A stretch of DNA of 64,000 nt from an uncultured Deferribacteres bacterium. GTDB taxonomy: Bacteria; Zhuqueibacterota; JdFR-76; DREG01. The notes under the pieces were generated by a model. It was given only the letters and a program-made list of their open reading frames with translations. It did not search any database and had not been told where the DNA came from. This document shows, piece by piece, positions 1 through 64,000 of the stretch. The DNA is taken from the NCBI GenBank assembly GCA_913009825.1, contig CAJVYQ010000014.1, forward strand, positions 1 through 64,000. Direction: 5' to 3'. Position numbers and translations under genes: made by a program. The number at the start of each line of letters is the position of its first letter. Position 1 is the stretch's first letter.

Positions 1-272
1 AAATAGAGGTAATTATTTGATATATAAGTAATTAGACCAATTTATTCTGTATTGATCCCGGAGATAATCAAAGGTCATGGTCTGCTTGAGATGAGAAGCC
101 GGAAACCTCATAAATTAGATGAATTTGTGTGACTCAGTATTAATTTCTGTTTTCCGGCCTTCTGTTTTTTTAACTTATAGCAACAAATTGCCAATATTCT
201 TTCTCCCCTCAAAAAACAGTTGAAAATATAAAAAAAAAGTAACATTTAATAGTTAAAATGTTTATTTTTATT

Positions 273-388
273 TTAATTGAGCGATTCTCTTTTTTTAAGC
301 TTGTTACTGTTACCAAACGGATTTTCATTTTTTAATGTAAATCTTGGTTGGCAATTCAGTGAATCGCCCTACAATTGTTCAATTCAGG
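273..388. repeat. Degenerate copy of MITE-like family 3
   Basis: The left end, aattgagcgattctc, and the right end, gttcaattcagg, match the terminal inverted repeats of the better copies at 9133-9282 and 57687-57836. The interior is AT-rich and does not match those copies, so this is either an eroded element or a pair of unrelated end-like sequences. Confidence 0.35.
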
Positions 389-726
389 TTTTTAATTGTA
401 TACACCACACTGCTCCCCTCAGGTGGGGGCAGGCAATGTTGTTAACTTAAGGAGAAGTACAATTTGTATTCATTGGCAATTATCAATTAATCATTCACAA
501 TTCACTATTAAAAAAATTTCTAATTGCTAATAATTTTAAAAGAATGTGAAAAATAATCTGCTTTTTAGGCTAAAGCCTGCAGAAGAGCGATTACCAATCT
601 ACCACGAGCTTGGCGAAACCATCCCTACGGGGAAAGCTCGCGGCAATTAAAAGGGGAAAAATATTTCATAGCCGCGATCTTTAGATCGCGGATTAAAATT
701 AGCACATAATTTTTAAGGCTTTAACC

Positions 727-857
727 TAATTAGTGTCTGACCGAAAACTCGCTTTTTCTGTCATTCCAGCGAAAGCGGCCTGCCTGCGGCGGGCAGGCTG
801 CTTTCGCAGGACTGACACTGCAAATGCTATTTCATAGTTTTCGTTCAGGCACTAATT
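727..857. repeat. MITE-like element, family 1, copy A
   Basis: A 131-bp element with terminal inverted repeats. The left end reads taattagtgtctgaccgaaa and the right end is its near-perfect inverse, tttcgttcaggcactaatta. The same ends occur at 31104-31260 with a different interior. The interior contains a GC-rich palindrome (gcctgcctgcggcgggcaggc region) that would fold strongly. There is no reading frame, so any movement would depend on a transposase elsewhere. Confidence 0.75.
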
Positions 858-1110
858 ATGCACTTCATGAGATTTTGAAATTTTAGAATTTCTATATGAG
901 AGTATCAAATATCCCCGATAGATTCATATAAAAAATTTTCAAAAGCATGAAATGTTACATTTCAATTTTTTTTCTTACGCCAACAACATTGGAGGGTTAG
1001 GAGGGTACAAGAATATTGACCCAATCTAAAACGGATAGTCCAAAGAGTCAATACTACTTAACTCTGTACTTGGTTGCCATTTCCGTATAAACCACACATC
1101 AGAGGCAAAT

Positions 1111-2760
1111 TTGGAATTTTTATCTCAATTGAAGGAACAGGAAGCCGTTATCTCCGGCGAGGAAGCGCTGGCCTGGGGAGCTCATCTTGCCGGGGTGCAG
1201 TTTTTGGCTGCAGTAGCCTCCCTGCCCGGCAATGCGTTCATCGCCAGCCTGCTGGAAATCGGTAAATTCCCCGGAGAAAATCTGGCTTGGTACAGCAATG
1301 GAAAATCGGCCATTGAAGCGGCTACCGGTGCGGCGCTGGCCGGAAAAAAGGCTGCCGTCAGTTTACGTGGTTCTGAATTGGGGCTTGCACTGGATTTGCT
1401 CGCCGCAATCTCTATTACGGACTGGAACGGCGGATTGATCTTATTCTGCGTGGATGATCCCGGCGCCTGGTTCAGCCATAACGAAAGCGACAGCCGCGCA
1501 CTGTGTGCAGCAACCGGTGTGCCTGTGCTCGAACCGTGCAGGATTGAATCTGCATTCAGCTTGCCGGGCTTGGCATTTCAGTGGTCGTTGCAGTTTCGTT
1601 TGCCGGTGGTGCTTCGTTACACAAGCGGCTTCTCGCAAAGTTCGGCGGAGCGGGTTCAAATTGAAACTGTGTCAATGATACCGAAGACAAAATCATCTTT
1701 AAACCAACGGCATATTCTCCTTCCCAAAGATGTGCCGGAAAAAAAAGTAGATTTGCAGCGCCGGCTCTTAAAACTGGCCAATGATTTTTCTTCTTCTCAA
1801 CAGAATAGAATCATTGGGGAAGGAGAAATGGGAATTATCGCCGTCGGAGATGTAGCCAGGAAAACCACAGATATTTTGGATTTTACTTCAAATAAAATAA
1901 AAATGTTAGCTTTGGAAACCGTGTTTCCGTTTTCCGAAAACCTGATGGACAGTTTCCGTGAAAATTTGAAGAGCGTGCTGATCCTGGAAGAAGGCGAACC
2001 GGTGGTGGAACGGGAAATTTTAAAAATAGCCGCCCGAAAAAACCGGATGCCAAAATTATCCGGGAAATTCAATTTTGTTGTTTCGCGCAGCGGCGAGATT
2101 TACCACTGGCAATTGGAAGATATCCTCAGCCAATGGAATCCCGATTTTGAGAGTGATTCTTTCTACTTTTCTTTTGAAGAACCAAAAGATCAGAATGTAG
2201 CGAAAAGTTTCTGCCAGACCCTGTTATTTGACCCCGCGTTGGAAATATTTGAAGAATTTTTAGCGGCACAAAAACAAGAGCAAAAAATAATTGTGGTCAC
2301 AAATCCGGATTGCATAATGCGAAACGTTGGGAAAAGAAACCTTAAAATCGACATTTCCATCACACCGGCTTCCAGTATCGGCATCGCTGCTGCGATTGCG
2401 GGCCAAAAACCGCACACAACCGTTTTCGCTTTCATCGGCGATGGGGCATTTTTTCATTCGGGTATAAACAGCCTTATCGATGCCCTGTACCACAACACTA
2501 ATTTAATTGTCATGATTTTCGACAACGCAGTTGCAGCTTCGGCAGGATATCAGCCCACTCCGGGCAGCGGTATAAATGCCAAAAACCGCAAGACAACCAT
2601 GGTTGCCATCGAAGATATCCTGAGCGGCTTCCCCCTGAGTTATTACAAATTGCTGCGGGATGATTTCGACGATCTTGCCGATGTTTTAACGGAAGCGTTC
2701 GCCGGCGGCGGTATGCGGATCATCCATCTCAAAATTAGTTACAAACCGTTGTTTAAATAA
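1111..2760 (+). CDS. IorA-like thiamine-diphosphate enzyme without ferredoxin domain
   Basis: This 549-aa protein resembles the alpha subunit of indolepyruvate:ferredoxin oxidoreductase (IorA), which oxidises aryl-pyruvates to acyl-CoA with TPP. The N-terminal part carries the IorA pattern DDPG-x5-HNE starting at residue 115. The C-terminal part has the TPP/Mg signature GDGAFFHSG at about residue 443, followed by the matching Asn further on. Unlike known IorA it stops right after the TPP domain. The two-cluster C-terminal ferredoxin domain is absent and so is the CPGCPHR motif that normally opens the TPP domain. No IorB (gamma subunit) gene is nearby. The start is a TTG preceded by AGAGG; no better start is visible. 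It is probably cotranscribed with the receiver protein 18 bp downstream. It may be a non-redox TPP paralogue; the substrate is unknown. Confidence 0.75.
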   Translation: MEFLSQLKEQEAVISGEEALAWGAHLAGVQFLAAVASLPGNAFIASLLEIGKFPGENLAWYSNGKSAIEAATGAALAGKKAAVSLRGSELGLALDLLAAISITDWNGGLILFCVDDPGAWFSHNESDSRALCAATGVPVLEPCRIESAFSLPGLAFQWSLQFRLPVVLRYTSGFSQSSAERVQIETVSMIPKTKSSLNQRHILLPKDVPEKKVDLQRRLLKLANDFSSSQQNRIIGEGEMGIIAVGDVARKTTDILDFTSNKIKMLALETVFPFSENLMDSFRENLKSVLILEEGEPVVEREILKIAARKNRMPKLSGKFNFVVSRSGEIYHWQLEDILSQWNPDFESDSFYFSFEEPKDQNVAKSFCQTLLFDPALEIFEEFLAAQKQEQKIIVVTNPDCIMRNVGKRNLKIDISITPASSIGIAAAIAGQKPHTTVFAFIGDGAFFHSGINSLIDALYHNTNLIVMIFDNAVAASAGYQPTPGSGINAKNRKTTMVAIEDILSGFPLSYYKLLRDDFDDLADVLTEAFAGGGMRIIHLKISYKPLFK

Positions 2761-2778
2761 ATACGTTAGACCAAAAAA

Positions 2779-3519
2779 ATGTCGGAACGAAAAATATTAT
2801 TTGCCAGCAGCAATCAAAGGCTGATCGAAGAGATCACCCAGCCGCTGAGAAAATTCGGTTACATTGTCGATATTTATCGCAACGGCGAGACCGCTTTTGA
2901 AAAAATCAAAAAGCTGAATCCGGCGGCAGTTCTGGCCGATCTGCTTTTACCGGGAATCAGCGGTGTGGAATTGTGCTGGTTGCTGCGGGTGAAAGAGAAC
3001 CGGGCCTGGCTGCCGTTCATCCTGCTTTCCGCACAGGATGATCCGGAAATTAAATTGAATTGCTACCGTTCCGGCGTGGATGTTTTTCTAACCACACCGG
3101 TTTCGGTGCGGGAATTGCTCATTCGTTTGGAAAGTCTGTTGCGGCGCACCCGGCAAACCGGAAAAACCGCGAAAGAACCTTCTATCCTGTTCTCCGGGGA
3201 GATAAAAGAGTTTCCCCTTCCCGAATTAGCGCAGTTTCTGCACAACAGTAAAAAGACCGGTCAACTATGGATATCTCACCAATACGACAGGGGTTCAATC
3301 TGTTTTCAAAGCGGAAATATTTATTCTGCCCGCACCCGGAAATCAGAAGGTGAGGCAGCCGTTTTCGAAATGTTCGACTGGCAAGAAGGACAATTTCAAT
3401 TAATTAGCAAAGAAATATGCGAAATGGAAAATATTAAAAAAGAAACGATGGAAATTCTTCTGGAATACAGCAAACACCAGGACGAAAAAAGAGTGAACAA
3501 AATAAATTTGACGCAGTAA
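2779..3519 (+). CDS. Degenerate response-regulator receiver fused to a DUF4388 (PATAN) domain
   Basis: A 246-aa cytoplasmic protein. Residues 1-120 have the receiver fold pattern with the phospho-acceptor Asp54 in LADLLLPGISG. The acidic Mg-binding pair expected near residues 9-10 is Ala-Ser, and the conserved Lys of the last loop is Thr (LTTPVS, residue 106). Phosphorylation by the usual chemistry is therefore doubtful and this may be a pseudo-receiver. Residues ~140-230 match the PATAN/DUF4388 family (FSGEIKEFPLPELAQFLHNSKKTGQL, given here in outline only), found in PatA-like regulators that act through protein contacts and not DNA binding. It sits 18 bp after the TPP enzyme, suggesting one transcript. 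Confidence 0.8.
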   Translation: MSERKILFASSNQRLIEEITQPLRKFGYIVDIYRNGETAFEKIKKLNPAAVLADLLLPGISGVELCWLLRVKENRAWLPFILLSAQDDPEIKLNCYRSGVDVFLTTPVSVRELLIRLESLLRRTRQTGKTAKEPSILFSGEIKEFPLPELAQFLHNSKKTGQLWISHQYDRGSICFQSGNIYSARTRKSEGEAAVFEMFDWQEGQFQLISKEICEMENIKKETMEILLEYSKHQDEKRVNKINLTQ

Positions 3520-3599
3520 AATGGCAGGATTTTCAGTTTTAGGAATGAAATTGGGAAATTGCGCAGCAAATTAGTTTCATGAAAATTGAAATTGCCCGG

Positions 3600-3693
3600 C
3601 AGCCTGTCATTCCCGAATGCTCTTATCGGCCCGCCTGTGCGGACAGGCTGAATGACATTTCACTCTTGGGGTGGTTGTTTCGCTCAATTCAGG
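3600..3693. repeat. Partial MITE-like element, family 3
   Basis: Read on the minus strand from 3693 it starts cctgaattgagcgaaacaac and continues through a block very close to the left half of the element at 57687-57836 (contains cccaagagtgaaatgtcattc). The other terminus is not recognisable. It lies in the 321-bp gap 3520-3840, which otherwise holds no gene; the small membrane protein's ribosome-binding site (gggagg) is at the end of the gap. Confidence 0.55.
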
Positions 3694-3840
3694 TATTATT
3701 TACAAGACGGTTCCTTGCCAAAAAGTAATTTCACCCGGGAATTCTCCGCGACCTGCCGCAAATAAATAAAATGATAACAGGAACGTCTGACAGCAAAATA
3801 TAAATCAACTTTTTTTCAAGAATCAAAACGGGAGGGAATT

Positions 3841-4074
3841 ATGAGACTAAAAGACCTCATTATTCAATTGGTTCAAATTGCCATTTATTTTGCATTTCCG
3901 ACAATCTGGAACTGGTTGATGCAATACGTTTCCTGGTGGCCATTAGATCCGCAGACCACACTGGGGATCATTACCAGCCTGGTAATAACGCTTATCTCCT
4001 GGTTGCTGGGTTTTGTTGGCATACGCAAAGTGGTAAGCACTCTCCGTACGAAGGGCTTGCTAGTTGAGGAATAG
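3841..4074 (+). CDS. Small two-helix inner-membrane protein, function unknown
   Basis: A 77-aa protein with two hydrophobic stretches (about residues 7-30 and 42-62) joined by a short loop rich in Trp and Pro, and a basic C-terminal tail. It matches no family I recognise. A strong ribosome-binding site (gggaggg) stands 6 bases before the ATG, and a terminator follows directly after the stop, so it is probably a real monocistronic gene. Its neighbour on the other strand is a peroxiredoxin; nothing links the two beyond the shared terminator. Confidence 0.65.
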   Translation: MRLKDLIIQLVQIAIYFAFPTIWNWLMQYVSWWPLDPQTTLGIITSLVITLISWLLGFVGIRKVVSTLRTKGLLVEE

Positions 4075-4083
4075 GGTTCAATT

Positions 4084-4117
4084 AAAAAAGCCCGGCCAGA
4101 TGTGGCCGGGCTTTTTT
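4084..4117. terminator. Bidirectional intrinsic terminator
   Basis: A perfect stem gcccggcc / ggccgggc with a 6-base loop is flanked by six A on the left and six T on the right. It can end transcription from the small membrane protein gene (plus) and from the peroxiredoxin gene (minus), which converge here. Confidence 0.95.
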
Positions 4118-4135
4118 GTATTGTTACCGGTATCG

Positions 4136-4735
4136 TTATAATTCATCGGCGTGTTTGGCCAGATAATCTGCAACGCCATCCAGATCGGCTTTCATCCCTT
4201 CTTCGCCTTCATGCCAGTTGGCCGGGCAAACTTCACCGTGTTCTTCCGTGAACTGCAGGGCTTCCAACATGCGCAGAGCTTCTTCAATGCTTCGGCCCAG
4301 AGGCAGATCGTTCACAACCTGATGCCGCACAATCCCTTCCTTATCGATGAGAAAAAGGCCGCGCAGGGCAATGCCGTCCGGCAGTAAAACATCGTAATTG
4401 CGGGAAATTTCTTTGTTTAAATCCGCTACGAGAGGATATTGAACATTGCCGATCCCACCCTTTTCCACCGGTGTATTTTTCCATGCCCAATGAGAAAAAT
4501 GACTATCCACCGATGCACCGATCACTTCACAATTTCTTTTTTTGAACTCAGCCAAATGATTATTGAAAGCGATGATCTCGGACGGACAGACAAACGTGAA
4601 ATCCAACGGATAGAAAAACAGCACGACATATTTTCCGCGAAAATCTGATAATTTAAAATCTTCTTTGAATGAATTATCCGGCATGACTGCGGTTGCTGTA
4701 AAATCCGGAGCTTTTTTTGTTACTAATACACTCAT
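4136..4735 (-). CDS. Typical 2-Cys peroxiredoxin (Prx1/AhpC subfamily)
   Basis: A 199-aa cytosolic peroxidase that reduces H2O2 and organic peroxides using a peroxidatic Cys and a resolving Cys on the partner subunit. The peroxidatic Cys50 lies in DFTFVCPSE with Thr47 in place, and the resolving Cys is in GEVCPANW near residue 170. The GGIG motif is present, but the C-terminal YF motif of sensitive Prx1 enzymes is missing, so it should be a robust, over-oxidation-resistant type. Length is normal for the family. It stands alone on its strand with no AhpF or thioredoxin reductase in the window, so its electron donor is encoded elsewhere. Confidence 0.95.
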
Positions 4736-5117
4736 TTCTCTTTTCCTTTCATTTTGGTTCTCTTGGTTTAATTTTGTTACCGTTGTTAAAATATGATATG
4801 AGTTGTCTCGCCGAAGGAAACAAAATGTCTCACTTCCTTATTCATATATTCTCATTCTCACATCTTTAATGAAATGAAATGTAAATGTAAAATCCCGGAA
4901 TATCAAACATTTCAATGAACCAATTGCCTATCACAAATGTAACTATTATAATATTAATATGTTAAAAGGACTGTTTTTTTTGCCGGGCGTTCCCGGGTGA
5001 GAAGCATAAACAGTCGGTACTTTTAACACCGAAAGAATTAACAGACAAACGTCTTGCTTAATTTGGCCGATTTTGTTACCATAAGCCATCGTAAAACAGA
5101 CCATGGAGTGATTCAAC
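4736..5117. other. Divergent intergenic region with an inverted repeat
   Basis: This gap separates the divergent peroxiredoxin and dehalogenase-like genes, so both promoters should lie in it. At about 4969-5029 there is an imperfect inverted repeat (gttaaaaggactgttt against aaacagtcggtacttttaac) enclosing a GC-rich patch (ccgggcgttcccggg). It could be an operator, an RNA hairpin in the leader of the downstream gene, or a small mobile palindrome. No known riboswitch pattern is visible. Confidence 0.4.
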
Positions 5118-6518
5118 ATGATGCCCGATATTTTTCAAATCGCCGGCTGTGGATTCAATTTAATCTTTTTTACTGTGATTTTGGCACTGGCAGTTATGGC
5201 GCTCATTTCGCTGAAAGAGGGAGAAAAAAGAGCCGCGAAAACCGGTGCTGTATTCTTCGCTTCCGCTCTGATTATTTTGATTGCCGCAAACCTGTTACCG
5301 CAACAGATTTTTGCCTTGCTTTCCATTGCGACATTTTTTCTTCTTGTTGTTATTTTGATCTTGTTCTTCCTTCCTATCGGAAAAGTTCAATTTCGCCGGG
5401 AGGTACCGCAAAATCGCGTGGATGAACGGGATATTCCGTTTTCCCGCATCCGGTTGGAGCCCGGAACCGAAGAGTACAAATCTTACTACGAAATGCAACC
5501 GGGAAATAAAAACAAGGATGACCGCATGAGACAGATGCCCGGTTTGTTGTCTCAAGATGCCAAACTTGCAAATGCCATCGGTTTTAATACGGCGGATTCC
5601 AGCTTTGATTTCATCGAGATATTCCGTACAGAAGTTGAACATGACGGCATAAACGGGCAAAAACATCCGCCTTCTTTCGACTACACCGGAGCGGTTAAAC
5701 AGGTCGCCGCATATTACGGCGCTCATTCTGTGGGCATCACGGAATTGGCCGGTTACCACATCTATTCGCACATCGGTCGCGGAACGGGGAAATACGGCGA
5801 CCCGGTCCGGTTAGATCACCGTTACGCCGTTGCGTTTACCGTGAAGATGGACCACCGGATGATTCGCTCTGCTCCCAAAACACCGGTGGTGATGGAATCC
5901 GGCAAAAAATATGTGGAGGCGGCTGCCATCGCTATGCAACTGGCGCTGTTCATCAGTAAAATGGGTTATTCTTCCCGCGCTCACATAGACGGCAATTACC
6001 GCGTCATTGCACCGCTGGCAGCCCGCGATGCCGGCCTGGGAGAGATAGGCAGAATGGGACTGTTGATGACACCGGATTTGGGGCCAAGAGTGCGGATCGG
6101 TGTGGTCACAACCGGTATGCCGCTGACCACCGGTTCCTACAAACCGGAAGCATCTGTAATCGATTTTTGCCTGATCTGTAAAAAATGCGCCGAAAATTGT
6201 CCCAGCCGCGCCATTCAGTTCGGCGACCAAAGCGAAACCGGCGGCGCCCTGCGCTGGCAAATTGATGCGGAGAGTTGTTTTCAATATTGGAATGTTGTAG
6301 GCACCGATTGCGGCAGGTGTATTTCCGTTTGTCCCTATGCTCACCCGGATAATTTTTTGCATCAACTGATGCGCAAAGCAATTAAACATTCGGGATTTGC
6401 CCGGCGCGCCGCACTCCGGCTGGACGATCTGTTTTACGGCAGAAAACCGGAAGAATTCCCTCTGCCTGATTGGTTGGAACCCCGAACCGGTCTAATTCAT
6501 AAATCGGGGAAAAACTGA
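5118..6518 (+). CDS. Membrane-anchored reductive-dehalogenase-like (RdhA/QueG superfamily) cobalamin Fe-S protein
   Basis: A 466-aa protein of the corrinoid-dependent RdhA superfamily. The N-terminus carries about three hydrophobic segments (roughly residues 8-32, 41-60 and 64-85) and no twin-arginine signal, so the catalytic part is probably anchored facing the cytoplasm. The central block AGLGEIGRMGLLMTP followed by GPRVR is the RdhA cobalamin-domain signature. Two 4Fe-4S clusters follow: Cys351, 354, 357 and 361, then Cys387, 398, 401 and 405. No RdhB anchor gene, maturation gene or regulator is beside it, which argues against a classical organohalide-respiration locus; the substrate is unknown. 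Start ATG at 5118 or 5121, with GGAG upstream. Confidence 0.85.
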   Translation: MMPDIFQIAGCGFNLIFFTVILALAVMALISLKEGEKRAAKTGAVFFASALIILIAANLLPQQIFALLSIATFFLLVVILILFFLPIGKVQFRREVPQNRVDERDIPFSRIRLEPGTEEYKSYYEMQPGNKNKDDRMRQMPGLLSQDAKLANAIGFNTADSSFDFIEIFRTEVEHDGINGQKHPPSFDYTGAVKQVAAYYGAHSVGITELAGYHIYSHIGRGTGKYGDPVRLDHRYAVAFTVKMDHRMIRSAPKTPVVMESGKKYVEAAAIAMQLALFISKMGYSSRAHIDGNYRVIAPLAARDAGLGEIGRMGLLMTPDLGPRVRIGVVTTGMPLTTGSYKPEASVIDFCLICKKCAENCPSRAIQFGDQSETGGALRWQIDAESCFQYWNVVGTDCGRCISVCPYAHPDNFLHQLMRKAIKHSGFARRAALRLDDLFYGRKPEEFPLPDWLEPRTGLIHKSGKN

Positions 6519-6840
6519 TAGTTGGAAACTCTACATAGTAACCGATTAACAATGATTCAGGCAATGATCATTTCATCGCCGCAGAAATACGCTGAGAAAA
6601 ACTTAACTATTTAATACTATGAGAGATAGCTATCAACCGGAAATTACTAGGAAAGGAAAATTGCCCTTCTCTGCGTTCTTTGCGAACTCTGCGTTTAGAA
6701 ATTTATTTTTTTACTGTAAACCACGTTATCGATTCGATGAATCGACCTGCAATGCTTCAGTTCCGGGATGGCTCAGCGCAGGTTTCGCAGATAAAATATT
6801 TGCAGAATTTTTCCAGCTTGGATCAGCAGTATCAATCCGG
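6519..6840. other. Intergenic, nothing recognised
   Basis: The 322-bp gap lies between two convergent genes. I see no convincing gene, terminator stem with T-tract, or repeat end in it. Confidence 0.5.
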
Positions 6841-7638
6841 CTAACGTGGTGTCACTTTAATAGCAAACGGGATATCCCGCTGCCCGGACAGTTTTCTCTC
6901 GACCGCATCAAAATGGAAATAAAATTGCACAGAACTGCCTCCATCCAGGCTCATCAAGTGTTTCACTTTCATTTCATCGATGAAAATATCCCGCAACTCC
7001 CGATATGATAAACCGGCCCAGGCTTCATTATCGGTGGCGTAAAATACCATATTCCCAGCCCGTGTGATACCAACACCAGACCGCGTATCAACCTTTGCCA
7101 CATCTTTCACACCCTCCGTTGCCCTTCCGTCCGTGATGAGCCGGGGTGTCGATTGCACGACAATATCATAATCCACAGAATCTTTGAACCGGGTGATGTG
7201 TTGAATATCGCAGGTACCGTTCTTACACCAGAAAAAACCGGACAATAAATTCCTTTTGGGGCTGTACAGCGTATCATTTTGTTTCAGCATCAGCGTCGGC
7301 ATTTTTTGTTTATCGAAATAATTTGCATTCATCAAAAAAACGTTTTCCTCCCCCGGTTTAAATAAATATTTCCGGTTTTCACGCCAATTCACAATGCTGA
7401 CGTTGAATTTTTTCGGGTTAAATTCAAAAACATAAAGCTTAAACCGAAAGAGAATAAATTCCCTTTTCAGCGTAAGTATTTGAAACGTCAAATCATTATT
7501 TTGATAAACGGTTTGACGTTCTTCTACTGTAACGGCGCCAAAATGAGACAAAAAAACGTGCTTAAAAGCGCCGAACGTGTTATATCCCAAATAGAGCAAA
7601 AGGAAGAGAATACCCCCGCCAAGAAATATCCGTTTCAT
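6841..7638 (-). CDS. NAGPA/DUF2233-type phosphodiester glycosidase domain protein
   Basis: A 265-aa exported protein. Residues 1-25 form an uncleaved or cleavable hydrophobic N-terminal segment (MKRIFLGGGILFLLLYLG). The rest follows the phosphodiester glycosidase family of mammalian 'uncovering enzyme' and bacterial YngK/DUF2233 proteins: a Leu-rich strand region, the block RSGVGITRAGNMVFYATD near residue 190, and the hallmark LDGGSS near residue 235. It is expected to cleave sugar phosphodiesters, for example in wall teichoic-like or capsular polymers, in the periplasm. The gene is monocistronic and divergent from the transglutaminase-like lipoprotein at 7855. Confidence 0.8.
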   Translation of the reverse strand: MKRIFLGGGILFLLLYLGYNTFGAFKHVFLSHFGAVTVEERQTVYQNNDLTFQILTLKREFILFRFKLYVFEFNPKKFNVSIVNWRENRKYLFKPGEENVFLMNANYFDKQKMPTLMLKQNDTLYSPKRNLLSGFFWCKNGTCDIQHITRFKDSVDYDIVVQSTPRLITDGRATEGVKDVAKVDTRSGVGITRAGNMVFYATDNEAWAGLSYRELRDIFIDEMKVKHLMSLDGGSSVQFYFHFDAVERKLSGQRDIPFAIKVTPR

Positions 7639-7854
7639 AAAATTGATTTTTATTGTCCGTTACAAAAATTCGGCGTACACCCGGTTTGAACAAACAGATC
7701 ACAACTTTTTTGTGAGTAACCTTTTGGTCAGTCTGATTAATATATCACTTTTTAAAACTATTACAAATAATTTTAATCTGAATTTAAGCTGATCTTCAAA
7801 TATGCCGATAAACAGAAAGAATAGCTAAACAAACTTGTAGTTGGGAGTCGTCAA

Positions 7855-9015
7855 ATGATGAAATCGATTTGTACTATTTTGGGCTCTTTTTTTCTCCTTC
7901 TGTTGATTGGCTGTGCAGCAAACCATCCGGAAGATAGAACAGACAGCCAAAATCCGCCTCTTTCGGAAACGAACAAGCCTGCACAAGCGTCGGCACCCGA
8001 AACACCACCGGTTGTGCCGCTGAATCCAAGAATTATCGAAGCCGAACTGAGCATAAAGATTTATGATATTCAGGTGCTGCGGGGCGATGCTTTAACCGGA
8101 TACAACATTGCCCACGGCGTCCCGGTATCGGCACCGCCACAATTTTACATCTGGGTCTCCGGTATCGCCAAGCGTGTTAATCAGACCATTTTGGATTTGA
8201 GCCTGGATGGTCCTATCCCCAATGAGATTTTTTCCGACACCGACAACGGCAACCAGATCTATTTTTGGGATTTATCTCCCGACTTGGGCAAACAGGATTC
8301 AATTGTAATTGTTAGAAAAGTGCGCGTCCAATCTTTTGAACTCTTCACAATGCTGGACACTTCCGAATATCTGGCTTATGATCCGTCCACCAGAGAATAC
8401 CAATTTTACACAAAGTCAGAGTTCAACATCGAACTTACCGACGCGGTTAAAAATTGCGCAATCGGAATTGCCGGGAACGAGGCAAATCCCTATCGTAAGG
8501 CAAAGATAATTTTTGACTGGGTGAAGCAAAACATGAAATACCGGAGAAAATCAGGAACCAGGGGAGTGAAAGCTGCGCTGAAAAACATGGCCGGCGATAG
8601 CGGCCAGTTTTCTTATCTGTTCATCGCTTTATGCCGGGCTGTAGGAATTCCGGCAAGATTTGTTGCCGGTTTCCAGGCAGATCGATCACACGAGTTAAAA
8701 TATCACACATGGTCAGAATTTCTTCTACCTGGCCACGGTTGGCTGCCGGTAGATCCCATAAAAGGAGAAGACCAATTTGGTAAGATAAACAATAGACGCA
8801 TCATCGCTTCCGTGGGAAATAATATTAAATTGAAAAATGTCCCCTATTGGGCTACTTTCAGAAACAGCGAAGTAAACAAATCCCGAACTCCTTTTATGCA
8901 AGTGGCAACCATTGTAAAAACCGGCGTAAAAGCGAAAATCAAAACAGGAATCAAAACCATCCGGTTTGAAAATGTTTCCGGCGATGTTTTATCGGTTCAG
9001 GAGAATAAAAAATGA
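7855..9015 (+). CDS. Lipoprotein with transglutaminase-like domain lacking the catalytic Cys
   Basis: A 386-aa lipoprotein: signal sequence with lipobox LLIGC (Cys20), then a low-complexity linker of Pro/Glu/Thr, a beta-rich domain and a transglutaminase-like core at about residues 205-305. The core is clear: an FDWV-x5-KYRR approach, GDSGQFSYLFIALCRAVGIPAR, YHTW with His284 and the VDP Asp300. The nucleophilic Cys of the family motif (GDCGQ) is Ser249 here, encoded AGC, one base from TGC. The protein is therefore probably a non-catalytic binding fold or uses another chemistry. Two ATGs (7855 and 7858) are possible starts. Confidence 0.8.
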   Translation: MMKSICTILGSFFLLLLIGCAANHPEDRTDSQNPPLSETNKPAQASAPETPPVVPLNPRIIEAELSIKIYDIQVLRGDALTGYNIAHGVPVSAPPQFYIWVSGIAKRVNQTILDLSLDGPIPNEIFSDTDNGNQIYFWDLSPDLGKQDSIVIVRKVRVQSFELFTMLDTSEYLAYDPSTREYQFYTKSEFNIELTDAVKNCAIGIAGNEANPYRKAKIIFDWVKQNMKYRRKSGTRGVKAALKNMAGDSGQFSYLFIALCRAVGIPARFVAGFQADRSHELKYHTWSEFLLPGHGWLPVDPIKGEDQFGKINNRRIIASVGNNIKLKNVPYWATFRNSEVNKSRTPFMQVATIVKTGVKAKIKTGIKTIRFENVSGDVLSVQENKK

Positions 9016-9132
9016 GCAGGTTGAAGAATACAGGAAAAGAGTTTAAAAAAGAAGCAATTGTTTGAGACTACATCAGTTAAAAAGTTGTGTAATTGGTAAC
9101 AAATATTCCGATCTATTTCCCTTTTTTTAAAA

Positions 9133-9282
9133 CCTAAATTGCGATTCTGTAATTGAGACAACGACCCAAAGAGTGAGATGTCATTCAGCAGGAATAGTGT
9201 TAATTTATTGCTAAAATTTAAAAAGATTCTTCCCCGCCTGCAGCGGGCAGGCTGAATGAGCGTGAGAATCGCTCAATTTAGG
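9133..9282. repeat. MITE-like element, family 3, copy B
   Basis: A 150-bp element bounded by inverted ends cctaaattg(c)gattct and agaatcgctcaatttagg, with an internal palindrome (cgcctgcagcgggcaggc region) and a block (acccaaagagtgagatgtcattc) shared with the copies at 57687-57836 and 3600-3693. Its right end overlaps the end of hpnE: the TAA stop codon of that gene (9278-9280, read on the minus strand) lies inside the terminal repeat. Confidence 0.75.
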
Positions 9283-10606
9283 TTAAAATTTCCAATACCG
9301 ATTCAGCAGCAAGCCGGCCACTTTTTACAGCACTTTCCATGGTTGCCGGCAGACCGGTAGCAGTCCAATCTCCGGCTAAAAACAGATTTGCGATGGAAGT
9401 TTTTGCACCAGGTCGTTTCTTTTCAATTCCGGGATACACCGCCAGTGTAGCATTTTTTTCTACGGTAATATAATATTTTTGCACACTACCTGCCCTGAAC
9501 CCGGGGAAAAGACCGGTTAACTCGGCGAAAACAATTTCAACCATTTCTTTTTTCGATTTGGATAACAGATCATTAGCACCACTGACAACAATGGTATGAT
9601 GGATGAAACCGTCATTTTCTTTCTGCATGAACAGCCATTGGGAAACACGACCGGGAATGGCCAGGAATTTTTCATCTGTTAATCTTCCCCGGTACCAAAA
9701 ATGGAAATTCATAATCACATTGGCGTGAAATGTCTGTACGGATTTAAACAGAGAATTTTGCCGCCATTGCGAAGCATCGAGCAAAACAGACAGTGAATGG
9801 AATGGCAGCGCGCAGACAACCGTATCAAACCCGTCGTACTTACTTTTACCGGTTATAATTTCACGAACGGAGTTCTCCCGGACAATGATTTTTCGTACCG
9901 TTTCTTGCAGCTTTATTTTGCCGCCGTTTTTTTCGATCCATATTTTTAGCGGTTCAATTAGAGTCCGGGTTAATCCTTCCGGTATAAAAATCATACGACT
10001 ATTTTTTCCCCCGGCGAGGAACCCGATTTTCAACACGCGGAAAAGCTGCAAAAAACTGACCTGTGCCGGCGCGGCATTCAGCGTAGCCAAAATGAGCGGC
10101 TGCCAGAAAACCCGGACGGCAGCTTCATCCTGTCCGGTCCGCCGGAACCAATCACCTGCGGAAAATTGATCCATTCTCCTGTTCTCCCGGGCGCGCACAA
10201 GTGGGAAAATAGCCAGAATGATTTTTGTTTTTTGTTGCCAATTCAACAGGGAGAAGCGAAGCAAACCGTGGAGTAGATGAAAGGGAGCCGGTAAATTAGC
10301 CGCTTGCAAATTCACTGAAGAATCCGGGTTCCGATAGAAGGGCACGGTTAACCGGTTCTGCACCGCCAGCAAACTTTTGGCGTGCACAACTTTCAACAAA
10401 TCAAGCAGTTCAGTGTAGCAACCCAGCATTACATGGGGGCCGTTATCGATGGGAAAAGGCCAGAATTCTTTTTGGAAAGAGAAGGTTCGGCCGCCGGAGA
10501 AAGGGCGCTTTTCCAAAACAGTCACGGGAAATTTATTTTTGATGAGATAAACGGCAGCCGCTAAACCGGACAGGCCCGAGCCTAAAATGAAAACTTTTTT
10601 GCTCAT
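9278..10606 (-). CDS. hpnE: Hydroxysqualene dehydroxylase (HpnE), FAD-dependent
   Basis: A 442-aa FAD-dependent amine-oxidase-fold enzyme that reduces hydroxysqualene to squalene, the last step of the HpnCDE route. The dinucleotide-binding GSGLSG is at residues 9-14, followed by EKRPFSGGRT, and the C-terminal FAD motif (FLAGDWTATGLPATMESAVKSG, quoted in part) is present. The start overlaps the hpnD stop by four bases. The last codons run into a MITE-like terminal repeat that supplies the stop, so the native C-terminus may have been altered by a few residues. No squalene-hopene cyclase is in the window; the product could feed hopanoids or C30 carotenoids. Confidence 0.88.
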   Translation of the reverse strand: MSKKVFILGSGLSGLAAAVYLIKNKFPVTVLEKRPFSGGRTFSFQKEFWPFPIDNGPHVMLGCYTELLDLLKVVHAKSLLAVQNRLTVPFYRNPDSSVNLQAANLPAPFHLLHGLLRFSLLNWQQKTKIILAIFPLVRARENRRMDQFSAGDWFRRTGQDEAAVRVFWQPLILATLNAAPAQVSFLQLFRVLKIGFLAGGKNSRMIFIPEGLTRTLIEPLKIWIEKNGGKIKLQETVRKIIVRENSVREIITGKSKYDGFDTVVCALPFHSLSVLLDASQWRQNSLFKSVQTFHANVIMNFHFWYRGRLTDEKFLAIPGRVSQWLFMQKENDGFIHHTIVVSGANDLLSKSKKEMVEIVFAELTGLFPGFRAGSVQKYYITVEKNATLAVYPGIEKKRPGAKTSIANLFLAGDWTATGLPATMESAVKSGRLAAESVLEILT

Positions 10607-11517
10607 TTGCGAAAAATATGAATTTTTAGCCAGGTGATCGAAGCGATATACAACTTTCTTACTCTAGAAGCACTGATTCGCCGTTTGAAAACATCGTAAC
10701 CCTGCAGTTTAATTTCAAGCAGCAGATGAAAATAAATATTTTTCATGATTTCCGCAGTGGAGAGCAGCGTACGGTCTTCTTTGGGAATGAGACTGGCCGC
10801 TTTTTCGTAGTAGTACAACGCTCTTGCGGCCTGGTATTCCATCAATTGGATGAAAGAGGGGACATATTTCCCGGAGAGAAGTTCGCTTTCTGTGTATTGA
10901 AAGCGGTCAAGGTCCTCCAACGGCAGATAAATCCGGCCTCTCTGGGCATCTTCTTTCACATCACGAATAATATTGGTCAACTGCAATGCGATACCCAAAT
11001 TCTCGGCATACTCCTTTGTTGTTGCATTACGGTAGCCAAAAATTTCCACACAGATCAGACCAACCACCGAAGCGGCCCGGTAGGCGTATTTGTACAACTC
11101 TTCAAAAGTTTCGTACCGGGTTACGGAAAGATCCATCTGCATACCGTCGATCAGTTCGATGAAATATTCTTTTGGAATGTGAAATCGTTTCACGGTATCA
11201 TGGAGAGCGATGAGAATTTTATTGTTGCCATATTCCCCCCGGTAACATTTTTCCAGATCCTGCCGCCATTTTTCTAGAAGCAGCGATTTATCTTTATATT
11301 TCGGATCATCAACCAGATCGTCGGCATAGCGGCAAAAAGCATACACGGCGTAAATGGCGCGCCTTTTCAGCCAGGGTAGAAACAGAAAAGCAAAATAAAA
11401 ATTCTTGGCGGTCCGTTTAGTAAGGTTGCGGCAATAGAGATATCCTTCCTGCAGAGAAATTTTTTTAGGGGGGGGCGCCTGCAGATTTTTTTCTATTTCA
11501 TCGTTCCCGTTCATCAT
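10603..11517 (-). CDS. hpnD: Presqualene diphosphate synthase (HpnD)
   Basis: A 304-aa trans-isoprenyl diphosphate synthase of the squalene/phytoene synthase family. It joins two farnesyl diphosphates to presqualene diphosphate. Both Asp-rich Mg-binding motifs are intact: RYADDLVDD near residue 60 and LTNIIRDVKEDAQRGRIYLP near residue 185. The gene lies 4 bp after hpnC and overlaps hpnE by 4 bp, which is the classic order hpnC-hpnD-hpnE and assures its identification over phytoene synthase. Confidence 0.88.
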   Translation of the reverse strand: MMNGNDEIEKNLQAPPPKKISLQEGYLYCRNLTKRTAKNFYFAFLFLPWLKRRAIYAVYAFCRYADDLVDDPKYKDKSLLLEKWRQDLEKCYRGEYGNNKILIALHDTVKRFHIPKEYFIELIDGMQMDLSVTRYETFEELYKYAYRAASVVGLICVEIFGYRNATTKEYAENLGIALQLTNIIRDVKEDAQRGRIYLPLEDLDRFQYTESELLSGKYVPSFIQLMEYQAARALYYYEKAASLIPKEDRTLLSTAEIMKNIYFHLLLEIKLQGYDVFKRRISASRVRKLYIASITWLKIHIFRK

Positions 11518-11521
11518 CGCG

Positions 11522-12400
11522 TCAATTCTTTTTCCAGGAATGAAGCATTATTTTGGCCTTCCGCCATTTACTAACAACGGGTCTTTTCGATAATGTATCA
11601 TAATCAAGTTTTCGGATAGAATCAAGTACCGCCTCGCCGCCGCCGATGAAAAGTTTTATTTCAAAACGGGGTTGAGCGGGAACCAGTTCTAGAAGCTCTT
11701 TTCCGAAATTTAACAGTTCTTGAGTACGGTCAACTTCAAATTTGATTAACTTACGGAAATTTTCCGTCGCTGTTTCCTTTTTAAAGTCTTTTTCACTGCA
11801 ATGAAAGCGCTTCATATCTTCCATTGGAATGTAAACCCGGTTTTTTTGCCGGTCTCTTTTCACATCCTGCCAAAAATTGCTCAACTGCAAAGCGGTGCAG
11901 ACGGCATCGGCGCGCTCAAAACGCGGTTCATCCTGCAAGCGAAACAGATACAGGTAGATACGCCCCACCGGATTGGCGGAATTTTGGCAGTACCCCAGTA
12001 AATCTGAATACGTTTTGTACTGTTTCACTTTTTGATCCTGACGAAAGGCTTTCAATAGATTTTGGAACAGAGCCACCGGAATGGAAAATGTGCGGATGGT
12101 TTCGGCAAGGGCGATAAACACAGGATGTTGATAATCGCCTTGCAGGCTCGCCGACAGCATTTTTCCCCAGTCATCCAGCTTTTTGCTGCTTATTTCAGCA
12201 TCTTCGTCGTCGTCGGCAAGATCATCTGCGATGCGGGAGAAAGCGTAAATATTGTAAATGTGCTGCCGCAGAGATGCGGGTAGAAAAAGAGAGCCGACGG
12301 TGAAATTTTCGTAATTCGATTTGGCGATATTTCTACAATATTCCCGGGCTTTTTCCAGCGAATAATCAGATTTCAAAACAGAGTCCTTTGCAGAAGTCAA
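11522..12400 (-). CDS. hpnC: Hydroxysqualene synthase (HpnC)
   Basis: A 292-aa squalene/phytoene-synthase-fold enzyme converting presqualene diphosphate to hydroxysqualene. The motifs are SRIADDLADDDED near residue 57 and LSNFWQDVKRDRQKNRVYIP near residue 175. The substitution pattern (FWQD in place of the HpnD/CrtB NIIRD) is typical of HpnC. The start codon overlaps the end of pgi by 4 bp, so translation is probably coupled to the glycolytic gene upstream. Confidence 0.87.
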   Translation of the reverse strand: MTSAKDSVLKSDYSLEKAREYCRNIAKSNYENFTVGSLFLPASLRQHIYNIYAFSRIADDLADDDEDAEISSKKLDDWGKMLSASLQGDYQHPVFIALAETIRTFSIPVALFQNLLKAFRQDQKVKQYKTYSDLLGYCQNSANPVGRIYLYLFRLQDEPRFERADAVCTALQLSNFWQDVKRDRQKNRVYIPMEDMKRFHCSEKDFKKETATENFRKLIKFEVDRTQELLNFGKELLELVPAQPRFEIKLFIGGGEAVLDSIRKLDYDTLSKRPVVSKWRKAKIMLHSWKKN

Positions 12401-13809
12401 ACAACATGCGCTTTTTTTGCCGCCAATTTTCGGGCAATTTCTGCGGCTTTCTCTTCGTATCCGGCCCGGCCCATCAAAGCATACGCAGCAACTTTACCGG
12501 CTTCCACCCCCGGTTGATTGAAAACATTGATATCAAAAAGTTCACCGGTGAAAGCCGCGGCGACGGCAAAGATCTGGAAAAATTGTCCTACTGTAAACGG
12601 ATTCACTTCCGGCACTTTAAAAGTCAGATTCGGCCGTTGGTTTTCGGTGAAAGCGATCTCCGTGGCAAGTTTTTCGGCGGCAATCAATTCATTCATAGTT
12701 TTGTTATTTAAGTAATTAGCTTCCGGCGCTTTAGGGTAGGGCGATTGCAACGACACGGTTCGGGCAAATTTTTCCACTTCCAAAAAAGCGAATAGTTTAT
12801 CATTAGGACCATCCATGTAAAGCTGCACCTGGGAATGCTGATCCGTTACCCCCAATGCCTTAACCGGCAATGGCCCGGCGTTGATGATTCGGTTGGCCCG
12901 GTTATTCTGTTTTCCCAAACTTTCAGCCCACAACTGCCGGAACCAATCGGCGATGCGGAACAATCTATCCGAATAGGGCATCATAACAATTGTGCGACGA
13001 CCTTCCAGATAGTAGAGATAATTGATCAACCCAAAAAGATAGGCGGGGTTTTTCAGTAACTCTTCATACTGGCATATTTTTGTCATATATGCCGCCCCAT
13101 CCAGCAACTGATTGACATCGATCCCGGAAAGAGCAGCGGGAAACAGACCGACGGGAGTCAACACGGAAAATCTGCCGCCTACGGCCGGATCGATGGTAAA
13201 AGTCCGGATATTTTCTTCAAGCGCCAGTTTGTGTAAAAAACCACGCAGCGGATCTGTGATAAAAAGCAGGTTCTCCCGGTAATTTTCGCCCAATTTTTCA
13301 CGCAATTTATTAAGAAAAAACAGGTACTCCGAAATAGTTTCCGCTGTACCGCCGGACTTGGTTACTACGGAAAACAGCGTTTTTTTCACATCTACTACAG
13401 CCAAGATCGCAGCAATTGTATCCGGATCGATATTATCAAGAAAATACATCTTAGGCGCTTGTCCCCGTTGTTCGGGAGATAATTCGTTGTAATACGGATG
13501 CCTGAGTGCAGCATGAAGCGCAATTGGCCCCAGTGCGGAACCGCCGATACCCAGATGGACATAAGATTCGAACCGGCCCGCAATCTTTTCGGTATAATCC
13601 AGGATTTCATCCAATACTTCTTTTTGCCTCGGTAGATTCATAAAGGCGAACTCTCCCCGCTCAGCCCGGCGCAAAAAATCATGATGAATCACGGTTACCT
13701 GCTCCCGGTAATTTTTCAACACTGTTTCCCTTAATCCGAACAGATCACCAAGATTATCCGACATAACATTTGAAAAATCGAAACGAATACGCATTGCTTC
13801 TTTTTCCAT
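12397..13809 (-). CDS. pgi: Glucose-6-phosphate isomerase
   Basis: A 470-aa enzyme interconverting glucose-6-phosphate and fructose-6-phosphate. Sugar-phosphate isomerase motifs are visible: HLGIGGSALGP near residue 81 and VVTKSGGTAETISEY near residue 148, plus a SLGK block and a C-terminal QPGVEAGK, where the active-site base and Lys lie. The length is shorter than the E. coli type and fits the shorter bacterial/thermophile-type isomerases. It is the first gene of the minus-strand run with hpnC, hpnD and hpnE, each overlapping or within 4 bp. Confidence 0.93.
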   Translation of the reverse strand: MEKEAMRIRFDFSNVMSDNLGDLFGLRETVLKNYREQVTVIHHDFLRRAERGEFAFMNLPRQKEVLDEILDYTEKIAGRFESYVHLGIGGSALGPIALHAALRHPYYNELSPEQRGQAPKMYFLDNIDPDTIAAILAVVDVKKTLFSVVTKSGGTAETISEYLFFLNKLREKLGENYRENLLFITDPLRGFLHKLALEENIRTFTIDPAVGGRFSVLTPVGLFPAALSGIDVNQLLDGAAYMTKICQYEELLKNPAYLFGLINYLYYLEGRRTIVMMPYSDRLFRIADWFRQLWAESLGKQNNRANRIINAGPLPVKALGVTDQHSQVQLYMDGPNDKLFAFLEVEKFARTVSLQSPYPKAPEANYLNNKTMNELIAAEKLATEIAFTENQRPNLTFKVPEVNPFTVGQFFQIFAVAAAFTGELFDINVFNQPGVEAGKVAAYALMGRAGYEEKAAEIARKLAAKKAHVV

Positions 13810-13935
13810 AATTCCCTCATCTTTTTTTTAATTCCGGTAACAACCGAACTGTGTTTTCAAGTTCGTGCAAAAACGGAGTACACCGGCACTTACATCCGGT
13901 ACAGCGAATAATAATACAGCACAGGTTTTTAAAAT

Positions 13936-14037
13936 AATAATTCTGAGCGGTTGAAAAGAAAAAAATGTCTCAAACCTCTGACGAGGAGAGAGGTCCCCCG
14001 GCAGAAGATTCCAGGTTGTTTCACATCTCAGAATAAC
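13936..14037. repeat. Short terminal-inverted-repeat element
   Basis: About 102 bp bounded by ataattctgag and ctcagaataac, which are inverted copies of one another. The interior holds cctctgacgaggagagagg, itself partly palindromic. Only one copy is in the window, so its mobility is a guess. It sits about 125 bp upstream of pgi. Confidence 0.45.
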
Positions 14038-14069
14038 AAATTTGCGTTGTGGTGATAATATAAGCATAA

Positions 14070-14105
14070 AAAAAACAAAATCCCGACAAAATTAAATCGG
14101 GATTT
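14070..14105 (-). terminator. Intrinsic terminator for the mcsB-clpC operon
   Basis: Read on the minus strand there is a 9-bp stem (aaatcccga / tcgggattt) with a 10-base loop followed by ttttgtttttttt. It is 220 bp beyond the clpC stop, with a MITE-like element in between, which suggests the element inserted between gene and terminator. Confidence 0.75.
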
Positions 14106-14290
14106 GTAATTATTCATGTACGCTTTATAATATTAACTGTAATCACGCTTCGACTCCGCTCAGCATGGCTTTCAAGGCCGGCCTGAGCCCTTTTTCGTCA
14201 AAGTCTTTCCTGGGGCTTGTCGAAGGGCTCAGGATAAACTCGGTCGAAGGTTTATCTCACATCAGGGAACCGGCATACTTGAATAGTTAC
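14106..14290. repeat. MITE-like element, family 2, copy A
   Basis: A 185-bp element with ends gtaattattcatgtacgc and catacttgaatagttac (inverted). The interior contains cttcgactccgctcagcatgg and a long arm-and-arm palindrome around cctgagccctt / aagggctcagg. The copy at 50654-50810 shares nearly all of its interior, including gtcgaaggtttatctcacat; the copy at 24776-24913 is shorter. Confidence 0.8.
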
Positions 14291-14327
14291 CTGTATCTTA
14301 TTCAAAAAATTAAATTTGCTGGAAAAT

Positions 14328-16793
14328 TTAAACTTTTTCTATTTCTCCGGCACGGTCGGCGCCGATATATTTTCTGCCGATTTCAACAAATTCAAGGCTG
14401 TCGCCTTTTTTCTTTACCTGAATATGGCTGCCATCCAGGAATTTACCCTTCAGCAGTTCTTCCGCAAGCGGGTCTTCCAGACATTTCTGGATGGCTCGTT
14501 TCAGCGGCCTGGCGCCGTAAACCGGATCAAATCCCTGATCGACCAAAAATTCCTTGGCCCCTTCCGTAAGCGTAAATTCCAGATCACGGTCTTCCAACCG
14601 CCGCATCACTTCTTCCAAGACGATGCTGACAATTTTAAGCATGTCCTTTTTCCCAAGCGAATGAAAGACAACCATCTCATCGAGACGGTTAATAAATTCC
14701 GGGTTAAAAATCTTGCGGGCTTCATCCAGAATTTTGCTGCTCATAAAACTATATTCACTCTGCTCATCCTGTTTGCCGAATCCGAATGAACCGCCCTTTT
14801 TGACATTTCTGATGCCGATATTTGAGGTCATGATTAAAATTGTATTTTTGAAATCAACTTTGCGGCCGAGGCCGTCGGTTACATGTCCCTCATCCAGAAT
14901 TTGCAGCAGGATATTGAAGACATCGGGGTGTGCTTTCTCGATTTCGTCGAATAGTACAACAGAGTAGGGGTGACGGCGCACTTTCTCGGTAAGTTGTCCG
15001 CCTTCTTCGTAACCCACATATCCCGGAGGAGCGCCGGTCAGGCGGGATATGGAAAATTTTTCCATGAATTCCGACATATCGATGCGAATCAGTGCGTCCT
15101 GATCTTCAAACAGGTAATCAGACAACATTTTGGCCAGGTGGGTTTTGCCTACACCGGTTGGTCCCAGGAAAATGAACGAACCGATGGGACGGTGCGGGTC
15201 TTTTAAACCTGCTCTGGTTCTTTGAATTGCTTTGGTAAGCAGTTTGAGTACTTCATCCTGTCCAATCACTTTTTTCTTCAACTCTTTTTCCATATCCAGC
15301 AAACGCTGAGATTCCGATTTTGCCACGCGGGAAACCGGAATGCCGGTCATCATAGCCACAACTTTTGCGATGTCATCTTCAGATACGGTGGCAACAATCT
15401 CATCCTCCGCATCCTGCCAGCGCTGCTTTGCCAGGTTCAATTGCTGATTCAGCTTCTTTTCCAGATCGCGTAACTCCGCAGCTTTTTCAAAAGCCTGGGC
15501 TTTGATGACATCTTCTTTCTGTTTGCGCACCTCTTTAATTTTATCTTCCAAAACCAGAATCTCTTTTGGCACCACCACATTGGCCAGATGCACCATGGAA
15601 CCGGCTTCATCCATAATATCGATCGCTTTATCCGGCAGATACCGGTCCGCAATATAGCGGTCGCCCATTTTAACGCAAGAGATTAATGCTTCCCGGGCAT
15701 ATTGCACCCGATGGTGTTTTTCATATTTGTCGTGCAGACCCTGCAGAATTTCGATGGTCTCATCGACGGAGGGGGGATCAACTAAAATTTTTTGAAAACG
15801 CCGTTCCAATGCACCGTCTTTTTCAATATATTGCCGGTATTCATCCAACGTTGTCGCACCGATACATTGGAGTTCGCCGCGGGCCAAAGCCGGTTTGAAC
15901 ATATTGGAAGCATCTAAAGAACCGGAAGCGCCGCCGGCCCCGACAATAGTGTGTAATTCATCTATAAATAAAATAACATCTTTTGATTTGCTCAATTCAT
16001 TGAGGATGGCTTTCATACGCTCTTCAAACTGGCCGCGGTATTTTGTACCGGCAACAATGGCGCCTAAGTCGAGTGTAACAACCCGTTTGTTGTGCAAAAT
16101 GCGCGGCACTTTCTTCTCCACAATTCGAAGAGCCAATCCCTCGGCAATGGCTGTTTTACCAACGCCCGGATCTCCAATTAACACCGGATTGTTCTTCTTT
16201 CTGCGACTCAAAATCTGAGCCACGCGCTGTATTTCATTGAACCGGCCGATGATCGGGTCTAATTCATCTTTTTGCGCCATTGCGGTTAGATCCCGACCAA
16301 AATGATCCAAAGCCGGCGTTTTTGTCTTTTTAGTAGTCTCCTCTTGCATGGTTGGTGTTCCCTTAATCACATTGTCCAATTCCTGTCGGATACTATCATA
16401 ATTTACGCCAAAACTCATTAAAATTTGTGCCGCAACGCCATCTTTCTCCTTTGCCAAAGCCAACAGCAGATGCTCGGTGCCAATGATGTCCGATTTGTAA
16501 CGGTCCGCCTCTACATAAGACATTTTAAGCACTTTTTCGGCCCTCTTGGTAAAGGGGATATTCCCGATTGTTGCCGTTTCCCCGGAAGCACGCACCGTAT
16601 CTTCGATGGCTTTTCTCAATTCATCCAGATCGAGACCAACATTTTTCATGATTTCCGCGGCAATGCCCTCTCCTTCCCGAAGCAGGCCCAACAATAGATG
16701 CTCGGTGCCAATATAGTCATGCCCGAGCCGCATGGCTTCTTCCCGGGAAAATTGAATTACCATTTGCACCCGACTGGAAAAATTATTTTTCAT
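14328..16793 (-). CDS. clpC: ATP-dependent Clp protease ATP-binding subunit ClpC
   Basis: An 821-aa class I Hsp100 unfoldase that feeds substrates to ClpP. The N-domain has two Clp_N repeats ([17 protein letters not shown] and the [15 protein letters not shown] copy). AAA-1 has Walker [12 protein letters not shown]-2 has GPTGVGKT, and an M-domain with a UVR-type motif ([17 protein letters not shown]) lies between them. A GF-containing ClpP-docking loop (GSFGFGK) is in AAA-2. It follows mcsB by 34 bp, so the pair probably forms the McsB-ClpC arm that degrades arginine-phosphorylated proteins. No clpP, mcsA or ctsR is in the window. Confidence 0.96.
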
Positions 16794-16827
16794 ATTATTT
16801 TACTCCAACTAATGGTTTTTTAATCAA

Positions 16828-17880
16828 TTATAAGCGAAGTTCCGACTTTATTATTTCGGCCCGCATCACATCCCGTTCCAGCGCATGCAACTCTTTTCCC
16901 TCCCGCCATTGCAGATGGGCTGGCTGTGTCCACAAAAACAGATTCTGTAAATCAAGCCGGTTTATCTCCGGCAAGTAACCCAGATCGATCCCTAACAATA
17001 AATTTGAATAATGCTGCATAAATTCCGAAGAACTGATCAATCGGGCTCGCTCAAGGATCCCCAACGAACGAAAGATTTTATCCTGTATTCCGATGTTCCG
17101 GTTTTCCATAAACTCACGTCTGACCTTCAGTTCTTTATCGACAATCTTCAAAGCTATCTTTAGAAGTCCATCCAGAAGATTAAATTCTGTTAAACCAAGG
17201 GTTAACTTATTGGATATCTGATACATACTGCCGACAACTTCACTCCCTTCTCCGAAATAACCCCGGATGGAAAGATCAAAAGATTTCTCCTCATTGAAGA
17301 CCGATTTCAATTGTCCTGTATGCTCCAAAGCCGGAAGATGTAACAGGATCGACCCGCGTAAACCGGTTCCCGTATTTGTCGGACAGCAGGTTAGATAGCC
17401 AAAATCGTCCGAAAATGAAAAAATCAGTTTTTGAGCTAATAACCGCTCGATATTCTGAATCTGATCCCAGAGCACATCCAACTGAATTCCGGTATCGAGG
17501 AGCTGAATGCGCAAATGATCCTCTTCATTTACCATAACCGAAAGCCTTCCCCATTCTCCCAGAGCAAGCGCAGTGCGTTCTGTTTTCCGCGCGAATTCAG
17601 GACTGATCACTTTTCGTTCCAGCAGCAATTGGCGTTCAAGTTCGGAAAACTCTTCTATCCACCAGAAGGATAAACCGGTAAATTTTCGGGTTTCTTCAAC
17701 TGCGTCTGCAACCTGCGTCAGAATTTTTTCAAGTTGATCTTGTGACGCTTTGTGAGGAAATCCAAAATTTTTCAGGTTTCTTGCCAAGCGGATTCTACCG
17801 GCAACTACAATATCCGAATAAACGCCAAATCCATCTAACCATTTAGGCCTGACATCCCAAAGTTTTTGTTTTTCAAACAT
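16828..17880 (-). CDS. mcsB: Protein arginine kinase McsB
   Basis: A 350-aa ATP:guanido phosphotransferase-fold kinase that phosphorylates arginines in proteins and marks them for ClpCP. The hallmarks are GRIRLARNLKNFGFP near residue 28, NEEDHLRIQ near residue 120 and CPTNTGTGLRGSILLHLPAL near residue 165. Length matches the family and the short form excludes metazoan creatine/arginine kinases. In Firmicutes the order is ctsR-mcsA-mcsB-clpC; here neither ctsR nor the zinc-finger activator mcsA precedes it, and the gene upstream is divergent. It forms an operon with clpC. Confidence 0.93.
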   Translation of the reverse strand: MFEKQKLWDVRPKWLDGFGVYSDIVVAGRIRLARNLKNFGFPHKASQDQLEKILTQVADAVEETRKFTGLSFWWIEEFSELERQLLLERKVISPEFARKTERTALALGEWGRLSVMVNEEDHLRIQLLDTGIQLDVLWDQIQNIERLLAQKLIFSFSDDFGYLTCCPTNTGTGLRGSILLHLPALEHTGQLKSVFNEEKSFDLSIRGYFGEGSEVVGSMYQISNKLTLGLTEFNLLDGLLKIALKIVDKELKVRREFMENRNIGIQDKIFRSLGILERARLISSSEFMQHYSNLLLGIDLGYLPEINRLDLQNLFLWTQPAHLQWREGKELHALERDVMRAEIIKSELRL

Positions 17881-18098
17881 ATTATGTTAAAGAACAATGA
17901 ATTTAAAAAAATCAAACCAATTTTTAACAATCATATATTTCATTATTTTCATATTTTAATGTAAATGAATTTTCATTCCTTTTCAAATAAAAAAAAAGAA
18001 ATGACCTGCGACCGACGATTGTAAAAGTTTTCGTTTGTATCCATTATCTAAAATTAATACTTTAAGTTGAAACGGAGATCATTTAACAAAAAAATACC

Positions 18099-19466
18099 AT
18101 GAAAATTTTATTGATCCAACCTCCATTTGAAGATTTTTATGCCACACAGATCCGGTTGTATCCTTTGGGCCTGATTTATGTGGCCGGCGTTTTTGAGCAA
18201 TTTTCACATCGGGTGGAAATAATCGACTGCGTGCCGCCTCTAAAAAAACCCCGGATTCCTGTACCGGACGAATTCAATTATCTAAAAGCTGCCTTACAGC
18301 AGAAGCCCTATTTTTTCAAACATTATTTTCATTTCGGCATACCCGAAGCGGAAATAGCGGATCGGATAAAAAAGTTTCAACCCGACTTGATCGGTATTAC
18401 GGCAAATTTTACAGCTTACTACCGGAGTGTCGATCAATTGGCAAAATGGATACGATCCGGCTTTGATATTCCCATTTTCATCGGCGGGAATCATGCAACG
18501 GTTTTTACAAAAGAGATCCGGGAGCGCACACCTGAAATTGATTTTATTTTACCGGGCCCGGCAGAACAGTCCATACCTGTATTTCTGTCATCGCCGGCTG
18601 GAAAAAAGTTGCCGGCCCGGCCGGTTTTATGGCAGAATCTGATGCCGGCCCATCATCTGTTGAACGGAGGGAATTATCAGATCGGTAAAAAAAATTACAT
18701 TTCACTGACAGCAAGCCGCGGCTGCCCTTTTACTTGTGATTTCTGCAACGTGCATAAAATGTTTGGCAGAAAAATGGTTTACCGGGATGCAACCCATGTC
18801 GTGGCGGAAATGGAATGGAACTTCAGAGAAAAAGGGGTGCGCATTTTTAATTTTGAAGATGATAATCTCACCTTAAACCGTAAATGGTTGACAGCCTTTC
18901 TGGACAATGTAAGCCAAAGTCCCGTACTTCGGGATATTGAAATGACGGCAATGAATGGAATCTGTTATCCCACACTGAATGCAGAAATTTTGCACAAAAT
19001 GAAAACTGCCGGATTTAAACGGATCAATTTTTCTTTTGTTACTAAAAATCTCTATTTACGCCGGACACACAACCGGCCGGGCACGGGCAAAGAAAGCGAT
19101 AACTTTGAAAGGATTGTAACGGCAGCGCTGGATCTCGGTTTTATGGTAACGGTTTATATCATCATTGGTTTACCGGAACAGAGTTACAAAGAGATCGAAC
19201 AGAGCGTGGATTATCTGTTCGATCTGGGTGTTTTAGTAGGGCCTTCCGTTTTCTATCTACCGCCGGGAAGCAAACTATTTGAGAGATTAGCAATTCCTCC
19301 GCAAATTAAAAACAACTGGAACATGTACCGTTCATCTGCCTTTGCGGTGGAAACGGAACAGTTGAACCGGGAGCAACTGATAAATCTGTTTTGCTATGTG
19401 AGAGAGAAAAACAAGAGTTCCCTGGCAGATAAAACAGAAACAGAGCCACATGCCGCACGAAGGTAA
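18099..19466 (+). CDS. B12-binding-domain radical SAM protein
   Basis: A 455-aa protein with an N-terminal cobalamin-binding-like Rossmann domain (QPPFEDFY at the start, residues 1-150) and a radical SAM core beginning at ASRGCPFTCDFCNVHK near residue 208, with the CxxxCxxC cluster-binding motif. The class includes methylthiotransferase-, hopanoid- and phosphonate-modifying enzymes of unknown substrate. The domain order and YRD motif after the cluster are typical of B12-radical SAM methyltransferase-like proteins; I cannot name the substrate. It is divergent from mcsB with 218 bp between them. Ferritin-like gene follows 199 bp later. Confidence 0.85.
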   Translation: MKILLIQPPFEDFYATQIRLYPLGLIYVAGVFEQFSHRVEIIDCVPPLKKPRIPVPDEFNYLKAALQQKPYFFKHYFHFGIPEAEIADRIKKFQPDLIGITANFTAYYRSVDQLAKWIRSGFDIPIFIGGNHATVFTKEIRERTPEIDFILPGPAEQSIPVFLSSPAGKKLPARPVLWQNLMPAHHLLNGGNYQIGKKNYISLTASRGCPFTCDFCNVHKMFGRKMVYRDATHVVAEMEWNFREKGVRIFNFEDDNLTLNRKWLTAFLDNVSQSPVLRDIEMTAMNGICYPTLNAEILHKMKTAGFKRINFSFVTKNLYLRRTHNRPGTGKESDNFERIVTAALDLGFMVTVYIIIGLPEQSYKEIEQSVDYLFDLGVLVGPSVFYLPPGSKLFERLAIPPQIKNNWNMYRSSAFAVETEQLNREQLINLFCYVREKNKSSLADKTETEPHAARR

Positions 19467-19665
19467 CAATTCTATTTTTGAGATTGGTACATTAGCTTCG
19501 ACCCGGTATTTATTTTTATTCGTACCTGAACAATTCTATTTTTCATACCTTCTCTCAACTATGGATTTTTACCTTGATTCAGGAAGGTGCAATCTTTATA
19601 TTAAGCCACAGCAACAGCAATCCAAATTGAAGCAGGATTTCATCGTTTTGAGGAGATTGGACAAC

Positions 19666-20118
19666 ATGAGTATATTTCATCAAAAAGATCACCGTCAGGA
19701 ATTGATCGAGCGCTTGAAAGAAGACTATATTAATGAATTACAGTTATCCGAGCAATTGAAGTATCATGCAGAGACAGCCCGTTATCCGCAATTCTGCGCT
19801 AAATTGTTGTCGTTAGCCGAATCGGAAAAGAAACAAGCTGCTATTATCAAAGGTCTTTTGGAAAAATTAAGCGCAGCGGCGCCAAATGAAATTCCAGCCG
19901 TATCCATAGAAAAGGGTCGGAATCTGTTTCAGGCACTCAGCCGGGATCTGGAAATGGATAATCAGGATTACTTCCATTATTATGAAAGAATTTTTGAAGC
20001 GGAGACGGAAGGATTAACAGAAATTTTACCAACATTGAATCAACTCAGAAAAGAGGAAGATGAACACCGGCAAACTTTACGTTCCATTTTACAAAAGTTG
20101 AACCCCTATCAGGTGTGA
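19666..20118 (+). CDS. Ferritin-like four-helix protein
   Basis: A 150-aa, highly charged, almost purely helical protein. The ATG at 19666 is chosen because GAGGAG stands 10 bases upstream and because upstream in-frame sequence is low-quality as protein. The pattern of Glu in helix 1 (EDYINELQLSEQ), EIFEAETEG in helix 3 and EEDEHRQTL at the C-terminus (an ExxH pair) fits a ferritin-like di-iron bundle, but the first ExxH is not clear (AESEKKQ), so metal binding is uncertain. It may work with the radical SAM gene upstream, but there is no further evidence. Confidence 0.6.
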   Translation: MSIFHQKDHRQELIERLKEDYINELQLSEQLKYHAETARYPQFCAKLLSLAESEKKQAAIIKGLLEKLSAAAPNEIPAVSIEKGRNLFQALSRDLEMDNQDYFHYYERIFEAETEGLTEILPTLNQLRKEEDEHRQTLRSILQKLNPYQV

Positions 20119-20297
20119 AACATTCTTTAAACTTTCCGTACCTTAAACCTTCCAGGTTTTAAAAACCCGGATTCCCGCTAAAAACATTGCGGGAATGACA
20201 TCTCTGCTACTATCCCCTTAAGTTAGATCATCCACCCGTGACTGGGCTTTTACAACCTCACTACAAAACCAGGTACTGCCAATGCTCAGTCATTCTC

Positions 20298-23200
20298 TCA
20301 TACATTAAAATATTTGGCTTCCGGATGATGAACAATGATGGCCGAGGTGGACTGTTCCGGCTCAATCATATATTCTTCCGTGAGTTTTACGCCAATGCGC
20401 TCCGGCTGTAATAATTGAAACAGTTTCACCTGGTCTGCCAGATTGGGACAGGCCGGATAGCCAAAAGAATAGCGGGACCCCCGGTATTTTTGATGAAACA
20501 GATCTTTGATATCCGCCGCATCTTCATGATGAATATTCATTTCCCGGCGAATCATTTTGTGCCAGTATTCCGCCAGCGCTTCCGCGGTTTCCACGCTGAT
20601 GCCGTGCAGATAGAGATAATCGGAATATTTATTTTCCGCGTACAGTTGCCGCGCCGCCTCACCGGCCCGGCTGCCGATAGTTACAAGATGCATGGCGATC
20701 ACATCCGTTTTCCCGGAATCCACATCGGCAAAAAAATCGGCAAGGCATAAATAAGGTGACTTCTTCTGGCGCGGGAAATGAAAACGGAGACGCTCTGTTT
20801 TTGCATCATCCTGATAAATAATCAGGTTATCTCCCTGCGAATTGCAATGGAAATAACCGTACACCACTTTCGGCAGCAGCCGGTTGTTTTCCAGACATTG
20901 CCGCTTCAACTTTAAGAAAACCGGTTCGATGGTTTCACGCTCAAGTTTTGCGAAAGCTTCGTCAGATAATTTTCTCTGGCGGTACTGCCATTGCCCCCGG
21001 AATAACGCTCTTTTGTTGATGAATGGGAAAACATCGGTAAGAGAAATATTTTCCACTATACGCGTTCCGAAAAATGGGATGGCGGGGATTCCCACAATCC
21101 GGGAAATCCGGGAACGGAGCGGGAGGTTTTCAGGGCTGTCCTTCTTTTTCCGTGCAGGTTTTCGGGCCGCCGGGACCGACGAAGTATGTTCTTTTTCCTC
21201 GTCGGGGTGAACCAGTCCCTCCATAATATTTAACCCGCTGAAAGCATCCGTTGCGTAGTAAACATCACCCCGGAAGGTTTGCCGCAATGTTCCATTGACA
21301 AATTTTTTTGTGAGCGCTGCGCCGCCCAGGATTACCGGAATGCGGTAATGCCCGCTGTGGTTCATCTCCTCCAGATTCTCTTTCATCACCACAGTGGATT
21401 TAACCAGCAAGCCGCTCATACCAATGGCGTCCGCCCGGTGTGTGTCCGCCGCTTTGAGAATATCGTGAATCGGCACTTTGATGCCCAGGTTGATCACCTC
21501 GTATCCATTATTTGTGAGGATGATATCCACCAGATTTTTACCAATATCGTGAACATCGCCTTTCACCGTTGCCAAGACAATCCGGCCTTTTTCCGATCCG
21601 GCCGCCTTGTCCATGTGTGGTTCCAGATATTTTACCGCCGCCTTCATCACTTCTGCCGATTTTAGCACAAAGGGCAATTGCATCCGGCCGGAACCGAACA
21701 GATTACCGACCGTTTTCATCCCATCCAATAAAATAGTGTTGACAATTTCCAGCGCTTGATATTCCTGCAAAGTGCGATCCAGGTAGGCATGAAGATTCTC
21801 CTCGTCCCCGTCGATAATTTTATTTTTCAGAATTTCCGGCAGTGACAAATTGGTTTCATCTCTTTTCTGTTTTTTCACTTTCTTGCTGCCGACCAGATAC
21901 ATGAATTTATTCAGAGCAGGTTCACCGTTTATCTTTTGGTTCAAAACAACTTTTCCGGCCAATTCCCGCTCTGTATCTGAAATTTGATTGAGCGGCAAAA
22001 TATGCCGGTAATTTACAATAGCCAGATCCAGTCCGGCTTTTACGGCTTGGTACAGAAAAACCGAATTCAGGATTTTTCTTGGGTAGAGATTCATACCAAA
22101 AGAGCAATTACTCACACCTAATAATGTGTAACAATCAGGTAATTCCTGTTTTATTTTTCGAACCGCTTCGATTGTATTTACACCGGCACCGGCATATTCA
22201 GGATTTGCCAGCGTGAAAGTAAGCGGGTCCAGAATGAGATCCTGTGAGCGCAAGCCGTATTTGTTTACCACCAAATTGTGAATCCGGTGGGCGATGGCTA
22301 CCTTTTTGTCTGTTGTCAGCGCCATGCCTTCTTCATCGATGGTCAGGGCAATGACGGCGGCACCGTACTTTTTGCACAACGTCAGCACTTTTTCAAGTCG
22401 TTTTTCTCCATCTTCCAAATTGACCGAATTGATAATCACCCGGCCGCCGATCAGTTTCAGCGCCGTCTCCAGCACATCTGTCTCTGTGGAATCGATCATC
22501 AACGGGAGAGATACTTGGCGGTTAAAGCGACTGATTACCTCGTACATATCCTTTTTTTCGTCACGATCTACATAAGCGGTACAAACATCCAGTACGTGGG
22601 CGCCGTCTTTTTCCTGGGATTTTCCAATTTGAACGGTGCGTTCGTATTCATTGGCCAGTAGTAATTCTCTGAATTTTTTACTGCCGTTGGCATTCGCTCT
22701 TTCACCGACGATGAGCGGTTTAGGATTCTGATTGAGCGCCACACTTTGATAAAGGCTGGAAACGGACGGTTCAAAAATGATTTTTCTCCCGGCCGCACTT
22801 TTCCCTTTCACCGTTTTTACGACCGCTTCCAGATGATCAAATGTTGTACCGCAGCAGCCGCCGATAATGTTAACATGATCTTTCCCAACAAATTCAAGAT
22901 GTGCCCTGGCTAATTCATCCGGCTGCAATTTATAAACCGGGTGACCGTCTACATTTTCCGGAATGCCGGCATTGGGCAGCACCGAGATCATTTTGGAAGA
23001 ATAGTTGCTCAAATAATGTACATGCTGGCGCATATCTTCCGGTCCGGTGGCACAATTGATTCCGATCACATCGATGGGGTACGGTTCCAAAGCAGTAACT
23101 GCAGCGCTGATGTCTGTCCCCACAAGCATGGTTCCCAGATCTTTCTCGATGGTCACTTGCACCATAACCGGCAGATCGCATTTCTTCTCTGCTTTCGCCT

Positions 23201-23729
23201 GCAATACGGCCGTTAGCGCAGCTTTTGCCTGTAAAATATCCTGGCATGTTTCGATGATAAACAGATCGACACCGCCATCGATCAACCCTTTTGCCTGAAG
23301 CAGATACATGGCGTGCATTTCATCAAAGGAAATCTGGCCCAGTGAAAGCAGGCGTGTTCCAGGTCCCATACTGCCGGCAACAAAACGAGGGGAATCGGGC
23401 GAAGCGAAAGAATTCGCTACCTTTTTTGCCAACGCGGCAGCGGTGCGATTGATGTTATACGTTTGCGCTGCCAGACCGTATTCGCCCAGTACCAGAGAAG
23501 TGGCGCCGAAAGTGTTGGTTTCCACAGCGTCGCAGCCTACCTCAAAAAAACCGGCATGGATTTTTTCAATCACATCCGGTTTCATCAGATTGAGATATTC
23601 GTTACACCCATCATATTCCCCGCCGCCAAAATCATAGGCACTGAGATTGAAATTTTGAATGGATGTCCCCATGGCGCCATCAAAGATAACCACTCTTTTT
23701 TGCATCAATTCACGAAAAGAAAGAGCCAT
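20298..23729 (-). CDS. metH: Cobalamin-dependent methionine synthase (MetH)
   Basis: A 1143-aa four-module enzyme that transfers methyl from 5-methyl-THF to homocysteine through cobalamin. Modules in order: homocysteine methyltransferase (about 1-310) with Zn-ligand cysteines in INCATGPEDM and GGCCGTT; pterin-binding (about 330-600) with VGERANANGS; cap and B12 domain (about 620-850) with DVHDIGKN (axial His); and a SAM-dependent reactivation domain (about 880-1130). The linker at about 845-870 is Lys/Pro-rich. Slightly shorter than the 1227-aa E. coli enzyme but complete. It is alone, and no riboswitch is evident upstream. Confidence 0.97.
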   Translation of the reverse strand: MALSFRELMQKRVVIFDGAMGTSIQNFNLSAYDFGGGEYDGCNEYLNLMKPDVIEKIHAGFFEVGCDAVETNTFGATSLVLGEYGLAAQTYNINRTAAALAKKVANSFASPDSPRFVAGSMGPGTRLLSLGQISFDEMHAMYLLQAKGLIDGGVDLFIIETCQDILQAKAALTAVLQAKAEKKCDLPVMVQVTIEKDLGTMLVGTDISAAVTALEPYPIDVIGINCATGPEDMRQHVHYLSNYSSKMISVLPNAGIPENVDGHPVYKLQPDELARAHLEFVGKDHVNIIGGCCGTTFDHLEAVVKTVKGKSAAGRKIIFEPSVSSLYQSVALNQNPKPLIVGERANANGSKKFRELLLANEYERTVQIGKSQEKDGAHVLDVCTAYVDRDEKKDMYEVISRFNRQVSLPLMIDSTETDVLETALKLIGGRVIINSVNLEDGEKRLEKVLTLCKKYGAAVIALTIDEEGMALTTDKKVAIAHRIHNLVVNKYGLRSQDLILDPLTFTLANPEYAGAGVNTIEAVRKIKQELPDCYTLLGVSNCSFGMNLYPRKILNSVFLYQAVKAGLDLAIVNYRHILPLNQISDTERELAGKVVLNQKINGEPALNKFMYLVGSKKVKKQKRDETNLSLPEILKNKIIDGDEENLHAYLDRTLQEYQALEIVNTILLDGMKTVGNLFGSGRMQLPFVLKSAEVMKAAVKYLEPHMDKAAGSEKGRIVLATVKGDVHDIGKNLVDIILTNNGYEVINLGIKVPIHDILKAADTHRADAIGMSGLLVKSTVVMKENLEEMNHSGHYRIPVILGGAALTKKFVNGTLRQTFRGDVYYATDAFSGLNIMEGLVHPDEEKEHTSSVPAARKPARKKKDSPENLPLRSRISRIVGIPAIPFFGTRIVENISLTDVFPFINKRALFRGQWQYRQRKLSDEAFAKLERETIEPVFLKLKRQCLENNRLLPKVVYGYFHCNSQGDNLIIYQDDAKTERLRFHFPRQKKSPYLCLADFFADVDSGKTDVIAMHLVTIGSRAGEAARQLYAENKYSDYLYLHGISVETAEALAEYWHKMIRREMNIHHEDAADIKDLFHQKYRGSRYSFGYPACPNLADQVKLFQLLQPERIGVKLTEEYMIEPEQSTSAIIVHHPEAKYFNV

Positions 23730-24062
23730 AAATCACCTAAAAAATAATAAATTCAGAACTCCTGATCCATCTTCAATCAAGATGTCGCAAATTTGCATGG
23801 TGCTGATTTAAAGTTGGTAAAATGGTTTTGACAATTCCCGAGCAGTATATTTTTCTCACGGTCGGTTTTATTATGTTGTAAATATCGCTGCCAAACGAGG
23901 AAAAAGAGAGTTGTTCGCATCGCATTCAGCTTAAATCTGTTATTATCATTTTTATGCCTAAAAAACCTTTTTGTTCAATGCGGTGTTTTTACCCATAAAT
24001 TCTACAGGAGACCCATAAATTATTGCAGATACAGAGTAATATCAGAATACATTTCATCTCCC
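23730..24062. other. Upstream region of metH
   Basis: A 333-bp gap. I looked for B12-box, SAM-box and THF riboswitch patterns on the minus strand and found none. The only repeat is a pair of gacccataaatt direct repeats around 23990-24020. Confidence 0.4.
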
Positions 24063-24764
24063 TCATTTAACCCGGCAGAATTTTTTTAAAAAATTTTTAA
24101 TGCCGCCGGTTCGTTTTTTATGATATACGAATTCACTTCGATCCTCTCCCCGGCACAGGCGTAAAAATTCGATTTTCATTCCGCCGGGGAAATCCGGTTC
24201 CCGGCGTTTCATTTCATCGATGATTTCATAAAAGAACCAACGTTCTTCCAATTGTAACTTTTTTGATTCCTCCCTGAATCCGTCGTAAATCAGTTTTCGT
24301 AACGCTAATTCTTCATCCAGAGATTTGGCAACAAGAAAATTTTTATACGATTGCAAACGTTGCAAGTAGGAATCATCCATTATATCCGGTTGCGTATTTT
24401 TTAATGGTTTGCTGCCCTTCTTTAATATTTTCTGGTTAAATTCCACAAATTCGACGGCACAAAAATTTATTTCCAATTCGGCAGTGGGTTGCACCCGAAC
24501 GATTTTCCCGGCAAAAGTCACCGGTTTTTTTTCCGGTACTTTTATGATAATTTTGGGAATATAGGTTTCCGATTTGCAACAGTTGTCCTTATTATTTACA
24601 TAACATAATAAACCGCCCGGACTTAAATTAACCACTTTTACCTCAATTTTCCTTTCATCAACTTCAAAGGTGGCTCGTGGTTCCGGTTCAACGGTCGGCT
24701 GCAACCGGTGGTAACGTCTTTTTTCTTCATTCAGGGAAATTGTTTCCATCACCAGTCCCGTCAT
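24063..24764 (-). CDS. PilZ-domain protein, putative c-di-GMP receptor
   Basis: A 233-aa soluble protein. Residues ~14-120 carry the PilZ signature: the RxxxR motif in KRRYHR (residues 16-20) and NLSPGG near residue 47, with a beta-barrel pattern between. The C-terminal ~110 residues are charged helices with no known domain. It is expected to bind cyclic-di-GMP and act on a motility or envelope target. Alternative start ATG at 24749. It lies between metH and an ABC transporter with a MITE-like element just upstream. Confidence 0.82.
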   Translation of the reverse strand: MTGLVMETISLNEEKRRYHRLQPTVEPEPRATFEVDERKIEVKVVNLSPGGLLCYVNNKDNCCKSETYIPKIIIKVPEKKPVTFAGKIVRVQPTAELEINFCAVEFVEFNQKILKKGSKPLKNTQPDIMDDSYLQRLQSYKNFLVAKSLDEELALRKLIYDGFREESKKLQLEERWFFYEIIDEMKRREPDFPGGMKIEFLRLCRGEDRSEFVYHKKRTGGIKNFLKKFCRVK

Positions 24765-24775
24765 TTATGTTTTTT

Positions 24776-24913
24776 GCAACTATTTAAGTATGCTCTATTT
24801 CTTAACTTTAATCACGCTTCGACTTCGCTCAGCATGGTTTTTCTATCTAGTCTGAGCGAAGGAAGTCGATGGCCTATTGTGGAAGAAATACTTTAGAATA
24901 CCTGAATAGTAAC
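24776..24913. repeat. MITE-like element, family 2, copy B
   Basis: A 138-bp copy with ends gcaactatttaagtatgctc and aatacctgaatagtaac. It shares cgcttcgacttcgctcagcatgg with copies A and C but has lost the middle. It ends 7 bp before the stop of the ABC permease gene. Confidence 0.75.
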
Positions 24914-24919
24914 ATTTTT

Positions 24920-26224
24920 TTAACTGTATCGGATCCACTTTATCAATTCCGGCAGCGTGGGACGCTTGCCATACATCAAAATGCCAACGCGGTAAATTTT
25001 GCCCGTCAGCCAGATCATCGCCAGAATAGAAAGGATCAAAATCAAAATGGACAAAGCGACTTCCCAAACCGGCGGCATGAGCACCGAGACCCGCATAAAC
25101 ATGATGATTGGCGAAAAAAACGGAATCATGGATAAAATAACAGCAACGGTTGAATCCGGATTACCTATAATATATACAATCATTATTATCGGAACAATAA
25201 GAAAAACAATAACCGGCATCTGCATCTGCTGTGCTTCCTGATCGGAATTGACCATGGCGCCCACGGCCGCATACATAGTGGAAAAGAACAGAAAGCCGAG
25301 GACAAAAAACAGAACAAAAAACAGAATCACATTCAGCGGCAGCGATGGTACGCCCATCATAGTTGCCGGACCGGCGCCAAATATCTGTCCGACCTGAACC
25401 CGGTAGGCCGAAACAAGCAGCATAAAAACAGCCCAAATCAGGAACTGCAATAATCCCACCGCGCCGACACCCAGAATTTTCCCCGTCATCAATTGAAACG
25501 GTTTCACCGAAGAAACGATCATCTCAATGACCCGGGTGTTTTTTTCCTCCACTACACTCCTGGTGATGGTTGCCCCGTAAAGCAGCATGGCCATATATAA
25601 AATCATCACCAAAGCATACGTTACGCCAAAAGTAAACCCCTGGTCTTTCTTTTCTTCGCCGCTCATTGCCACTTTAAACGTTTCCAGCCGTACTCCCCTG
25701 GTGAGCCGTTTAACTGTTACCGGATCGAAGCCGCTCTTTTGCAAACGGATGGTTCGTACCACTTCGGAGACCGCTGTTTCCAGGGTTCTCATCAAATTAA
25801 AATTACTCACATTTTTTGCATAAAACATCACCTTTTTACGTGACATTGAGCTATCGTCCGCAAGCACATCTTTGGGAATAACCATGTAACCGCTGATATC
25901 GCCATCCAGAACCTGTTGTGCAAGCCCGGATTTTAGCTTTTGATAGCCGGTCAATTCGGTTTCCTTTTTTAACAGCGTGTACATCGGCTTGCCTTCTTTG
26001 GTGGTGTCATCCAGAACAGCGACAAGTGGAGAAAATACCTGGTTGGAATAATCGATAATGACAAATTTTCGCTCTTTCTCGGAATTGAGGGTACTGAGTA
26101 AAATGGGAACAATCAACAAGACAACCATAAGCAGCGGCAAAATAGCTGTTCCGATAATAAATCCTTTGCTTCTAACGCGGGAAACAAATTCTCGTTTTAT
26201 CACAGAAAACATTTTCATGGACAT
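24920..26224 (-). CDS. NatB-like ABC-2 permease
   Basis: A 434-aa integral membrane protein of the ABC-2 family: one N-terminal helix (ILPLLMVVLLIVPILL), a large extracytoplasmic domain (about 50-180), then about five helices toward the C-terminus. The topology matches the Na+ exporter/antibiotic-efflux permease NatB. A likely internal start at 26218 (MKMFSV) exists. It is paired with the ATPase upstream, 28 bp apart. Confidence 0.85.
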   Translation of the reverse strand: MSMKMFSVIKREFVSRVRSKGFIIGTAILPLLMVVLLIVPILLSTLNSEKERKFVIIDYSNQVFSPLVAVLDDTTKEGKPMYTLLKKETELTGYQKLKSGLAQQVLDGDISGYMVIPKDVLADDSSMSRKKVMFYAKNVSNFNLMRTLETAVSEVVRTIRLQKSGFDPVTVKRLTRGVRLETFKVAMSGEEKKDQGFTFGVTYALVMILYMAMLLYGATITRSVVEEKNTRVIEMIVSSVKPFQLMTGKILGVGAVGLLQFLIWAVFMLLVSAYRVQVGQIFGAGPATMMGVPSLPLNVILFFVLFFVLGFLFFSTMYAAVGAMVNSDQEAQQMQMPVIVFLIVPIIMIVYIIGNPDSTVAVILSMIPFFSPIIMFMRVSVLMPPVWEVALSILILILSILAMIWLTGKIYRVGILMYGKRPTLPELIKWIRYS

Positions 26225-26252
26225 GATTCACTCCGGTTAGGTTCAATAAAAA

Positions 26253-27152
26253 TTAGTTTTCAGACTTCACGGTTTCTATAAAGATTTCATTGAGAGACGG
26301 TTCAACAATTTCGAACCGGTAAACTTCCGCCACTTTCACGAAATCCCGCAACAATTTTTGCGGATTTTCTCCATCTTTCAAACGGATTTCCACGTAATTA
26401 CCGTAATCATCATATTTCTCGATGGCCGGATTTTCCTTTAAAAATTTGGCGTCGCCGGAATATTGCAGTTTGATCCGGTCATGACTAAACCGACTTTTCA
26501 CCTGGTGCAAATCGCCCTGCAGAACACTTTTCCCTTTGTCAATCAAAAGGATGGAATCGCACAATTTTTCTACCTGCTCCATCAGATGAGTGGAAAAGAT
26601 GATGGTCGTCCCCTTCTGTTTGAGATCCAGGATCACATCCTTCACCAGGTTTGTGTTAACCGGATCCAAACCGGTGAACGGTTCATCCAAAATAATCAAC
26701 TTCGGTTCGTGCATAATGGTCACGATGATCTGCAATTTTTGCTGCATTCCCCGCGACAGGTCTTCCACTTTCTTCTCTTTCCAGGCGGAAAGCTCAAATT
26801 TTTTCAACCAATAGTCTATTTGGGAAGAGATGAATGCTTTCTTCATCCCTTTTAATTCACCGAAAAAATGCAGAACATCACCAACCTTCATTTTTTTATA
26901 CAGTCCCCGTTCTTCCGGCAGATAACCAACCCGGTCTAAAACATCGATGGAATTGCGCTGGTCAAATATTTTAATGGTACCGCCATCAGGGAGAATGATC
27001 CCCATGATCATACGGATGGTGGTGGTTTTTCCCGCGCCGTTTGGCCCTAACAGGCCGTAAATTTGCCCTTCCGGAATCGTCATGCTGAGATCTTTTACGG
27101 CGCAAAAACTACCAAATGATTTACTGATTCCCGTTACTGTGAGTGCATTCAT
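26253..27152 (-). CDS. NatA-like ABC transporter ATP-binding protein
   Basis: A 299-aa ATPase. Walker A GPNGAGKTT near residue 37, signature LSRGMQQK near residue 130, Walker B LIILDEPFTGLDP near residue 150. The C-terminal extension (about 230-299) is that of NatA/DrrA exporters. With the permease at 24920 it forms an exporter for ions or small hydrophobic compounds; the substrate cannot be told. Confidence 0.92.
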   Translation of the reverse strand: MNALTVTGISKSFGSFCAVKDLSMTIPEGQIYGLLGPNGAGKTTTIRMIMGIILPDGGTIKIFDQRNSIDVLDRVGYLPEERGLYKKMKVGDVLHFFGELKGMKKAFISSQIDYWLKKFELSAWKEKKVEDLSRGMQQKLQIIVTIMHEPKLIILDEPFTGLDPVNTNLVKDVILDLKQKGTTIIFSTHLMEQVEKLCDSILLIDKGKSVLQGDLHQVKSRFSHDRIKLQYSGDAKFLKENPAIEKYDDYGNYVEIRLKDGENPQKLLRDFVKVAEVYRFEIVEPSLNEIFIETVKSEN

Positions 27153-27182
27153 TCCGTTTCCTTTTCAATTTAAGTTCAAAAT

Positions 27183-27367
27183 TTTAGCCTTAATTATTCC
27201 GGTCGTCCCGTAGTGAACCACGGGGCTAAGAATAGGAAGGACGCTGAAGCGCCCTGCTGTGTTAGCACTATTTATGGTGCTTGTTTTTCTCAGCCTAAGG
27301 GTTCACCATCTAGCGGAGATATTTTACTAAACATCTGAATAATTATATTTTAGCCTGAATTATTCGG
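27183..27367. repeat. Intergenic repeat region with direct and inverted copies of one end
   Basis: The block ttttagccttaattattccg (from 27183) recurs as ttttagcctgaattattcgg at 27348. Just before the second copy, gaataattata is an inverse of the same motif. Between lie two short palindromes. This looks like a composite of eroded palindromic elements, downstream of the mttB-like stop at 27393. Confidence 0.4.
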
Positions 27368-27392
27368 GTTGAACCGCAGGCAATTTTTCCAC

Positions 27393-28835
27393 TCATGCAG
27401 TCTTCGCAGACAGGGTCATAATCCTGTCCAATTCATTTTGAACCTCGCTGTCTAACGGTTCAACCTTATGAGAGGACAAAAGATTTTCTACCCGTTTGTG
27501 CGCCCGATGCAAGAGTGAATCGGCTCCGCTGATAAGCCAGTCCTGTAAATTCCTTCTCTCGATAACCGGATCGGGGAAATAGAATTCTTTGCGAAAAAGT
27601 TTTAGGGTGTTCGGCGAAGTCAGAAAAAAATCGCCTTCATAAATATCCCCATAAAGATCGGCGGCGAATATCTCCCCGTGCGCAAAAATTCCCGATCTAA
27701 GTCGTAACACCTGCCCGCAGATTTCATGATCGACAACCAGTTTTTCCAACGACTGACAGCTTTCAAAATCCAGCATTCCCGGGCCGGAAACAACATTGAT
27801 CCCCGCAAGTGCCGCCAATGCGGCTCCTATGCCGGTTTCAAATCCGGCCTGCGCATCCAACATTTTTGCGTCGGAAAGCGCCATGTAAGCGTGGGTGGGC
27901 ATTCCCAACTGACGGCCAATCTGAGCATACGCAGAATCGATCATCATTGTTTCAACTGCTCCCATCGGGGTGGTTCCGGTGCGCATATCAAAAGCAGCGG
28001 GAGAGCCGCCAAAAATGATGGGCGCGCCCGGCTTCGTCAGTTGATGAATCACCACGCCGCTGAGATTTTCCGCCGTTAACTGCACCAGTGCGCCCAAAAT
28101 GGTTACCGGCGCAGTTGCCCCGGTCAACGGCATGGAAACCAGTTCCGCCGGAATTCCGGATTCGGCGCATGCCATCAAATCATGACAGGTTAAATTGCTC
28201 CATTTCAACGGAGGCGAAGGGCAACAGTCAAAAATAGCCAGCGGCCTTTCCCGTAAGGCCTGTTCCGAACCGCGCACAGCCACCAGCATCTCTTTCATTG
28301 CTGAAAATCCATCCAAACTGAATGTGCCGGTGATCACCGGCTTGCGGCCAAATTGCAAAGCAAGGTACAGACGGTAACGATCGGATATGGTTTCCGGCAC
28401 ATCGGAAGCGATTAATCCGGTGCTTTGCGCAGCAAAATTCGGCAAAGCATCAACCAATGTAATAAAATTCCGCACATCCTTTGTTGTTGCTTTCCGGGAA
28501 CGGTTCGTATGAAAATCAAGGAGATGCAGGGCGGCAGAGCCCGGATTAAAATACACATTCTGCCCGCCCACATTCATACTTAACTTTCCGGCACGGTCAA
28601 AAACCTCAATTCCCTTTGGTACTGTTTTTAGGGCCGTATCTATAATATCCCGTGAAAATCGAACCGTGTTTTTCGACCGGTCTACCGATAATCCATGATC
28701 ACTCAACAGATGTAAAGCCTCCTCATTTTCAACCATTACACCCACTTTCTGCAGAACATCTCTGGCTTCATCGATAATTTTCAGGACAACCGGTTCGCTC
28801 AGGAGATGCAATTTGGGAACGGTTATTTTATGCAT
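27393..28835 (-). CDS. Trimethylamine methyltransferase family (MttB-like) protein, non-pyrrolysine
   Basis: A 480-aa TIM-barrel methyltransferase of the MttB superfamily (Pfam MTTB). Motifs visible: GGSPAAFDMRTGTTPMGAVE and GAAEALAALAG-like GAALAALAGINVVSGPGML. There is no in-frame amber codon, so it is a non-Pyl member, a group that includes glycine-betaine, proline-betaine and carnitine demethylases. Such enzymes pass the methyl to a corrinoid protein; none is beside it, nor an activating ATPase. It begins 34 bp downstream of a decayed GTPase gene. The substrate is unknown. Confidence 0.85.
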   Translation of the reverse strand: MHKITVPKLHLLSEPVVLKIIDEARDVLQKVGVMVENEEALHLLSDHGLSVDRSKNTVRFSRDIIDTALKTVPKGIEVFDRAGKLSMNVGGQNVYFNPGSAALHLLDFHTNRSRKATTKDVRNFITLVDALPNFAAQSTGLIASDVPETISDRYRLYLALQFGRKPVITGTFSLDGFSAMKEMLVAVRGSEQALRERPLAIFDCCPSPPLKWSNLTCHDLMACAESGIPAELVSMPLTGATAPVTILGALVQLTAENLSGVVIHQLTKPGAPIIFGGSPAAFDMRTGTTPMGAVETMMIDSAYAQIGRQLGMPTHAYMALSDAKMLDAQAGFETGIGAALAALAGINVVSGPGMLDFESCQSLEKLVVDHEICGQVLRLRSGIFAHGEIFAADLYGDIYEGDFFLTSPNTLKLFRKEFYFPDPVIERRNLQDWLISGADSLLHRAHKRVENLLSSHKVEPLDSEVQNELDRIMTLSAKTA

Positions 28836-28869
28836 TTTTTCCTCCTTTTTTTAAGAACCATACCCTACT

Positions 28870-29469
28870 TCAAATATGAAGTTCAACAATGTCGCCATCC
28901 ATCAACTGATATTCACTGGTCACTCTCTGCCCGTCATACTTGCTATGACATCACACCCGGGCATAACACAAATGGCTGGCAAACTCACAATGAACCGAAA
29001 CAGCCAGATCAAACAAGGTACTATTCTGCGGGAGAATAAACGGTTCATTTTTATCCACCGGTTTTCCCGGCGGTTTGGAAAACACCCGGACAATTTTCAA
29101 ACCGGAAAACAGGGCTTTGGCAAATTCATTAAGCCTATCTTTATGATAGACAGACAACGGATGGATTTCCATTTCCTCGCCGTACATTTCCATCAGGAAA
29201 TTCAGAATTTCTACATCCGGGTTAGAATCAATTTTGTTGCAAAACAGGATGCTCCCGATAAAAGCGATGCTGACATTGCCGGGTTCTTCCGGAACATTTC
29301 GAACCGTTGCAATCTTTTTGTCCTGTAATATTTCCCTTGTTTTTTCCACCTGTGCCGGCGGATCGGCTGCCGGGGCATTAACAATCAGTGCAACCAAATC
29401 CGCGTTCCCCGGAAAATCTCTGTGATCCTCCATGTCTGTATCGTGAGACAGCGGCGGGAAAAGCGGAAA
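28870..29469 (-). pseudogene. Remnant of a TGS-domain (DRG/Obg-like) GTPase
   Basis: An open frame of about 160 aa (29433 to 28951) encodes the G4 region (LFCNKID), a TGS-type segment (FSKPPGKPVDKNEPFILPQNSTL, quoted in outline) and stops in the motif LCYARV-stop. The reading frame continues past the TGA (28951-28953) as CHSKYDGQRVTSEYQLMDGDIVELH, then a TGA at 28870-28872. In relatives this place reads ARVWG...DGQRVG...DGDVVELH, so TGA replaces the Trp codon. G1-G3 are missing: the sequence begins in frame directly behind the lysophospholipase stop (FPPLSHDTDMED). It is a 5'-deleted and nonsense-mutated gene. Confidence 0.75.
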
Positions 29470-30309
29470 TTACAAATGTTGAAGAATCCATCTTTCCAGA
29501 TCATCGAAAACCACGGCGCTATCTCTTTCATTGAACGATTCATGATAGAAGCCATCATAAATAAGCAGCTTTTTATCCTGCAAACGAATTTTTTCAAAGA
29601 TCTTTCCGGCACCATCCGGGTGAACAATCAGGTCATCAGAACCCTGAATCAGAAGTAGCGGGAGAGGAAAATTTGGCGCTAACTCCTGAGCGTCTTTCAT
29701 TGCCTGCAACATTTCCGTGAACAATCTGAAACTGATTTTGTTATGTACCAAAGGATCCTGCTTGTATTTCTCAACAATCTGCGTGTCATGCGACAACCAG
29801 GCAGGATCCAAACCATTTGGCTGTGTGAGAGCAGGAAAAAGTTTCGAGAAAACTTTTCCGATGAAGGTTTTTAATCCCGGTACTTCCATGGTCAATTGAA
29901 AAACAGGTGCGGAGAGGATAACACCTTTAAAATACTTTTTATACTGCAACGCCACGTGAAAACCAATCAATCCTCCCATGCTGTGGCCTAACAGAAACAT
30001 GGGGATCCCTTCAATTCCCGGATAATGAATGTTTTTTAACGCATGTTCAATATCTTCATAATAATGTTCGAACCGTTCGATATGCCCGCGCTTTCCGCCG
30101 GATTTGCCAAATCCCGGTAAATCGATCGCTATAAATTGAAAGCCACGGGGCGAGAGCGCCTCGACCAGGCGTTCGTACCGTCCGCTATGCTCCCCCAAAC
30201 CGTGAATGATAAAAACGGCGGCTTTGGGTTCAACCTCGGACCACCAGCACCGGTAAAATATTTTCAAATTTCTTTTTGTGGTCAGGTAATTTTCAATATG
30301 CTTCTTCAT
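29470..30309 (-). CDS. Monoacylglycerol lipase / lysophospholipase-like alpha/beta hydrolase
   Basis: A 279-aa serine hydrolase. Oxyanion loop HGLGEHSGRY near residue 33, nucleophile elbow GHSMGG near residue 105, acid in GSDDLIVHPDG and His in FYHESFNE form the triad. It fits the PldB/monoglyceride lipase family acting on lysolipids or monoacylglycerols. The start at 30309 has GAGGAC five bases upstream and is 20 bp after the preceding gene, which favours it over a longer form starting inside that gene. Its stop directly abuts the in-frame remnant of a GTPase gene. Confidence 0.88.
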   Translation of the reverse strand: MKKHIENYLTTKRNLKIFYRCWWSEVEPKAAVFIIHGLGEHSGRYERLVEALSPRGFQFIAIDLPGFGKSGGKRGHIERFEHYYEDIEHALKNIHYPGIEGIPMFLLGHSMGGLIGFHVALQYKKYFKGVILSAPVFQLTMEVPGLKTFIGKVFSKLFPALTQPNGLDPAWLSHDTQIVEKYKQDPLVHNKISFRLFTEMLQAMKDAQELAPNFPLPLLLIQGSDDLIVHPDGAGKIFEKIRLQDKKLLIYDGFYHESFNERDSAVVFDDLERWILQHL

Positions 30310-30329
30310 TTTGTCCTCGATAATTTTAA

Positions 30330-31016
30330 TTAATCTTCTTTGTTGAATTGTTTTGGATAACGTTTTCCCAACACAAACTCTTTCCCATCCCATAATACCG
30401 GGATGCCGCGAATAAGGCAAAAAATCAAAGCGGAATAAGCGAGAACCTGTCCCACAATAAAAAAAATAATCAGCAATGAATGGGATAAATTCCAGTATCC
30501 GGCAGATATCCCTTTGTTAATCGCGATCAAACCTCCCAACCAACTAAATGATAAAACTTTGGCCACCGCATAAGACGACCGGCTGAAGGGAGAGCTTACC
30601 AAAAATCGCGTTAGCTTAGACCGCATCATGGTTTTCTTACCAAACGGAGTTTTCCCTTCCGAAAAAGCCAGACTGCGCACCATATCCACCAAAAATCCAC
30701 GGGTGACAATGATAATTGGAATCCAAAAGCTGATATCGCCATGGGCGGCAAAAAATATCCAAAATGTATTTTCCACAATTCTGTCGCCGGCAATATCCAG
30801 CAATGCACCAAAATCCGATGCTACATTTAATTTACGGGCAAGATAGCCATCCAGCGAATCCATGTAAATGACAACAATGGTTAGAAAAAAGGCGATGACG
30901 GCAAAAATTTCAGTTAATGTAAAAAACCAAATCGTGACAAAAACCAGCACCACCCGAAAAATGCTGACAATATTGGCTGTTAGAGGAGCAATTTGGGGTG
31001 TAATTTTTTTTGTCAT
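30330..31016 (-). CDS. CDP-alcohol phosphatidyltransferase family protein
   Basis: A 228-aa integral membrane enzyme with about six hydrophobic segments. The complete motif DG-x2-AR-x8-G-x3-D-x3-D is seen in DSLDGYLARKL and FGALLDIAGD near residues 53-78. It transfers a phosphatidyl group from CDP-diacylglycerol to an alcohol (glycerophosphate, serine, inositol or similar). It is upstream of the lysophospholipase with 20 bp between, so the pair may act in phospholipid remodelling. Confidence 0.9.
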   Translation of the reverse strand: MTKKITPQIAPLTANIVSIFRVVLVFVTIWFFTLTEIFAVIAFFLTIVVIYMDSLDGYLARKLNVASDFGALLDIAGDRIVENTFWIFFAAHGDISFWIPIIIVTRGFLVDMVRSLAFSEGKTPFGKKTMMRSKLTRFLVSSPFSRSSYAVAKVLSFSWLGGLIAINKGISAGYWNLSHSLLIIFFIVGQVLAYSALIFCLIRGIPVLWDGKEFVLGKRYPKQFNKED

Positions 31017-31610
31017 GAATTACACTCTCAATTAGTACGTATTAACAACGTATAAAACGATGTACCGGCAAATGTTTCAAAAACTTATTAAATGGTCGAA
31101 AGGCTTAATTAGTGCCTGAACGAAAACACTCTTTTTGTCATTTCGATCCGCCAAAAGGCGGAGAGAAATCTGTTTAACCCTTTGTATACAGATTCCTCAA
31201 CTCCGCTATGCTTCGCTCGGAATGACATATTTTACGAGTTTTCGTTCAGACACTAATTAAAGAAATAAATTCTGGATAAAAAATCAAGGAGATTCTAACC
31301 CGAATAATACATAGTATTTTTAAAGGAACTCGGGATAACCTTAATTATTCAATAAGTTGGGATAATTTAAAAACTAAAGTTTGATGCACTCGCAAAAAGT
31401 TTAAAATATTTGTTATGTGTCCATATATGGTAGATAATGAAATATTTTCAATACTATATATTGATCTTATATGCCATTTCTTGACTTTTTACGAGTTCGA
31501 CAAGTTTGAAATGGCAATTTTAATTTTTTAATAATTCTATGTATAAATCTGTTTCAGATAATTTATGAAGAATTCAGGTTAGAGAAAAAGATGACAGGAC
31601 AGTTATCTTT
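31017..31610. other. Non-coding region with a family 1 element
   Basis: A 594-bp gap. It includes the MITE-like element at 31104-31260, and beyond it only AT-rich sequence with another ccttaattattc motif near 31335, as seen at 27183. No gene is supported. Confidence 0.5.
31104..31260. repeat. MITE-like element, family 1, copy B
   Basis: A 157-bp element with near-perfect inverted ends: ttaattagtgcctgaacgaa at the left and ttcgttcagacactaattaa at the right. The ends match copy A at 727-857. TTAA at both edges may be a target duplication. The interior holds atttcgatccgcc...ggcgg and tcattc/gaatgaca arms, so the whole can fold as one hairpin. Confidence 0.85.
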
Positions 31611-31919
31611 TCATGGTTGACGCAATACCCCATAATGATCATAAAATGGCTCACCGAGTTCCCTCAAAAATCCGTAATGATCATAAAATGGTTCTCCGGG
31701 CTTACGCAATCTGCCATAATGATCATAAAATGGCTCACCGGGTTGACGTAAAATATCATAATGATCAAGGAACACACCACTTACAGGCTTCTTACCTGAT
31801 TTACCATTTTCCTTTGGGACTGCAGGTTTGCGCAGGCACCCGTAATGATCATAGAATACCTCACCCGGTTTACGAAGCCTACCATAATGATCATAATAAG
31901 CTTCAGTTGTTGAATACAT
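31611..31919 (-). CDS. Small protein of tandem 14-residue YDHYG repeats
   Basis: A 102-aa protein made almost entirely of a 14-residue unit with consensus GEPFYDHYGRLRKP. Two units lie at the N-terminus, then a linker (KENGKSGKKPVSG), then four units. The DNA repeats at 42 bp and each copy contains the palindrome tgatca. A strong ribosome-binding site (GGAGGGAG) lies four bases upstream of the ATG, supporting translation. It has no signal peptide. The spaced Tyr/Asp/Gly/Arg pattern suggests a small beta-hairpin repeat, reminiscent of beta-flower or RHS-like repeats, but I recognise no named family. Confidence 0.6.
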   Translation of the reverse strand: MYSTTEAYYDHYGRLRKPGEVFYDHYGCLRKPAVPKENGKSGKKPVSGVFLDHYDILRQPGEPFYDHYGRLRKPGEPFYDHYGFLRELGEPFYDHYGVLRQP

Positions 31920-32405
31920 ACTCCCTCCGGGAAGTTTACACGACTACTTTACCCCGACAAAAAGGTACTATTTTTTTAAAGGTCAAAATTTTGTTTTTCT
32001 ATTATGGACTCCTCCCTTTCATTTTTTGTCGCTTTTTGAAGCAAAAAATGATATATGAATCTATTTGAAGCAGTTTATTGCTCCAAAGCGCCCAGTTCCG
32101 TTGGGATTTCTATAAAAGGCAAAATCTATACCCATTATTCAAAAAAGATATTGAATTGGGCATACAAACCCTATTTTTATACTCCTCTGTTAGCCGTCTA
32201 ATTTTTATTTTACCTTCCGGTGGTATGGCACAAAAACGTCATTCGATGTGCACAAAAATAATTGCAAGATCCATCTATGGATAAATAAAGATAGGACAAA
32301 ATGTTAGAAAAATCACCCCAAAAATCACTTTGCCTGGAGTTTAAAAAAAATCCGACCCCTAAAATTAAACGGAGCTCATGAATGTAAGGTCTCTCTTTAA
32401 CCAGG
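31920..32405. other. Intergenic, nothing recognised
   Basis: A 486-bp AT-rich gap. Short frames in it look like chance. It should contain the promoter for the repeat protein (minus strand, just above 31919). There is no T-tract terminator visible for the long operon that ends at 32406. Confidence 0.45.
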
Positions 32406-35400
32406 TTACTTCGCCACACTCGCGGAAAATTTCAGAACCTGGTTTTGTTCCCTGTTACCAAGGAAGATGGAAGCTTTACTGCCATACTTGTCGATGCCAA
32501 ATGAATAGACCGACCCGGGTGTTAAAGAAGTTGTTTCCGTGCCGATCACTGTTTCGATGTAATTTCCATCCAAATCGCAACGATGGATCCCATATCGATC
32601 CGCGATCAGGAGAAATGGCGTACGATAAATATGAATTTTGCCTCCCGCAGAAGAGATATCAAAACCCTGAGAATCCTCTTCTACTGCGATACGGGTTGGG
32701 AAAACAAATTTTGCCATTTCCCCCTGTCGATCTGCAGTATTACGGCCAAAGCCACCAAAATACCGGATATAATTACCAATACTGTCAAATACAACGACCC
32801 TGTGTGTAGCAAAATCGGTGATGTAAATATTGCCCCGGGAATCAAGCGTAATCCCTTCCGGTTCATTCAACCGGCCGGCATCATAACCGGTAAAACGTAA
32901 GGGAAACAATTCATTACCTTCCGTTTGTGACCCGGAGACATCATAGCGTAACAATGCCTTTTTATTCCTCACATCGATCACATAAAACTCATGGCTTTGG
33001 GGATTGTAAACCGCATCTCTTAGCTGGATTTGGCTGCTCAGATCATTGAAAAGTTTTGAGTCGGGTGGTAACTCGATACCGTTTCGATGAATGATCATAT
33101 TTCGGTCGAATCGTTGAAGGAAAGAAGCAGATTGGAGTGGCATGCCATTAAAAGTAGCGGGACGGAAAACAACTTTTTCAGAAAGAGGCACAGACATGCT
33201 CTGTTTGCCCGGCATTAATACATCGAACTCCTTTTTATAAATGTAGAAATTTTCTTTGTCGATGGTCAGAATAACATGGGCTCCTACATTCAATACCGAA
33301 GAACGAAAATGATTTTGGGAAATTTCCGTCAGGTCTTTCCCGTTTATGTCCACTTTGATTGCAGAAGCGGATGGTTGCGGCAACATGACAAAAATATCCA
33401 CAACGGATGTTTCCCGGCGTAACAGTTCATTAATTATTCCCGGGACCGCTTTGACGGAACGTTTTCTAAAAATTGAACTAACCGGCACGGCGCTGGCCAG
33501 ATAAACTTCGGATTTTGGCAGGGCATACTTTTTAAGCAGGTCCAAACTTTGACGCAGATATTGGAAGCGCAGAAATTTCCGGTCCGCTAATTGTTCATAA
33601 GATTGATCGAACAGACGATCCGGAAAAACCACATTTTGGATGTTTAATCCTTTCAATTCTTTGCTGCCGTCCGCTTTATTTTCGCAGAGATTAATAGCGG
33701 CGTCCGCGTTAAGATACCAAAATTTACCATCGGGGATATTTTGAGTTTTCTGCTTGATAATTTCGTAACATGTTTTTGCTGCATTTCCATAGCCGTTTTC
33801 CCGGAGAATTTCGGCAAAATAATATAAAGAGCGCAAACTGTGTTTTTTATTAATCAGATCCCGGAAAATCTTTTTTGCCTTCGTATATTGCTCAGCGAAA
33901 AACAGACTTCTCCCCTGAATATACCTGGCTTCAAATTGATAGGGTGCGATTACTTTGGCTAATAAATTAGCTGATTCTTCAAAAATTTTCTTTTTATTAC
34001 CCTCATCCCCCTGTATTTCAGCTTCCAGCGATTTGGCAATACCCTGGTAAAACGCAGTTTCATTAGATTTTTTAAAACCTGTGTAATAAAAAATACTGTT
34101 CAATTGATTTATATAATGTAATCGATTTTTTCCGCCTACTGTTGCCGCTTGCCGGAGAAGATATTGGATAATCGCCGCAGCTTCCTTAAACCAATCAGGA
34201 GAGTTTCCGCCCTGGAGAACATTTTGCCAAACATCATACCCCAGTTCTAATTTTGTAAGTTGCTTTAAAAGGTGAGTTTGTAATTTCAGCGATTCTTCCG
34301 TTGGCTGAAATTGATTGAGATATTTTTCCAGTTCGTGTAGTCTGCTATTATTATCGCGGGCCCCTTCCAAAAACAGCAGTCCCCGCCAATATCTGGCATA
34401 ATCCATGAGAATGGAAACACGGGAATCGGTACTTTGATTTAGATTCCGCTGCACAAAAGTATTCAGATTTTCAATCCCGGTCGGTTGATGAACGATAAAT
34501 TGAACTGCACCAAGCCAAAAATAAGCTTCAACAATTCCCCGGGAATTATTTTCCGGCAGCGCCTGAAAATAAAAACTTCGTTTATCGTTCTGATATAAAT
34601 TAAAAAAACTCTCATTCTCATCAATTTGCGAAGTATTGTGATCGGCAGTACCAAAACGGAATCGAACTTCTTTGGCCAACTCCGCTAAATTAACTTTGCG
34701 AATGACATCTATAAATTTTTTCTTGTCCTCATATTGCGAAGTTGAAAAATAGATGTTCAGCCATTTCATTGCCTCTGCATATTTTAAGAATCCACCATAC
34801 GCCTGGGGAACACCTGAATATTTGGCAAAAAGATTCCCATAACGTGTCTGACGAAAGAAATACAATGCGGTTGCCGAAGCAGAAGCTTGCTTGCGGCTAT
34901 CAACCAGATTGGCAAACATAGCTTCAGAAATCACCTGATAAATCTTCCCCGTTTGAAATTTAATATCATTCAACCTGATGTCGGCAGTAATTTTAAACAA
35001 CGGTGAAGCAGTGGATCGTGATAATACTTTATTAAATTGGGCGGCTCCGTCCTGAAAAACAGACAATATCTTGTTGACTTCCAACTGAGTAAGAGATGCT
35101 GCCAGCGTATTAAACTTTCTGATAATTCCTTCCCTGAACCGTGATTCACCAGCCATGAGATAAGATTGCAGCAATACGGAATCCGGAGCATCCGCCGATA
35201 CTTTTAAAAAATTTATATAGGCGTTATCCAATTCTACATCCGGTTGTTCCCCTGTTTCTGCCCGTCTGAAATAACACCAACCTCTTTTCAACTGGGAGGC
35301 ATAGTAGATTTTAGGATAACGTTGTTTAAGGGATGAATATTTCAAAACCCCCTGAAAGGCCTTATAAGCCTGGCGGAAAGCATCCCGGGACTTACCGATC

Positions 35401-35639
35401 TGCTGTTCTTCCATCCCAAGATTGTAATAGGATTCCGCTAAATAATAAGTGGCAATATCCTGGCTCTCCGGGTGTTCGCTAATCCATGATTTTATTTCTG
35501 TGATTGCGGATTTGTAATCACCATTATTAAAAAAGTTCATTCCGGCAGATTTTGTGAACTCCTGGGCAAAAATCCCGGATAATGGGAACAGCAAGAAAAG
35601 AGTGAAAAAAATAAATATTTTTACTGCCTTTTTCGGCAT
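32406..35639 (-). CDS. Exported TPR/NHL-repeat protein, last gene of the envelope operon
   Basis: A 1077-aa protein with a cleavable signal (MPKKAVKIFIFFTLFLLFPLSG, cleavage after FAQ). Residues ~30-650 are helical TPR-like repeats. Residues ~700-850 are beta-rich. The C-terminal ~200 residues form an NHL-type beta-propeller, with blocks such as LNEPEGITLDSRGNIYITDF and RVVVFDSIGNYIRYFGGFG. Such proteins are usually periplasmic or surface scaffolds. It starts 34 bp after the TonB-like gene and closes the seven-gene run. Confidence 0.8.
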   Translation of the reverse strand: MPKKAVKIFIFFTLFLLFPLSGIFAQEFTKSAGMNFFNNGDYKSAITEIKSWISEHPESQDIATYYLAESYYNLGMEEQQIGKSRDAFRQAYKAFQGVLKYSSLKQRYPKIYYASQLKRGWCYFRRAETGEQPDVELDNAYINFLKVSADAPDSVLLQSYLMAGESRFREGIIRKFNTLAASLTQLEVNKILSVFQDGAAQFNKVLSRSTASPLFKITADIRLNDIKFQTGKIYQVISEAMFANLVDSRKQASASATALYFFRQTRYGNLFAKYSGVPQAYGGFLKYAEAMKWLNIYFSTSQYEDKKKFIDVIRKVNLAELAKEVRFRFGTADHNTSQIDENESFFNLYQNDKRSFYFQALPENNSRGIVEAYFWLGAVQFIVHQPTGIENLNTFVQRNLNQSTDSRVSILMDYARYWRGLLFLEGARDNNSRLHELEKYLNQFQPTEESLKLQTHLLKQLTKLELGYDVWQNVLQGGNSPDWFKEAAAIIQYLLRQAATVGGKNRLHYINQLNSIFYYTGFKKSNETAFYQGIAKSLEAEIQGDEGNKKKIFEESANLLAKVIAPYQFEARYIQGRSLFFAEQYTKAKKIFRDLINKKHSLRSLYYFAEILRENGYGNAAKTCYEIIKQKTQNIPDGKFWYLNADAAINLCENKADGSKELKGLNIQNVVFPDRLFDQSYEQLADRKFLRFQYLRQSLDLLKKYALPKSEVYLASAVPVSSIFRKRSVKAVPGIINELLRRETSVVDIFVMLPQPSASAIKVDINGKDLTEISQNHFRSSVLNVGAHVILTIDKENFYIYKKEFDVLMPGKQSMSVPLSEKVVFRPATFNGMPLQSASFLQRFDRNMIIHRNGIELPPDSKLFNDLSSQIQLRDAVYNPQSHEFYVIDVRNKKALLRYDVSGSQTEGNELFPLRFTGYDAGRLNEPEGITLDSRGNIYITDFATHRVVVFDSIGNYIRYFGGFGRNTADRQGEMAKFVFPTRIAVEEDSQGFDISSAGGKIHIYRTPFLLIADRYGIHRCDLDGNYIETVIGTETTSLTPGSVYSFGIDKYGSKASIFLGNREQNQVLKFSASVAK

Positions 35640-35673
35640 ATTTTATCTCCCAAAAAATATAAAATCAAAAAGG

Positions 35674-36264
35674 TTACCAACTAATGATTTTCACTTCGTT
35701 CCGTTTCAGACCATTTTCAATCATATATAAACGGCCCACTTTGATTGGAGTATCCGGATCTACCCCTTCTTTCCGTCTTAATTTTGAGATATCGATGGTC
35801 AATTTTTTGCCAATTGCTCCCACATTAAAGCGAATTGTGATAGGTCCTTCTTTATAAGGTTTAAAAGCCCAGGTTTGTAAAACCCGACCAACCATCTCCC
35901 CAGCCTTGGTATGCCCCGGGCAACGTACATCACTGATCGGATTAAAATTTAACGAACCGTCCGGTCCAACATTGGCTTTAATTTTCACCTCCGCAGTAAG
36001 GTCGATACTTTTCAATTCTGCCCAATCCAAACTTTTAATATTTGGTTTGGACATATCGATGGCAAAGATAAGAGGTCTGATAATAGGTCCGGTCAGGATT
36101 AAACTCTGAGTGCCGGGTCTTTCCGGAGGAACTTCAATTTCCTCAACCTGCCCTAAATCTCCATCGTCTGCGGGCAAGCGTGACATGGCAATCATATAAT
36201 ATGAAATGGCCACCGCTAAAATTAATGCAACCGCGCCCAAAAAAATCAGAAAAATTTTTTTCAA
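35674..36264 (-). CDS. TonB-like membrane-anchored protein
   Basis: A 196-aa protein with a single N-terminal membrane helix (IFLIFLGAVALILAVAISYYMIA), a short acidic linker with Pro (EEIEVPPERPG) and a C-terminal TonB-like domain at ~85-155, where GRVLQTWAFKPYKEGPITIRF matches the TonB_C pattern ...sW.f.P....G. The usual long Pro-Lys spacer is missing, so it might not span the periplasm alone. It follows two exbD genes, supporting a role as force transducer. Confidence 0.75.
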   Translation of the reverse strand: MKKIFLIFLGAVALILAVAISYYMIAMSRLPADDGDLGQVEEIEVPPERPGTQSLILTGPIIRPLIFAIDMSKPNIKSLDWAELKSIDLTAEVKIKANVGPDGSLNFNPISDVRCPGHTKAGEMVGRVLQTWAFKPYKEGPITIRFNVGAIGKKLTIDISKLRRKEGVDPDTPIKVGRLYMIENGLKRNEVKIISW

Positions 36265-36291
36265 TTTTAAACCCTTTTTTCAAAGTTGCTG

Positions 36292-36924
36292 TTAAAATTG
36301 AATTACAACATTTCTGCGCAAAACGCTTCCTTCCCGTACCATCTTTTTTTCAATACTTTTGCTGTTTCTGATATCATCGATGGTTCCGCCAACACATCCG
36401 TATTGAATATTTTTATACTTTGTTCTCGATAAAATTTCCACCACATCAATAACTACAGCATAGGGCAATTCATCCGGACATCTTATCATGGCAAAATATT
36501 TTTCTTCCGGATGTGCATCCGCCTGGGTAACTAACGTCATAAGTTTAGCTTTAAGAAAGTTCCCACTGCCATCTTGCGAAATAATCGGATATGTATTTTT
36601 TGTGATGATTAATTCCTTTTTTTGCTGCAGACGCTGGGCAACACTCATAAATGTTTTCTTATCAATCTGAGTGATCTCTTTCACCAATTTCTCCGTTACA
36701 AAAGGATCGATATACAAAAACGAATTCTCATCAATCAATTGAATGAGAACCTGGGCATAACCCGGCTCATTTTTGGGAGTAGGGATGAATATTCTTCTTT
36801 CTTCATTAGGTAGAGAAGCGAAAAAGATCGACACGAGAAAAAAGATTAACAAAATAAACACAACATCCATCAGGGAGATCAGTTGCATTTTTTTGTTTGT
36901 GCTGTTCTCTTTTCTAAACGCCAC
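36292..36924 (-). CDS. ExbD/TolR-family protein, copy 2
   Basis: A 210-aa proton-channel subunit with a short cytoplasmic N-terminus, one membrane helix containing the conserved Asp20 (LISLMDVVFILLIFFLV) and a periplasmic domain longer than in ordinary ExbD. Located 4 bp after the other exbD gene. It pairs with the ExbB-like protein to form a proton-motive-force-driven motor. Confidence 0.87.
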   Translation of the reverse strand: MAFRKENSTNKKMQLISLMDVVFILLIFFLVSIFFASLPNEERRIFIPTPKNEPGYAQVLIQLIDENSFLYIDPFVTEKLVKEITQIDKKTFMSVAQRLQQKKELIITKNTYPIISQDGSGNFLKAKLMTLVTQADAHPEEKYFAMIRCPDELPYAVVIDVVEILSRTKYKNIQYGCVGGTIDDIRNSKSIEKKMVREGSVLRRNVVIQF

Positions 36925-36928
36925 AATA

Positions 36929-37531
36929 TTACTCCTGTCGAAACATAGTTCTAAAAACCAGGCTCGGGATTAAATCTTCGTACGAGCTGCATTTCTCAAT
37001 AATAAAATTGATGATACGAAAAGAGACACTTCTATCCGCGCGAATTTCAATTCGATTCGTCAGCTTTGCAATCCGGAATTTCTCCTGCACATAGCGGTCC
37101 AATTGATCGTTGATCAACTTTACAGCCGGCAGATTCATAAACTCACTTTTACCCAATGTGACATATTCCGTTGGTAAAACATCTTCCCGCTGGTAAGTTT
37201 TGGCAAACTTTTTAGCATCTTTGTATGCAACGGCCCCGGCTTTTTCCATATCATAATTTTCGAACGGAAGCAACACAGAAACTTGCAATCCCATTTCCGG
37301 TTTTTCTTTATTCACCGGCATGATTTCGATCATCATTGTCTCCAGTTTTTCGTTCTGGTTAACCTTTGCAGTCCCTGCCGCCTCAGGTAAGTTCAACTCC
37401 AAAGTGGATTGCCCTACTTTGGGCGGAACGGGAGAATAAGTCAACAAAAAAAAGATCAACAGAAGAAAAATAATGTCGATAAAAGTCGGTAATTCAAAAT
37501 CTTTTCTTGCTTCGATCCTACGGAAAGCCAT
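36929..37531 (-). CDS. ExbD/TolR-family protein, copy 1
   Basis: A 200-aa single-helix protein with the conserved membrane Asp19 (LPTFIDIIFLLLIFFLL) and a periplasmic domain. It differs strongly from copy 2 outside the helix, so this is a heterologous ExbD pair and not a recent duplication. It lies 21 bp after the exbB-like gene. Confidence 0.88.
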   Translation of the reverse strand: MAFRRIEARKDFELPTFIDIIFLLLIFFLLTYSPVPPKVGQSTLELNLPEAAGTAKVNQNEKLETMMIEIMPVNKEKPEMGLQVSVLLPFENYDMEKAGAVAYKDAKKFAKTYQREDVLPTEYVTLGKSEFMNLPAVKLINDQLDRYVQEKFRIAKLTNRIEIRADRSVSFRIINFIIEKCSSYEDLIPSLVFRTMFRQE

Positions 37532-37552
37532 ATTTACCTCTAAAAAGTCATT

Positions 37553-38932
37553 TTACAACTTTTCCGACACATCCACGTAAATTTGTTCCCATTTACTATA
37601 GATCCAGTCCAGTTTATTTTTGAACAAGTAATAAAACATAACTAAAATAATACCAACACTTAAACCGAAAATAGTTGTCCAGAGAGCTTCATTGATTCCG
37701 CCGGCCAGCTCGGAAATTTTGGCGGCAGTATCCACAATACCTCGCTCACTCTGTGCGGCCAATCTTTGAAAAGCCATAGAAATTCCGGTTACAGTACCAA
37801 ATAAGCCGATCAGAGGAGCGGTAGCCGATAAATTCCAGAGCCATTCGATCTTGGTTTTACCTTTCAGTTGTTCCAATTCCATCAAAGCCCGGTTTTCTAT
37901 CGCCCGGTCAACTTCTTCAGAAGCTTCCATAAATTTGAATCCGTTGGTTTCATGATTGGACAAACCGGCGCCGATGATTCGCCCCGTGGGATATTTCCGG
38001 AATTCTTTGATATCGTCTTCCAATTGTTTGATCTTCTTTTGTCCCACGTCCCGCCAGAAAGTTGCAGATTCAATACGCAATTTATCGATATCGATGCTTT
38101 TATCACCTTCCATTCTGGGGGTTTTTTCAAACAATTTTTCCACCGATTCAATCACTTTCTGCCACCGGATAATGATTCCCCCCTCGCCAAAAAATTTACT
38201 ATCTTTTCTCTGTTGAAATTGGGCTTCATAATTCAATGGGGTAATTATCGACTTTAAATTCCATGGGGTAAATGGAAATATTTTGCTCAAAGTGAGATGG
38301 AAAAAATTATAACTAATTGTGAGAATTCCAAACAGAAGAAACCACCAGATAGCGTGGAATGCCATTTTCCCCAGGAAGGTTGACTTATCAAACACTTTAC
38401 CGTAACCAAGTAGCGTGAGAGGAAACCGGCCGCTTACCGGCAGATACCAAAGCCAGGAAGTCTGTTCATCCTGATCGATGGTTGAACTGAGATTTACCTG
38501 TCTCCCCGGTTGCTGCCAGGCAACCTGAGATTGGTAGATTTGGTTGTTTTCATCAACAGCCTGAACACGAAAAAAATACTTTTTGCCTACTTTAAGCCCC
38601 TCGATTTTACAGGAATCAAGTTGACCTACCCGAATTGTACTTGCCTGGGCAAAAGTGCTGTCCCCTTCTGTGTACATCACTTCGTAATTTTTCAGTTTGT
38701 TCAGATCCGTGTCAATATACTTTCCGTCCTGCATCTCTAAAACCCGCCAGGATAATATAAAATCTACAGTTTTGGGAATACCCAGAAAATTTTTATAAAC
38801 TGTTCTGTCGATACTATCGATCTGAATATTGAATTTTTGCTGTGCATTTACAGAAAACACAAAGCTTATGATCGATAAAAACAAAACTGTTAAGGGTAAC
38901 AACCCCTTCATAAAACTTGCATTGCGATTCAT
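37553..38932 (-). CDS. ExbB/TolQ/MotA-family proton channel with signal peptide and FN3 domain
   Basis: A 459-aa protein of unusual build. It starts with a cleavable signal (ending FSVNAQ), followed by a fibronectin type III domain (about 33-145, with KKYFFRVQAVDENN), a membrane helix near 192-215, a long cytoplasmic helical region, and the MotA/TolQ/ExbB core near 345-445 (APLIGLFGTVTGISMAF and INEALWTTIFGLSVGI). Normal ExbB lacks the FN3 and signal. The FN3 part would sit in the periplasm and could sense or bind the secreted partner proteins encoded in the same operon. Confidence 0.87.
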   Translation of the reverse strand: MNRNASFMKGLLPLTVLFLSIISFVFSVNAQQKFNIQIDSIDRTVYKNFLGIPKTVDFILSWRVLEMQDGKYIDTDLNKLKNYEVMYTEGDSTFAQASTIRVGQLDSCKIEGLKVGKKYFFRVQAVDENNQIYQSQVAWQQPGRQVNLSSTIDQDEQTSWLWYLPVSGRFPLTLLGYGKVFDKSTFLGKMAFHAIWWFLLFGILTISYNFFHLTLSKIFPFTPWNLKSIITPLNYEAQFQQRKDSKFFGEGGIIIRWQKVIESVEKLFEKTPRMEGDKSIDIDKLRIESATFWRDVGQKKIKQLEDDIKEFRKYPTGRIIGAGLSNHETNGFKFMEASEEVDRAIENRALMELEQLKGKTKIEWLWNLSATAPLIGLFGTVTGISMAFQRLAAQSERGIVDTAAKISELAGGINEALWTTIFGLSVGIILVMFYYLFKNKLDWIYSKWEQIYVDVSEKL

Positions 38933-38943
38933 AAGTCATTCTC

Positions 38944-40893
38944 CTATCTTAAATTGGCAATGAGAGATGATCCTGAAACAAAACCCTGATGTAAAGTATT
39001 CAGATAATTTTCAAATATCCTGTCTATTTTTTGCATATTATTATCATTGTTTTCGATGGTTGCAATAATCTCTTCAAACCGGCCGCTATCCTGTAGATAG
39101 TGATTCATGTCGGAAAGCGGATAAAAGCGTTGAATTTCCCCGAATTCCAACAAATTTTGCTCTGTCAACCCGGCTTGTTTTTGCTCTGCTAATTTCACGC
39201 CGGCGTATGCCAACAGGAATTGTGCATCATCCAAAATCAGATGGTCGCGAAATGGAGTTACATAAATGTTCTCAGGAATTCCGGCTGAACCGGTATCGAC
39301 GATTTTTTGAAACAGGTCCCCGGCTTCCTGGAATTTACCATCCTCAAGCCGGAGAAGCCCTAACAAAAAATCACCCAACGGATATCCCGAAACAGAATTC
39401 AGAGATGCCATGGTTTTCTGTTTATCATTTAAAAAATAGTAGGCCCAACTTCTGAAAGCAGCGACAATTTTATCCTCGTCTTTGCGGGTTTTGTGATTCG
39501 TCCAAATCACATCTTTGGTTGTGTAGCGAATAATATCTTCATATTTCTTCTCCAGAAACAAGCCTTGCAGAAAATTTAAATAGGAGAGATGATTCCTGTC
39601 GGCATCAATTTCTCCTTTGGCAGACCCGGATTCCGGAACCCGGCGATAATATTTTGCCGCAGCTTTCAAACCGGCAAATTTATCCCGGGCAGAAAATACT
39701 TCAAGGTCGCCGAGACGCAGCATGGCAGATTCAGGGTAACCCAAACGGTTCGGATTTTTGGCGGAAATTGCCCGGGTTAAATCTTCTTTGGCCAGCAGGT
39801 ATTGTTTGTCGTCCATTTTTTGCAGGCCTCTTTTATACCAGCGTTCGCACGTGAAGGGAGTATAGCTGAAATCCATGGAGAATCGTTCTGCCATATTCCC
39901 CAGCAGATTTTGATTAGGCAGATAGGCCCAATCCAATTTAGGTAAAACCTGGTTAGCCGAAGTAAAAAATGCATTATTGGGCAAATCCAGGTTGATGCCA
40001 AAAGTGTAACTTTCTCTCGAATTCAAACCGAAGCGAAGTTTGACCGGTAGATTTGCCACAATTGAACTGAGATCATATTCTACGCCGGCAAACCAGTCCG
40101 GCGTTCGTTTGCCGGGAGGAACTGCCATGAAATCAAAAGAAAATAAAAAGGAATCGAGAATTTTTTGCCCGGTTTCCGGCAGCAAAGCCAGCCCCAAACG
40201 GACAGAATGAGGGATTTGATCCGCGCCACCCTGAGCAAAGTGAAAATCAGGTGAATTTATATTTTGTAAATTTGCCGCCAAAACCAGCCAGGTAACCGGC
40301 GGTTGATATTTGATACCGACATCGATAGCCGCCGTATTTGCCTTCTGATCGAACATTTTATGTGTAAGCAGTTTGTAATTCACTCCCAAACCAAACCGGT
40401 GATTTCTCAACGTAAACGCCCGGGTTACCGTAAAAAACAAGGCGGTTTGTGCATCCGAAAAAGATTCCCCGGATGTTTGATTGAAACGGTCGCGCATTTC
40501 AAATCCGTCGCTGGTAAGCCCCAGGTAACCTAAACCCAAATTCCATTTTTTCATTTCGCCGCCGAAGCCGCTGTTCACATCCGCCGAAACCAAAAGCTCC
40601 AACGGCAGCGCTACTGCGGCAAAATTGTAATTGGTGGATTCATACATTTTGGAATACATCAAACTTAAACTCAGACCATCGCGAACCAGATCATAAAGTC
40701 CACCCGGATTCCAATAAACCGCATTCGCATTATCCGTGACTGCCGTAAACGCACGTCCCATGCCCAGCGCTCTGGCGTTCACCCCATAACGCAAAAACTC
40801 ACCCGGTTGTCCGGCATCTTGCTGGGCAATAGCAAGATTACTGCAGAATAGTAAAATCAACAAAAGCAAAATTCGATTAAAAGACTTTTTCAT
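38944..40893 (-). CDS. PorV/UPF0164-like outer-membrane barrel with TPR C-terminus
   Basis: A 649-aa protein with signal peptide (cleaved after AIA). The first ~340 residues have the PorV/UPF0164 pattern (FLRYGVNARALGMGRAFTAVTDNANAVYWNPGGL) of a 14-stranded barrel of the FadL type that helps type IX-like secretion. Residues 340-649 are helical with TPR-like repeats. It starts 11 bp upstream of the ExbB-FN3 gene. It is the likely outer-membrane partner of the motor genes. Confidence 0.82.
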   Translation of the reverse strand: MKKSFNRILLLLILLFCSNLAIAQQDAGQPGEFLRYGVNARALGMGRAFTAVTDNANAVYWNPGGLYDLVRDGLSLSLMYSKMYESTNYNFAAVALPLELLVSADVNSGFGGEMKKWNLGLGYLGLTSDGFEMRDRFNQTSGESFSDAQTALFFTVTRAFTLRNHRFGLGVNYKLLTHKMFDQKANTAAIDVGIKYQPPVTWLVLAANLQNINSPDFHFAQGGADQIPHSVRLGLALLPETGQKILDSFLFSFDFMAVPPGKRTPDWFAGVEYDLSSIVANLPVKLRFGLNSRESYTFGINLDLPNNAFFTSANQVLPKLDWAYLPNQNLLGNMAERFSMDFSYTPFTCERWYKRGLQKMDDKQYLLAKEDLTRAISAKNPNRLGYPESAMLRLGDLEVFSARDKFAGLKAAAKYYRRVPESGSAKGEIDADRNHLSYLNFLQGLFLEKKYEDIIRYTTKDVIWTNHKTRKDEDKIVAAFRSWAYYFLNDKQKTMASLNSVSGYPLGDFLLGLLRLEDGKFQEAGDLFQKIVDTGSAGIPENIYVTPFRDHLILDDAQFLLAYAGVKLAEQKQAGLTEQNLLEFGEIQRFYPLSDMNHYLQDSGRFEEIIATIENNDNNMQKIDRIFENYLNTLHQGFVSGSSLIANLR

Positions 40894-40928
40894 TGCTTTC
40901 CCAAATTTATGAACAGGAAAATAAATTC

Positions 40929-43900
40929 TTATTTCAGTACCGCTATTTTTCGCATCATGGTTTTAGATGCCGTTTTGACCACGCAGAGATAACCGCCATT
41001 GGCAACAATCTCATCTTTTCCGTTTCGGCCATTCCATCCAATTTCGTTGTAACGTTCTCCGGTTTGAACCGTTTTTCGCCATACATGATTGCCGAAAAGA
41101 TCATAAATATTGATTTCGAAATCCTGCAAATCCAGGTTTTTCACTACAATAACCGTCGATTCAACGAGAGGATTGAACGGATTGGGATGATTCGTCAGAA
41201 ACTCTGCCGGATCATAGTCGGCAATGATGGTGGCGGAAACGGGATTGCTGCTGTTCTCGGCCTGATCAACTGCACGGACAAACACATTTTTGGGGCCGTT
41301 GTTTTCCGATAATTCAAAGTCGACTTCACTTTGATATGTGCCGGATTGCAGCGAAGAGATATCCACGGTCGAAAACGTAGTAAACAATGAATCTTCCGAG
41401 AGCTGAATCTGTTTCAGGAGTCCGGTATCGCTTACGTTCAGATGAATCTTAACATTCCGGTTGTTTGAATATTTTAGATCTCCCTCCGGGGAAGTCGCAA
41501 CAATTTTAACACCGGCGATGAGCGGTTTAATTTTATCAATTGTGATTTGTGTCGAATCAATTTCAAACTGTCCGGCGGAATTTCGCACCGCAATATACAG
41601 TTTTTTGATCTCAAAATCAGAATATAGAGTAAAAGTATATTCGGTTTCAAAGATTTCTCCCGGAATTACATTTTCCCAATTATCGAAGCTGCCTTTATTT
41701 TCCGAAAAGGCTAACTCCTGGAAAACACCGGAAATGGTAGTTATTTTCAAGCCGACTTTTTCCGCGTTGCTGAACAGGGTATCCGCCGTGTCGGACAGAT
41801 CGAATAGTTGCGGTCTGATTTCAAGTTTCTCTGTCAGAATAATCTCATCCGTTAGAACGACACTTTTATTCAGAGCGCTGTCTTCAACAACTCCCCAGCA
41901 TTGAATATTATTATTGGTGAGAAAATTGCGCTCAACCTGGTAATAGGCTGTGGGTTTTCCGGCTACCATTTTTATTTGATCCGTGCCGAACTGAAAAGTC
42001 TGTTTGTTGACCGTCAGGTTGGCATCCTGAGCCAGGATTAAACGAAACAATTTACCCGGCAGCGCATCCGTCGCGTCCAGGGTAACTTCAATGGTTAAAT
42101 CGTCGGTGAGAACAGAATCAACCACACCGGGTTGTGTTTGGTCGGACAAAATAAATTGGTTTAAAACGGGGGCGCCGGTGTCCAGAATCATTGCATCGGT
42201 ATAAATTTGCGAGCTCCAGTTGCCGGCAGAATCCCGCACCGTTGCAAAAACCGTTTTTTTCTGATTATCCCCGGTGGCAAATTGGTATGGTTGAGTGAGG
42301 GCGGCAAGAGCGGTAAATTGTGAATCGGCGCCAACTTCCCAAATCAGGCTATGAGTAATCATTTCATCGGGCGATAAAAATGCAACCTTAATTTGGCTTC
42401 CATTACTAAATTCATAAAGCGTATCTCCGGATGTTTGAATCTGAAACAGAGAAATTCCGGCTAGTGAAGGTTTGGTTTTATCGATTCGAATAGCGGCGTG
42501 AATCACACGGCTTGTATCGCTCAAATTAGGCCCGATCAATTTGAGCCATAAACCGGCGCTTCCTTCCGCATCCGTAAAATCATAATTGAAGGATAACGTG
42601 GAATCATTGATTACCGTCCAATTCTGAATAGTTGCCAAATGACCGGAAAACGCAGCATCCCGGGCAACCATAATCTGCTTCAACACCCCATCAAAAGTTA
42701 ACTGAGCCCGAACCGTATCGCTGTTGCTCCAGCCGGGAAAGGCGACATTTTTCGCATCCGAAGAGGGGGTTAGATCCTGCAATTCGAGGGCAACAGGCTG
42801 AACAATTTTTACTACTTCAATTTCGGCCTGCTTCTTTTCACTCCAGTTTCCCGCCCGGTCACGAACCTGTGAGAAGATGATATGTTTGCCGTACGTATGC
42901 GAGAGGTTCAAATGAAAGCTTCCCGAATAGCTGCTTTTTTCCGGCAAATTAAAAATTTGAGTTTCGCCGGCAGAAAAATTTTCGTCTTCGCTGAAACGGA
43001 TTTCTCCCAGTGCGCCTATCAGAGAGAAAAGTGTATCGTCTCTGGCAGCGACATCGATCACCGCCGAAAATTGGGAGGTAAAAGCGCTCTCAAATTTTAA
43101 GGAATCCAGAACAGGCAGCCTGCGGTCTAAAAAGACATCCCGTTGAAAAGCCGGACTCCAATTACCGGCTTTATCCCGGATTACAACATTGAAGAGAATT
43201 CGACCATCATCCGGTGTCTTCAGCGTGTACGTAGTATCTGCTGAAAATTGGGTATACAAAAGCGAATCCTGTCCGGTTTCCCAAAACACCATTTTCCCCA
43301 ATTCTCCGTCTGATATTTTCATCCTCACCCGAACATTTCTGTTTTGTGTGTAGCTAAAAGTGGTGTCACCCGGCGCCAAAACATGATAGACGGAGAGATC
43401 GTCAATCCCCGGCTCGTTTGTATCTATGATAATATCTGAACTCTGTACATTACTCATGTCGCTCATTTGCGGGCCGAATCCCCGCACAAACAAATGTTTC
43501 AAACCGTCATTCCGACTGAATTTATATTGAAAGCCAATGGTTGTATCACTCTCCGAAGATGAGAAAACATTCCAGGGCCGGTTAAATTCTGCAGTAGAGG
43601 AAAAAGTTTCCTGTTCAGATATCTCAACTTTCAGCAAAACACCCTGGTAAGTAAGTGTCACATTCACAACAGAACTATCCGAATAACCGGCCTCTGCAGC
43701 GAGATACTCATCTGTATTCGGAGACAAGTCCGATAAAGTCAGATTTGTTAACACCACCGTGCCCATCAGCTTGACGCTATCTGCAGCGACAGAACTCAGG
43801 TTGCCCGCTTTATCCCGGATACGCATGGTAGCCACATGGAGTGCCAAAACCTTGGACAAATGCACCGGCAGATCAACATCGAAGCGATTTGTATCGGGCA

Positions 43901-45491
43901 AAACCATCGCAGTTTGCAGCGTATCATCTACATAAAGAAACAGGGAATCCAGCATAAAATCGTCCTGCAAAGAAGCGGAAATAGAAATATCCTGCTGGGT
44001 TGTTACCGAAAATGGGAAGCTTAGATTCTGAATCTGCGGCGAATTTGGATCGTAAGTTATCGCCCTGGAAACCGGCAGACTGTAATTTTCCGCTTTATCG
44101 CTCACTTTGGCATATACAGTTTTTGAATCCGGTGGAAGGCTCAATTCATACTGACCGGATACGGTTCCGGCCTGTGCAGGCAAAGATTTCACATTCCGGG
44201 AAAACGCACTATCCTCCGCTAAAAATACAGAATCTACTCCGGAAGCGTAATTATCTTTAGCAAGATCTTCGATGCCAAAAATATTAAAATCCACCAATCG
44301 CTTCCGGGTCCAGCCGGATTCCGCAGGGTGAGGTACTTCGCCATTTTTATGAAATACCGACACACTGTCCGCCCGGGGAAGATAGGTGTCGATATAGACA
44401 AAAGGCAAATTTTCTGTTTTGGGCATCCACCCGTTCTCAGGATTTTTTGCCGTATCGGCCGACAAAGTATAAAATTCATAGTATCCGTCTTTATCGGCCA
44501 CAAAATTAATTGCGCCGGTCACAGAAAGCAATGGCGAATTAAAAGAGCGTTTTTCGAAAAGGGAATCCTGAATCAGATAAGGCCCCGTTTCATTGGTTTT
44601 GTAATTGAAAAACAGAGAAGCATTGCTAATTCCGCTCCCCAGATATCCATTATGACCCGCTGTCGAGTCTTCTGCTCTGAAAACCACCGGGAAAAAAGCG
44701 CCTCTCAAGATTTTATTTAATTGTGAAACGATGGTAGAAGAGGGAGCATGGGAATCGACAAACAACTGTTTTAATGCCGTGGAATCAGCAGAAGGAGGTT
44801 GAAAATTTCCGTCATAACCGGAAAATGGTGCATCGGGTCGGTGATCGGGAGCCCAGGCGGTATCTCTGGCTGCGATGTAAAATTCATAAGCGCCGTCCCC
44901 AAGAGAATACGGCACCACAAAAAGAATGCTATCCTGCAGCGGTGACTTTTCTACAGCAGAGAAAGTAGAATCCAAATTGATTTTACCCACAAATCGCCAC
45001 GGCTTATTTTCTCCATGCGTGGGACGATAATACAAGTTCACCCGTTTAACGCTTTTAGATGTGACGTCGAACGCAGAGAATGGAATGGCAAAATTATTCC
45101 GGTTGATAAAATTGCCCTGCAGCGTAACAGAAGCCACAGGTTGTTGATCGTCCTGAACCGACGAAACAATATTGGACAAATCACTGCCGGATAAAACGCG
45201 GTAATCATAAGAAACACCGGATTGAAGCCCGTCGACGTCCACAAAAATTTGATTCGGATTACCGGAGCTGGCAATAGTATCCCAAACCATGGCGGAGGTC
45301 TTTTTAAAGAGAAACGTCTTTACTCCCGTAACATTTTCCGAGAAGACCCGGTTACTCCTTCCCATGGTAACAGCCGGTTCCGGAATCAATAAAATAGCAT
45401 CAGCGGCCGATTTTTGTGTGGTTTGTCCGAATAGAAAATTAGTTTCGAGAAAAAGGATCGAGAAGAGTAGAGAGTATTTCCGGAACCGCAT
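40929..45491 (-). CDS. Giant secreted multi-Ig protein with C-terminal FlgD-like sorting domain
   Basis: A 1520-aa secreted protein: signal (cleaved after FLFGQ), many Ig-like/cadherin-like beta domains with repeated DKAGNWS-type ends, and a C-terminal FlgD-like sorting domain (about 1430-1520) with HPNPFNP, YDLFGN and WNGRNGKDEIVANGGYLC. Two copies of a ~300-residue segment are visible (around residues 577 and 880), from LSPNTDEYLAAEAGYSDS and TPSSDAKNVAFPGWSNSD, each ending in a shared DKAGNWS/DSAGNWS block. First gene of the operon that includes the ExbBD genes. Confidence 0.85.
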   Translation of the reverse strand: MRFRKYSLLFSILFLETNFLFGQTTQKSAADAILLIPEPAVTMGRSNRVFSENVTGVKTFLFKKTSAMVWDTIASSGNPNQIFVDVDGLQSGVSYDYRVLSGSDLSNIVSSVQDDQQPVASVTLQGNFINRNNFAIPFSAFDVTSKSVKRVNLYYRPTHGENKPWRFVGKINLDSTFSAVEKSPLQDSILFVVPYSLGDGAYEFYIAARDTAWAPDHRPDAPFSGYDGNFQPPSADSTALKQLFVDSHAPSSTIVSQLNKILRGAFFPVVFRAEDSTAGHNGYLGSGISNASLFFNYKTNETGPYLIQDSLFEKRSFNSPLLSVTGAINFVADKDGYYEFYTLSADTAKNPENGWMPKTENLPFVYIDTYLPRADSVSVFHKNGEVPHPAESGWTRKRLVDFNIFGIEDLAKDNYASGVDSVFLAEDSAFSRNVKSLPAQAGTVSGQYELSLPPDSKTVYAKVSDKAENYSLPVSRAITYDPNSPQIQNLSFPFSVTTQQDISISASLQDDFMLDSLFLYVDDTLQTAMVLPDTNRFDVDLPVHLSKVLALHVATMRIRDKAGNLSSVAADSVKLMGTVVLTNLTLSDLSPNTDEYLAAEAGYSDSSVVNVTLTYQGVLLKVEISEQETFSSTAEFNRPWNVFSSSESDTTIGFQYKFSRNDGLKHLFVRGFGPQMSDMSNVQSSDIIIDTNEPGIDDLSVYHVLAPGDTTFSYTQNRNVRVRMKISDGELGKMVFWETGQDSLLYTQFSADTTYTLKTPDDGRILFNVVIRDKAGNWSPAFQRDVFLDRRLPVLDSLKFESAFTSQFSAVIDVAARDDTLFSLIGALGEIRFSEDENFSAGETQIFNLPEKSSYSGSFHLNLSHTYGKHIIFSQVRDRAGNWSEKKQAEIEVVKIVQPVALELQDLTPSSDAKNVAFPGWSNSDTVRAQLTFDGVLKQIMVARDAAFSGHLATIQNWTVINDSTLSFNYDFTDAEGSAGLWLKLIGPNLSDTSRVIHAAIRIDKTKPSLAGISLFQIQTSGDTLYEFSNGSQIKVAFLSPDEMITHSLIWEVGADSQFTALAALTQPYQFATGDNQKKTVFATVRDSAGNWSSQIYTDAMILDTGAPVLNQFILSDQTQPGVVDSVLTDDLTIEVTLDATDALPGKLFRLILAQDANLTVNKQTFQFGTDQIKMVAGKPTAYYQVERNFLTNNNIQCWGVVEDSALNKSVVLTDEIILTEKLEIRPQLFDLSDTADTLFSNAEKVGLKITTISGVFQELAFSENKGSFDNWENVIPGEIFETEYTFTLYSDFEIKKLYIAVRNSAGQFEIDSTQITIDKIKPLIAGVKIVATSPEGDLKYSNNRNVKIHLNVSDTGLLKQIQLSEDSLFTTFSTVDISSLQSGTYQSEVDFELSENNGPKNVFVRAVDQAENSSNPVSATIIADYDPAEFLTNHPNPFNPLVESTVIVVKNLDLQDFEINIYDLFGNHVWRKTVQTGERYNEIGWNGRNGKDEIVANGGYLCVVKTASKTMMRKIAVLK

Positions 45492-45814
45492 AAAAAAACC
45501 TTTATTTTAGAATAGGAAATTTTTAGATCGACGGATGGATGTTTTGATAAGTTCCGAGCAGACTTTACCGTTTTGTAGTTTTCCCCGTCTTACAGAAAAC
45601 AGAACGGACAGCTTTGATGTACCTGATTCGAGCTATCTGAGACCTATCGCATCCATGCGACCCTCTCTTGAAACCAGGAATAAATGCTGTTATTAAAGGT
45701 AGCTCACGCTAAGTTGTTAAATAAGAATGCCTTCGCCTAAATCCATCCGTATAATAAATCATTTTTTTATAAAAATCAATGATTTTTTTATAAGTTAACA
45801 TCACTTAACATTTC
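45492..45814. other. Intergenic region with a candidate structured leader
   Basis: This 323-bp gap lies upstream of the seven-gene operon and downstream of the 1521-aa protein gene, so it should contain the operon promoter. The stem-loop at 45568-45607 is listed separately. A small palindrome cgcatccatgcg is also present near 45650. I recognise no riboswitch class. Confidence 0.45.
45568..45607 (-). promoter_or_regulatory. Candidate leader stem-loop
   Basis: On the plus strand ccgttttgtagttttc and gaaaacagaacgg pair through a 3-base bulge around a short loop. It lies about 80 bases above the ATG of the operon's first gene on the minus strand, so it could be in the 5' untranslated region. No T-tract follows it, so it is not a standard terminator. 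Confidence 0.35.
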
Positions 45815-48800
45815 TTACTTTAGCAGAAGGCATTTTCCAACCTGTCTAAATTCCGAAGCTGTGAGAATATACAAATACATTCCGGAAGCCACCTGTTCTC
45901 CGGATTGGCTTCGGCCGTTCCATTTTACCCTGAAATGTCCCGGTTGATGTTCCCGGTTGATGAGTGTTTGAATCTTTTCACCTTTTAAATTATATATGGA
46001 AATTCCAACCAATCCCTGGTCAGGAACATCGTATTCAATAGTTGTTTCCGGATTGAAGGGGTTTGGATAATTTGCATAAAGTTTATAGACAACAGGCAAT
46101 TCATTGTCTTCCGCCACACCGGTGACCGTACTACTGCCGCCGCTTTGATCTTCCGAAACCAGCGCAAAGAAATCTGACCAACCCGATTCAAAAACATCAG
46201 ATTTAATGGCCGTGACACGAAAATACCAGGTGGAATCCGGATTATAATATTTGTTCAATGTTTTAATAATTGTATCCGGATCCGTTGCAACGGCAACAAC
46301 TTCTTCCCGGTTCCCCGGATTATCTCTCAGTTGTTCATCTAAGAAATACGATTTTTGATTAGCAAAAACAAAAAGATATTTATCCGCACTGGGAACTTTA
46401 GTCCATTTTATGGCCAAATTATTGGTCACCGTGTCTCGTTTAATTGCCGTGATTATTGGCGGATTGAAAAAGCTGAATTCAACCGGTTTTGTATCCAAAT
46501 TGACGTTACCGGCATAATCTTTCGGCAGAATTTTAAAAAGCAGCGGATGTTCAAAATATTCATCTTTAATTTCAAAATTTACTTCCGTAAATGTTATGTC
46601 ATTCGGAGAAATATTTCCGATTTCCAAAACGACGGAATCAGGATGGTCTTTTTGCGTAACCAGAATAGAATACTTGCGCAGTCCGCTAATATTGTCCACT
46701 ACCGGGGACCAGTTGAAATGAATATCCACCAGCGAGACGCCGGCGGTTGTGTCTGTTGAAGATTTCACAAAAAACGACAATCCCGGATCCGGCGGCGGTG
46801 TATTATCCAGCACCATTTCTGTGATACCGTCCAGTTCAGCAGATGCAGATGAAGGATAGGAAGGATCGTGTCCCCATTGATCAAAACCCATAATTTTTAG
46901 AAAAAGGGATTTGCCTTCGTACAAATTAAATGTCCTCTGATTGGTTAAATCGGACACATAAGAAAAATAGAAGAGGCTGTCATCAGCCAGGTCTTTTCTG
47001 TTTATTTCGACTATCTGAGAAAATTTTTTATAATTTGGTAAATTTTCAAAACCGGAATTGTTTGCCACAAATAGCTTGATCCGTTCCGCACCCCGGAAAT
47101 CTCCTTTTACCGCGGGAGTTTCCCGGTCATTCTTTTTATACAGCCAGAACCATTCCAGCCGCAGGGAATCTGTGGGATCGGGATAGGAAAAATATTTTTT
47201 GCCGGTGGCCGGATTTTTTGCAAAAAGATGATTCAACTTCGGAATGAACACACGGTCAATATAATTGATAACAACGCTGGTGTCATTCAAGCTGTACGCT
47301 TCGTTATTGCCGGCAGGCAGTAGACGCGGTGGATCATTCACTTTTATTTCAAACGGAATGACCTGGTAAACATACTTCGCATTATCCTCCAACTGCTCTC
47401 TGTCCATCCAGCCGGACTGAATAAATTCCGGGGAGCTCGGTAAAAATTCCCTTTCTGTCTTTGTTTGCGGTTCATTCACCTTCCAGCGAATTACTCTTAC
47501 TTTGCCTACCATCTCTTTCCCATTAACCGTCCAGAAAGGATCATGCCAATAACGCTCCCAGGAAACAAAAATACCTGTCGTATCCAGCGGCTGCGCCTGT
47601 GTCAACAGTGAATCCACGGCCGGTATTATGCTTAATCCGGTATCGCTGAACCGCGGCAGGGACCAGGCGCTTTTATCCAGATTCGCGGACAGTAAATTAA
47701 CTGCCTGAACAACCGCGTAGTATTTCGGTCCTGCTTCCACGCTGAATTTAAAGTGCGTTTTACCTACTACATAATCAACCCGATAGGGCGGAGCATCGGA
47801 AAAATCCTGCGGTAAACGGTCCTTAAACAACTTTACATCAAAACGGACGGAATCCAAAGGAACAGCGCTACGAACAGGATCCAAAGCAGCGCTGGTATCC
47901 GGAAATTGCCAGAACACTGACAGCGTATCCATGGAAAATGAGAATTTTTGAATAGTGGGAGCAATGTTGCAATAAGTTGACCCCATACCTGCATTTTGTT
48001 CCGCACTGTTGCCCAACGTATCCTGAGGCAAAATTTTGTACTCATAATCTTGAAATGCTTTTAATACGGTACCATCTGCCTGACGATAGGGATCAAAAAA
48101 ATGAGTTGCCCGGGTTGTATCGATTGGCTTATAATTCACAGCACTTTTTTCTTTGCGGAAGACCAGATAAACGACGGGAAGTAAATCCTGTGATGCCGAC
48201 CAATTTAATGAGATGTTTCCGGTGAATGACGAATCATTCTGCACCGTTAAATTCAGAACCGGTGAAGGCGGCGTTGCATCTTTGAACAGATTCAACCGGT
48301 TGGAATGCGGACTCCAGACTCCGTTGGCAAACAGAGCCTTCGCCGTTATTTGATTGTCGCCTTCACTCAAAGTCACATCAAACCTTTTGGCAGAAGGATC
48401 AACCCGCTGTGAATCGCCATTCACATACACATACATCTCGGCCACATCGGTGATGTCAAAAGTTGGCCAGGAAATTTTTGCTTTTGTTTTATTTGTGTAG
48501 AACTTATTATTCAAATTTAAAAACGTTTCTTCGAATGAAAGTGCCGGAGGTAACGGCGGCCACTGGGAAACTTCCCATGCGGACTTTCCCACATCTCTCT
48601 CATTTCCCACATTGTCTACAGATGTGATGCGATACATGGTTTTTGCCCGCACGCCAATATTGGCAAAAGGATCATTAAATTTATAGATCGAACCGTTGGT
48701 AGCATCAACAGAGCCGATAACACGGAAAGTGTCTGTATCGCCGATTTTTCGATAGATATTATATTTTTGTACGCCGCTCACCGGATCTGTAGATTTTTCC

Positions 48801-50380
48801 CACTCGATTCTGAAATAGCCGCCGCCGGCAAAAGTTTGGTCAAATTCGACAAAAATATTCAGATTAGAAATATCTTCCGGAGCAAAAACATCCTGATAAT
48901 TACCGATCAAAAGACTATCGGGATTAATGCGTGACCATTCGCTATTGTTCCCGGCAATGTCCCTAAATTGAGCGCGATATTTATAAAAATGGCCATGAAC
49001 AAACCAATCATCATTTTTACCGCCGCTGGTAAAATCGAAGAGATAAGACGGATCTTTACCGGCAAAATCTTCAATGGATATCCATTGGGAAAACCATTTT
49101 TCGAAAAACTGCATGCCCGGCTGCCATTCGTCATTAAAAAACTTAGAACTATCCCTCACCGCCTGAAAACGGACGGAATCTGCTTTGGCCAGTCCGGTGA
49201 ATCCAGGTTGCGTATCCGGATTGAAGATAAACACTTCGTTCCGGTTTCCTTTTTTATACCAGGTTTTGTCATGGTAACCCATGTTGGGCAGATCATCGAC
49301 GGCGTGATCCAACTCATAATCAAAACCTGAATTCACTTTCCAATCAAATACGGGCGAAGCCGGCGAAGTGGCATCTGAAATAAACGGGCCTATTTCCTGG
49401 CCGTCACCCACATTTAATCCGGCATCCAATGCGGCAATTTTATAATAATATCTAATCCCTTCCTGCAAATCGCCTGCCGTGTCATAATAGTGGAATTTCC
49501 CATCAAGCGGATTTCCATTAATAAATACTGTATCGATAGCAACAAACGGATCCAGTCCTTTTCTTCTGAAAATGATAAATCCCTGTACATAGCTTGTCGG
49601 ATCGGAAACATTATGCCAAAACAGATCCATAGCGCCGGCCGGTGCTTCGTGGCCGCGGGAAGAATTCAGAAAATCCGGCATATCCGTATCCTGTGTGCTG
49701 TAGACGGTATCTGAATATGCAATTACGCTGTCTGCGGTAAATCCCTTCAGATAAAAACCATATTTTACATTATTTTTTAAATTCGCAAAAGTTGTTTTAA
49801 TAATTCCGCTTGCATTGGTTTTAGCTAAGCCGGATTGATTCCCCGGAGTGGATTCTCCTGGATTTCGGGTATCAAAGATATAAATCCATTGGTCATAGAG
49901 ATCGTCACTTTGCATCCAGGAAATTGTATTAGAAGTACCACCGGAATATTCAGGTTCCATAAAAATAAAAGGTTTCACACGAAGATCATAAATCAGAGTA
50001 TCCGCTTCCATCGTTCCATCCGGATGAATGCCACCGGCAACAACCGGAAGCAGATAGTGACTGCCATTAATTTCTTTTGGCATAATGTTCAATTTATATG
50101 AAATGAGACCCTTATCACTAATAATGGTTTCTTTCCTCAATGATATGAATTGAGGTTGATTCAGAATTTTAATGAATAACGAACCCAGATTATCGCCGGT
50201 AATGGTAGCCTTTATCCATAATGTTGCAGAATCACCCACATTCATCACCATGGGTGCTTTAGGATAACATTCAAATTTCACCTTCACCTCTGCATGTAAT
50301 ACGGAAACAGCAAAAAATCCTGTAAATAGAAATGCAAATTTTACAAGAAACGCTTTATTCATTTTTGAGATAAAAAACAT
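45815..50380 (-). CDS. Giant secreted FN3-repeat protein with FlgD-like sorting domain
   Basis: A 1521-aa protein. The start at 50380 is chosen over an upstream one because GGAGG lies six bases before this ATG and a signal peptide follows directly (KAFLVKFAFLFTGFFAVSVLHA). The rest is beta-sandwich repeats with FN3-like blocks (e.g. VSGVQKYNIYRKIGDTDTF, RYYYKIAALDAGLN), and a C-terminal sorting domain with NYPNPFNPETTIEYDVP and SGMYLYIL. The gene is 323 bp from the operon start at 45491 and on the same strand, so it may be a partly separate unit. Likely a cell-surface or extracellular protein. Confidence 0.85.
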   Translation of the reverse strand: MFFISKMNKAFLVKFAFLFTGFFAVSVLHAEVKVKFECYPKAPMVMNVGDSATLWIKATITGDNLGSLFIKILNQPQFISLRKETIISDKGLISYKLNIMPKEINGSHYLLPVVAGGIHPDGTMEADTLIYDLRVKPFIFMEPEYSGGTSNTISWMQSDDLYDQWIYIFDTRNPGESTPGNQSGLAKTNASGIIKTTFANLKNNVKYGFYLKGFTADSVIAYSDTVYSTQDTDMPDFLNSSRGHEAPAGAMDLFWHNVSDPTSYVQGFIIFRRKGLDPFVAIDTVFINGNPLDGKFHYYDTAGDLQEGIRYYYKIAALDAGLNVGDGQEIGPFISDATSPASPVFDWKVNSGFDYELDHAVDDLPNMGYHDKTWYKKGNRNEVFIFNPDTQPGFTGLAKADSVRFQAVRDSSKFFNDEWQPGMQFFEKWFSQWISIEDFAGKDPSYLFDFTSGGKNDDWFVHGHFYKYRAQFRDIAGNNSEWSRINPDSLLIGNYQDVFAPEDISNLNIFVEFDQTFAGGGYFRIEWEKSTDPVSGVQKYNIYRKIGDTDTFRVIGSVDATNGSIYKFNDPFANIGVRAKTMYRITSVDNVGNERDVGKSAWEVSQWPPLPPALSFEETFLNLNNKFYTNKTKAKISWPTFDITDVAEMYVYVNGDSQRVDPSAKRFDVTLSEGDNQITAKALFANGVWSPHSNRLNLFKDATPPSPVLNLTVQNDSSFTGNISLNWSASQDLLPVVYLVFRKEKSAVNYKPIDTTRATHFFDPYRQADGTVLKAFQDYEYKILPQDTLGNSAEQNAGMGSTYCNIAPTIQKFSFSMDTLSVFWQFPDTSAALDPVRSAVPLDSVRFDVKLFKDRLPQDFSDAPPYRVDYVVGKTHFKFSVEAGPKYYAVVQAVNLLSANLDKSAWSLPRFSDTGLSIIPAVDSLLTQAQPLDTTGIFVSWERYWHDPFWTVNGKEMVGKVRVIRWKVNEPQTKTEREFLPSSPEFIQSGWMDREQLEDNAKYVYQVIPFEIKVNDPPRLLPAGNNEAYSLNDTSVVINYIDRVFIPKLNHLFAKNPATGKKYFSYPDPTDSLRLEWFWLYKKNDRETPAVKGDFRGAERIKLFVANNSGFENLPNYKKFSQIVEINRKDLADDSLFYFSYVSDLTNQRTFNLYEGKSLFLKIMGFDQWGHDPSYPSSASAELDGITEMVLDNTPPPDPGLSFFVKSSTDTTAGVSLVDIHFNWSPVVDNISGLRKYSILVTQKDHPDSVVLEIGNISPNDITFTEVNFEIKDEYFEHPLLFKILPKDYAGNVNLDTKPVEFSFFNPPIITAIKRDTVTNNLAIKWTKVPSADKYLFVFANQKSYFLDEQLRDNPGNREEVVAVATDPDTIIKTLNKYYNPDSTWYFRVTAIKSDVFESGWSDFFALVSEDQSGGSSTVTGVAEDNELPVVYKLYANYPNPFNPETTIEYDVPDQGLVGISIYNLKGEKIQTLINREHQPGHFRVKWNGRSQSGEQVASGMYLYILTASEFRQVGKCLLLK

Positions 50381-50957
50381 CTTATTCCTCCGTTTAAAGC
50401 AGAACCGCGGTTTTATTATTTCACAGATAAATTTGCCATTTTTTTCAAAAACAGTTTCCCTTTCCTGTGTCTGTCTCACGCTGAAACAGAAAAAGGTTAT
50501 TGAAACTTTATGAAGCAAAAAACCCCATAAATTATCTGTTTTTTTTATTGTTACACAAAATATGGCAATTATTATTCCAGTGAAGAAATTCTTATTGTCC
50601 AATGTGGAAATGCAAAAAATATTCTTTTCATCCCGGCAGTTATATATTATATTGTAACTATTCAGGTATGCTCCATAATATTAACCGGTTTCAAGCTTCG
50701 ACTCCGCTCAGCATGGCTTTCAAGTTTATCCTGAGCCCTTCGACAAGCCCAGGATAAACTTAGTCGAAGGTTTATCTCACATCAGGAAACCGGTACACCG
50801 GAATAGTTACATTATATTTATGTATTGAGCGGAAAAGATTTTAGGCGTTTTTTACTTTTGGCACCAAATATTTAATTGAATTCCTTAACCAAAATCGACT
50901 CTTCATTTACTGTTAGTCCGAAACAAACAGAGTAAGCTCAGAGCCTATATTCTGAAT
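50381..50957. other. Upstream gap of the giant protein gene
   Basis: Contains the family 2 element at 50654-50810. The remainder is AT-rich; no gene seen. The promoter of the 1521-aa gene should lie between about 50385 and 50650. Confidence 0.45.
50654..50810. repeat. MITE-like element, family 2, copy C
   Basis: A 157-bp copy with ends gtaactattcaggtatgctc and ccggaatagttac. Its interior (gcttcgactccgctcagcatgg and tcgaaggtttatctcacatc) is nearly identical to that of copy A at 14106-14290. Confidence 0.8.
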
Positions 50958-51266
50958 ATGCAAACAAGAATAAATGAAAAAATCAGTTGCCCCAATACAA
51001 GCAAGAACCGTTGGGAAATTTTTGATATCAAAAGTGGCGAAGGGAAAAGCGGTATAGGTATTGTTTTCTTATACTATAACCATCTGTTTGAGGAACCTGT
51101 CGCTATGAAAACCTTTCAAAATAAATATCTGTAAAATGATCTGGCGAAACAACGTTTTCACAGAGAAGCCGTAACCTGGGTTCAATTAGGAAAACACCCC
51201 AATATCGTTTCATCAAAATATGTAAAGAACATGAGGGAGCTGTTTATTGTTTCAACAACGCATTAA
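50958..51266 (+). pseudogene. Fragment of a Hanks-type Ser/Thr protein kinase (N-lobe)
   Basis: Translated from the ATG at 50958 in one frame, the sequence gives RWEIFDIKSGEGKSGIGIVF (Gly-loop), then EEPVAMKTFQNKYL with the VAxK catalytic Lys codon at 51108-51110, an in-frame TAA at 51132-51134, then REAVTWVQLGKHPNIV (the alpha-C Glu and the HPNIV block). A second TAA at 51264-51266 ends it. The remaining kinase lobe and any C-terminal domain are gone. The match to a kinase is clear in order and spacing, so this is a dead gene remnant. Confidence 0.82.
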
Positions 51267-51375
51267 AATTAAATCCTGTTGTAGATCCAGTTGCTAAAGC
51301 TGGGATAACTCACTGTTTTTAAACCAATACAAATCATTATCCTCTGAAAAAACATTTTAACTTAAGGAGAGTATC

Positions 51376-52563
51376 ATGAGACACAAGAAATTAGGAATCG
51401 TTTTGGCAATTTTTTATGTCCTGTTTTCCGGGAGTTTTCCTCTGCAGGCACAGCAGCCTTATGATATCAAGACTTTAACCAATATCTCTACTCCATTAAG
51501 CATAACCGCATTGAGAGGAACTGACAGTAACATCGGTGTATGGGCAAAAATTGTCAACCACTCGGACGCGAACCAAACGCTCCGTCATTACAGAGGTACC
51601 GGTGTAGCTGCCTCCGGAGGAGGACAGATTTACGGCAAAGTGGTTGCGGCCAAGATACAAGCTCAGGCATTCAAACCTTGGTACAGTCAGCCCTATTATG
51701 ACTATTTAATCCCGGCAAACAATGAGGTCGAAATCCCTTTATATGTTCTCTGTCAGAATTTGTACAAGCCGCCCTTGGCAGCAGTTCAAAATTATTCCAA
51801 TTTTACTTTCTTCACTCTCAGCGACTCTGTTTTAAAAGTTTATCTCGGAACGGATAAAATAAATCATTTTTTAATGGATTCACTATCAACGAAATTTTGG
51901 GTCGATCAGAAAGAATACATTTTTTACACAGGCACATTAAGTGAAAGCGATCATGCTCTCATAAAAAGCGGCTATTGGGTCGCTGATTCAGGCAGATATG
52001 TCGAATATCAGGGAAGACACTTTTATGCGGTTGACAGCCTGTTTGTAGTCCCTGGAAATATTAATTGGGCGATATGGGCAGTAGCCGACCATGCAGATAG
52101 CTCGACCATGAAAGAAAAAATCAATGAGTGGAGAGCGCGGGACGGACGTCCACCCTTACAAGATGCCGATTTAAGAATTCTGTATTGTCCGGTTTATGCA
52201 ATTTTAACTGCATCCGGTTTTGATAAATTGGCGCAGGGATTTTATCAAAATTGGTACGACACATTCCTGGATGTCTCCCAATCGGAAACCTTGATACCAA
52301 ATCAATTTCAACTACTGCAAAATTACCCAAATCCATTCAACGGAAGCACAACATTCACCTACCGGCTACCCAATTCCGGCAAAGTGGTTGTTAGCGTTTA
52401 TGATCTTTTAGGGAAAAAAATAGAAACTTTGGTGGATCGATATCAAAATTCAGGGACATATCAGGTAGTTTGGGATGCTACAAAATATCCTTCCGGAGTG
52501 TACATATATCGATTGACGTATAGCAAGCAGCTTTTCACCCGGAAATGTCTTTACTTGAAATGA
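51376..52563 (+). CDS. Secreted protein with FlgD-like C-terminal sorting domain
   Basis: A 395-aa protein with a signal peptide (GIVLAIFYVLFSGSFPLQAQ), a central region of ~280 residues that matches no family I recognise and is rich in Tyr and Asp, and a C-terminal sorting domain (NYPNPFNGSTTFTYRLP, YDLLGKKIETLVD, YPSGVYIYRLTY). Good ribosome-binding site AAGGAGAG seven bases before the ATG. It is the only plus-strand gene in the envelope region and stands next to the kinase fragment. Confidence 0.8.
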   Translation: MRHKKLGIVLAIFYVLFSGSFPLQAQQPYDIKTLTNISTPLSITALRGTDSNIGVWAKIVNHSDANQTLRHYRGTGVAASGGGQIYGKVVAAKIQAQAFKPWYSQPYYDYLIPANNEVEIPLYVLCQNLYKPPLAAVQNYSNFTFFTLSDSVLKVYLGTDKINHFLMDSLSTKFWVDQKEYIFYTGTLSESDHALIKSGYWVADSGRYVEYQGRHFYAVDSLFVVPGNINWAIWAVADHADSSTMKEKINEWRARDGRPPLQDADLRILYCPVYAILTASGFDKLAQGFYQNWYDTFLDVSQSETLIPNQFQLLQNYPNPFNGSTTFTYRLPNSGKVVVSVYDLLGKKIETLVDRYQNSGTYQVVWDATKYPSGVYIYRLTYSKQLFTRKCLYLK

Positions 52564-52679
52564 AACGTGGTTCCGGTAATTTCAGATTGAAAAACCCGTT
52601 GAAATTCACGTGAACTTAATTTTACTCTTATATTATTTCGCCAAAGATTGTATTAACCTCAACCGGTCGTTCATCCGGA

Positions 52680-55544
52680 TTATTTGTTTTGAAAATTTTT
52701 CTTCAGATCCTTTGTCTCGATAATAGTGAATTCTGTTCTTCTGTTTAACTGACGACTTTCTTCTGTATTGTTATCTGCAACCGGTTGGCTTTCACCATAC
52801 CCTTTGGTGACAATTCGATATCCTTCGATACCTTGCTTCAATAAATAACTTTTTACCGAATCACATCGTGCCTGGGAAAGTCTTAAATTATAGGATTCGG
52901 GTCCTTTACTATCTGTGTGACCGCCAATTTCGATGCCAATTCCCGTATATTTTTTCAACAGGTCTGCAGCTCTATTCAATTCGACAAATGTTTCCGGTCG
53001 AACCGTTGCCTCATTAAAATCGAATAAAATGTTATTAATTTTTATTTTTTCCCCTACTCTAACCAATTTTAATTTGAAATTCTTCTCGATCTTTTCATTG
53101 TCTTGAATTTCGTTTTTTGTATATACTTTTTCCGATTCAAAAAAATAGTTATCCGCCGTCACGGAGATATTATAATTACGATCGACGGGGACTTCAACCT
53201 GATAACGTCCATTTTTTAAATCACTATAAAATTTGGCTATTTCTTCCCCCGTCTCTAACACTTCCACCCGAAGTTGGGCGCCAATCGGTTCATCCGAATA
53301 AAAATCTGAAATTCGTCCTGTGATAAATACTTTTTTGGCACTGTAATACAACGAATAATCATTTTTTACTTCCTGATAAAACTGTATGTCGGTTAGATCC
53401 AGTTTTTCCTCTCTACTAATATAGTTATCACCGGACATAATAAGAAGGGTATACACCTTCCCGACAGGAAGAGCAAGCATATATTCACCGGTTTCACTAT
53501 TACTCTCAGCCCGGAATAATTCTTCACCTGTTTCCAGGTCCTTTGCAACCACAATAGCACCAAGAGGGTTGCCTTCGGAGTCCAGTATTTTACCTTTCAC
53601 AGTAATCACTTTATCCGGTTTCATTACTTCCGGTACTTTTATTTTATAAATATCCAGACCACCAAGGCCACCCTCCCGATCGGAAGCAAAATAGGCCCAT
53701 TGCCCTGACGGTTCAATAATAAAACTAATTTCATCACGATTGGAATTAAAAACCAAACCGGCATTGACCGGTTTTGTCCAATTCCCGTTTTTATCCATCC
53801 TGCTCATGTAAATATCAAAACCACCAAGTCCGCCTTCACGATCAGAAGAGAAGTAGAGTGTTTTACTATCGAAAAAAATATAGGGATATCGCTCATTGGC
53901 GGAACTATTAATTTGCGGGCCTAAATTTTCTGCCTTGCTCCATTTACCGTTTACAAAGTGAGTAACCCAAATATCATAACCACGAAATCCTCCAGGTCGG
54001 TTGGAAGCAAAATACAGGGATTTTCTGTCATTGGAAATAGAGGGATGAGCATCCCAATATCTGCTATTAATATTGGCACCGAGATCTTTAGGTTCCGACC
54101 AAATAGTTCCATTCAATTTAGATACATAAAGATCCAGACCGGTGTGGTCCGCTTCATTTTGTTTAGATAAAAATATCATCTGACCATCCGAAGAAATACT
54201 ACATGCTCCTTCATTGAGTGGAGTATTAACCGGGGTACCAAGATTCACCGGTTTCTGCCAGATACTATCGCGCATGGTTGTATACCAAAAATCTTCGGAA
54301 GGATTCAGAAAAATACCTCCATCCCGGGTTGAAGTAAAAAACATTGTTTTCCCATCGGCAGTAAGGACAGGAAGTCCATCATTTTGGGAAGAATTCACAA
54401 CCGGACCTAAATTCTCTGCTTTAAAATTTACAGCGGATCTAAGCTGTTTTGAAATACTAATAAAATTATCAGAGACGGTTGAATCAGCATTTAAATCTGC
54501 AATATTTTTAAGTTTTTCATACAAACTCCTTATCCGCCGATTTAACGAATCCAACTTGAAAGCATCTTTCGCGAGAAAAGAAGCAACCATCGATTCCCCT
54601 TTTTTAAGGGCATCATTTGCTAAAATAAATAATTTTTTCGCTTCATTCCGTTCTTTTATCCTGGTGCCGAAACTATGTGTAAACGTCAAATAATGAGATG
54701 GATTTTTGTCAGAGAAAGAAAATGCATAATTCAAGGAAAAGTCTGAATATCTTCCTCCTAAACCAATAAATATTTGATTATCAAAAAACCCGAGGCGCGG
54801 AAACAGAGCATCCTTAAAATTATATTGCAATCCACCGGCAGGCTTCGTTTTTTTATTAGCCTGGTTATAATTAAAATCGAAATTTAATGAGACGGGTAAT
54901 ATTGGCGGATGAATTGAAAAACCGGCGGAGAAAAATTGTTCCTGTTTATTTTGAATCAACTTACCGTTTAAATCATCGGTTTGGATAATATTATTTATAA
55001 AACCTCCGATTGAAAACCACGGAGATGCTGTGATCGCAATCCCGGCATCGATTCCATAACCAACTTTTCTGTTGCTGTCAAAAATTTGATCTTTCACACG
55101 GGTTCTGAGACCCAGACTGAATTTTGAAGAAGTTGGGAAAGCCATCAAGAGGGAATATGTCTGAAAATAATTGGGATAATTTTGAGACTGCCAAATTCCT
55201 TTTCCGGCATTGCTGATCCGGTCAAATCCAAATGCAAAAGAAACTTTTTGTCTTGCTGTCAGAAAATAAATCATATTCCGTTTAAAATAACCATAACCGG
55301 GGATGCCGCCAACCATCAGGGTTTTTTGTTGAACGGAACCCAATGTCGCCGGATTGAATAAAACACCCGCAGGACAATCGGCAAAACCATTCATTGCGCT
55401 GCCAACCCCCAGGCTAATGGCTTCTCCCGGAAAATTAAGTTTAGCCAACGGCAATGAAAGTTCCTGCCCGTTACTTATGTTAGAGATAAAGATAAAGAAT
55501 GAGAAAATAAGGAGCTTAGCCTTTATTATTGTTCTTGCATTCAT
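52680..55544 (-). CDS. PorV-like barrel fused to PD40, carboxypeptidase-regulatory-like and OmpA domains (PorE-like)
   Basis: A 954-aa protein with a signal peptide (ending ISNG). Residues 27-295 resemble a PorV/UPF0164 barrel (SLGVGSAMNGFADCPAGVLFNPATLG); 300-350 is helical; 390-640 is a PD40/TolB-like propeller with repeats such as TADGKTMFFTSTRDGG and FDSKTLYFSSDREGGLGGFDIYMS; 655-830 has two carboxypeptidase-regulatory-like domains; the end is an OmpA domain (about 845-945) with GGHTDSKGPESYNLRLSQAR. In known type IX secretion, PorE carries PD40-CRD-OmpA, but here the outer-membrane barrel is in the same chain. The gene is 2 bp after the next barrel gene. Confidence 0.85.
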   Translation of the reverse strand: MNARTIIKAKLLIFSFFIFISNISNGQELSLPLAKLNFPGEAISLGVGSAMNGFADCPAGVLFNPATLGSVQQKTLMVGGIPGYGYFKRNMIYFLTARQKVSFAFGFDRISNAGKGIWQSQNYPNYFQTYSLLMAFPTSSKFSLGLRTRVKDQIFDSNRKVGYGIDAGIAITASPWFSIGGFINNIIQTDDLNGKLIQNKQEQFFSAGFSIHPPILPVSLNFDFNYNQANKKTKPAGGLQYNFKDALFPRLGFFDNQIFIGLGGRYSDFSLNYAFSFSDKNPSHYLTFTHSFGTRIKERNEAKKLFILANDALKKGESMVASFLAKDAFKLDSLNRRIRSLYEKLKNIADLNADSTVSDNFISISKQLRSAVNFKAENLGPVVNSSQNDGLPVLTADGKTMFFTSTRDGGIFLNPSEDFWYTTMRDSIWQKPVNLGTPVNTPLNEGACSISSDGQMIFLSKQNEADHTGLDLYVSKLNGTIWSEPKDLGANINSRYWDAHPSISNDRKSLYFASNRPGGFRGYDIWVTHFVNGKWSKAENLGPQINSSANERYPYIFFDSKTLYFSSDREGGLGGFDIYMSRMDKNGNWTKPVNAGLVFNSNRDEISFIIEPSGQWAYFASDREGGLGGLDIYKIKVPEVMKPDKVITVKGKILDSEGNPLGAIVVAKDLETGEELFRAESNSETGEYMLALPVGKVYTLLIMSGDNYISREEKLDLTDIQFYQEVKNDYSLYYSAKKVFITGRISDFYSDEPIGAQLRVEVLETGEEIAKFYSDLKNGRYQVEVPVDRNYNISVTADNYFFESEKVYTKNEIQDNEKIEKNFKLKLVRVGEKIKINNILFDFNEATVRPETFVELNRAADLLKKYTGIGIEIGGHTDSKGPESYNLRLSQARCDSVKSYLLKQGIEGYRIVTKGYGESQPVADNNTEESRQLNRRTEFTIIETKDLKKNFQNK

Positions 55545-55546
55545 TT

Positions 55547-56677
55547 TTAGTAGTTTCCTAATTTCAACTCAAATAAATATACTTTTGATGAATGAGTCTC
55601 CAATATTTTGTAAAAACCTGCGGCAAGATTCAGATGCAGAGGGCCTAAATTTATTCCAAATCCATAACTTAGTTCTCTGCGATGAAAACCGGCGCGAAGA
55701 TCGACAACAGGAAATCTGATTTCCATTCCTAAAAAATTGTTCTTTAGAAAATCGTAACTTTCACCCCCAAGATTCACAGCATTCCAGGCGATGATAAATT
55801 TTCTAATTATTTTTCGGTTTTGCAGGCGCGGCCAACGGTACGAAACCCCAAATTTTCCATAAAGTTTTTGATTCCCATTTTCCCTGCCGCTTAAAACATT
55901 GTTCAAAACGGAAGCGATATTTAAATGATACTTATTTAATTCATATAAAAAGCCAACATTAAAAAAATAGGAATTTTGCCAATCCCCTTTATTAAAAACA
56001 TCCGGATATTTATTGAAAATATTTCCCGGCGAAAAAGAGGAATAATAAAGATTAAACAATTGGTCATTATTAATTGCCATGTTTTCATTTACTTTTGCAA
56101 GATTCCACTCAAAACTAAAGCCAACAGACAGGGGACTATTCGGTGAATAATTCGGGATTTTTTTACTATAACTGATATGTGTAATAAAACTCATATTATC
56201 CCAAAATGTCATCTCAGCTATTTGTTGGTCACCGTTTAATTTGTAAGCCTGACGATAAAACGAAATAACCGATAATGCGAATCCATTTTTAATATATTCA
56301 AAAGAAAAATTACCCAATCCCCTGGTTTGCCACTTGCTCGCAAATTGGTTTAATTTATTCACATAGTCCGAGTTGTCAACGGGTCCGGTAAAATTTTTTT
56401 GCAGCACGCTTTGATTATTATCGATAAACCGGAAGAAGTCGAAGGAATCCTGACTGAAATAACCGATTCCATTGAATATAAAAGAGAAACTATTTTTTTC
56501 ACGAAATGCTAAGGCAGCCGGATTATAATAATGAATGCCACTTATATTAACACAAGAGATTACAGCATTCCCCAGTCCTGCTGCCCTGACGCTGTAAACC
56601 GGAAAATCTCCGTTCTGAGCCGCTACACCGCGAAAAAGAATAAACAGGCTAAACAAAACAAACAAGAGGTTTTTCAT
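55547..56677 (-). CDS. PorV/PorQ-like outer-membrane protein
   Basis: A 376-aa exported barrel: signal (cleaved after GVAA) then VRAAGLGNAVISCVNISGIHYYNPAALAF, the starting motif of the PorV/PorQ (UPF0164) family, and alternating strands to the end (FELKLGNY). It lies 11 bp after the FecR-domain gene and 2 bp before the PorE-like fusion gene, so the three form one unit. Confidence 0.8.
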   Translation of the reverse strand: MKNLLFVLFSLFILFRGVAAQNGDFPVYSVRAAGLGNAVISCVNISGIHYYNPAALAFREKNSFSFIFNGIGYFSQDSFDFFRFIDNNQSVLQKNFTGPVDNSDYVNKLNQFASKWQTRGLGNFSFEYIKNGFALSVISFYRQAYKLNGDQQIAEMTFWDNMSFITHISYSKKIPNYSPNSPLSVGFSFEWNLAKVNENMAINNDQLFNLYYSSFSPGNIFNKYPDVFNKGDWQNSYFFNVGFLYELNKYHLNIASVLNNVLSGRENGNQKLYGKFGVSYRWPRLQNRKIIRKFIIAWNAVNLGGESYDFLKNNFLGMEIRFPVVDLRAGFHRRELSYGFGINLGPLHLNLAAGFYKILETHSSKVYLFELKLGNY

Positions 56678-56688
56678 ATTTAGAAGCC

Positions 56689-57627
56689 CTACTTTTCAAG
56701 CGATAAAACTTTGATGGAATATTGATGAGCTAAATTTAATACACCGGTTCTACCTAATAAATCTACCAGTAGTTTATAGTATACAACAGAATTCTGATTT
56801 TCCTCAATCAATTTAAGTAATAATTCGTACTCATCCGTATATAATTTTTGCATGTCATAATAAACGACCAGCGGGATTTCCGTATGAATGCCATAAGCAT
56901 CGGCTAAAATTTTCCTCCCGTTTAAAAAAGTTTTTTGATCTTTTTCGGAATATATTTGAAAAAAACTGCTGTCCCAGATACCTGAATAGTTTTCTTGCGG
57001 TTGAACTTTCCAATAATACCTTTTATTTCGCAGCAAATTTAAACTGTCCGGATACACAACAATAGTAGTATCTAGAACAATTTGTGTATAAACAGATTTT
57101 TCAAAGTAGCGGTCTTCTGCAATTAGAAATTTGTATCGCGTTTCTTTTTTTAACTTCTGCCAATGAAAGCGGAAAGGTTTATATTGTACATAACATTTTC
57201 TGGGAGAAATTAAGAAAAATTCTTCACTCACCGAGCGTGTTGCACCCACATGCATTTGAACAGCTACTGAACTATTCTTCAGTCTGTCTATAATTTCTTT
57301 GAATATGGGTGCTTTATTTCTTCGTTCACCTCCAAAAATCTTGTGTTTCGAAAGAACCAGGCTTTTATAACCAATCAGTGTCTGTTGAGCACCACTGAGA
57401 TAACAGATTTCAACAATCGCATCCGGATAAATGACAAGACTATCACCCTGAAATAATTCAAGAGCACTTTTCACCGCAGTAGCCTTTTTACTACCAGGAT
57501 GGTAAACAGCCACCTTGCCTTCAGTGCTTAGAATATAGGCTAAAGGTTCCTGCCCCCCCTTTACGATAGAAAAGTATGATGCAAGCAGGATAGAAAAAAT
57601 AAATATTGTACAAATCAACTTTTTCAT
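56689..57627 (-). CDS. Periplasmic FecR-domain protein
   Basis: A 312-aa exported protein. ATG at 57627 is chosen because GGAG lies eight bases upstream; a GTG three codons earlier is possible. Signal peptide KLICTIFIFSILLASYFSIVKG. Residues ~30-110 match the FecR domain (STEGKVAVYHPGSKKATAVKSALELFQGDSLVIYPDAIVEICY, quoted in outline), a periplasmic ligand-sensing fold seen with CHAT and CHASE2 proteins. The rest is beta-rich and unassigned. No sigma factor gene is adjacent. First gene of the FecR-PorV-PorE unit. Confidence 0.75.
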   Translation of the reverse strand: MKKLICTIFIFSILLASYFSIVKGGQEPLAYILSTEGKVAVYHPGSKKATAVKSALELFQGDSLVIYPDAIVEICYLSGAQQTLIGYKSLVLSKHKIFGGERRNKAPIFKEIIDRLKNSSVAVQMHVGATRSVSEEFFLISPRKCYVQYKPFRFHWQKLKKETRYKFLIAEDRYFEKSVYTQIVLDTTIVVYPDSLNLLRNKRYYWKVQPQENYSGIWDSSFFQIYSEKDQKTFLNGRKILADAYGIHTEIPLVVYYDMQKLYTDEYELLLKLIEENQNSVVYYKLLVDLLGRTGVLNLAHQYSIKVLSLEK

Positions 57628-57686
57628 ATCTCGCACTCCTATATTAGGATGAATACAAAGATTGACTAATTACGATTTATTATTAA

Positions 57687-57836
57687 CCTAAATTGAGTGA
57701 TTCTTAGCTTGAAACAACCACCCAAAGAGTTTTGTCATTCTGCCTGCCCGACCGCAGGCGGGAAAGAATCTTGTTGGTTCCGTGCACTAAACCAACAAGA
57801 TTCCTACGGAATGACATGAGAATCGCTCAATTCAGG
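57687..57836. repeat. MITE-like element, family 3, copy C
   Basis: A 150-bp element with ends cctaaattgagtgattctta and gagaatcgctcaattcagg. The interior has a strong internal palindrome, tgtcattc ... gaatgaca, and aatcttgttggt / accaacaagatt arms. It ends 1 bp before the stop codon of the CHASE2-cyclase gene (57838) and separates it from the FecR gene. Confidence 0.85.
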
Positions 57837-57837
57837 A

Positions 57838-59889
57838 TTAATCTAAAAAGACTTCTTTCATATCCTTCAGTTCAAATAATTTAAATTGTAATAAGTTGGG
57901 TTGAGACAGCTTTATTTCTTCAACCAAAGTACTATCTTTAACAAAATTGTAAGTAGATTCAGTAAGCATAATATCCCCAATATTTTCATTAGACCGAATA
58001 CAGGAAAGTGAAACCTGAATTTCTTCAAATATTAGAGTAATAAGAGTCGGTTCAATCCGATTCTCCAAATTACGCACGGCGCCAACAACAATACCGCCGG
58101 TGTGAACGCATATTTTAATTTTTAAATCAGGAAAATATTTTTTTAATTTCGGCCATCTTTTTTTTAAAGATACAAACCTTTTTCGTAAAATCCAAGCACA
58201 ATTTACAGCTTTTAACGCTTCCATCTTATCTCTTTCACCAACAGGAATCCCAAAATAAAACAAGATGCTGTTTCCCAGGAATCTTTCTGAAGCGCCTTGA
58301 AAACGTTTAACAAAAACAACTTCGTTTTGTAATATATTTATTAACTGATCGATTAGATTGATCTGCTTTGTGAAATCCCTCTGTTCCAGAGTTCCATCGT
58401 CATCACTGGGAATAATACTTTCAATCCCTTCCAGTTTCAGAAAGATAACCGTAATTATTTCAGCTTTTCCCACTGCGCCGGGTTTGATTTTTTCCTTTCT
58501 ACTCAATTCAAGTATTGTATTCAATCGCTCTTTTGGAACATAAGGGCCCCAAATTTTCCGGATATAATCGATCGTGGATTCTTTTCGATAAAATGAAAGG
58601 AAAGCCATCAATAGTATCATAAAAAAGATTGCTGCAGTTGGATATGACAATGGCAAATAATAAGCATGTTCCGACACAAAAAGCCGGATATTTACTCCCC
58701 AAAAACCGATAATGAGAGATAAGCTGAAAAAAACTGCATAGACGAACTTTAACATTCTGAAAAACAAAAACACTAAAATAAGGAAACCAAAAGTAATGCC
58801 AATTATATAGGAAATATTCAATCTTTTAATATAGTTACCACTTAAAAAATCCTGTAAAATATTTGCCTGAACAAACACACCCGCCGTAACAGGTGTTTGC
58901 ATCTTGCCGCTTACCTTGTTAACCATATTCGATTCAAAGGGACTAAAGCCAAAATCCTGACTTTCACGATATTTAGCGCCAATTATGACAATTTTATCGC
59001 GCAGCCAGGCTTGTGGTAAATTACCCTTTATAACTAAATTACTTGGATAGCTTCTAAAATTGAATCCCAAACCCTGATTGGTACGGTGTGTACTCATATT
59101 TGAAAAAGAGATAAATTGCGGTTGGAATAGTTCCTCGGCTGTATAAGGGATATGAAGTGAATCCAAGCCAAATTGTAGTGAATCAACGGCAAATTTTCTG
59201 ATCTCATTATTCGATTTGAATCCCTTCAGGCGTAAAAATGAAGCAAAAGCGAACGACGGCACAACTTGCCGGTTATTCAGCCGGAACAGATGTTGAACGA
59301 ATCGATATTTCCGATTAACTTCATAAAGTTCAGCGTGGCCAATCACATGTTTTTTTCGATTCCAATATTTACTTAAAGGAAGTATCTCGTTTTCCTGCTG
59401 AAAGCCTATTTCCGAGCATAAAACAATATTGTCATATTCAGAAAGTGTCTCCCCAAGGAAATCATCAATTTGGGATGATCCCGATTTTGTATTCAATAAA
59501 ACATCGATTGCAATAATTTTAGGATTGTCCTGCCCCACGGCGTGAACCAAATCTGCCAGATATTTTCTGGGAAAAGAGTAACGTTGGTTATTTTCAAATT
59601 CATCTTTGTATTCCGGATCCGATTTGATCCGTTGATATTCCTTATCGTCTAATATAATCACAACCAAATCTTTAGGAGTGTTTTCCTGAATAAATAATGA
59701 CCGTAAATTAAATCTAAAATCGATGAGTTTTTGTTCTCCGCCTACAAATGTTAACCAAAAATACGAAAGCAAAACGATGATAAGTCCGGCAAACACCTCT
59801 ACCGTAAAAAACTTTAGAAATGTTTCCAGATGAGCCTCGAGTTTAGATTTGTTTACCTCGAAGAGGTTGATCTTTTTATTCCCTAACAT
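57838..59889 (-). CDS. CHASE2 sensor with degenerate class III adenylate cyclase domain
   Basis: A 683-aa membrane protein. Residues 1-60 include an N-terminal membrane helix; an extracytoplasmic CHASE2 domain (about 62-345, with VVIILDDKEYQRI and LRDKIVIIGAKY) is followed by three membrane helices (about 360-430) and a cytoplasmic cyclase-like domain (about 465-655). In that domain the metal Asp motifs are lost: ITVIFLKLEGIES (Asp to Lys/Leu) and GNSILFYFG (Asp to Asn), and the substrate loop is altered (PTLITLIFEEI). It cannot make cAMP by the known mechanism, so a binding or regulatory role is more likely. The start overlaps the CHAT stop by 14 bp. Confidence 0.85.
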   Translation of the reverse strand: MLGNKKINLFEVNKSKLEAHLETFLKFFTVEVFAGLIIVLLSYFWLTFVGGEQKLIDFRFNLRSLFIQENTPKDLVVIILDDKEYQRIKSDPEYKDEFENNQRYSFPRKYLADLVHAVGQDNPKIIAIDVLLNTKSGSSQIDDFLGETLSEYDNIVLCSEIGFQQENEILPLSKYWNRKKHVIGHAELYEVNRKYRFVQHLFRLNNRQVVPSFAFASFLRLKGFKSNNEIRKFAVDSLQFGLDSLHIPYTAEELFQPQFISFSNMSTHRTNQGLGFNFRSYPSNLVIKGNLPQAWLRDKIVIIGAKYRESQDFGFSPFESNMVNKVSGKMQTPVTAGVFVQANILQDFLSGNYIKRLNISYIIGITFGFLILVFLFFRMLKFVYAVFFSLSLIIGFWGVNIRLFVSEHAYYLPLSYPTAAIFFMILLMAFLSFYRKESTIDYIRKIWGPYVPKERLNTILELSRKEKIKPGAVGKAEIITVIFLKLEGIESIIPSDDDGTLEQRDFTKQINLIDQLINILQNEVVFVKRFQGASERFLGNSILFYFGIPVGERDKMEALKAVNCAWILRKRFVSLKKRWPKLKKYFPDLKIKICVHTGGIVVGAVRNLENRIEPTLITLIFEEIQVSLSCIRSNENIGDIMLTESTYNFVKDSTLVEEIKLSQPNLLQFKLFELKDMKEVFLD

Positions 59890-62365
59890 CCTGAGTCCTA
59901 TCGTCTAATAGTGACCGGTCATAACCATAGATTACAAATGGAGCCCAATAATAAGGGTGCTGAAAAGAGATCGCTCGATCTTGTGAATTTGACGGCAGAG
60001 CCAAACATTTAAATTTCCCTTTCATTATATCTAATTGAGCCGTTCGTAAAGATTCCGAATATGAATAATGATAAGATAAATATCGATAAAATGAACACAT
60101 CAGCAAAAAACCGGCTTCATCATTAATATTCCATAGAGAAGCGACGACCAGCGGGGTTCCTGCATACATAAAGGCCCTGGGAAACCCGACAACTTCATCT
60201 CCGTCCAATATCTTTCCCAATGCAGATTGACAGGCGCTCAATACAACCAAATTTCCATGGTAAGTTTCATTCATAATATCTGAAACCGTTAATTTACCAT
60301 CATCTTCCTGATCCCGGCCCAGAGCAAGAAAAGATTCGGCGGGAGCATCCGGGTTGAAAAAGCCGTGGCAGGCAAAGTGAAGAATATTGAAATCGTTTAT
60401 TTGTTTTGCCGACATCTCTGTTGCATTTTGATAAAGAAATGTTTTTGTGTTCGGGAAAAAATGAGATACTGTGTTCGATTCCGGAACAGCAAAGCGCAAA
60501 CTATCCATTCCTGCAAATTTTGGATAAGCAAAGGCATAATTCTGTCGACCGGTTCGAATGGGAGGACGCTTTCTGTAAGACAGGAAGATACTGGCATTAG
60601 GAATATTAATAAAATTAATTTTTTCGACAAGATAATTACTGCCGTCGAATAATACCTGAAACGGAATGTAATGAAGCTCCTTATGCGGACTTACATAAAT
60701 AGTCCGGGGAAACTTCGGCAAATCGATCCATATATGATCATAAAACTGTTTGCAAAAATTTTCAGTTTGGGCACTACGGGTTCGAATTGCATTATACAGA
60801 TCATGGACCGCAGCATTTAATGTTCTTTCGGGATATTTAATTTTTTTGAACGCAATTGTGTCCGGCGTTATAAACCAGAAATAGGTTCTCTTTTGGGTTA
60901 CATAATAATCGGCAAATCCTGTCCTTTTACCAAGCAGATTTTTAACCGATTTTATATCCACAAATTCAACATTCTCAGTGTCAATAGCTCCCGAAAGTTT
61001 CGATGAGCTTTTCGCTTCAGTGATTAAATCATAAAACAATCTGGCTTTTGATTTCTGCACATAGCTGAAGGCAAGATTTGTTTTATGTTGTTCTTCGATC
61101 AGAAACGTGATAAAATCATCGTAAACCTGGAGTTTATTGCGGCCGAAATTGAATTTTTGCCGGCTGTTACCTATTTCCGACCGAATCGTTTCAATCAGTT
61201 CAATCGATTTAGTAAAACAGACTTCAGCGCTGTCAGACTTTCCCAGGTGCTGCATGGTCTTCGCCTTGCCATAATAAAGATACCAGGAATTTTCATCGAA
61301 AAGATTTCCAGGTTGTAGTATATTTCCGGCGACATTAAAATAGTGGTTCGCCTGATTATATTTTTTAGCCTGCAGCAGAATACTGCCAAGCAACAGATAA
61401 CTTTCAATGGAAAGGTTAAGATTTTCACCCAGCCGGGAATATTGCAACGAAGAATCAAAGGCGGCAACTGCCCGCTCTATTTGCCCCGTACGGTTCAGAA
61501 GGTACCCTTTAATTTGATAGCTTTTAGCCAAAAAAAATGTATCCTGATTTCTTTTCAAATAGCTCATTAAACTATCTAACGCAGCCAATGCCTGTGGCGG
61601 AGATTTGGGAAAAGCGGCCAGAATATTGTTCAATTGTCCCGCAGGATCTAACTGGATTCCGGATGATAGAGAAAAAGCTTTTTGATCGTATAAGTTCGCT
61701 TTTTCCGTTTCGCCAATCTTCGCATACGATTCGGATAAGATCACATAAAAATTGTATTTTTTCCCGGAATCAACGGCATCCAGATAGTTTTGAGCTTCTC
61801 CTAAAGTTGCAATGGCGTCGGTATAACGCCCCAAATCCTTCTGCAACCTGCCGATATTATTCAGAAGCGAAAACATCATCACGGTATCGGGTGGCAAAGA
61901 TGCCCGACAATATTCCAGCGCTTTTTGGAAATGGCCGAGTGAGGCATTCAGTTCATGCCGTTGATAAGTGATCTGCCCCAACTGCATCAGGACGAACGGA
62001 TACTGAGATGAGAATTTTTCTTTCACGAGCCCGGACTGCTGAAAAAGCTCCAGACAACGAATGAAGCAGGCGAATCCTTCCCCACTTCGATTAACGGCAA
62101 CAAGGCTAAGTCCCAAATAGTACCGGCTATTGAATTGCCCTGCTGTATCACCGGTAATGGCGAATAAAGAATCGGCTTTTTGCAGCGCCGGAACAGCCTG
62201 TCGGAATTCCTTGTTTTTATAAGCCGCAACGCCCTGCCGGAGAAGCGATGACGGTGAGGTTGGTTTTTGTGCCGGCGCAGATATCCAGCTAACCGCAAGG
62301 AGAAAAAAAATCCAATGTATCCCGCGGTTCAATTTACTTCCGGTGTATAATATCAACTTGCGCAC
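59876..62365 (-). CDS. TPR-CHAT protease (caspase-HetF-like)
   Basis: An 829-aa protein with an N-terminal hydrophobic segment (HWIFFLLAVSWISAPAQ), so the remainder is probably exported. About 400 residues of TPR repeats are followed by a CHAT domain (about 550-820). The catalytic dyad is intact: His667 in NILHFACHGFF and Cys712 in LVVLSACQSALG. CHAT domains are clan CD cysteine proteases, as in HetF and Craspase-type effectors; here no toxin or gasdermin-like partner lies beside it. The gene overlaps both neighbours (32 bp with OmpA, 14 bp with CHASE2), so all three are translationally coupled. Confidence 0.88.
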   Translation of the reverse strand: MRKLILYTGSKLNRGIHWIFFLLAVSWISAPAQKPTSPSSLLRQGVAAYKNKEFRQAVPALQKADSLFAITGDTAGQFNSRYYLGLSLVAVNRSGEGFACFIRCLELFQQSGLVKEKFSSQYPFVLMQLGQITYQRHELNASLGHFQKALEYCRASLPPDTVMMFSLLNNIGRLQKDLGRYTDAIATLGEAQNYLDAVDSGKKYNFYVILSESYAKIGETEKANLYDQKAFSLSSGIQLDPAGQLNNILAAFPKSPPQALAALDSLMSYLKRNQDTFFLAKSYQIKGYLLNRTGQIERAVAAFDSSLQYSRLGENLNLSIESYLLLGSILLQAKKYNQANHYFNVAGNILQPGNLFDENSWYLYYGKAKTMQHLGKSDSAEVCFTKSIELIETIRSEIGNSRQKFNFGRNKLQVYDDFITFLIEEQHKTNLAFSYVQKSKARLFYDLITEAKSSSKLSGAIDTENVEFVDIKSVKNLLGKRTGFADYYVTQKRTYFWFITPDTIAFKKIKYPERTLNAAVHDLYNAIRTRSAQTENFCKQFYDHIWIDLPKFPRTIYVSPHKELHYIPFQVLFDGSNYLVEKINFINIPNASIFLSYRKRPPIRTGRQNYAFAYPKFAGMDSLRFAVPESNTVSHFFPNTKTFLYQNATEMSAKQINDFNILHFACHGFFNPDAPAESFLALGRDQEDDGKLTVSDIMNETYHGNLVVLSACQSALGKILDGDEVVGFPRAFMYAGTPLVVASLWNINDEAGFLLMCSFYRYLSYHYSYSESLRTAQLDIMKGKFKCLALPSNSQDRAISFQHPYYWAPFVIYGYDRSLLDDRTQDVRE

Positions 62366-64000
62366 GTCTGTTGATGGACCTCATCCTCGGTGTCCGGTTT
62401 TGAGGTTCTACTTCAGAAGCATTTAATTTAATTACGTTATCAATTTCATAAATATCATGCCCCGAATTGTACGGTTTCCAATAAGATAAACCTTCATATT
62501 GTCCCCGAAGTAAATGAATCCATGCCGAAGCCCTATTTTTGTTGACATTTAACTGCAATCTCCTAATCAAGCTGTCCATCACTTTTTTCGCCCTCTGCTC
62601 AGAAAGAGTAATATTCCTGCGCTGGTTACCAATATTGCAGGTATGTCCGGTGATCATAATTTTGCTGACATTCCCGGGTTTGATCGTCATCAGTTTTTTA
62701 GCGAAATCTTCAACTTGTGTTTCCAAAAACTCCGATTCCGCCACCACCGAATCAAAATAATACTGGATGATTATTTTCCGCTCCCTGATTTGCTCATATT
62801 CGGTATATTTTATCTCCAAGGGCCGGGTGAATTGAACAGGTTGTCCGCCCAACAAGGGAGTGACAGTTAGAATCAGAAGGTACTTTTCAGCAGCATTTCG
62901 TGAAATTTTGAATGTTTGTTCACTGCGATAATCAACCGGCCAGGCAGCATCCTGATAATTGGATTTTATAGTGCCCTCCCCGATGAAAATGGGGGATCTC
63001 CCGGAAGTATTCATTTCAGCGGAAGATATTTCCAGTTTCCAATCGAAAGGAGAAGGAGCCTGAACTTTGTCGATCTTTACATGTAAACTTGATGCACCAT
63101 ATTCGGCTAAAATGCGTTTAGGAGGAAGGGGGCGATAAATAATTTTATCACCGGACAATTCTATAGCGAATTCTTTTGCCTCAATAGTATATATTTTGTT
63201 TGCAAATCTAATTCGTCTAACCAATCGCTTCTTATACCGGTACAATTGATTTAGATTTGCCCCCTTGATGATGGCAATAACATTACGGTTATTTTTAAGT
63301 ATTTTTTTTATCGTAGCTACTGCAGAAGAGTTAACCAAGAAATTTTCAAAAGAATCAAATCCCTGTAATTTTGCATTATCCTTGATGAATACTTTCAATT
63401 CGACACGTCTGTTTTCAGCTTGAATTTTTTTTCGATCAAGATTTAACTCCGGTATTTTATGCACCCTGGAAGAAAACAGCTTTGCTCTTCTCAGATTCCT
63501 GACCACAATACGATTCTCCAGGTCCTGTCGATTTCCTACCAGAATCCGTTTCACAGTCTCTGCTCTTTCCTTTGCCAACTGCTTAGCAAAAGTGAAATTA
63601 TTGCCGTCCGACTCCCGGTCACAATACCCGGAAATGAGTAACTGCACATCCGGATTGATTGCAGTAAGCGTTGTTAAAGTAGTTCTCAAAGTATCTAAAT
63701 AGTTCTGAGAATCTCGATCCAATTGAGACGATTTTTCCTGAAAGAAAAATATTGGCACTATCGGGATATCAGACGACTCTATAGTCATGTGTTCGGTATA
63801 CAGCGTGTCCGGACTTAAATTTGCAAGTGTTTTTGGGCTGCTTATCAAGATTTTCGGCTGCTCTAAGAGTAAGGTGAAAGACCACCTATCTTTCGAGGAT
63901 TTCTCTTTGGCAGACTCCAGATCCCGGGCAACTACCTGCCAAAAAAATTCTTTACTATAAGCCAGAATGGGGATGTCTACCACGACAGAAGAATCAGATT
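62334..64000 (-). CDS. Double-OmpA-domain protein (5'-partial, runs off the window)
   Basis: At least 555 codons, open at the right edge; the N-terminus lies beyond 64000. The visible part starts in an FN3-like strand region (VVVDIPILAYSKEFFWQVVARD), then a first OmpA-like domain (about 95-190) and a second near the C-terminus (about 395-495, with ITGHTCNIGNQRRNITLSEQRAKKV). OmpA domains bind peptidoglycan, so this may anchor the apparatus. First visible gene of the OmpA-CHAT-CHASE2 unit. Whether a signal sequence exists cannot be told. Confidence 0.82.
   Translation of the reverse strand, partial: SDSSVVVDIPILAYSKEFFWQVVARDLESAKEKSSKDRWSFTLLLEQPKILISSPKTLANLSPDTLYTEHMTIESSDIPIVPIFFFQEKSSQLDRDSQNYLDTLRTTLTTLTAINPDVQLLISGYCDRESDGNNFTFAKQLAKERAETVKRILVGNRQDLENRIVVRNLRRAKLFSSRVHKIPELNLDRKKIQAENRRVELKVFIKDNAKLQGFDSFENFLVNSSAVATIKKILKNNRNVIAIIKGANLNQLYRYKKRLVRRIRFANKIYTIEAKEFAIELSGDKIIYRPLPPKRILAEYGASSLHVKIDKVQAPSPFDWKLEISSAEMNTSGRSPIFIGEGTIKSNYQDAAWPVDYRSEQTFKISRNAAEKYLLILTVTPLLGGQPVQFTRPLEIKYTEYEQIRERKIIIQYYFDSVVAESEFLETQVEDFAKKLMTIKPGNVSKIMITGHTCNIGNQRRNITLSEQRAKKVMDSLIRRLQLNVNKNRASAWIHLLRGQYEGLSYWKPYNSGHDIYEIDNVIKLNASEVEPQNRTPRMRSINRRAQVDIIHRK

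Follow-up and report, generated by a model that had tools for sequence, protein, structure and literature searches.

Positions 31611-31919 of the window (the whole stretch of 64,000 nucleotides analysed here, from an uncultured Deferribacteres bacterium) hold an open reading frame of 102 codons built on a 14-residue repeat, and the question is whether this frame encodes a genuine protein and, if so, of what kind. The frame lies on the minus strand, which the original prediction had left unstated while giving the coordinates correctly, and runs intact from an ATG to a TGA through a 5-residue leader and seven 14-residue slots, six of which are recognisable as repeat units. The Shine-Dalgarno sequence GGAGG (31924-31928, minus strand) stands 4 nt 5' of the ATG, in agreement with the strong ribosome-binding site that had been claimed. 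A search of the minus strand upstream of the frame gave no sigma-70-like promoter, and a Bacteroidota-type promoter was not seen near it either.

The six units, all on the minus strand, are EAYYDHYGRLRKPG (unit 1, 31863-31904), EVFYDHYGCLRKPA (unit 2, 31821-31862), GVFLDHYDILRQPG (unit 3, 31737-31778), which is the most diverged, EPFYDHYGRLRKPG (unit 4, 31695-31736), EPFYDHYGFLRELG (unit 5, 31653-31694) and EPFYDHYGVLRQP (unit 6, 31614-31652), in which the stop codon replaces the last Gly. Units 2 and 3 are spaced 28 residues apart, with the in-register slot VPKENGKSGKKPVS (31779-31820, minus strand) between them. As a seventh unit this slot was rejected: of its 42 bases 13 agree with the unit consensus, and 1339 of 5000 random windows did as well. 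The six units follow the motif (E/G)x(F/Y)(Y/L)DHY(G/D)xLR(K/Q/E)(P/L)(G/A), with D, H, Y, L and R at unit positions 5, 6, 7, 10 and 11 identical in all six units, while residue 9 varies between its invariant neighbours (R, C, I, R, F, V). The 42-bp register claimed earlier is strict across the frame: Tandem Repeats Finder (TRF) reports a period of 42 with 3.6 copies and 73% matches at 31615-31767, and a scan for tandem [FY]DxYG at 42 bp gave three matches versus 0.00 expected (absent from 100 shuffles). The units had also been called near-identical. Six recognisable units there are, but a pair of them shares only 7-12 of the 14 residues, with 7-18 of the 42 bases different, and the consensus put forward as the unit sequence, GEPFYDHYGRLRKP, occurs exactly only once. 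That the repeat number could vary between strains, as was also put forward, is a conjecture.

It is this divergence that allows the coding question to be addressed. Between units pS is 0.773 and pN 0.208, a ratio of 0.27, as against a median of 0.82 in column permutations of the units, none of which (0/5000) came as low. When five units were compared in all six frames, the reading frame had the lowest ratio (0.27), one antisense frame gave 0.51 and the other four 1.18-1.73. Since synonymous sites are near saturation and amino-acid changes are rare, the array must be old, and selection must have acted on its protein sequence, whether today or in an ancestor. This is direct evidence that the encoded protein was under selection, maybe partly in a gene ancestral to the present one, and it supports the proposal that the frame is a protein. 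That the frame arose by chance in repetitive DNA and that no protein is made is what one might suppose from its shortness, the lack of a homologue and the absence of a visible promoter; the low pN/pS ratio and the strong Shine-Dalgarno sequence make this very improbable. The codon log-odds speak against a protein, as those of the frame are near zero (0.017 versus 0.18-0.30 for eight genes of the window; 0.034 for one of its own antisense frames), a measure that is weakened here because the composition is unusual, with 13 Tyr, 12 Gly, 10 Pro and 6 His in 102 residues (pI 7.85).

A second feature of the units lies at the DNA level. The stretch TGATCATTA, which contains GATC, is invariant in all six units (31614-31904) although synonymous sites are near saturation. 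In simulations with the codon usage of the window an invariant run of at least 9 was obtained in 46 of 20000 trials with six units, and a run of 11 in 207 of 20000 with five units, a statistic that was picked post hoc with the data already seen. Gene conversion or a constraint on the DNA may be responsible. In the extreme, the six ATGATCAT-like palindromes with GATC, most of them separated by 42 bp, or four helical turns, would be protein-binding or recombination sites and coding would be secondary, as the constancy of TGATCATTA in the midst of varying synonymous positions and its rarity in the simulations would suggest. We consider this quite improbable, since the changes cluster at synonymous positions in a single frame, a bias that a site acting only as DNA would not produce, and since GATC is already dictated by the Asp-His codons. 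Nor is the core a genome-wide element: GAYCAYTAYGG has 16 matches in the genome, of which 5 fall inside the frame and 11 outside it, and the reversed control gives 8.

Does the protein belong to a known family? In Pfam five weak families appeared up to E 5, the best match having an E value of 0.025, below the cut-off; NCBIfam and PADLOC gave no match; the best match in PHROGs was PHROG 13729, an unannotated family (E 0.0021, residues 5-31), and that in the PDB had an E value of 0.033. The original prediction that no known family matches is thus supported, and Rfam had no match for the frame either. In its own genome the protein matches only itself and the gene is single copy. One of two relatives of the same family gave a match (E 0.52), and with the protein as query 6 other genomes of the 81 of the phylum gave matches at E 0.02-0.08, the pattern [FYWL]D.[YF]G being present at none of the loci (L002-L009). 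A two-unit profile picked out one other genome of the phylum (G024, E 1.9e-4); this candidate was rejected, the 14-residue stretch holding a stop codon and its frame overlapping an open frame of 1643 codons. The same profile found nothing in five other genomes and 395 genomes of another phylum, where a positive control was absent. Scanning a collection of species genomes (described as covering 84,980 species) with 8-residue peptides, which reaches close relatives only, yielded 50 pattern stretches, none of them confirmed by tblastn. Together with the 81 genomes of the phylum, this collection provides the strongest of the negative results. Two scans of viral contigs yielded 4 and 32 stretches, likewise unconfirmed. 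Phages gave one match (E 0.3) and plasmids none.

Tandem [FY]DxYG at 42 bp occurs in at least 116 stretches of species genomes, distant relatives possibly lying beyond those listed, and in 28 viral stretches. The loci inspected (L025-L168) were set aside as relatives: they are mostly Gln/Pro/Gly-Tyr-rich tails, together with a phage protein that has YDGYG twice and with Mucispirillum YYDKYGRPVPPP, and the LRxPGE linker was noticed in none. By tblastn run without filter or composition correction, from which eleven loci overlapping the frame itself were excluded, the best match (E 6e-8) was a Gln/Gly/Tyr-rich protein (L040), which we read as a compositional likeness, with a distant kinship possible. 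Mucispirillum L084 (YYDKYGRPVPPPPVYYDKYGRP) and other YDxYG-rich proteins have [FY]DxYG at the same 14-residue spacing, but in Pro/Gln/Gly-rich contexts and without the LRxPGE linker; their likeness looks like composition plus convergence. The YDHYG motif occurs in none of the papers searched, and those listed for 14-residue repeats concerned mostly HDAC6, the results on tandem repeats being general. Judged from these comparisons, the repeat protein is an orphan rather than the member of a family, a singleton across all collections searched. The original prediction had held that a lack of homologues and of expression, together with a frame disrupted in relatives, would speak against it: homologues were indeed not found, whereas a disrupted frame was not seen, no copy of the gene having been found in the relatives.

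How, then, did the gene come to its present place? On the same strand it is preceded by a gene for a 1077-residue TPR/NHL protein (32406-35639) and followed by a CDP-alcohol phosphatidyltransferase gene (30330-31016). The order of these two genes is conserved in one relative from the same taxonomic order (G006), whose transferase is 61% identical, and there the repeat frame is absent from between them. Among the tblastn loci for the pair (L011-L024 and L185-L189, most of which carry about 1.5 kb of flank only), G006 is the only genome other than our own in which the transferase gene stands beside the TPR/NHL gene. A second copy of the TPR/NHL protein, 32% identical, is encoded about 34 kb away on the same contig (G000:C14:69753-72956, L188). 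Directly upstream of the TPR/NHL gene and on the same strand, 35674-38932 encode ExbB, two ExbD proteins and one more small protein, which we take to be a Tol/Ton-like energiser operon with the TPR/NHL protein as partner. At 28951-29433 there is a frame of 160 residues with a C-terminal match to the TGS domain (E 7e-6), by eye like the end of an Obg-type GTPase; it may be a partial gene or reflect a frame problem.

The gap between the transferase and TPR/NHL genes measures 1389 bp here as against 106 bp in G006, and it is full of transposon-like repeats. Element A (31105-31260, 156 bp) has 23-bp terminal inverted repeats that are 96% complementary, forms a very stable hairpin and is MITE- or REP-like. 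Element C (about 31292-31585, with the ends CTAACCCGAAT...ATTCAGGTTAG) is interrupted by element B (about 31369-31506), which is nested inside it. Relatives of A and B are numerous in the genome (49 rows with the self rows counted), those of A being diverged, and contig 7 carries a copy of C (G000:C7:23540-23722, L210) without B, which provides the empty-site comparison. Next to this copy lies a frame (L210, 1844-2146) that by eye is like a BrnT-type toxin. The repeat frame with the 490 bp upstream of it has no second copy in the genome. We infer from the single relative that the DNA with the frame was inserted in this lineage, into what is otherwise a simple intergenic region, rather than lost in G006.

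These surroundings bear on a rival reading of the selection signal. The frame might be what is left of a larger repeat protein, one acquired by horizontal transfer and now decaying, the signal predating the truncation. One of the transposon-like repeats ends about 27 bp from the stop codon, the gap is short in the syntenic relative, the codon scores are unlike those of host genes, the third slot (VPKENGKSGKKPVS) appears decayed or replaced, and nothing similar was found in the phylum, all of which suits such an origin. Yet the frame runs unbroken through its 102 codons and still has its ATG and a good ribosome-binding site; moreover, its two ends lie near unit borders, where random truncation would not tend to leave them. 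We therefore regard a decaying remnant as rather unlikely, though as the most serious of the alternatives.

What the protein looks like can be predicted only in outline. AlphaFold without alignment gave a mean pLDDT of 54.3 and a pTM of 0.31, and the values were 56.4 and 0.42 when sub-segments of the protein itself served as rows. Both low-confidence runs placed strands of two residues at a spacing of seven, one at (F/Y)Y and one at LR, a pattern that would correspond, if the models are taken at face value, to a single small hairpin or turn of a coil in each unit. Foldseek found no match at E <= 0.001 (best 0.53) and VIA-align no chain with Z >= 2 among 158. The top Foldseek rows, glucan- and choline-binding repeat proteins with the adenovirus fibre beta-spiral lower down, were set aside as non-significant.

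The units read aromatic-aromatic-D-x-x-G-x-L, which in choline-binding and YD repeats is the signature of the hairpin. Repeats that bind choline or glucan (CW_binding_1, which we take to be Pfam PF01473), which head the non-significant Foldseek list, have aromatic-aromatic-D-x-x-G-x-hydrophobic in common with the units described here. Their unit is about 20 residues long, whereas here it has 14 residues and a secretion signal was not seen; the weak Pfam families include none of these repeats, only a pseudomurein-binding repeat below the cut-off (E 0.11). The RHS/YD repeats have the motif Y-D-x-x-G-R-L, which resembles the unit, and are longer and located inside giant proteins; their models in Pfam and NCBIfam had no match. 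A repeat of exactly 14 residues, forming a left-handed parallel beta-roll, occurs in the heads of trimeric autotransporters such as YadA and BpaC, as described in PMC9543794. With only 102 residues, the repeat protein is too short for the head-stalk-barrel architecture outlined there (PMC9543794); it ends in a repeat unit, and neither a stalk nor a C-terminal membrane barrel was found by Pfam. For a beta-roll of the YadA type there are the models of pLDDT 54-56, without a Foldseek match at E <= 0.001.

The explanation that we favour, still tentatively, is that of a real, old, lineage-restricted small soluble protein with six probable hairpin units, predicted to be a multivalent binder in the cytoplasm. 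The location is suggested by the N-terminus MYSTTEAYYDHYG, which by eye has no signal peptide. Each unit would form a strand, a turn and a strand, made of the aromatic pair (F-Y), the D-H-Y-G turn and x-L-R, followed by the linker (K/Q/E)-P-G-E-P. One surface of Tyr, Asp, His and Arg would thus be presented six times and could bind a repetitive or anionic ligand multivalently; because the six surfaces would be identical, a multivalent binder appears the likeliest function. Residue 9 (R, C, I, R, F, V) might tune the individual units. By analogy with modular nucleic-acid readers one could even imagine that an array of fixed 14-residue hairpins with a variable residue 9 reads its ligand unit by unit, which would be a class previously undescribed; to this conjecture we give very little credence.

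The repetition of a conserved motif in which a single residue is free to change from unit to unit, in a small frame of its own, is reminiscent of multi-core RiPP precursors. The units would then be cut out, or modified and cut, into short peptides differing at residue 9. There is no leader peptide, the first unit beginning at residue 6. A Pfam scan of 13 neighbouring or candidate proteins found, in the genes closest by, NHL/TPR, the CDP-alcohol transferase, a hydrolase, ExbB/ExbD, an ABC transporter and MttB; an ABC-2 transporter pair is encoded at 24920-27152, 4-5 kb from the repeat frame. The only RiPP-like enzyme among the 13, a B12-radical SAM protein, is encoded about 12 kb from the frame, and no export gene was adjacent among the proteins scanned. 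Because none of them is an adjacent modification enzyme, we think a peptide precursor improbable. In our ranking the hairpin-repeat binder stands first and the remnant next; the peptide precursor is less likely, and DNA sites or a chance frame are the least likely.

Orphan frames of about 100 codons are mostly unprovable as genes, since there is no homologue for comparison. Here the internal repeats are their own comparison set, and selection on the protein can be detected without any relative; this is the one uncommon feature of what is, as an observation, a sound finding. If the protein does not fold, it is an ordinary lineage-specific repeat protein. If it does, a compact beta-hairpin unit of 14 residues would join the list of modular repeats and would be of interest to protein designers.

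Follow-up and report, generated by a model that had tools for sequence, protein, structure and literature searches.

ExbB-type proteins form a pentamer round a pair of ExbD subunits, and their N-terminus is periplasmic. Whether, and how, the pentamer of ExbB or GldL is held in the envelope, and which periplasmic parts it contacts, are open questions for these 5:2 motors (PMC9389320). In the Has system of Serratia marcescens, ExbB carries a signal peptide followed by a periplasmic N-terminal extension that binds the C-terminal domain of HasB, this extension of about 50 residues being Ala/Pro-rich and disordered (PMC9008036). The AglRQS/Glt gliding system of Myxococcus, the core of which is also found in other bacteria, comprises one TolQ-like protein, two TolR-like proteins, a TonB-motif protein and TPR proteins (PMC3169522). 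A search of the literature returned no description of an FN3 domain on ExbB, which is weak evidence as most subscription papers lay outside the search, and nothing relevant on type IX secretion or TolQ in candidate division KSB1 or on TtpC.

The protein considered here, FN3-ExbB, is encoded within a stretch of 64,000 nucleotides (the window) and was recognized by matches to Pfam MotA_ExbB and fn3 and from AlphaFold and Foldseek results. Its open reading frame (459 aa, 37553..38932, minus strand, ATG start, stop included) was found at exactly the coordinates reported in an earlier note on this DNA; the opposite (plus) strand of 37553-38932 contained short frames alone and no gene was found there. 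The ATG is preceded by a GGAG-like ribosome site, and the gene follows a 649-codon barrel gene by 11 bases and is separated by 21 bases from the next gene, which places it inside an operon. Pfam MotA_ExbB (PF01618) matched residues 316-449 with an E value of 1.9e-22 and a score of 79.8 bits, above the cut-off of 22.9. This channel core (37586..37987, minus strand) holds TM2 and TM3, while TM1 was placed by hydropathy at residues 191-213 (38294..38362, minus strand). The AlphaFold2 model (mean pLDDT 82) contained helices at residues 186-212, corresponding to TM1, 362-396 and 402-458 and matched TolQ/ExbB structures in Foldseek, which gives the protein three TM helices in the ExbB fold. The GTxTGI motif of TM2 and the EALWTT motif of TM3, both of which lie on the proton path of ExbB, were conserved in the FN3-ExbB family. 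Scores against the TolQ equivalog TIGR02796 (66.4, cut-off 221) and the TonB-system ExbB equivalog TIGR02797 (34.1, cut-off 206) were both below threshold. Judged by these NCBIfam cut-offs, the predicted channel is a member of the MotA/TolQ/ExbB group that is neither TolQ nor TonB-system ExbB.

The N-terminus of the protein, residues about 1-30 (38843..38932, minus strand), was judged by eye to be a Sec-type signal peptide, MNRNASFMKG-LLPLTVLFLSIISFVFS-VNA, with QQ following the predicted junction. Computed hydropathy indicated a hydrophobic stretch at residues 10-28, and an Ala/Ser-Gln junction at the end of the signal recurred in most FN3-ExbB orthologues, findings that agree with the N-terminal signal claimed in the earlier note. 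We infer that the peptide is cleaved; that this segment is instead an uncleaved anchor is less likely in view of the recurrent junction. Residues 33-143 (38504..38836, minus strand) were assigned to an FN3 domain on several grounds. Pfam fn3 (PF00041) matched residues 79-130 with an E value of 1.8e-4 and a score of 22.1 bits, below the curated cut-off of 25, and 10 of 19 family members matched fn3 individually (best E value 3e-5). A profile of these 19 members, compared with the PDB, found titin FN3 (7e-6) and fibronectin (2e-4) as well as TolQ/ExbB. Structure prediction, suggested in the earlier note as a check, returned a beta-sandwich at residues 34-140 in the AlphaFold2 model, and every Foldseek match of this model at E values of 0.001 or less was either TolQ/ExbB or of FN3 type, the latter including fibcon (3teu, E value 2.7e-4, TM 0.65 by target). 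Thus, the FN3 domain first noticed in the sequence was upheld by Pfam, although under its cut-off, by the family profile and by the predicted structure, and residues from about 33 to 143 are, on sequence and model evidence, an FN3 fold. In line with the placement proposed in that note and with standard ExbB topology, this domain should sit in the periplasm. Between it and TM1 is a conserved juxtamembrane segment (residues 158-190, 38363..38461, minus strand) with the consensus W..Y.PL.GR.PL...G.G..YD.ST..GK. Mean majority identity across the family was 0.54 for this segment, 0.40 for FN3 and 0.67 for the channel. Strong conservation was not seen among the surface residues of FN3, the best-conserved positions of which were mostly fold residues. 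Within KSB1, a loop of the domain at residues ~45-55 (KNFLGIPK) is conserved.

The order of genes in the operon, all on the minus strand, was giant, giant, PorV/PorQ barrel with TPR-like tail, FN3-ExbB, ExbD1, ExbD2, TonB-like protein and TPR protein with NHL propeller. Nearly all of the complete loci examined from KSB1 retained this order from the giants to the TPR-propeller protein, as did L104 and L105 from a second phylum. Both ExbD1 (200 aa, 36929..37531, Pfam ExbD E value 5e-8) and ExbD2 (210 aa, 36292..36924, E value 1.3e-7) had the membrane Asp of a proton-channel partner, at residues 19 and 20 respectively, in 19 of 19 sequences each. The following gene (35674..36264) encodes a 196-aa protein with an N-terminal helix, which is its one membrane helix, a short linker of ~37 residues and a TonB-CTD-like domain. 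Comparison of its profile with the PDB (seven of eight matches to TonB, best E value 0.028) and of its AlphaFold model (pLDDT 89) with known structures by Foldseek (top match TonB CTD 1xx3, E value 7e-3) gave matches that were weak singly but consistent together and that point to a TonB-CTD-like protein. In L104 (7884-8429), L105 (11607-12173) and L093 (10003-10457), the corresponding protein appeared by eye to be lipoprotein-like, i.e., with a Cys ending the signal. The last protein in this order (1077 aa, 32406..35639) has a signal peptide, TPR and YfiO matches and an NHL beta-propeller (E value 3.4e-8), and its profile found NHL propeller structures.

On the other side of FN3-ExbB, the 649-aa protein (38944..40893) is an outer-membrane barrel of the PorV/PorQ family with a TPR-like C-terminal part (NF033709 E value 1.2e-21). 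The NF033709 score of this barrel was 77.7 bits, compared with a cut-off of 90 and a score of 100.1 for the second-phylum barrel of L104. The two giant proteins, one Ig-rich and secreted (1520 aa, 40929..45491) and the other secreted (1595 aa, 45815..50602), have weakly matching type IX-like tails, with Por_Secre_tail scores of 25.8 bits (cut-off 27) for the former and 27.2 bits with neighbours or 20.6 alone for the latter. The gene for the 1595-aa giant is separated from the next gene by 323 bases. The window genome encodes 83 type IX tails at E values up to 0.001. Just upstream of the operon, a 954-aa PorE-like protein (window 52680-55544) with PD40 propeller, CarboxypepD_reg and OmpA matches scored 280 bits against NF052230 (cut-off 600). 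A CHASE2 protein beside a CHAT and TPR protein (window 57838-62365) forms a possible sensor and protease-like pair.

A search of 82 genomes of candidate division KSB1 identified full-length matches to the ExbB profile, including the FN3 part, in about 26 genomes and partial or divergent matches in a few more. The operon occurs twice in the window genome, the other copy (L040) being diverged and ~30 kb away. Outside KSB1, matches were noted in three further genomes, two of them from one phylum (the second phylum), and a related long ExbB was present in 15 of 17 genomes of that phylum. The N-termini of these proteins read as a signal peptide followed by an FN3-like domain, which Pfam alone barely detects, and comparison of the KSB1 and second-phylum FN3 profiles gave an hhalign E value of 1.8e-7. 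Absence of FN3 from close homologues would, according to the earlier note, have pointed to a local gene fusion artefact; instead, the domain was present in full-length KSB1 orthologues and in the second phylum, and such an artefact was ruled out by this distribution. Retention of the architecture in two phyla beside genes for a motor, a barrel and giant proteins argues for a real surface machine as opposed to a chance fusion, and FN3-ExbB looks like a part of this so far uncharacterised machine.

Variant loci differed in the module carried by ExbB and in additional genes. Tandem long ExbB genes were found in L086 (7431-10383), L097 (7673-10724) and L106 (5773-10267 and 15490-17088), and five of the proteins encoded there were aligned on an N-terminal domain of TonB-CTD-like type, with an hhalign E value of 2e-5 against the TonB-like family of the operon as opposed to 0.06 against FN3. 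The N-terminus of L086 ExbB also matched Pfam TonB_C (0.0024). Thus, in some lineages a TonB-CTD-like domain appears, from these alignments, to have taken the place of FN3 as the periplasmic module of ExbB, and the TonB-like nature of the module in divergent operons suggests that it works in contact with the transducer. In several KSB1 loci, an extra gene between the PorV-like barrel and FN3-ExbB encodes an FN3-like domain together with a probable outer-membrane barrel (L045 11295-12398, L046 11102-12214, L047 8477-9568, L048 8676-9842, L050 8675-9748 and L092 10279-11376); this gene is missing from the window copy of the operon. In the second phylum, a stand-alone protein with a signal peptide, an FN3-like domain and a single helix is encoded directly upstream of FN3-ExbB (L117 409-951, L121 404-955). 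Together with the FN3-barrel genes of KSB1, these proteins indicate that modules of FN3 type recur in the periplasmic portion of the machine.

We regard the chances as evenly balanced that FN3-ExbB is the channel subunit of a Ton/Tol/Agl-like proton motor, in which an FN3 crown docks periplasmic force-taking parts that relay force to surface proteins. The elements on which this proposal is based, i.e., the signal peptide, the folded FN3, the ExbB core and the two-phylum operon, come from sequence and from models of single chains. One ExbB, two ExbDs and the TonB-CTD-like protein would make up the motor set of an envelope-spanning machine encoded by one operon. With five ExbBs surrounding each ExbD pair, five FN3 domains would form a periplasmic crown round the ExbD shaft. 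This crown may hold the TonB-CTD-like domain, the ExbD periplasmic domains or the TPR-propeller protein against the motor, which proton flow would turn or stroke; the HasB-binding extension of Serratia ExbB is a precedent for such docking (PMC9008036). The invariant membrane Asp of both ExbDs and the conserved GTxTGI and EALWTT motifs of ExbB speak for this reading, whereas the poorly conserved FN3 surface and the individually weak TonB-CTD matches speak against it. The TonB-CTD-like protein and the TPR-propeller protein might then hand force on to the TPR tail of the PorV-like barrel and, by way of it, to the giant surface proteins, which would be moved, positioned or helped in export, although sequence cannot tell which. 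The ~37-residue linker of the TonB-like protein fits such a relay as opposed to direct reach to the outer membrane, while its lipoprotein-like character in the second phylum and L093 leaves its role as a transducer of the inner membrane in doubt. A more tentative proposal, which we hold with less than even confidence, is that the complex represents an undescribed proton-driven surface machine, found in two phyla or more, the ring of which bears an exchangeable periplasmic coupling domain (mostly FN3, sometimes TonB-CTD-like) and thereby unites ring and part of the transducer in a single polypeptide.

What the FN3 crown might contact was considered in several other ways. The crown could anchor the pentamer of ExbB, through peptidoglycan or a protein of the envelope, and leave rotation to the ExbD pair instead of ExbB, a rather unlikely reading that speaks to the named open question of how ExbB/GldL pentamers are anchored (PMC9389320) and for which the FN3-like and probable barrel protein encoded just upstream in several relatives provides a possible anchor; against it, the window copy is without that upstream gene and the FN3 part of the window ExbB matched none of the peptidoglycan-binding families in Pfam. 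The earlier note had suggested that FN3 of ExbB could connect the motor to the secreted proteins rich in FN3 and Ig that the locus encodes. Direct binding of this kind is very unlikely, for although the ExbB FN3 profile found FN3-like repeats in giants of sister operons (L044 2e-6, L011 1e-5), such matches reflect general FN3 similarity, and only the 1595-aa giant of the two in the window matched, weakly (0.02). The contact is also topologically doubtful since giants with type IX-type tails should end outside the outer membrane. Likelier contacts, as judged from operon content, would be the periplasmic partners, namely the TonB-CTD-like protein, ExbD1 and ExbD2, the TPR-propeller protein and the TPR tail of the barrel. 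That FN3 merely aids folding, stability or insertion is hardly to be expected: its lower conservation relative to the channel (0.40 compared with 0.67) would be consistent with a passive role, but the domain was kept across KSB1 and the second phylum and divergent members apparently swap it without losing it.

A different possibility, and an improbable one, is that the FN3-ExbB complex stands in for GldL/GldM as the power source of type IX secretion. SprA_N was found in 78 of 82 KSB1 genomes and in 14 of 17 second-phylum genomes, and the operon encodes a PorV-family barrel and tailed proteins. GldM_4th was absent from all 82 KSB1 genomes, although in the search over 290 genomes this model matched two others at 2e-22 or better. 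In contrast, about 50 SprA-bearing KSB1 genomes were without full-length FN3-ExbB, and ordinary TolQ-like ExbB and ExbD beside SprA in two KSB1 genomes (G058 and G066) provide a better candidate. A universal type IX motor was not favoured, SprA being far more widespread in KSB1 than FN3-ExbB. Since most SprA-bearing KSB1 genomes are without FN3-ExbB, its motor is probably accessory to type IX secretion as opposed to its general engine. In G058 (L100, 1411-9800) and G066 (L098, 4141-12617), SprA lay one gene from ordinary TolQ-like ExbB and ExbD, and a similar arrangement was suggested by contig coordinates in G059, G060, G063 and G064. As no GldM was found in KSB1, these SprA-adjacent genes may encode another kind of type IX motor.

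Returning to the preferred reading of FN3-ExbB as the channel of a force-relaying motor, the window complex resembles AglRQS/Glt and Tol-Pal, as far as gene content indicates, in parts list only. With AglRQS/Glt it shares one TolQ-like, two TolR-like, a TonB-like and a TPR component; the window operon differs in its PorV-family barrel, tailed giants and NHL propeller, and the accessible part of the AglRQS/Glt description reports no FN3 on AglR (PMC3169522). Like Tol-Pal (TolQ-TolR-TolA-TolB-CpoB), it combines motor, transducer, beta-propeller and TPR parts. In NCBIfam and PDB comparisons its channel was nearest to TolQ, yet far below the TolQ cut-off; its propeller is of NHL type and fused to TPR, and the operon contains no Pal. 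It shares with GldL/GldM of type IX secretion and gliding the association of a proton motor with barrels of PorV type and with tailed proteins of the cell surface, but its channel is of the MotA_ExbB type and no GldM_4th was detected in the 82 KSB1 genomes. The operon suggests a way in which SprA-bearing phyla without detected GldM might transmit proton-derived force to proteins at the surface. The claim in the earlier note that ordinary ExbB, TolQ and MotA proteins are without a cleavable signal and FN3 domain requires qualification, as an ExbB with a signal peptide and a periplasmic extension is known from S. marcescens (PMC9008036), although the Serratia extension is disordered and not FN3. 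The long Serratia ExbB, the extension of which touches the transducer, is similar to FN3-ExbB in its signal peptide and periplasmic extension and differs in that a disordered Ala/Pro-rich sequence is present in place of an FN3 domain that is folded in the AlphaFold model and encoded in a different operon. What is new is thus a folded domain in the position of a known disordered one, and its conservation on ExbB offers a definite handle on the envelope hold and periplasmic contacts of 5:2 motors.
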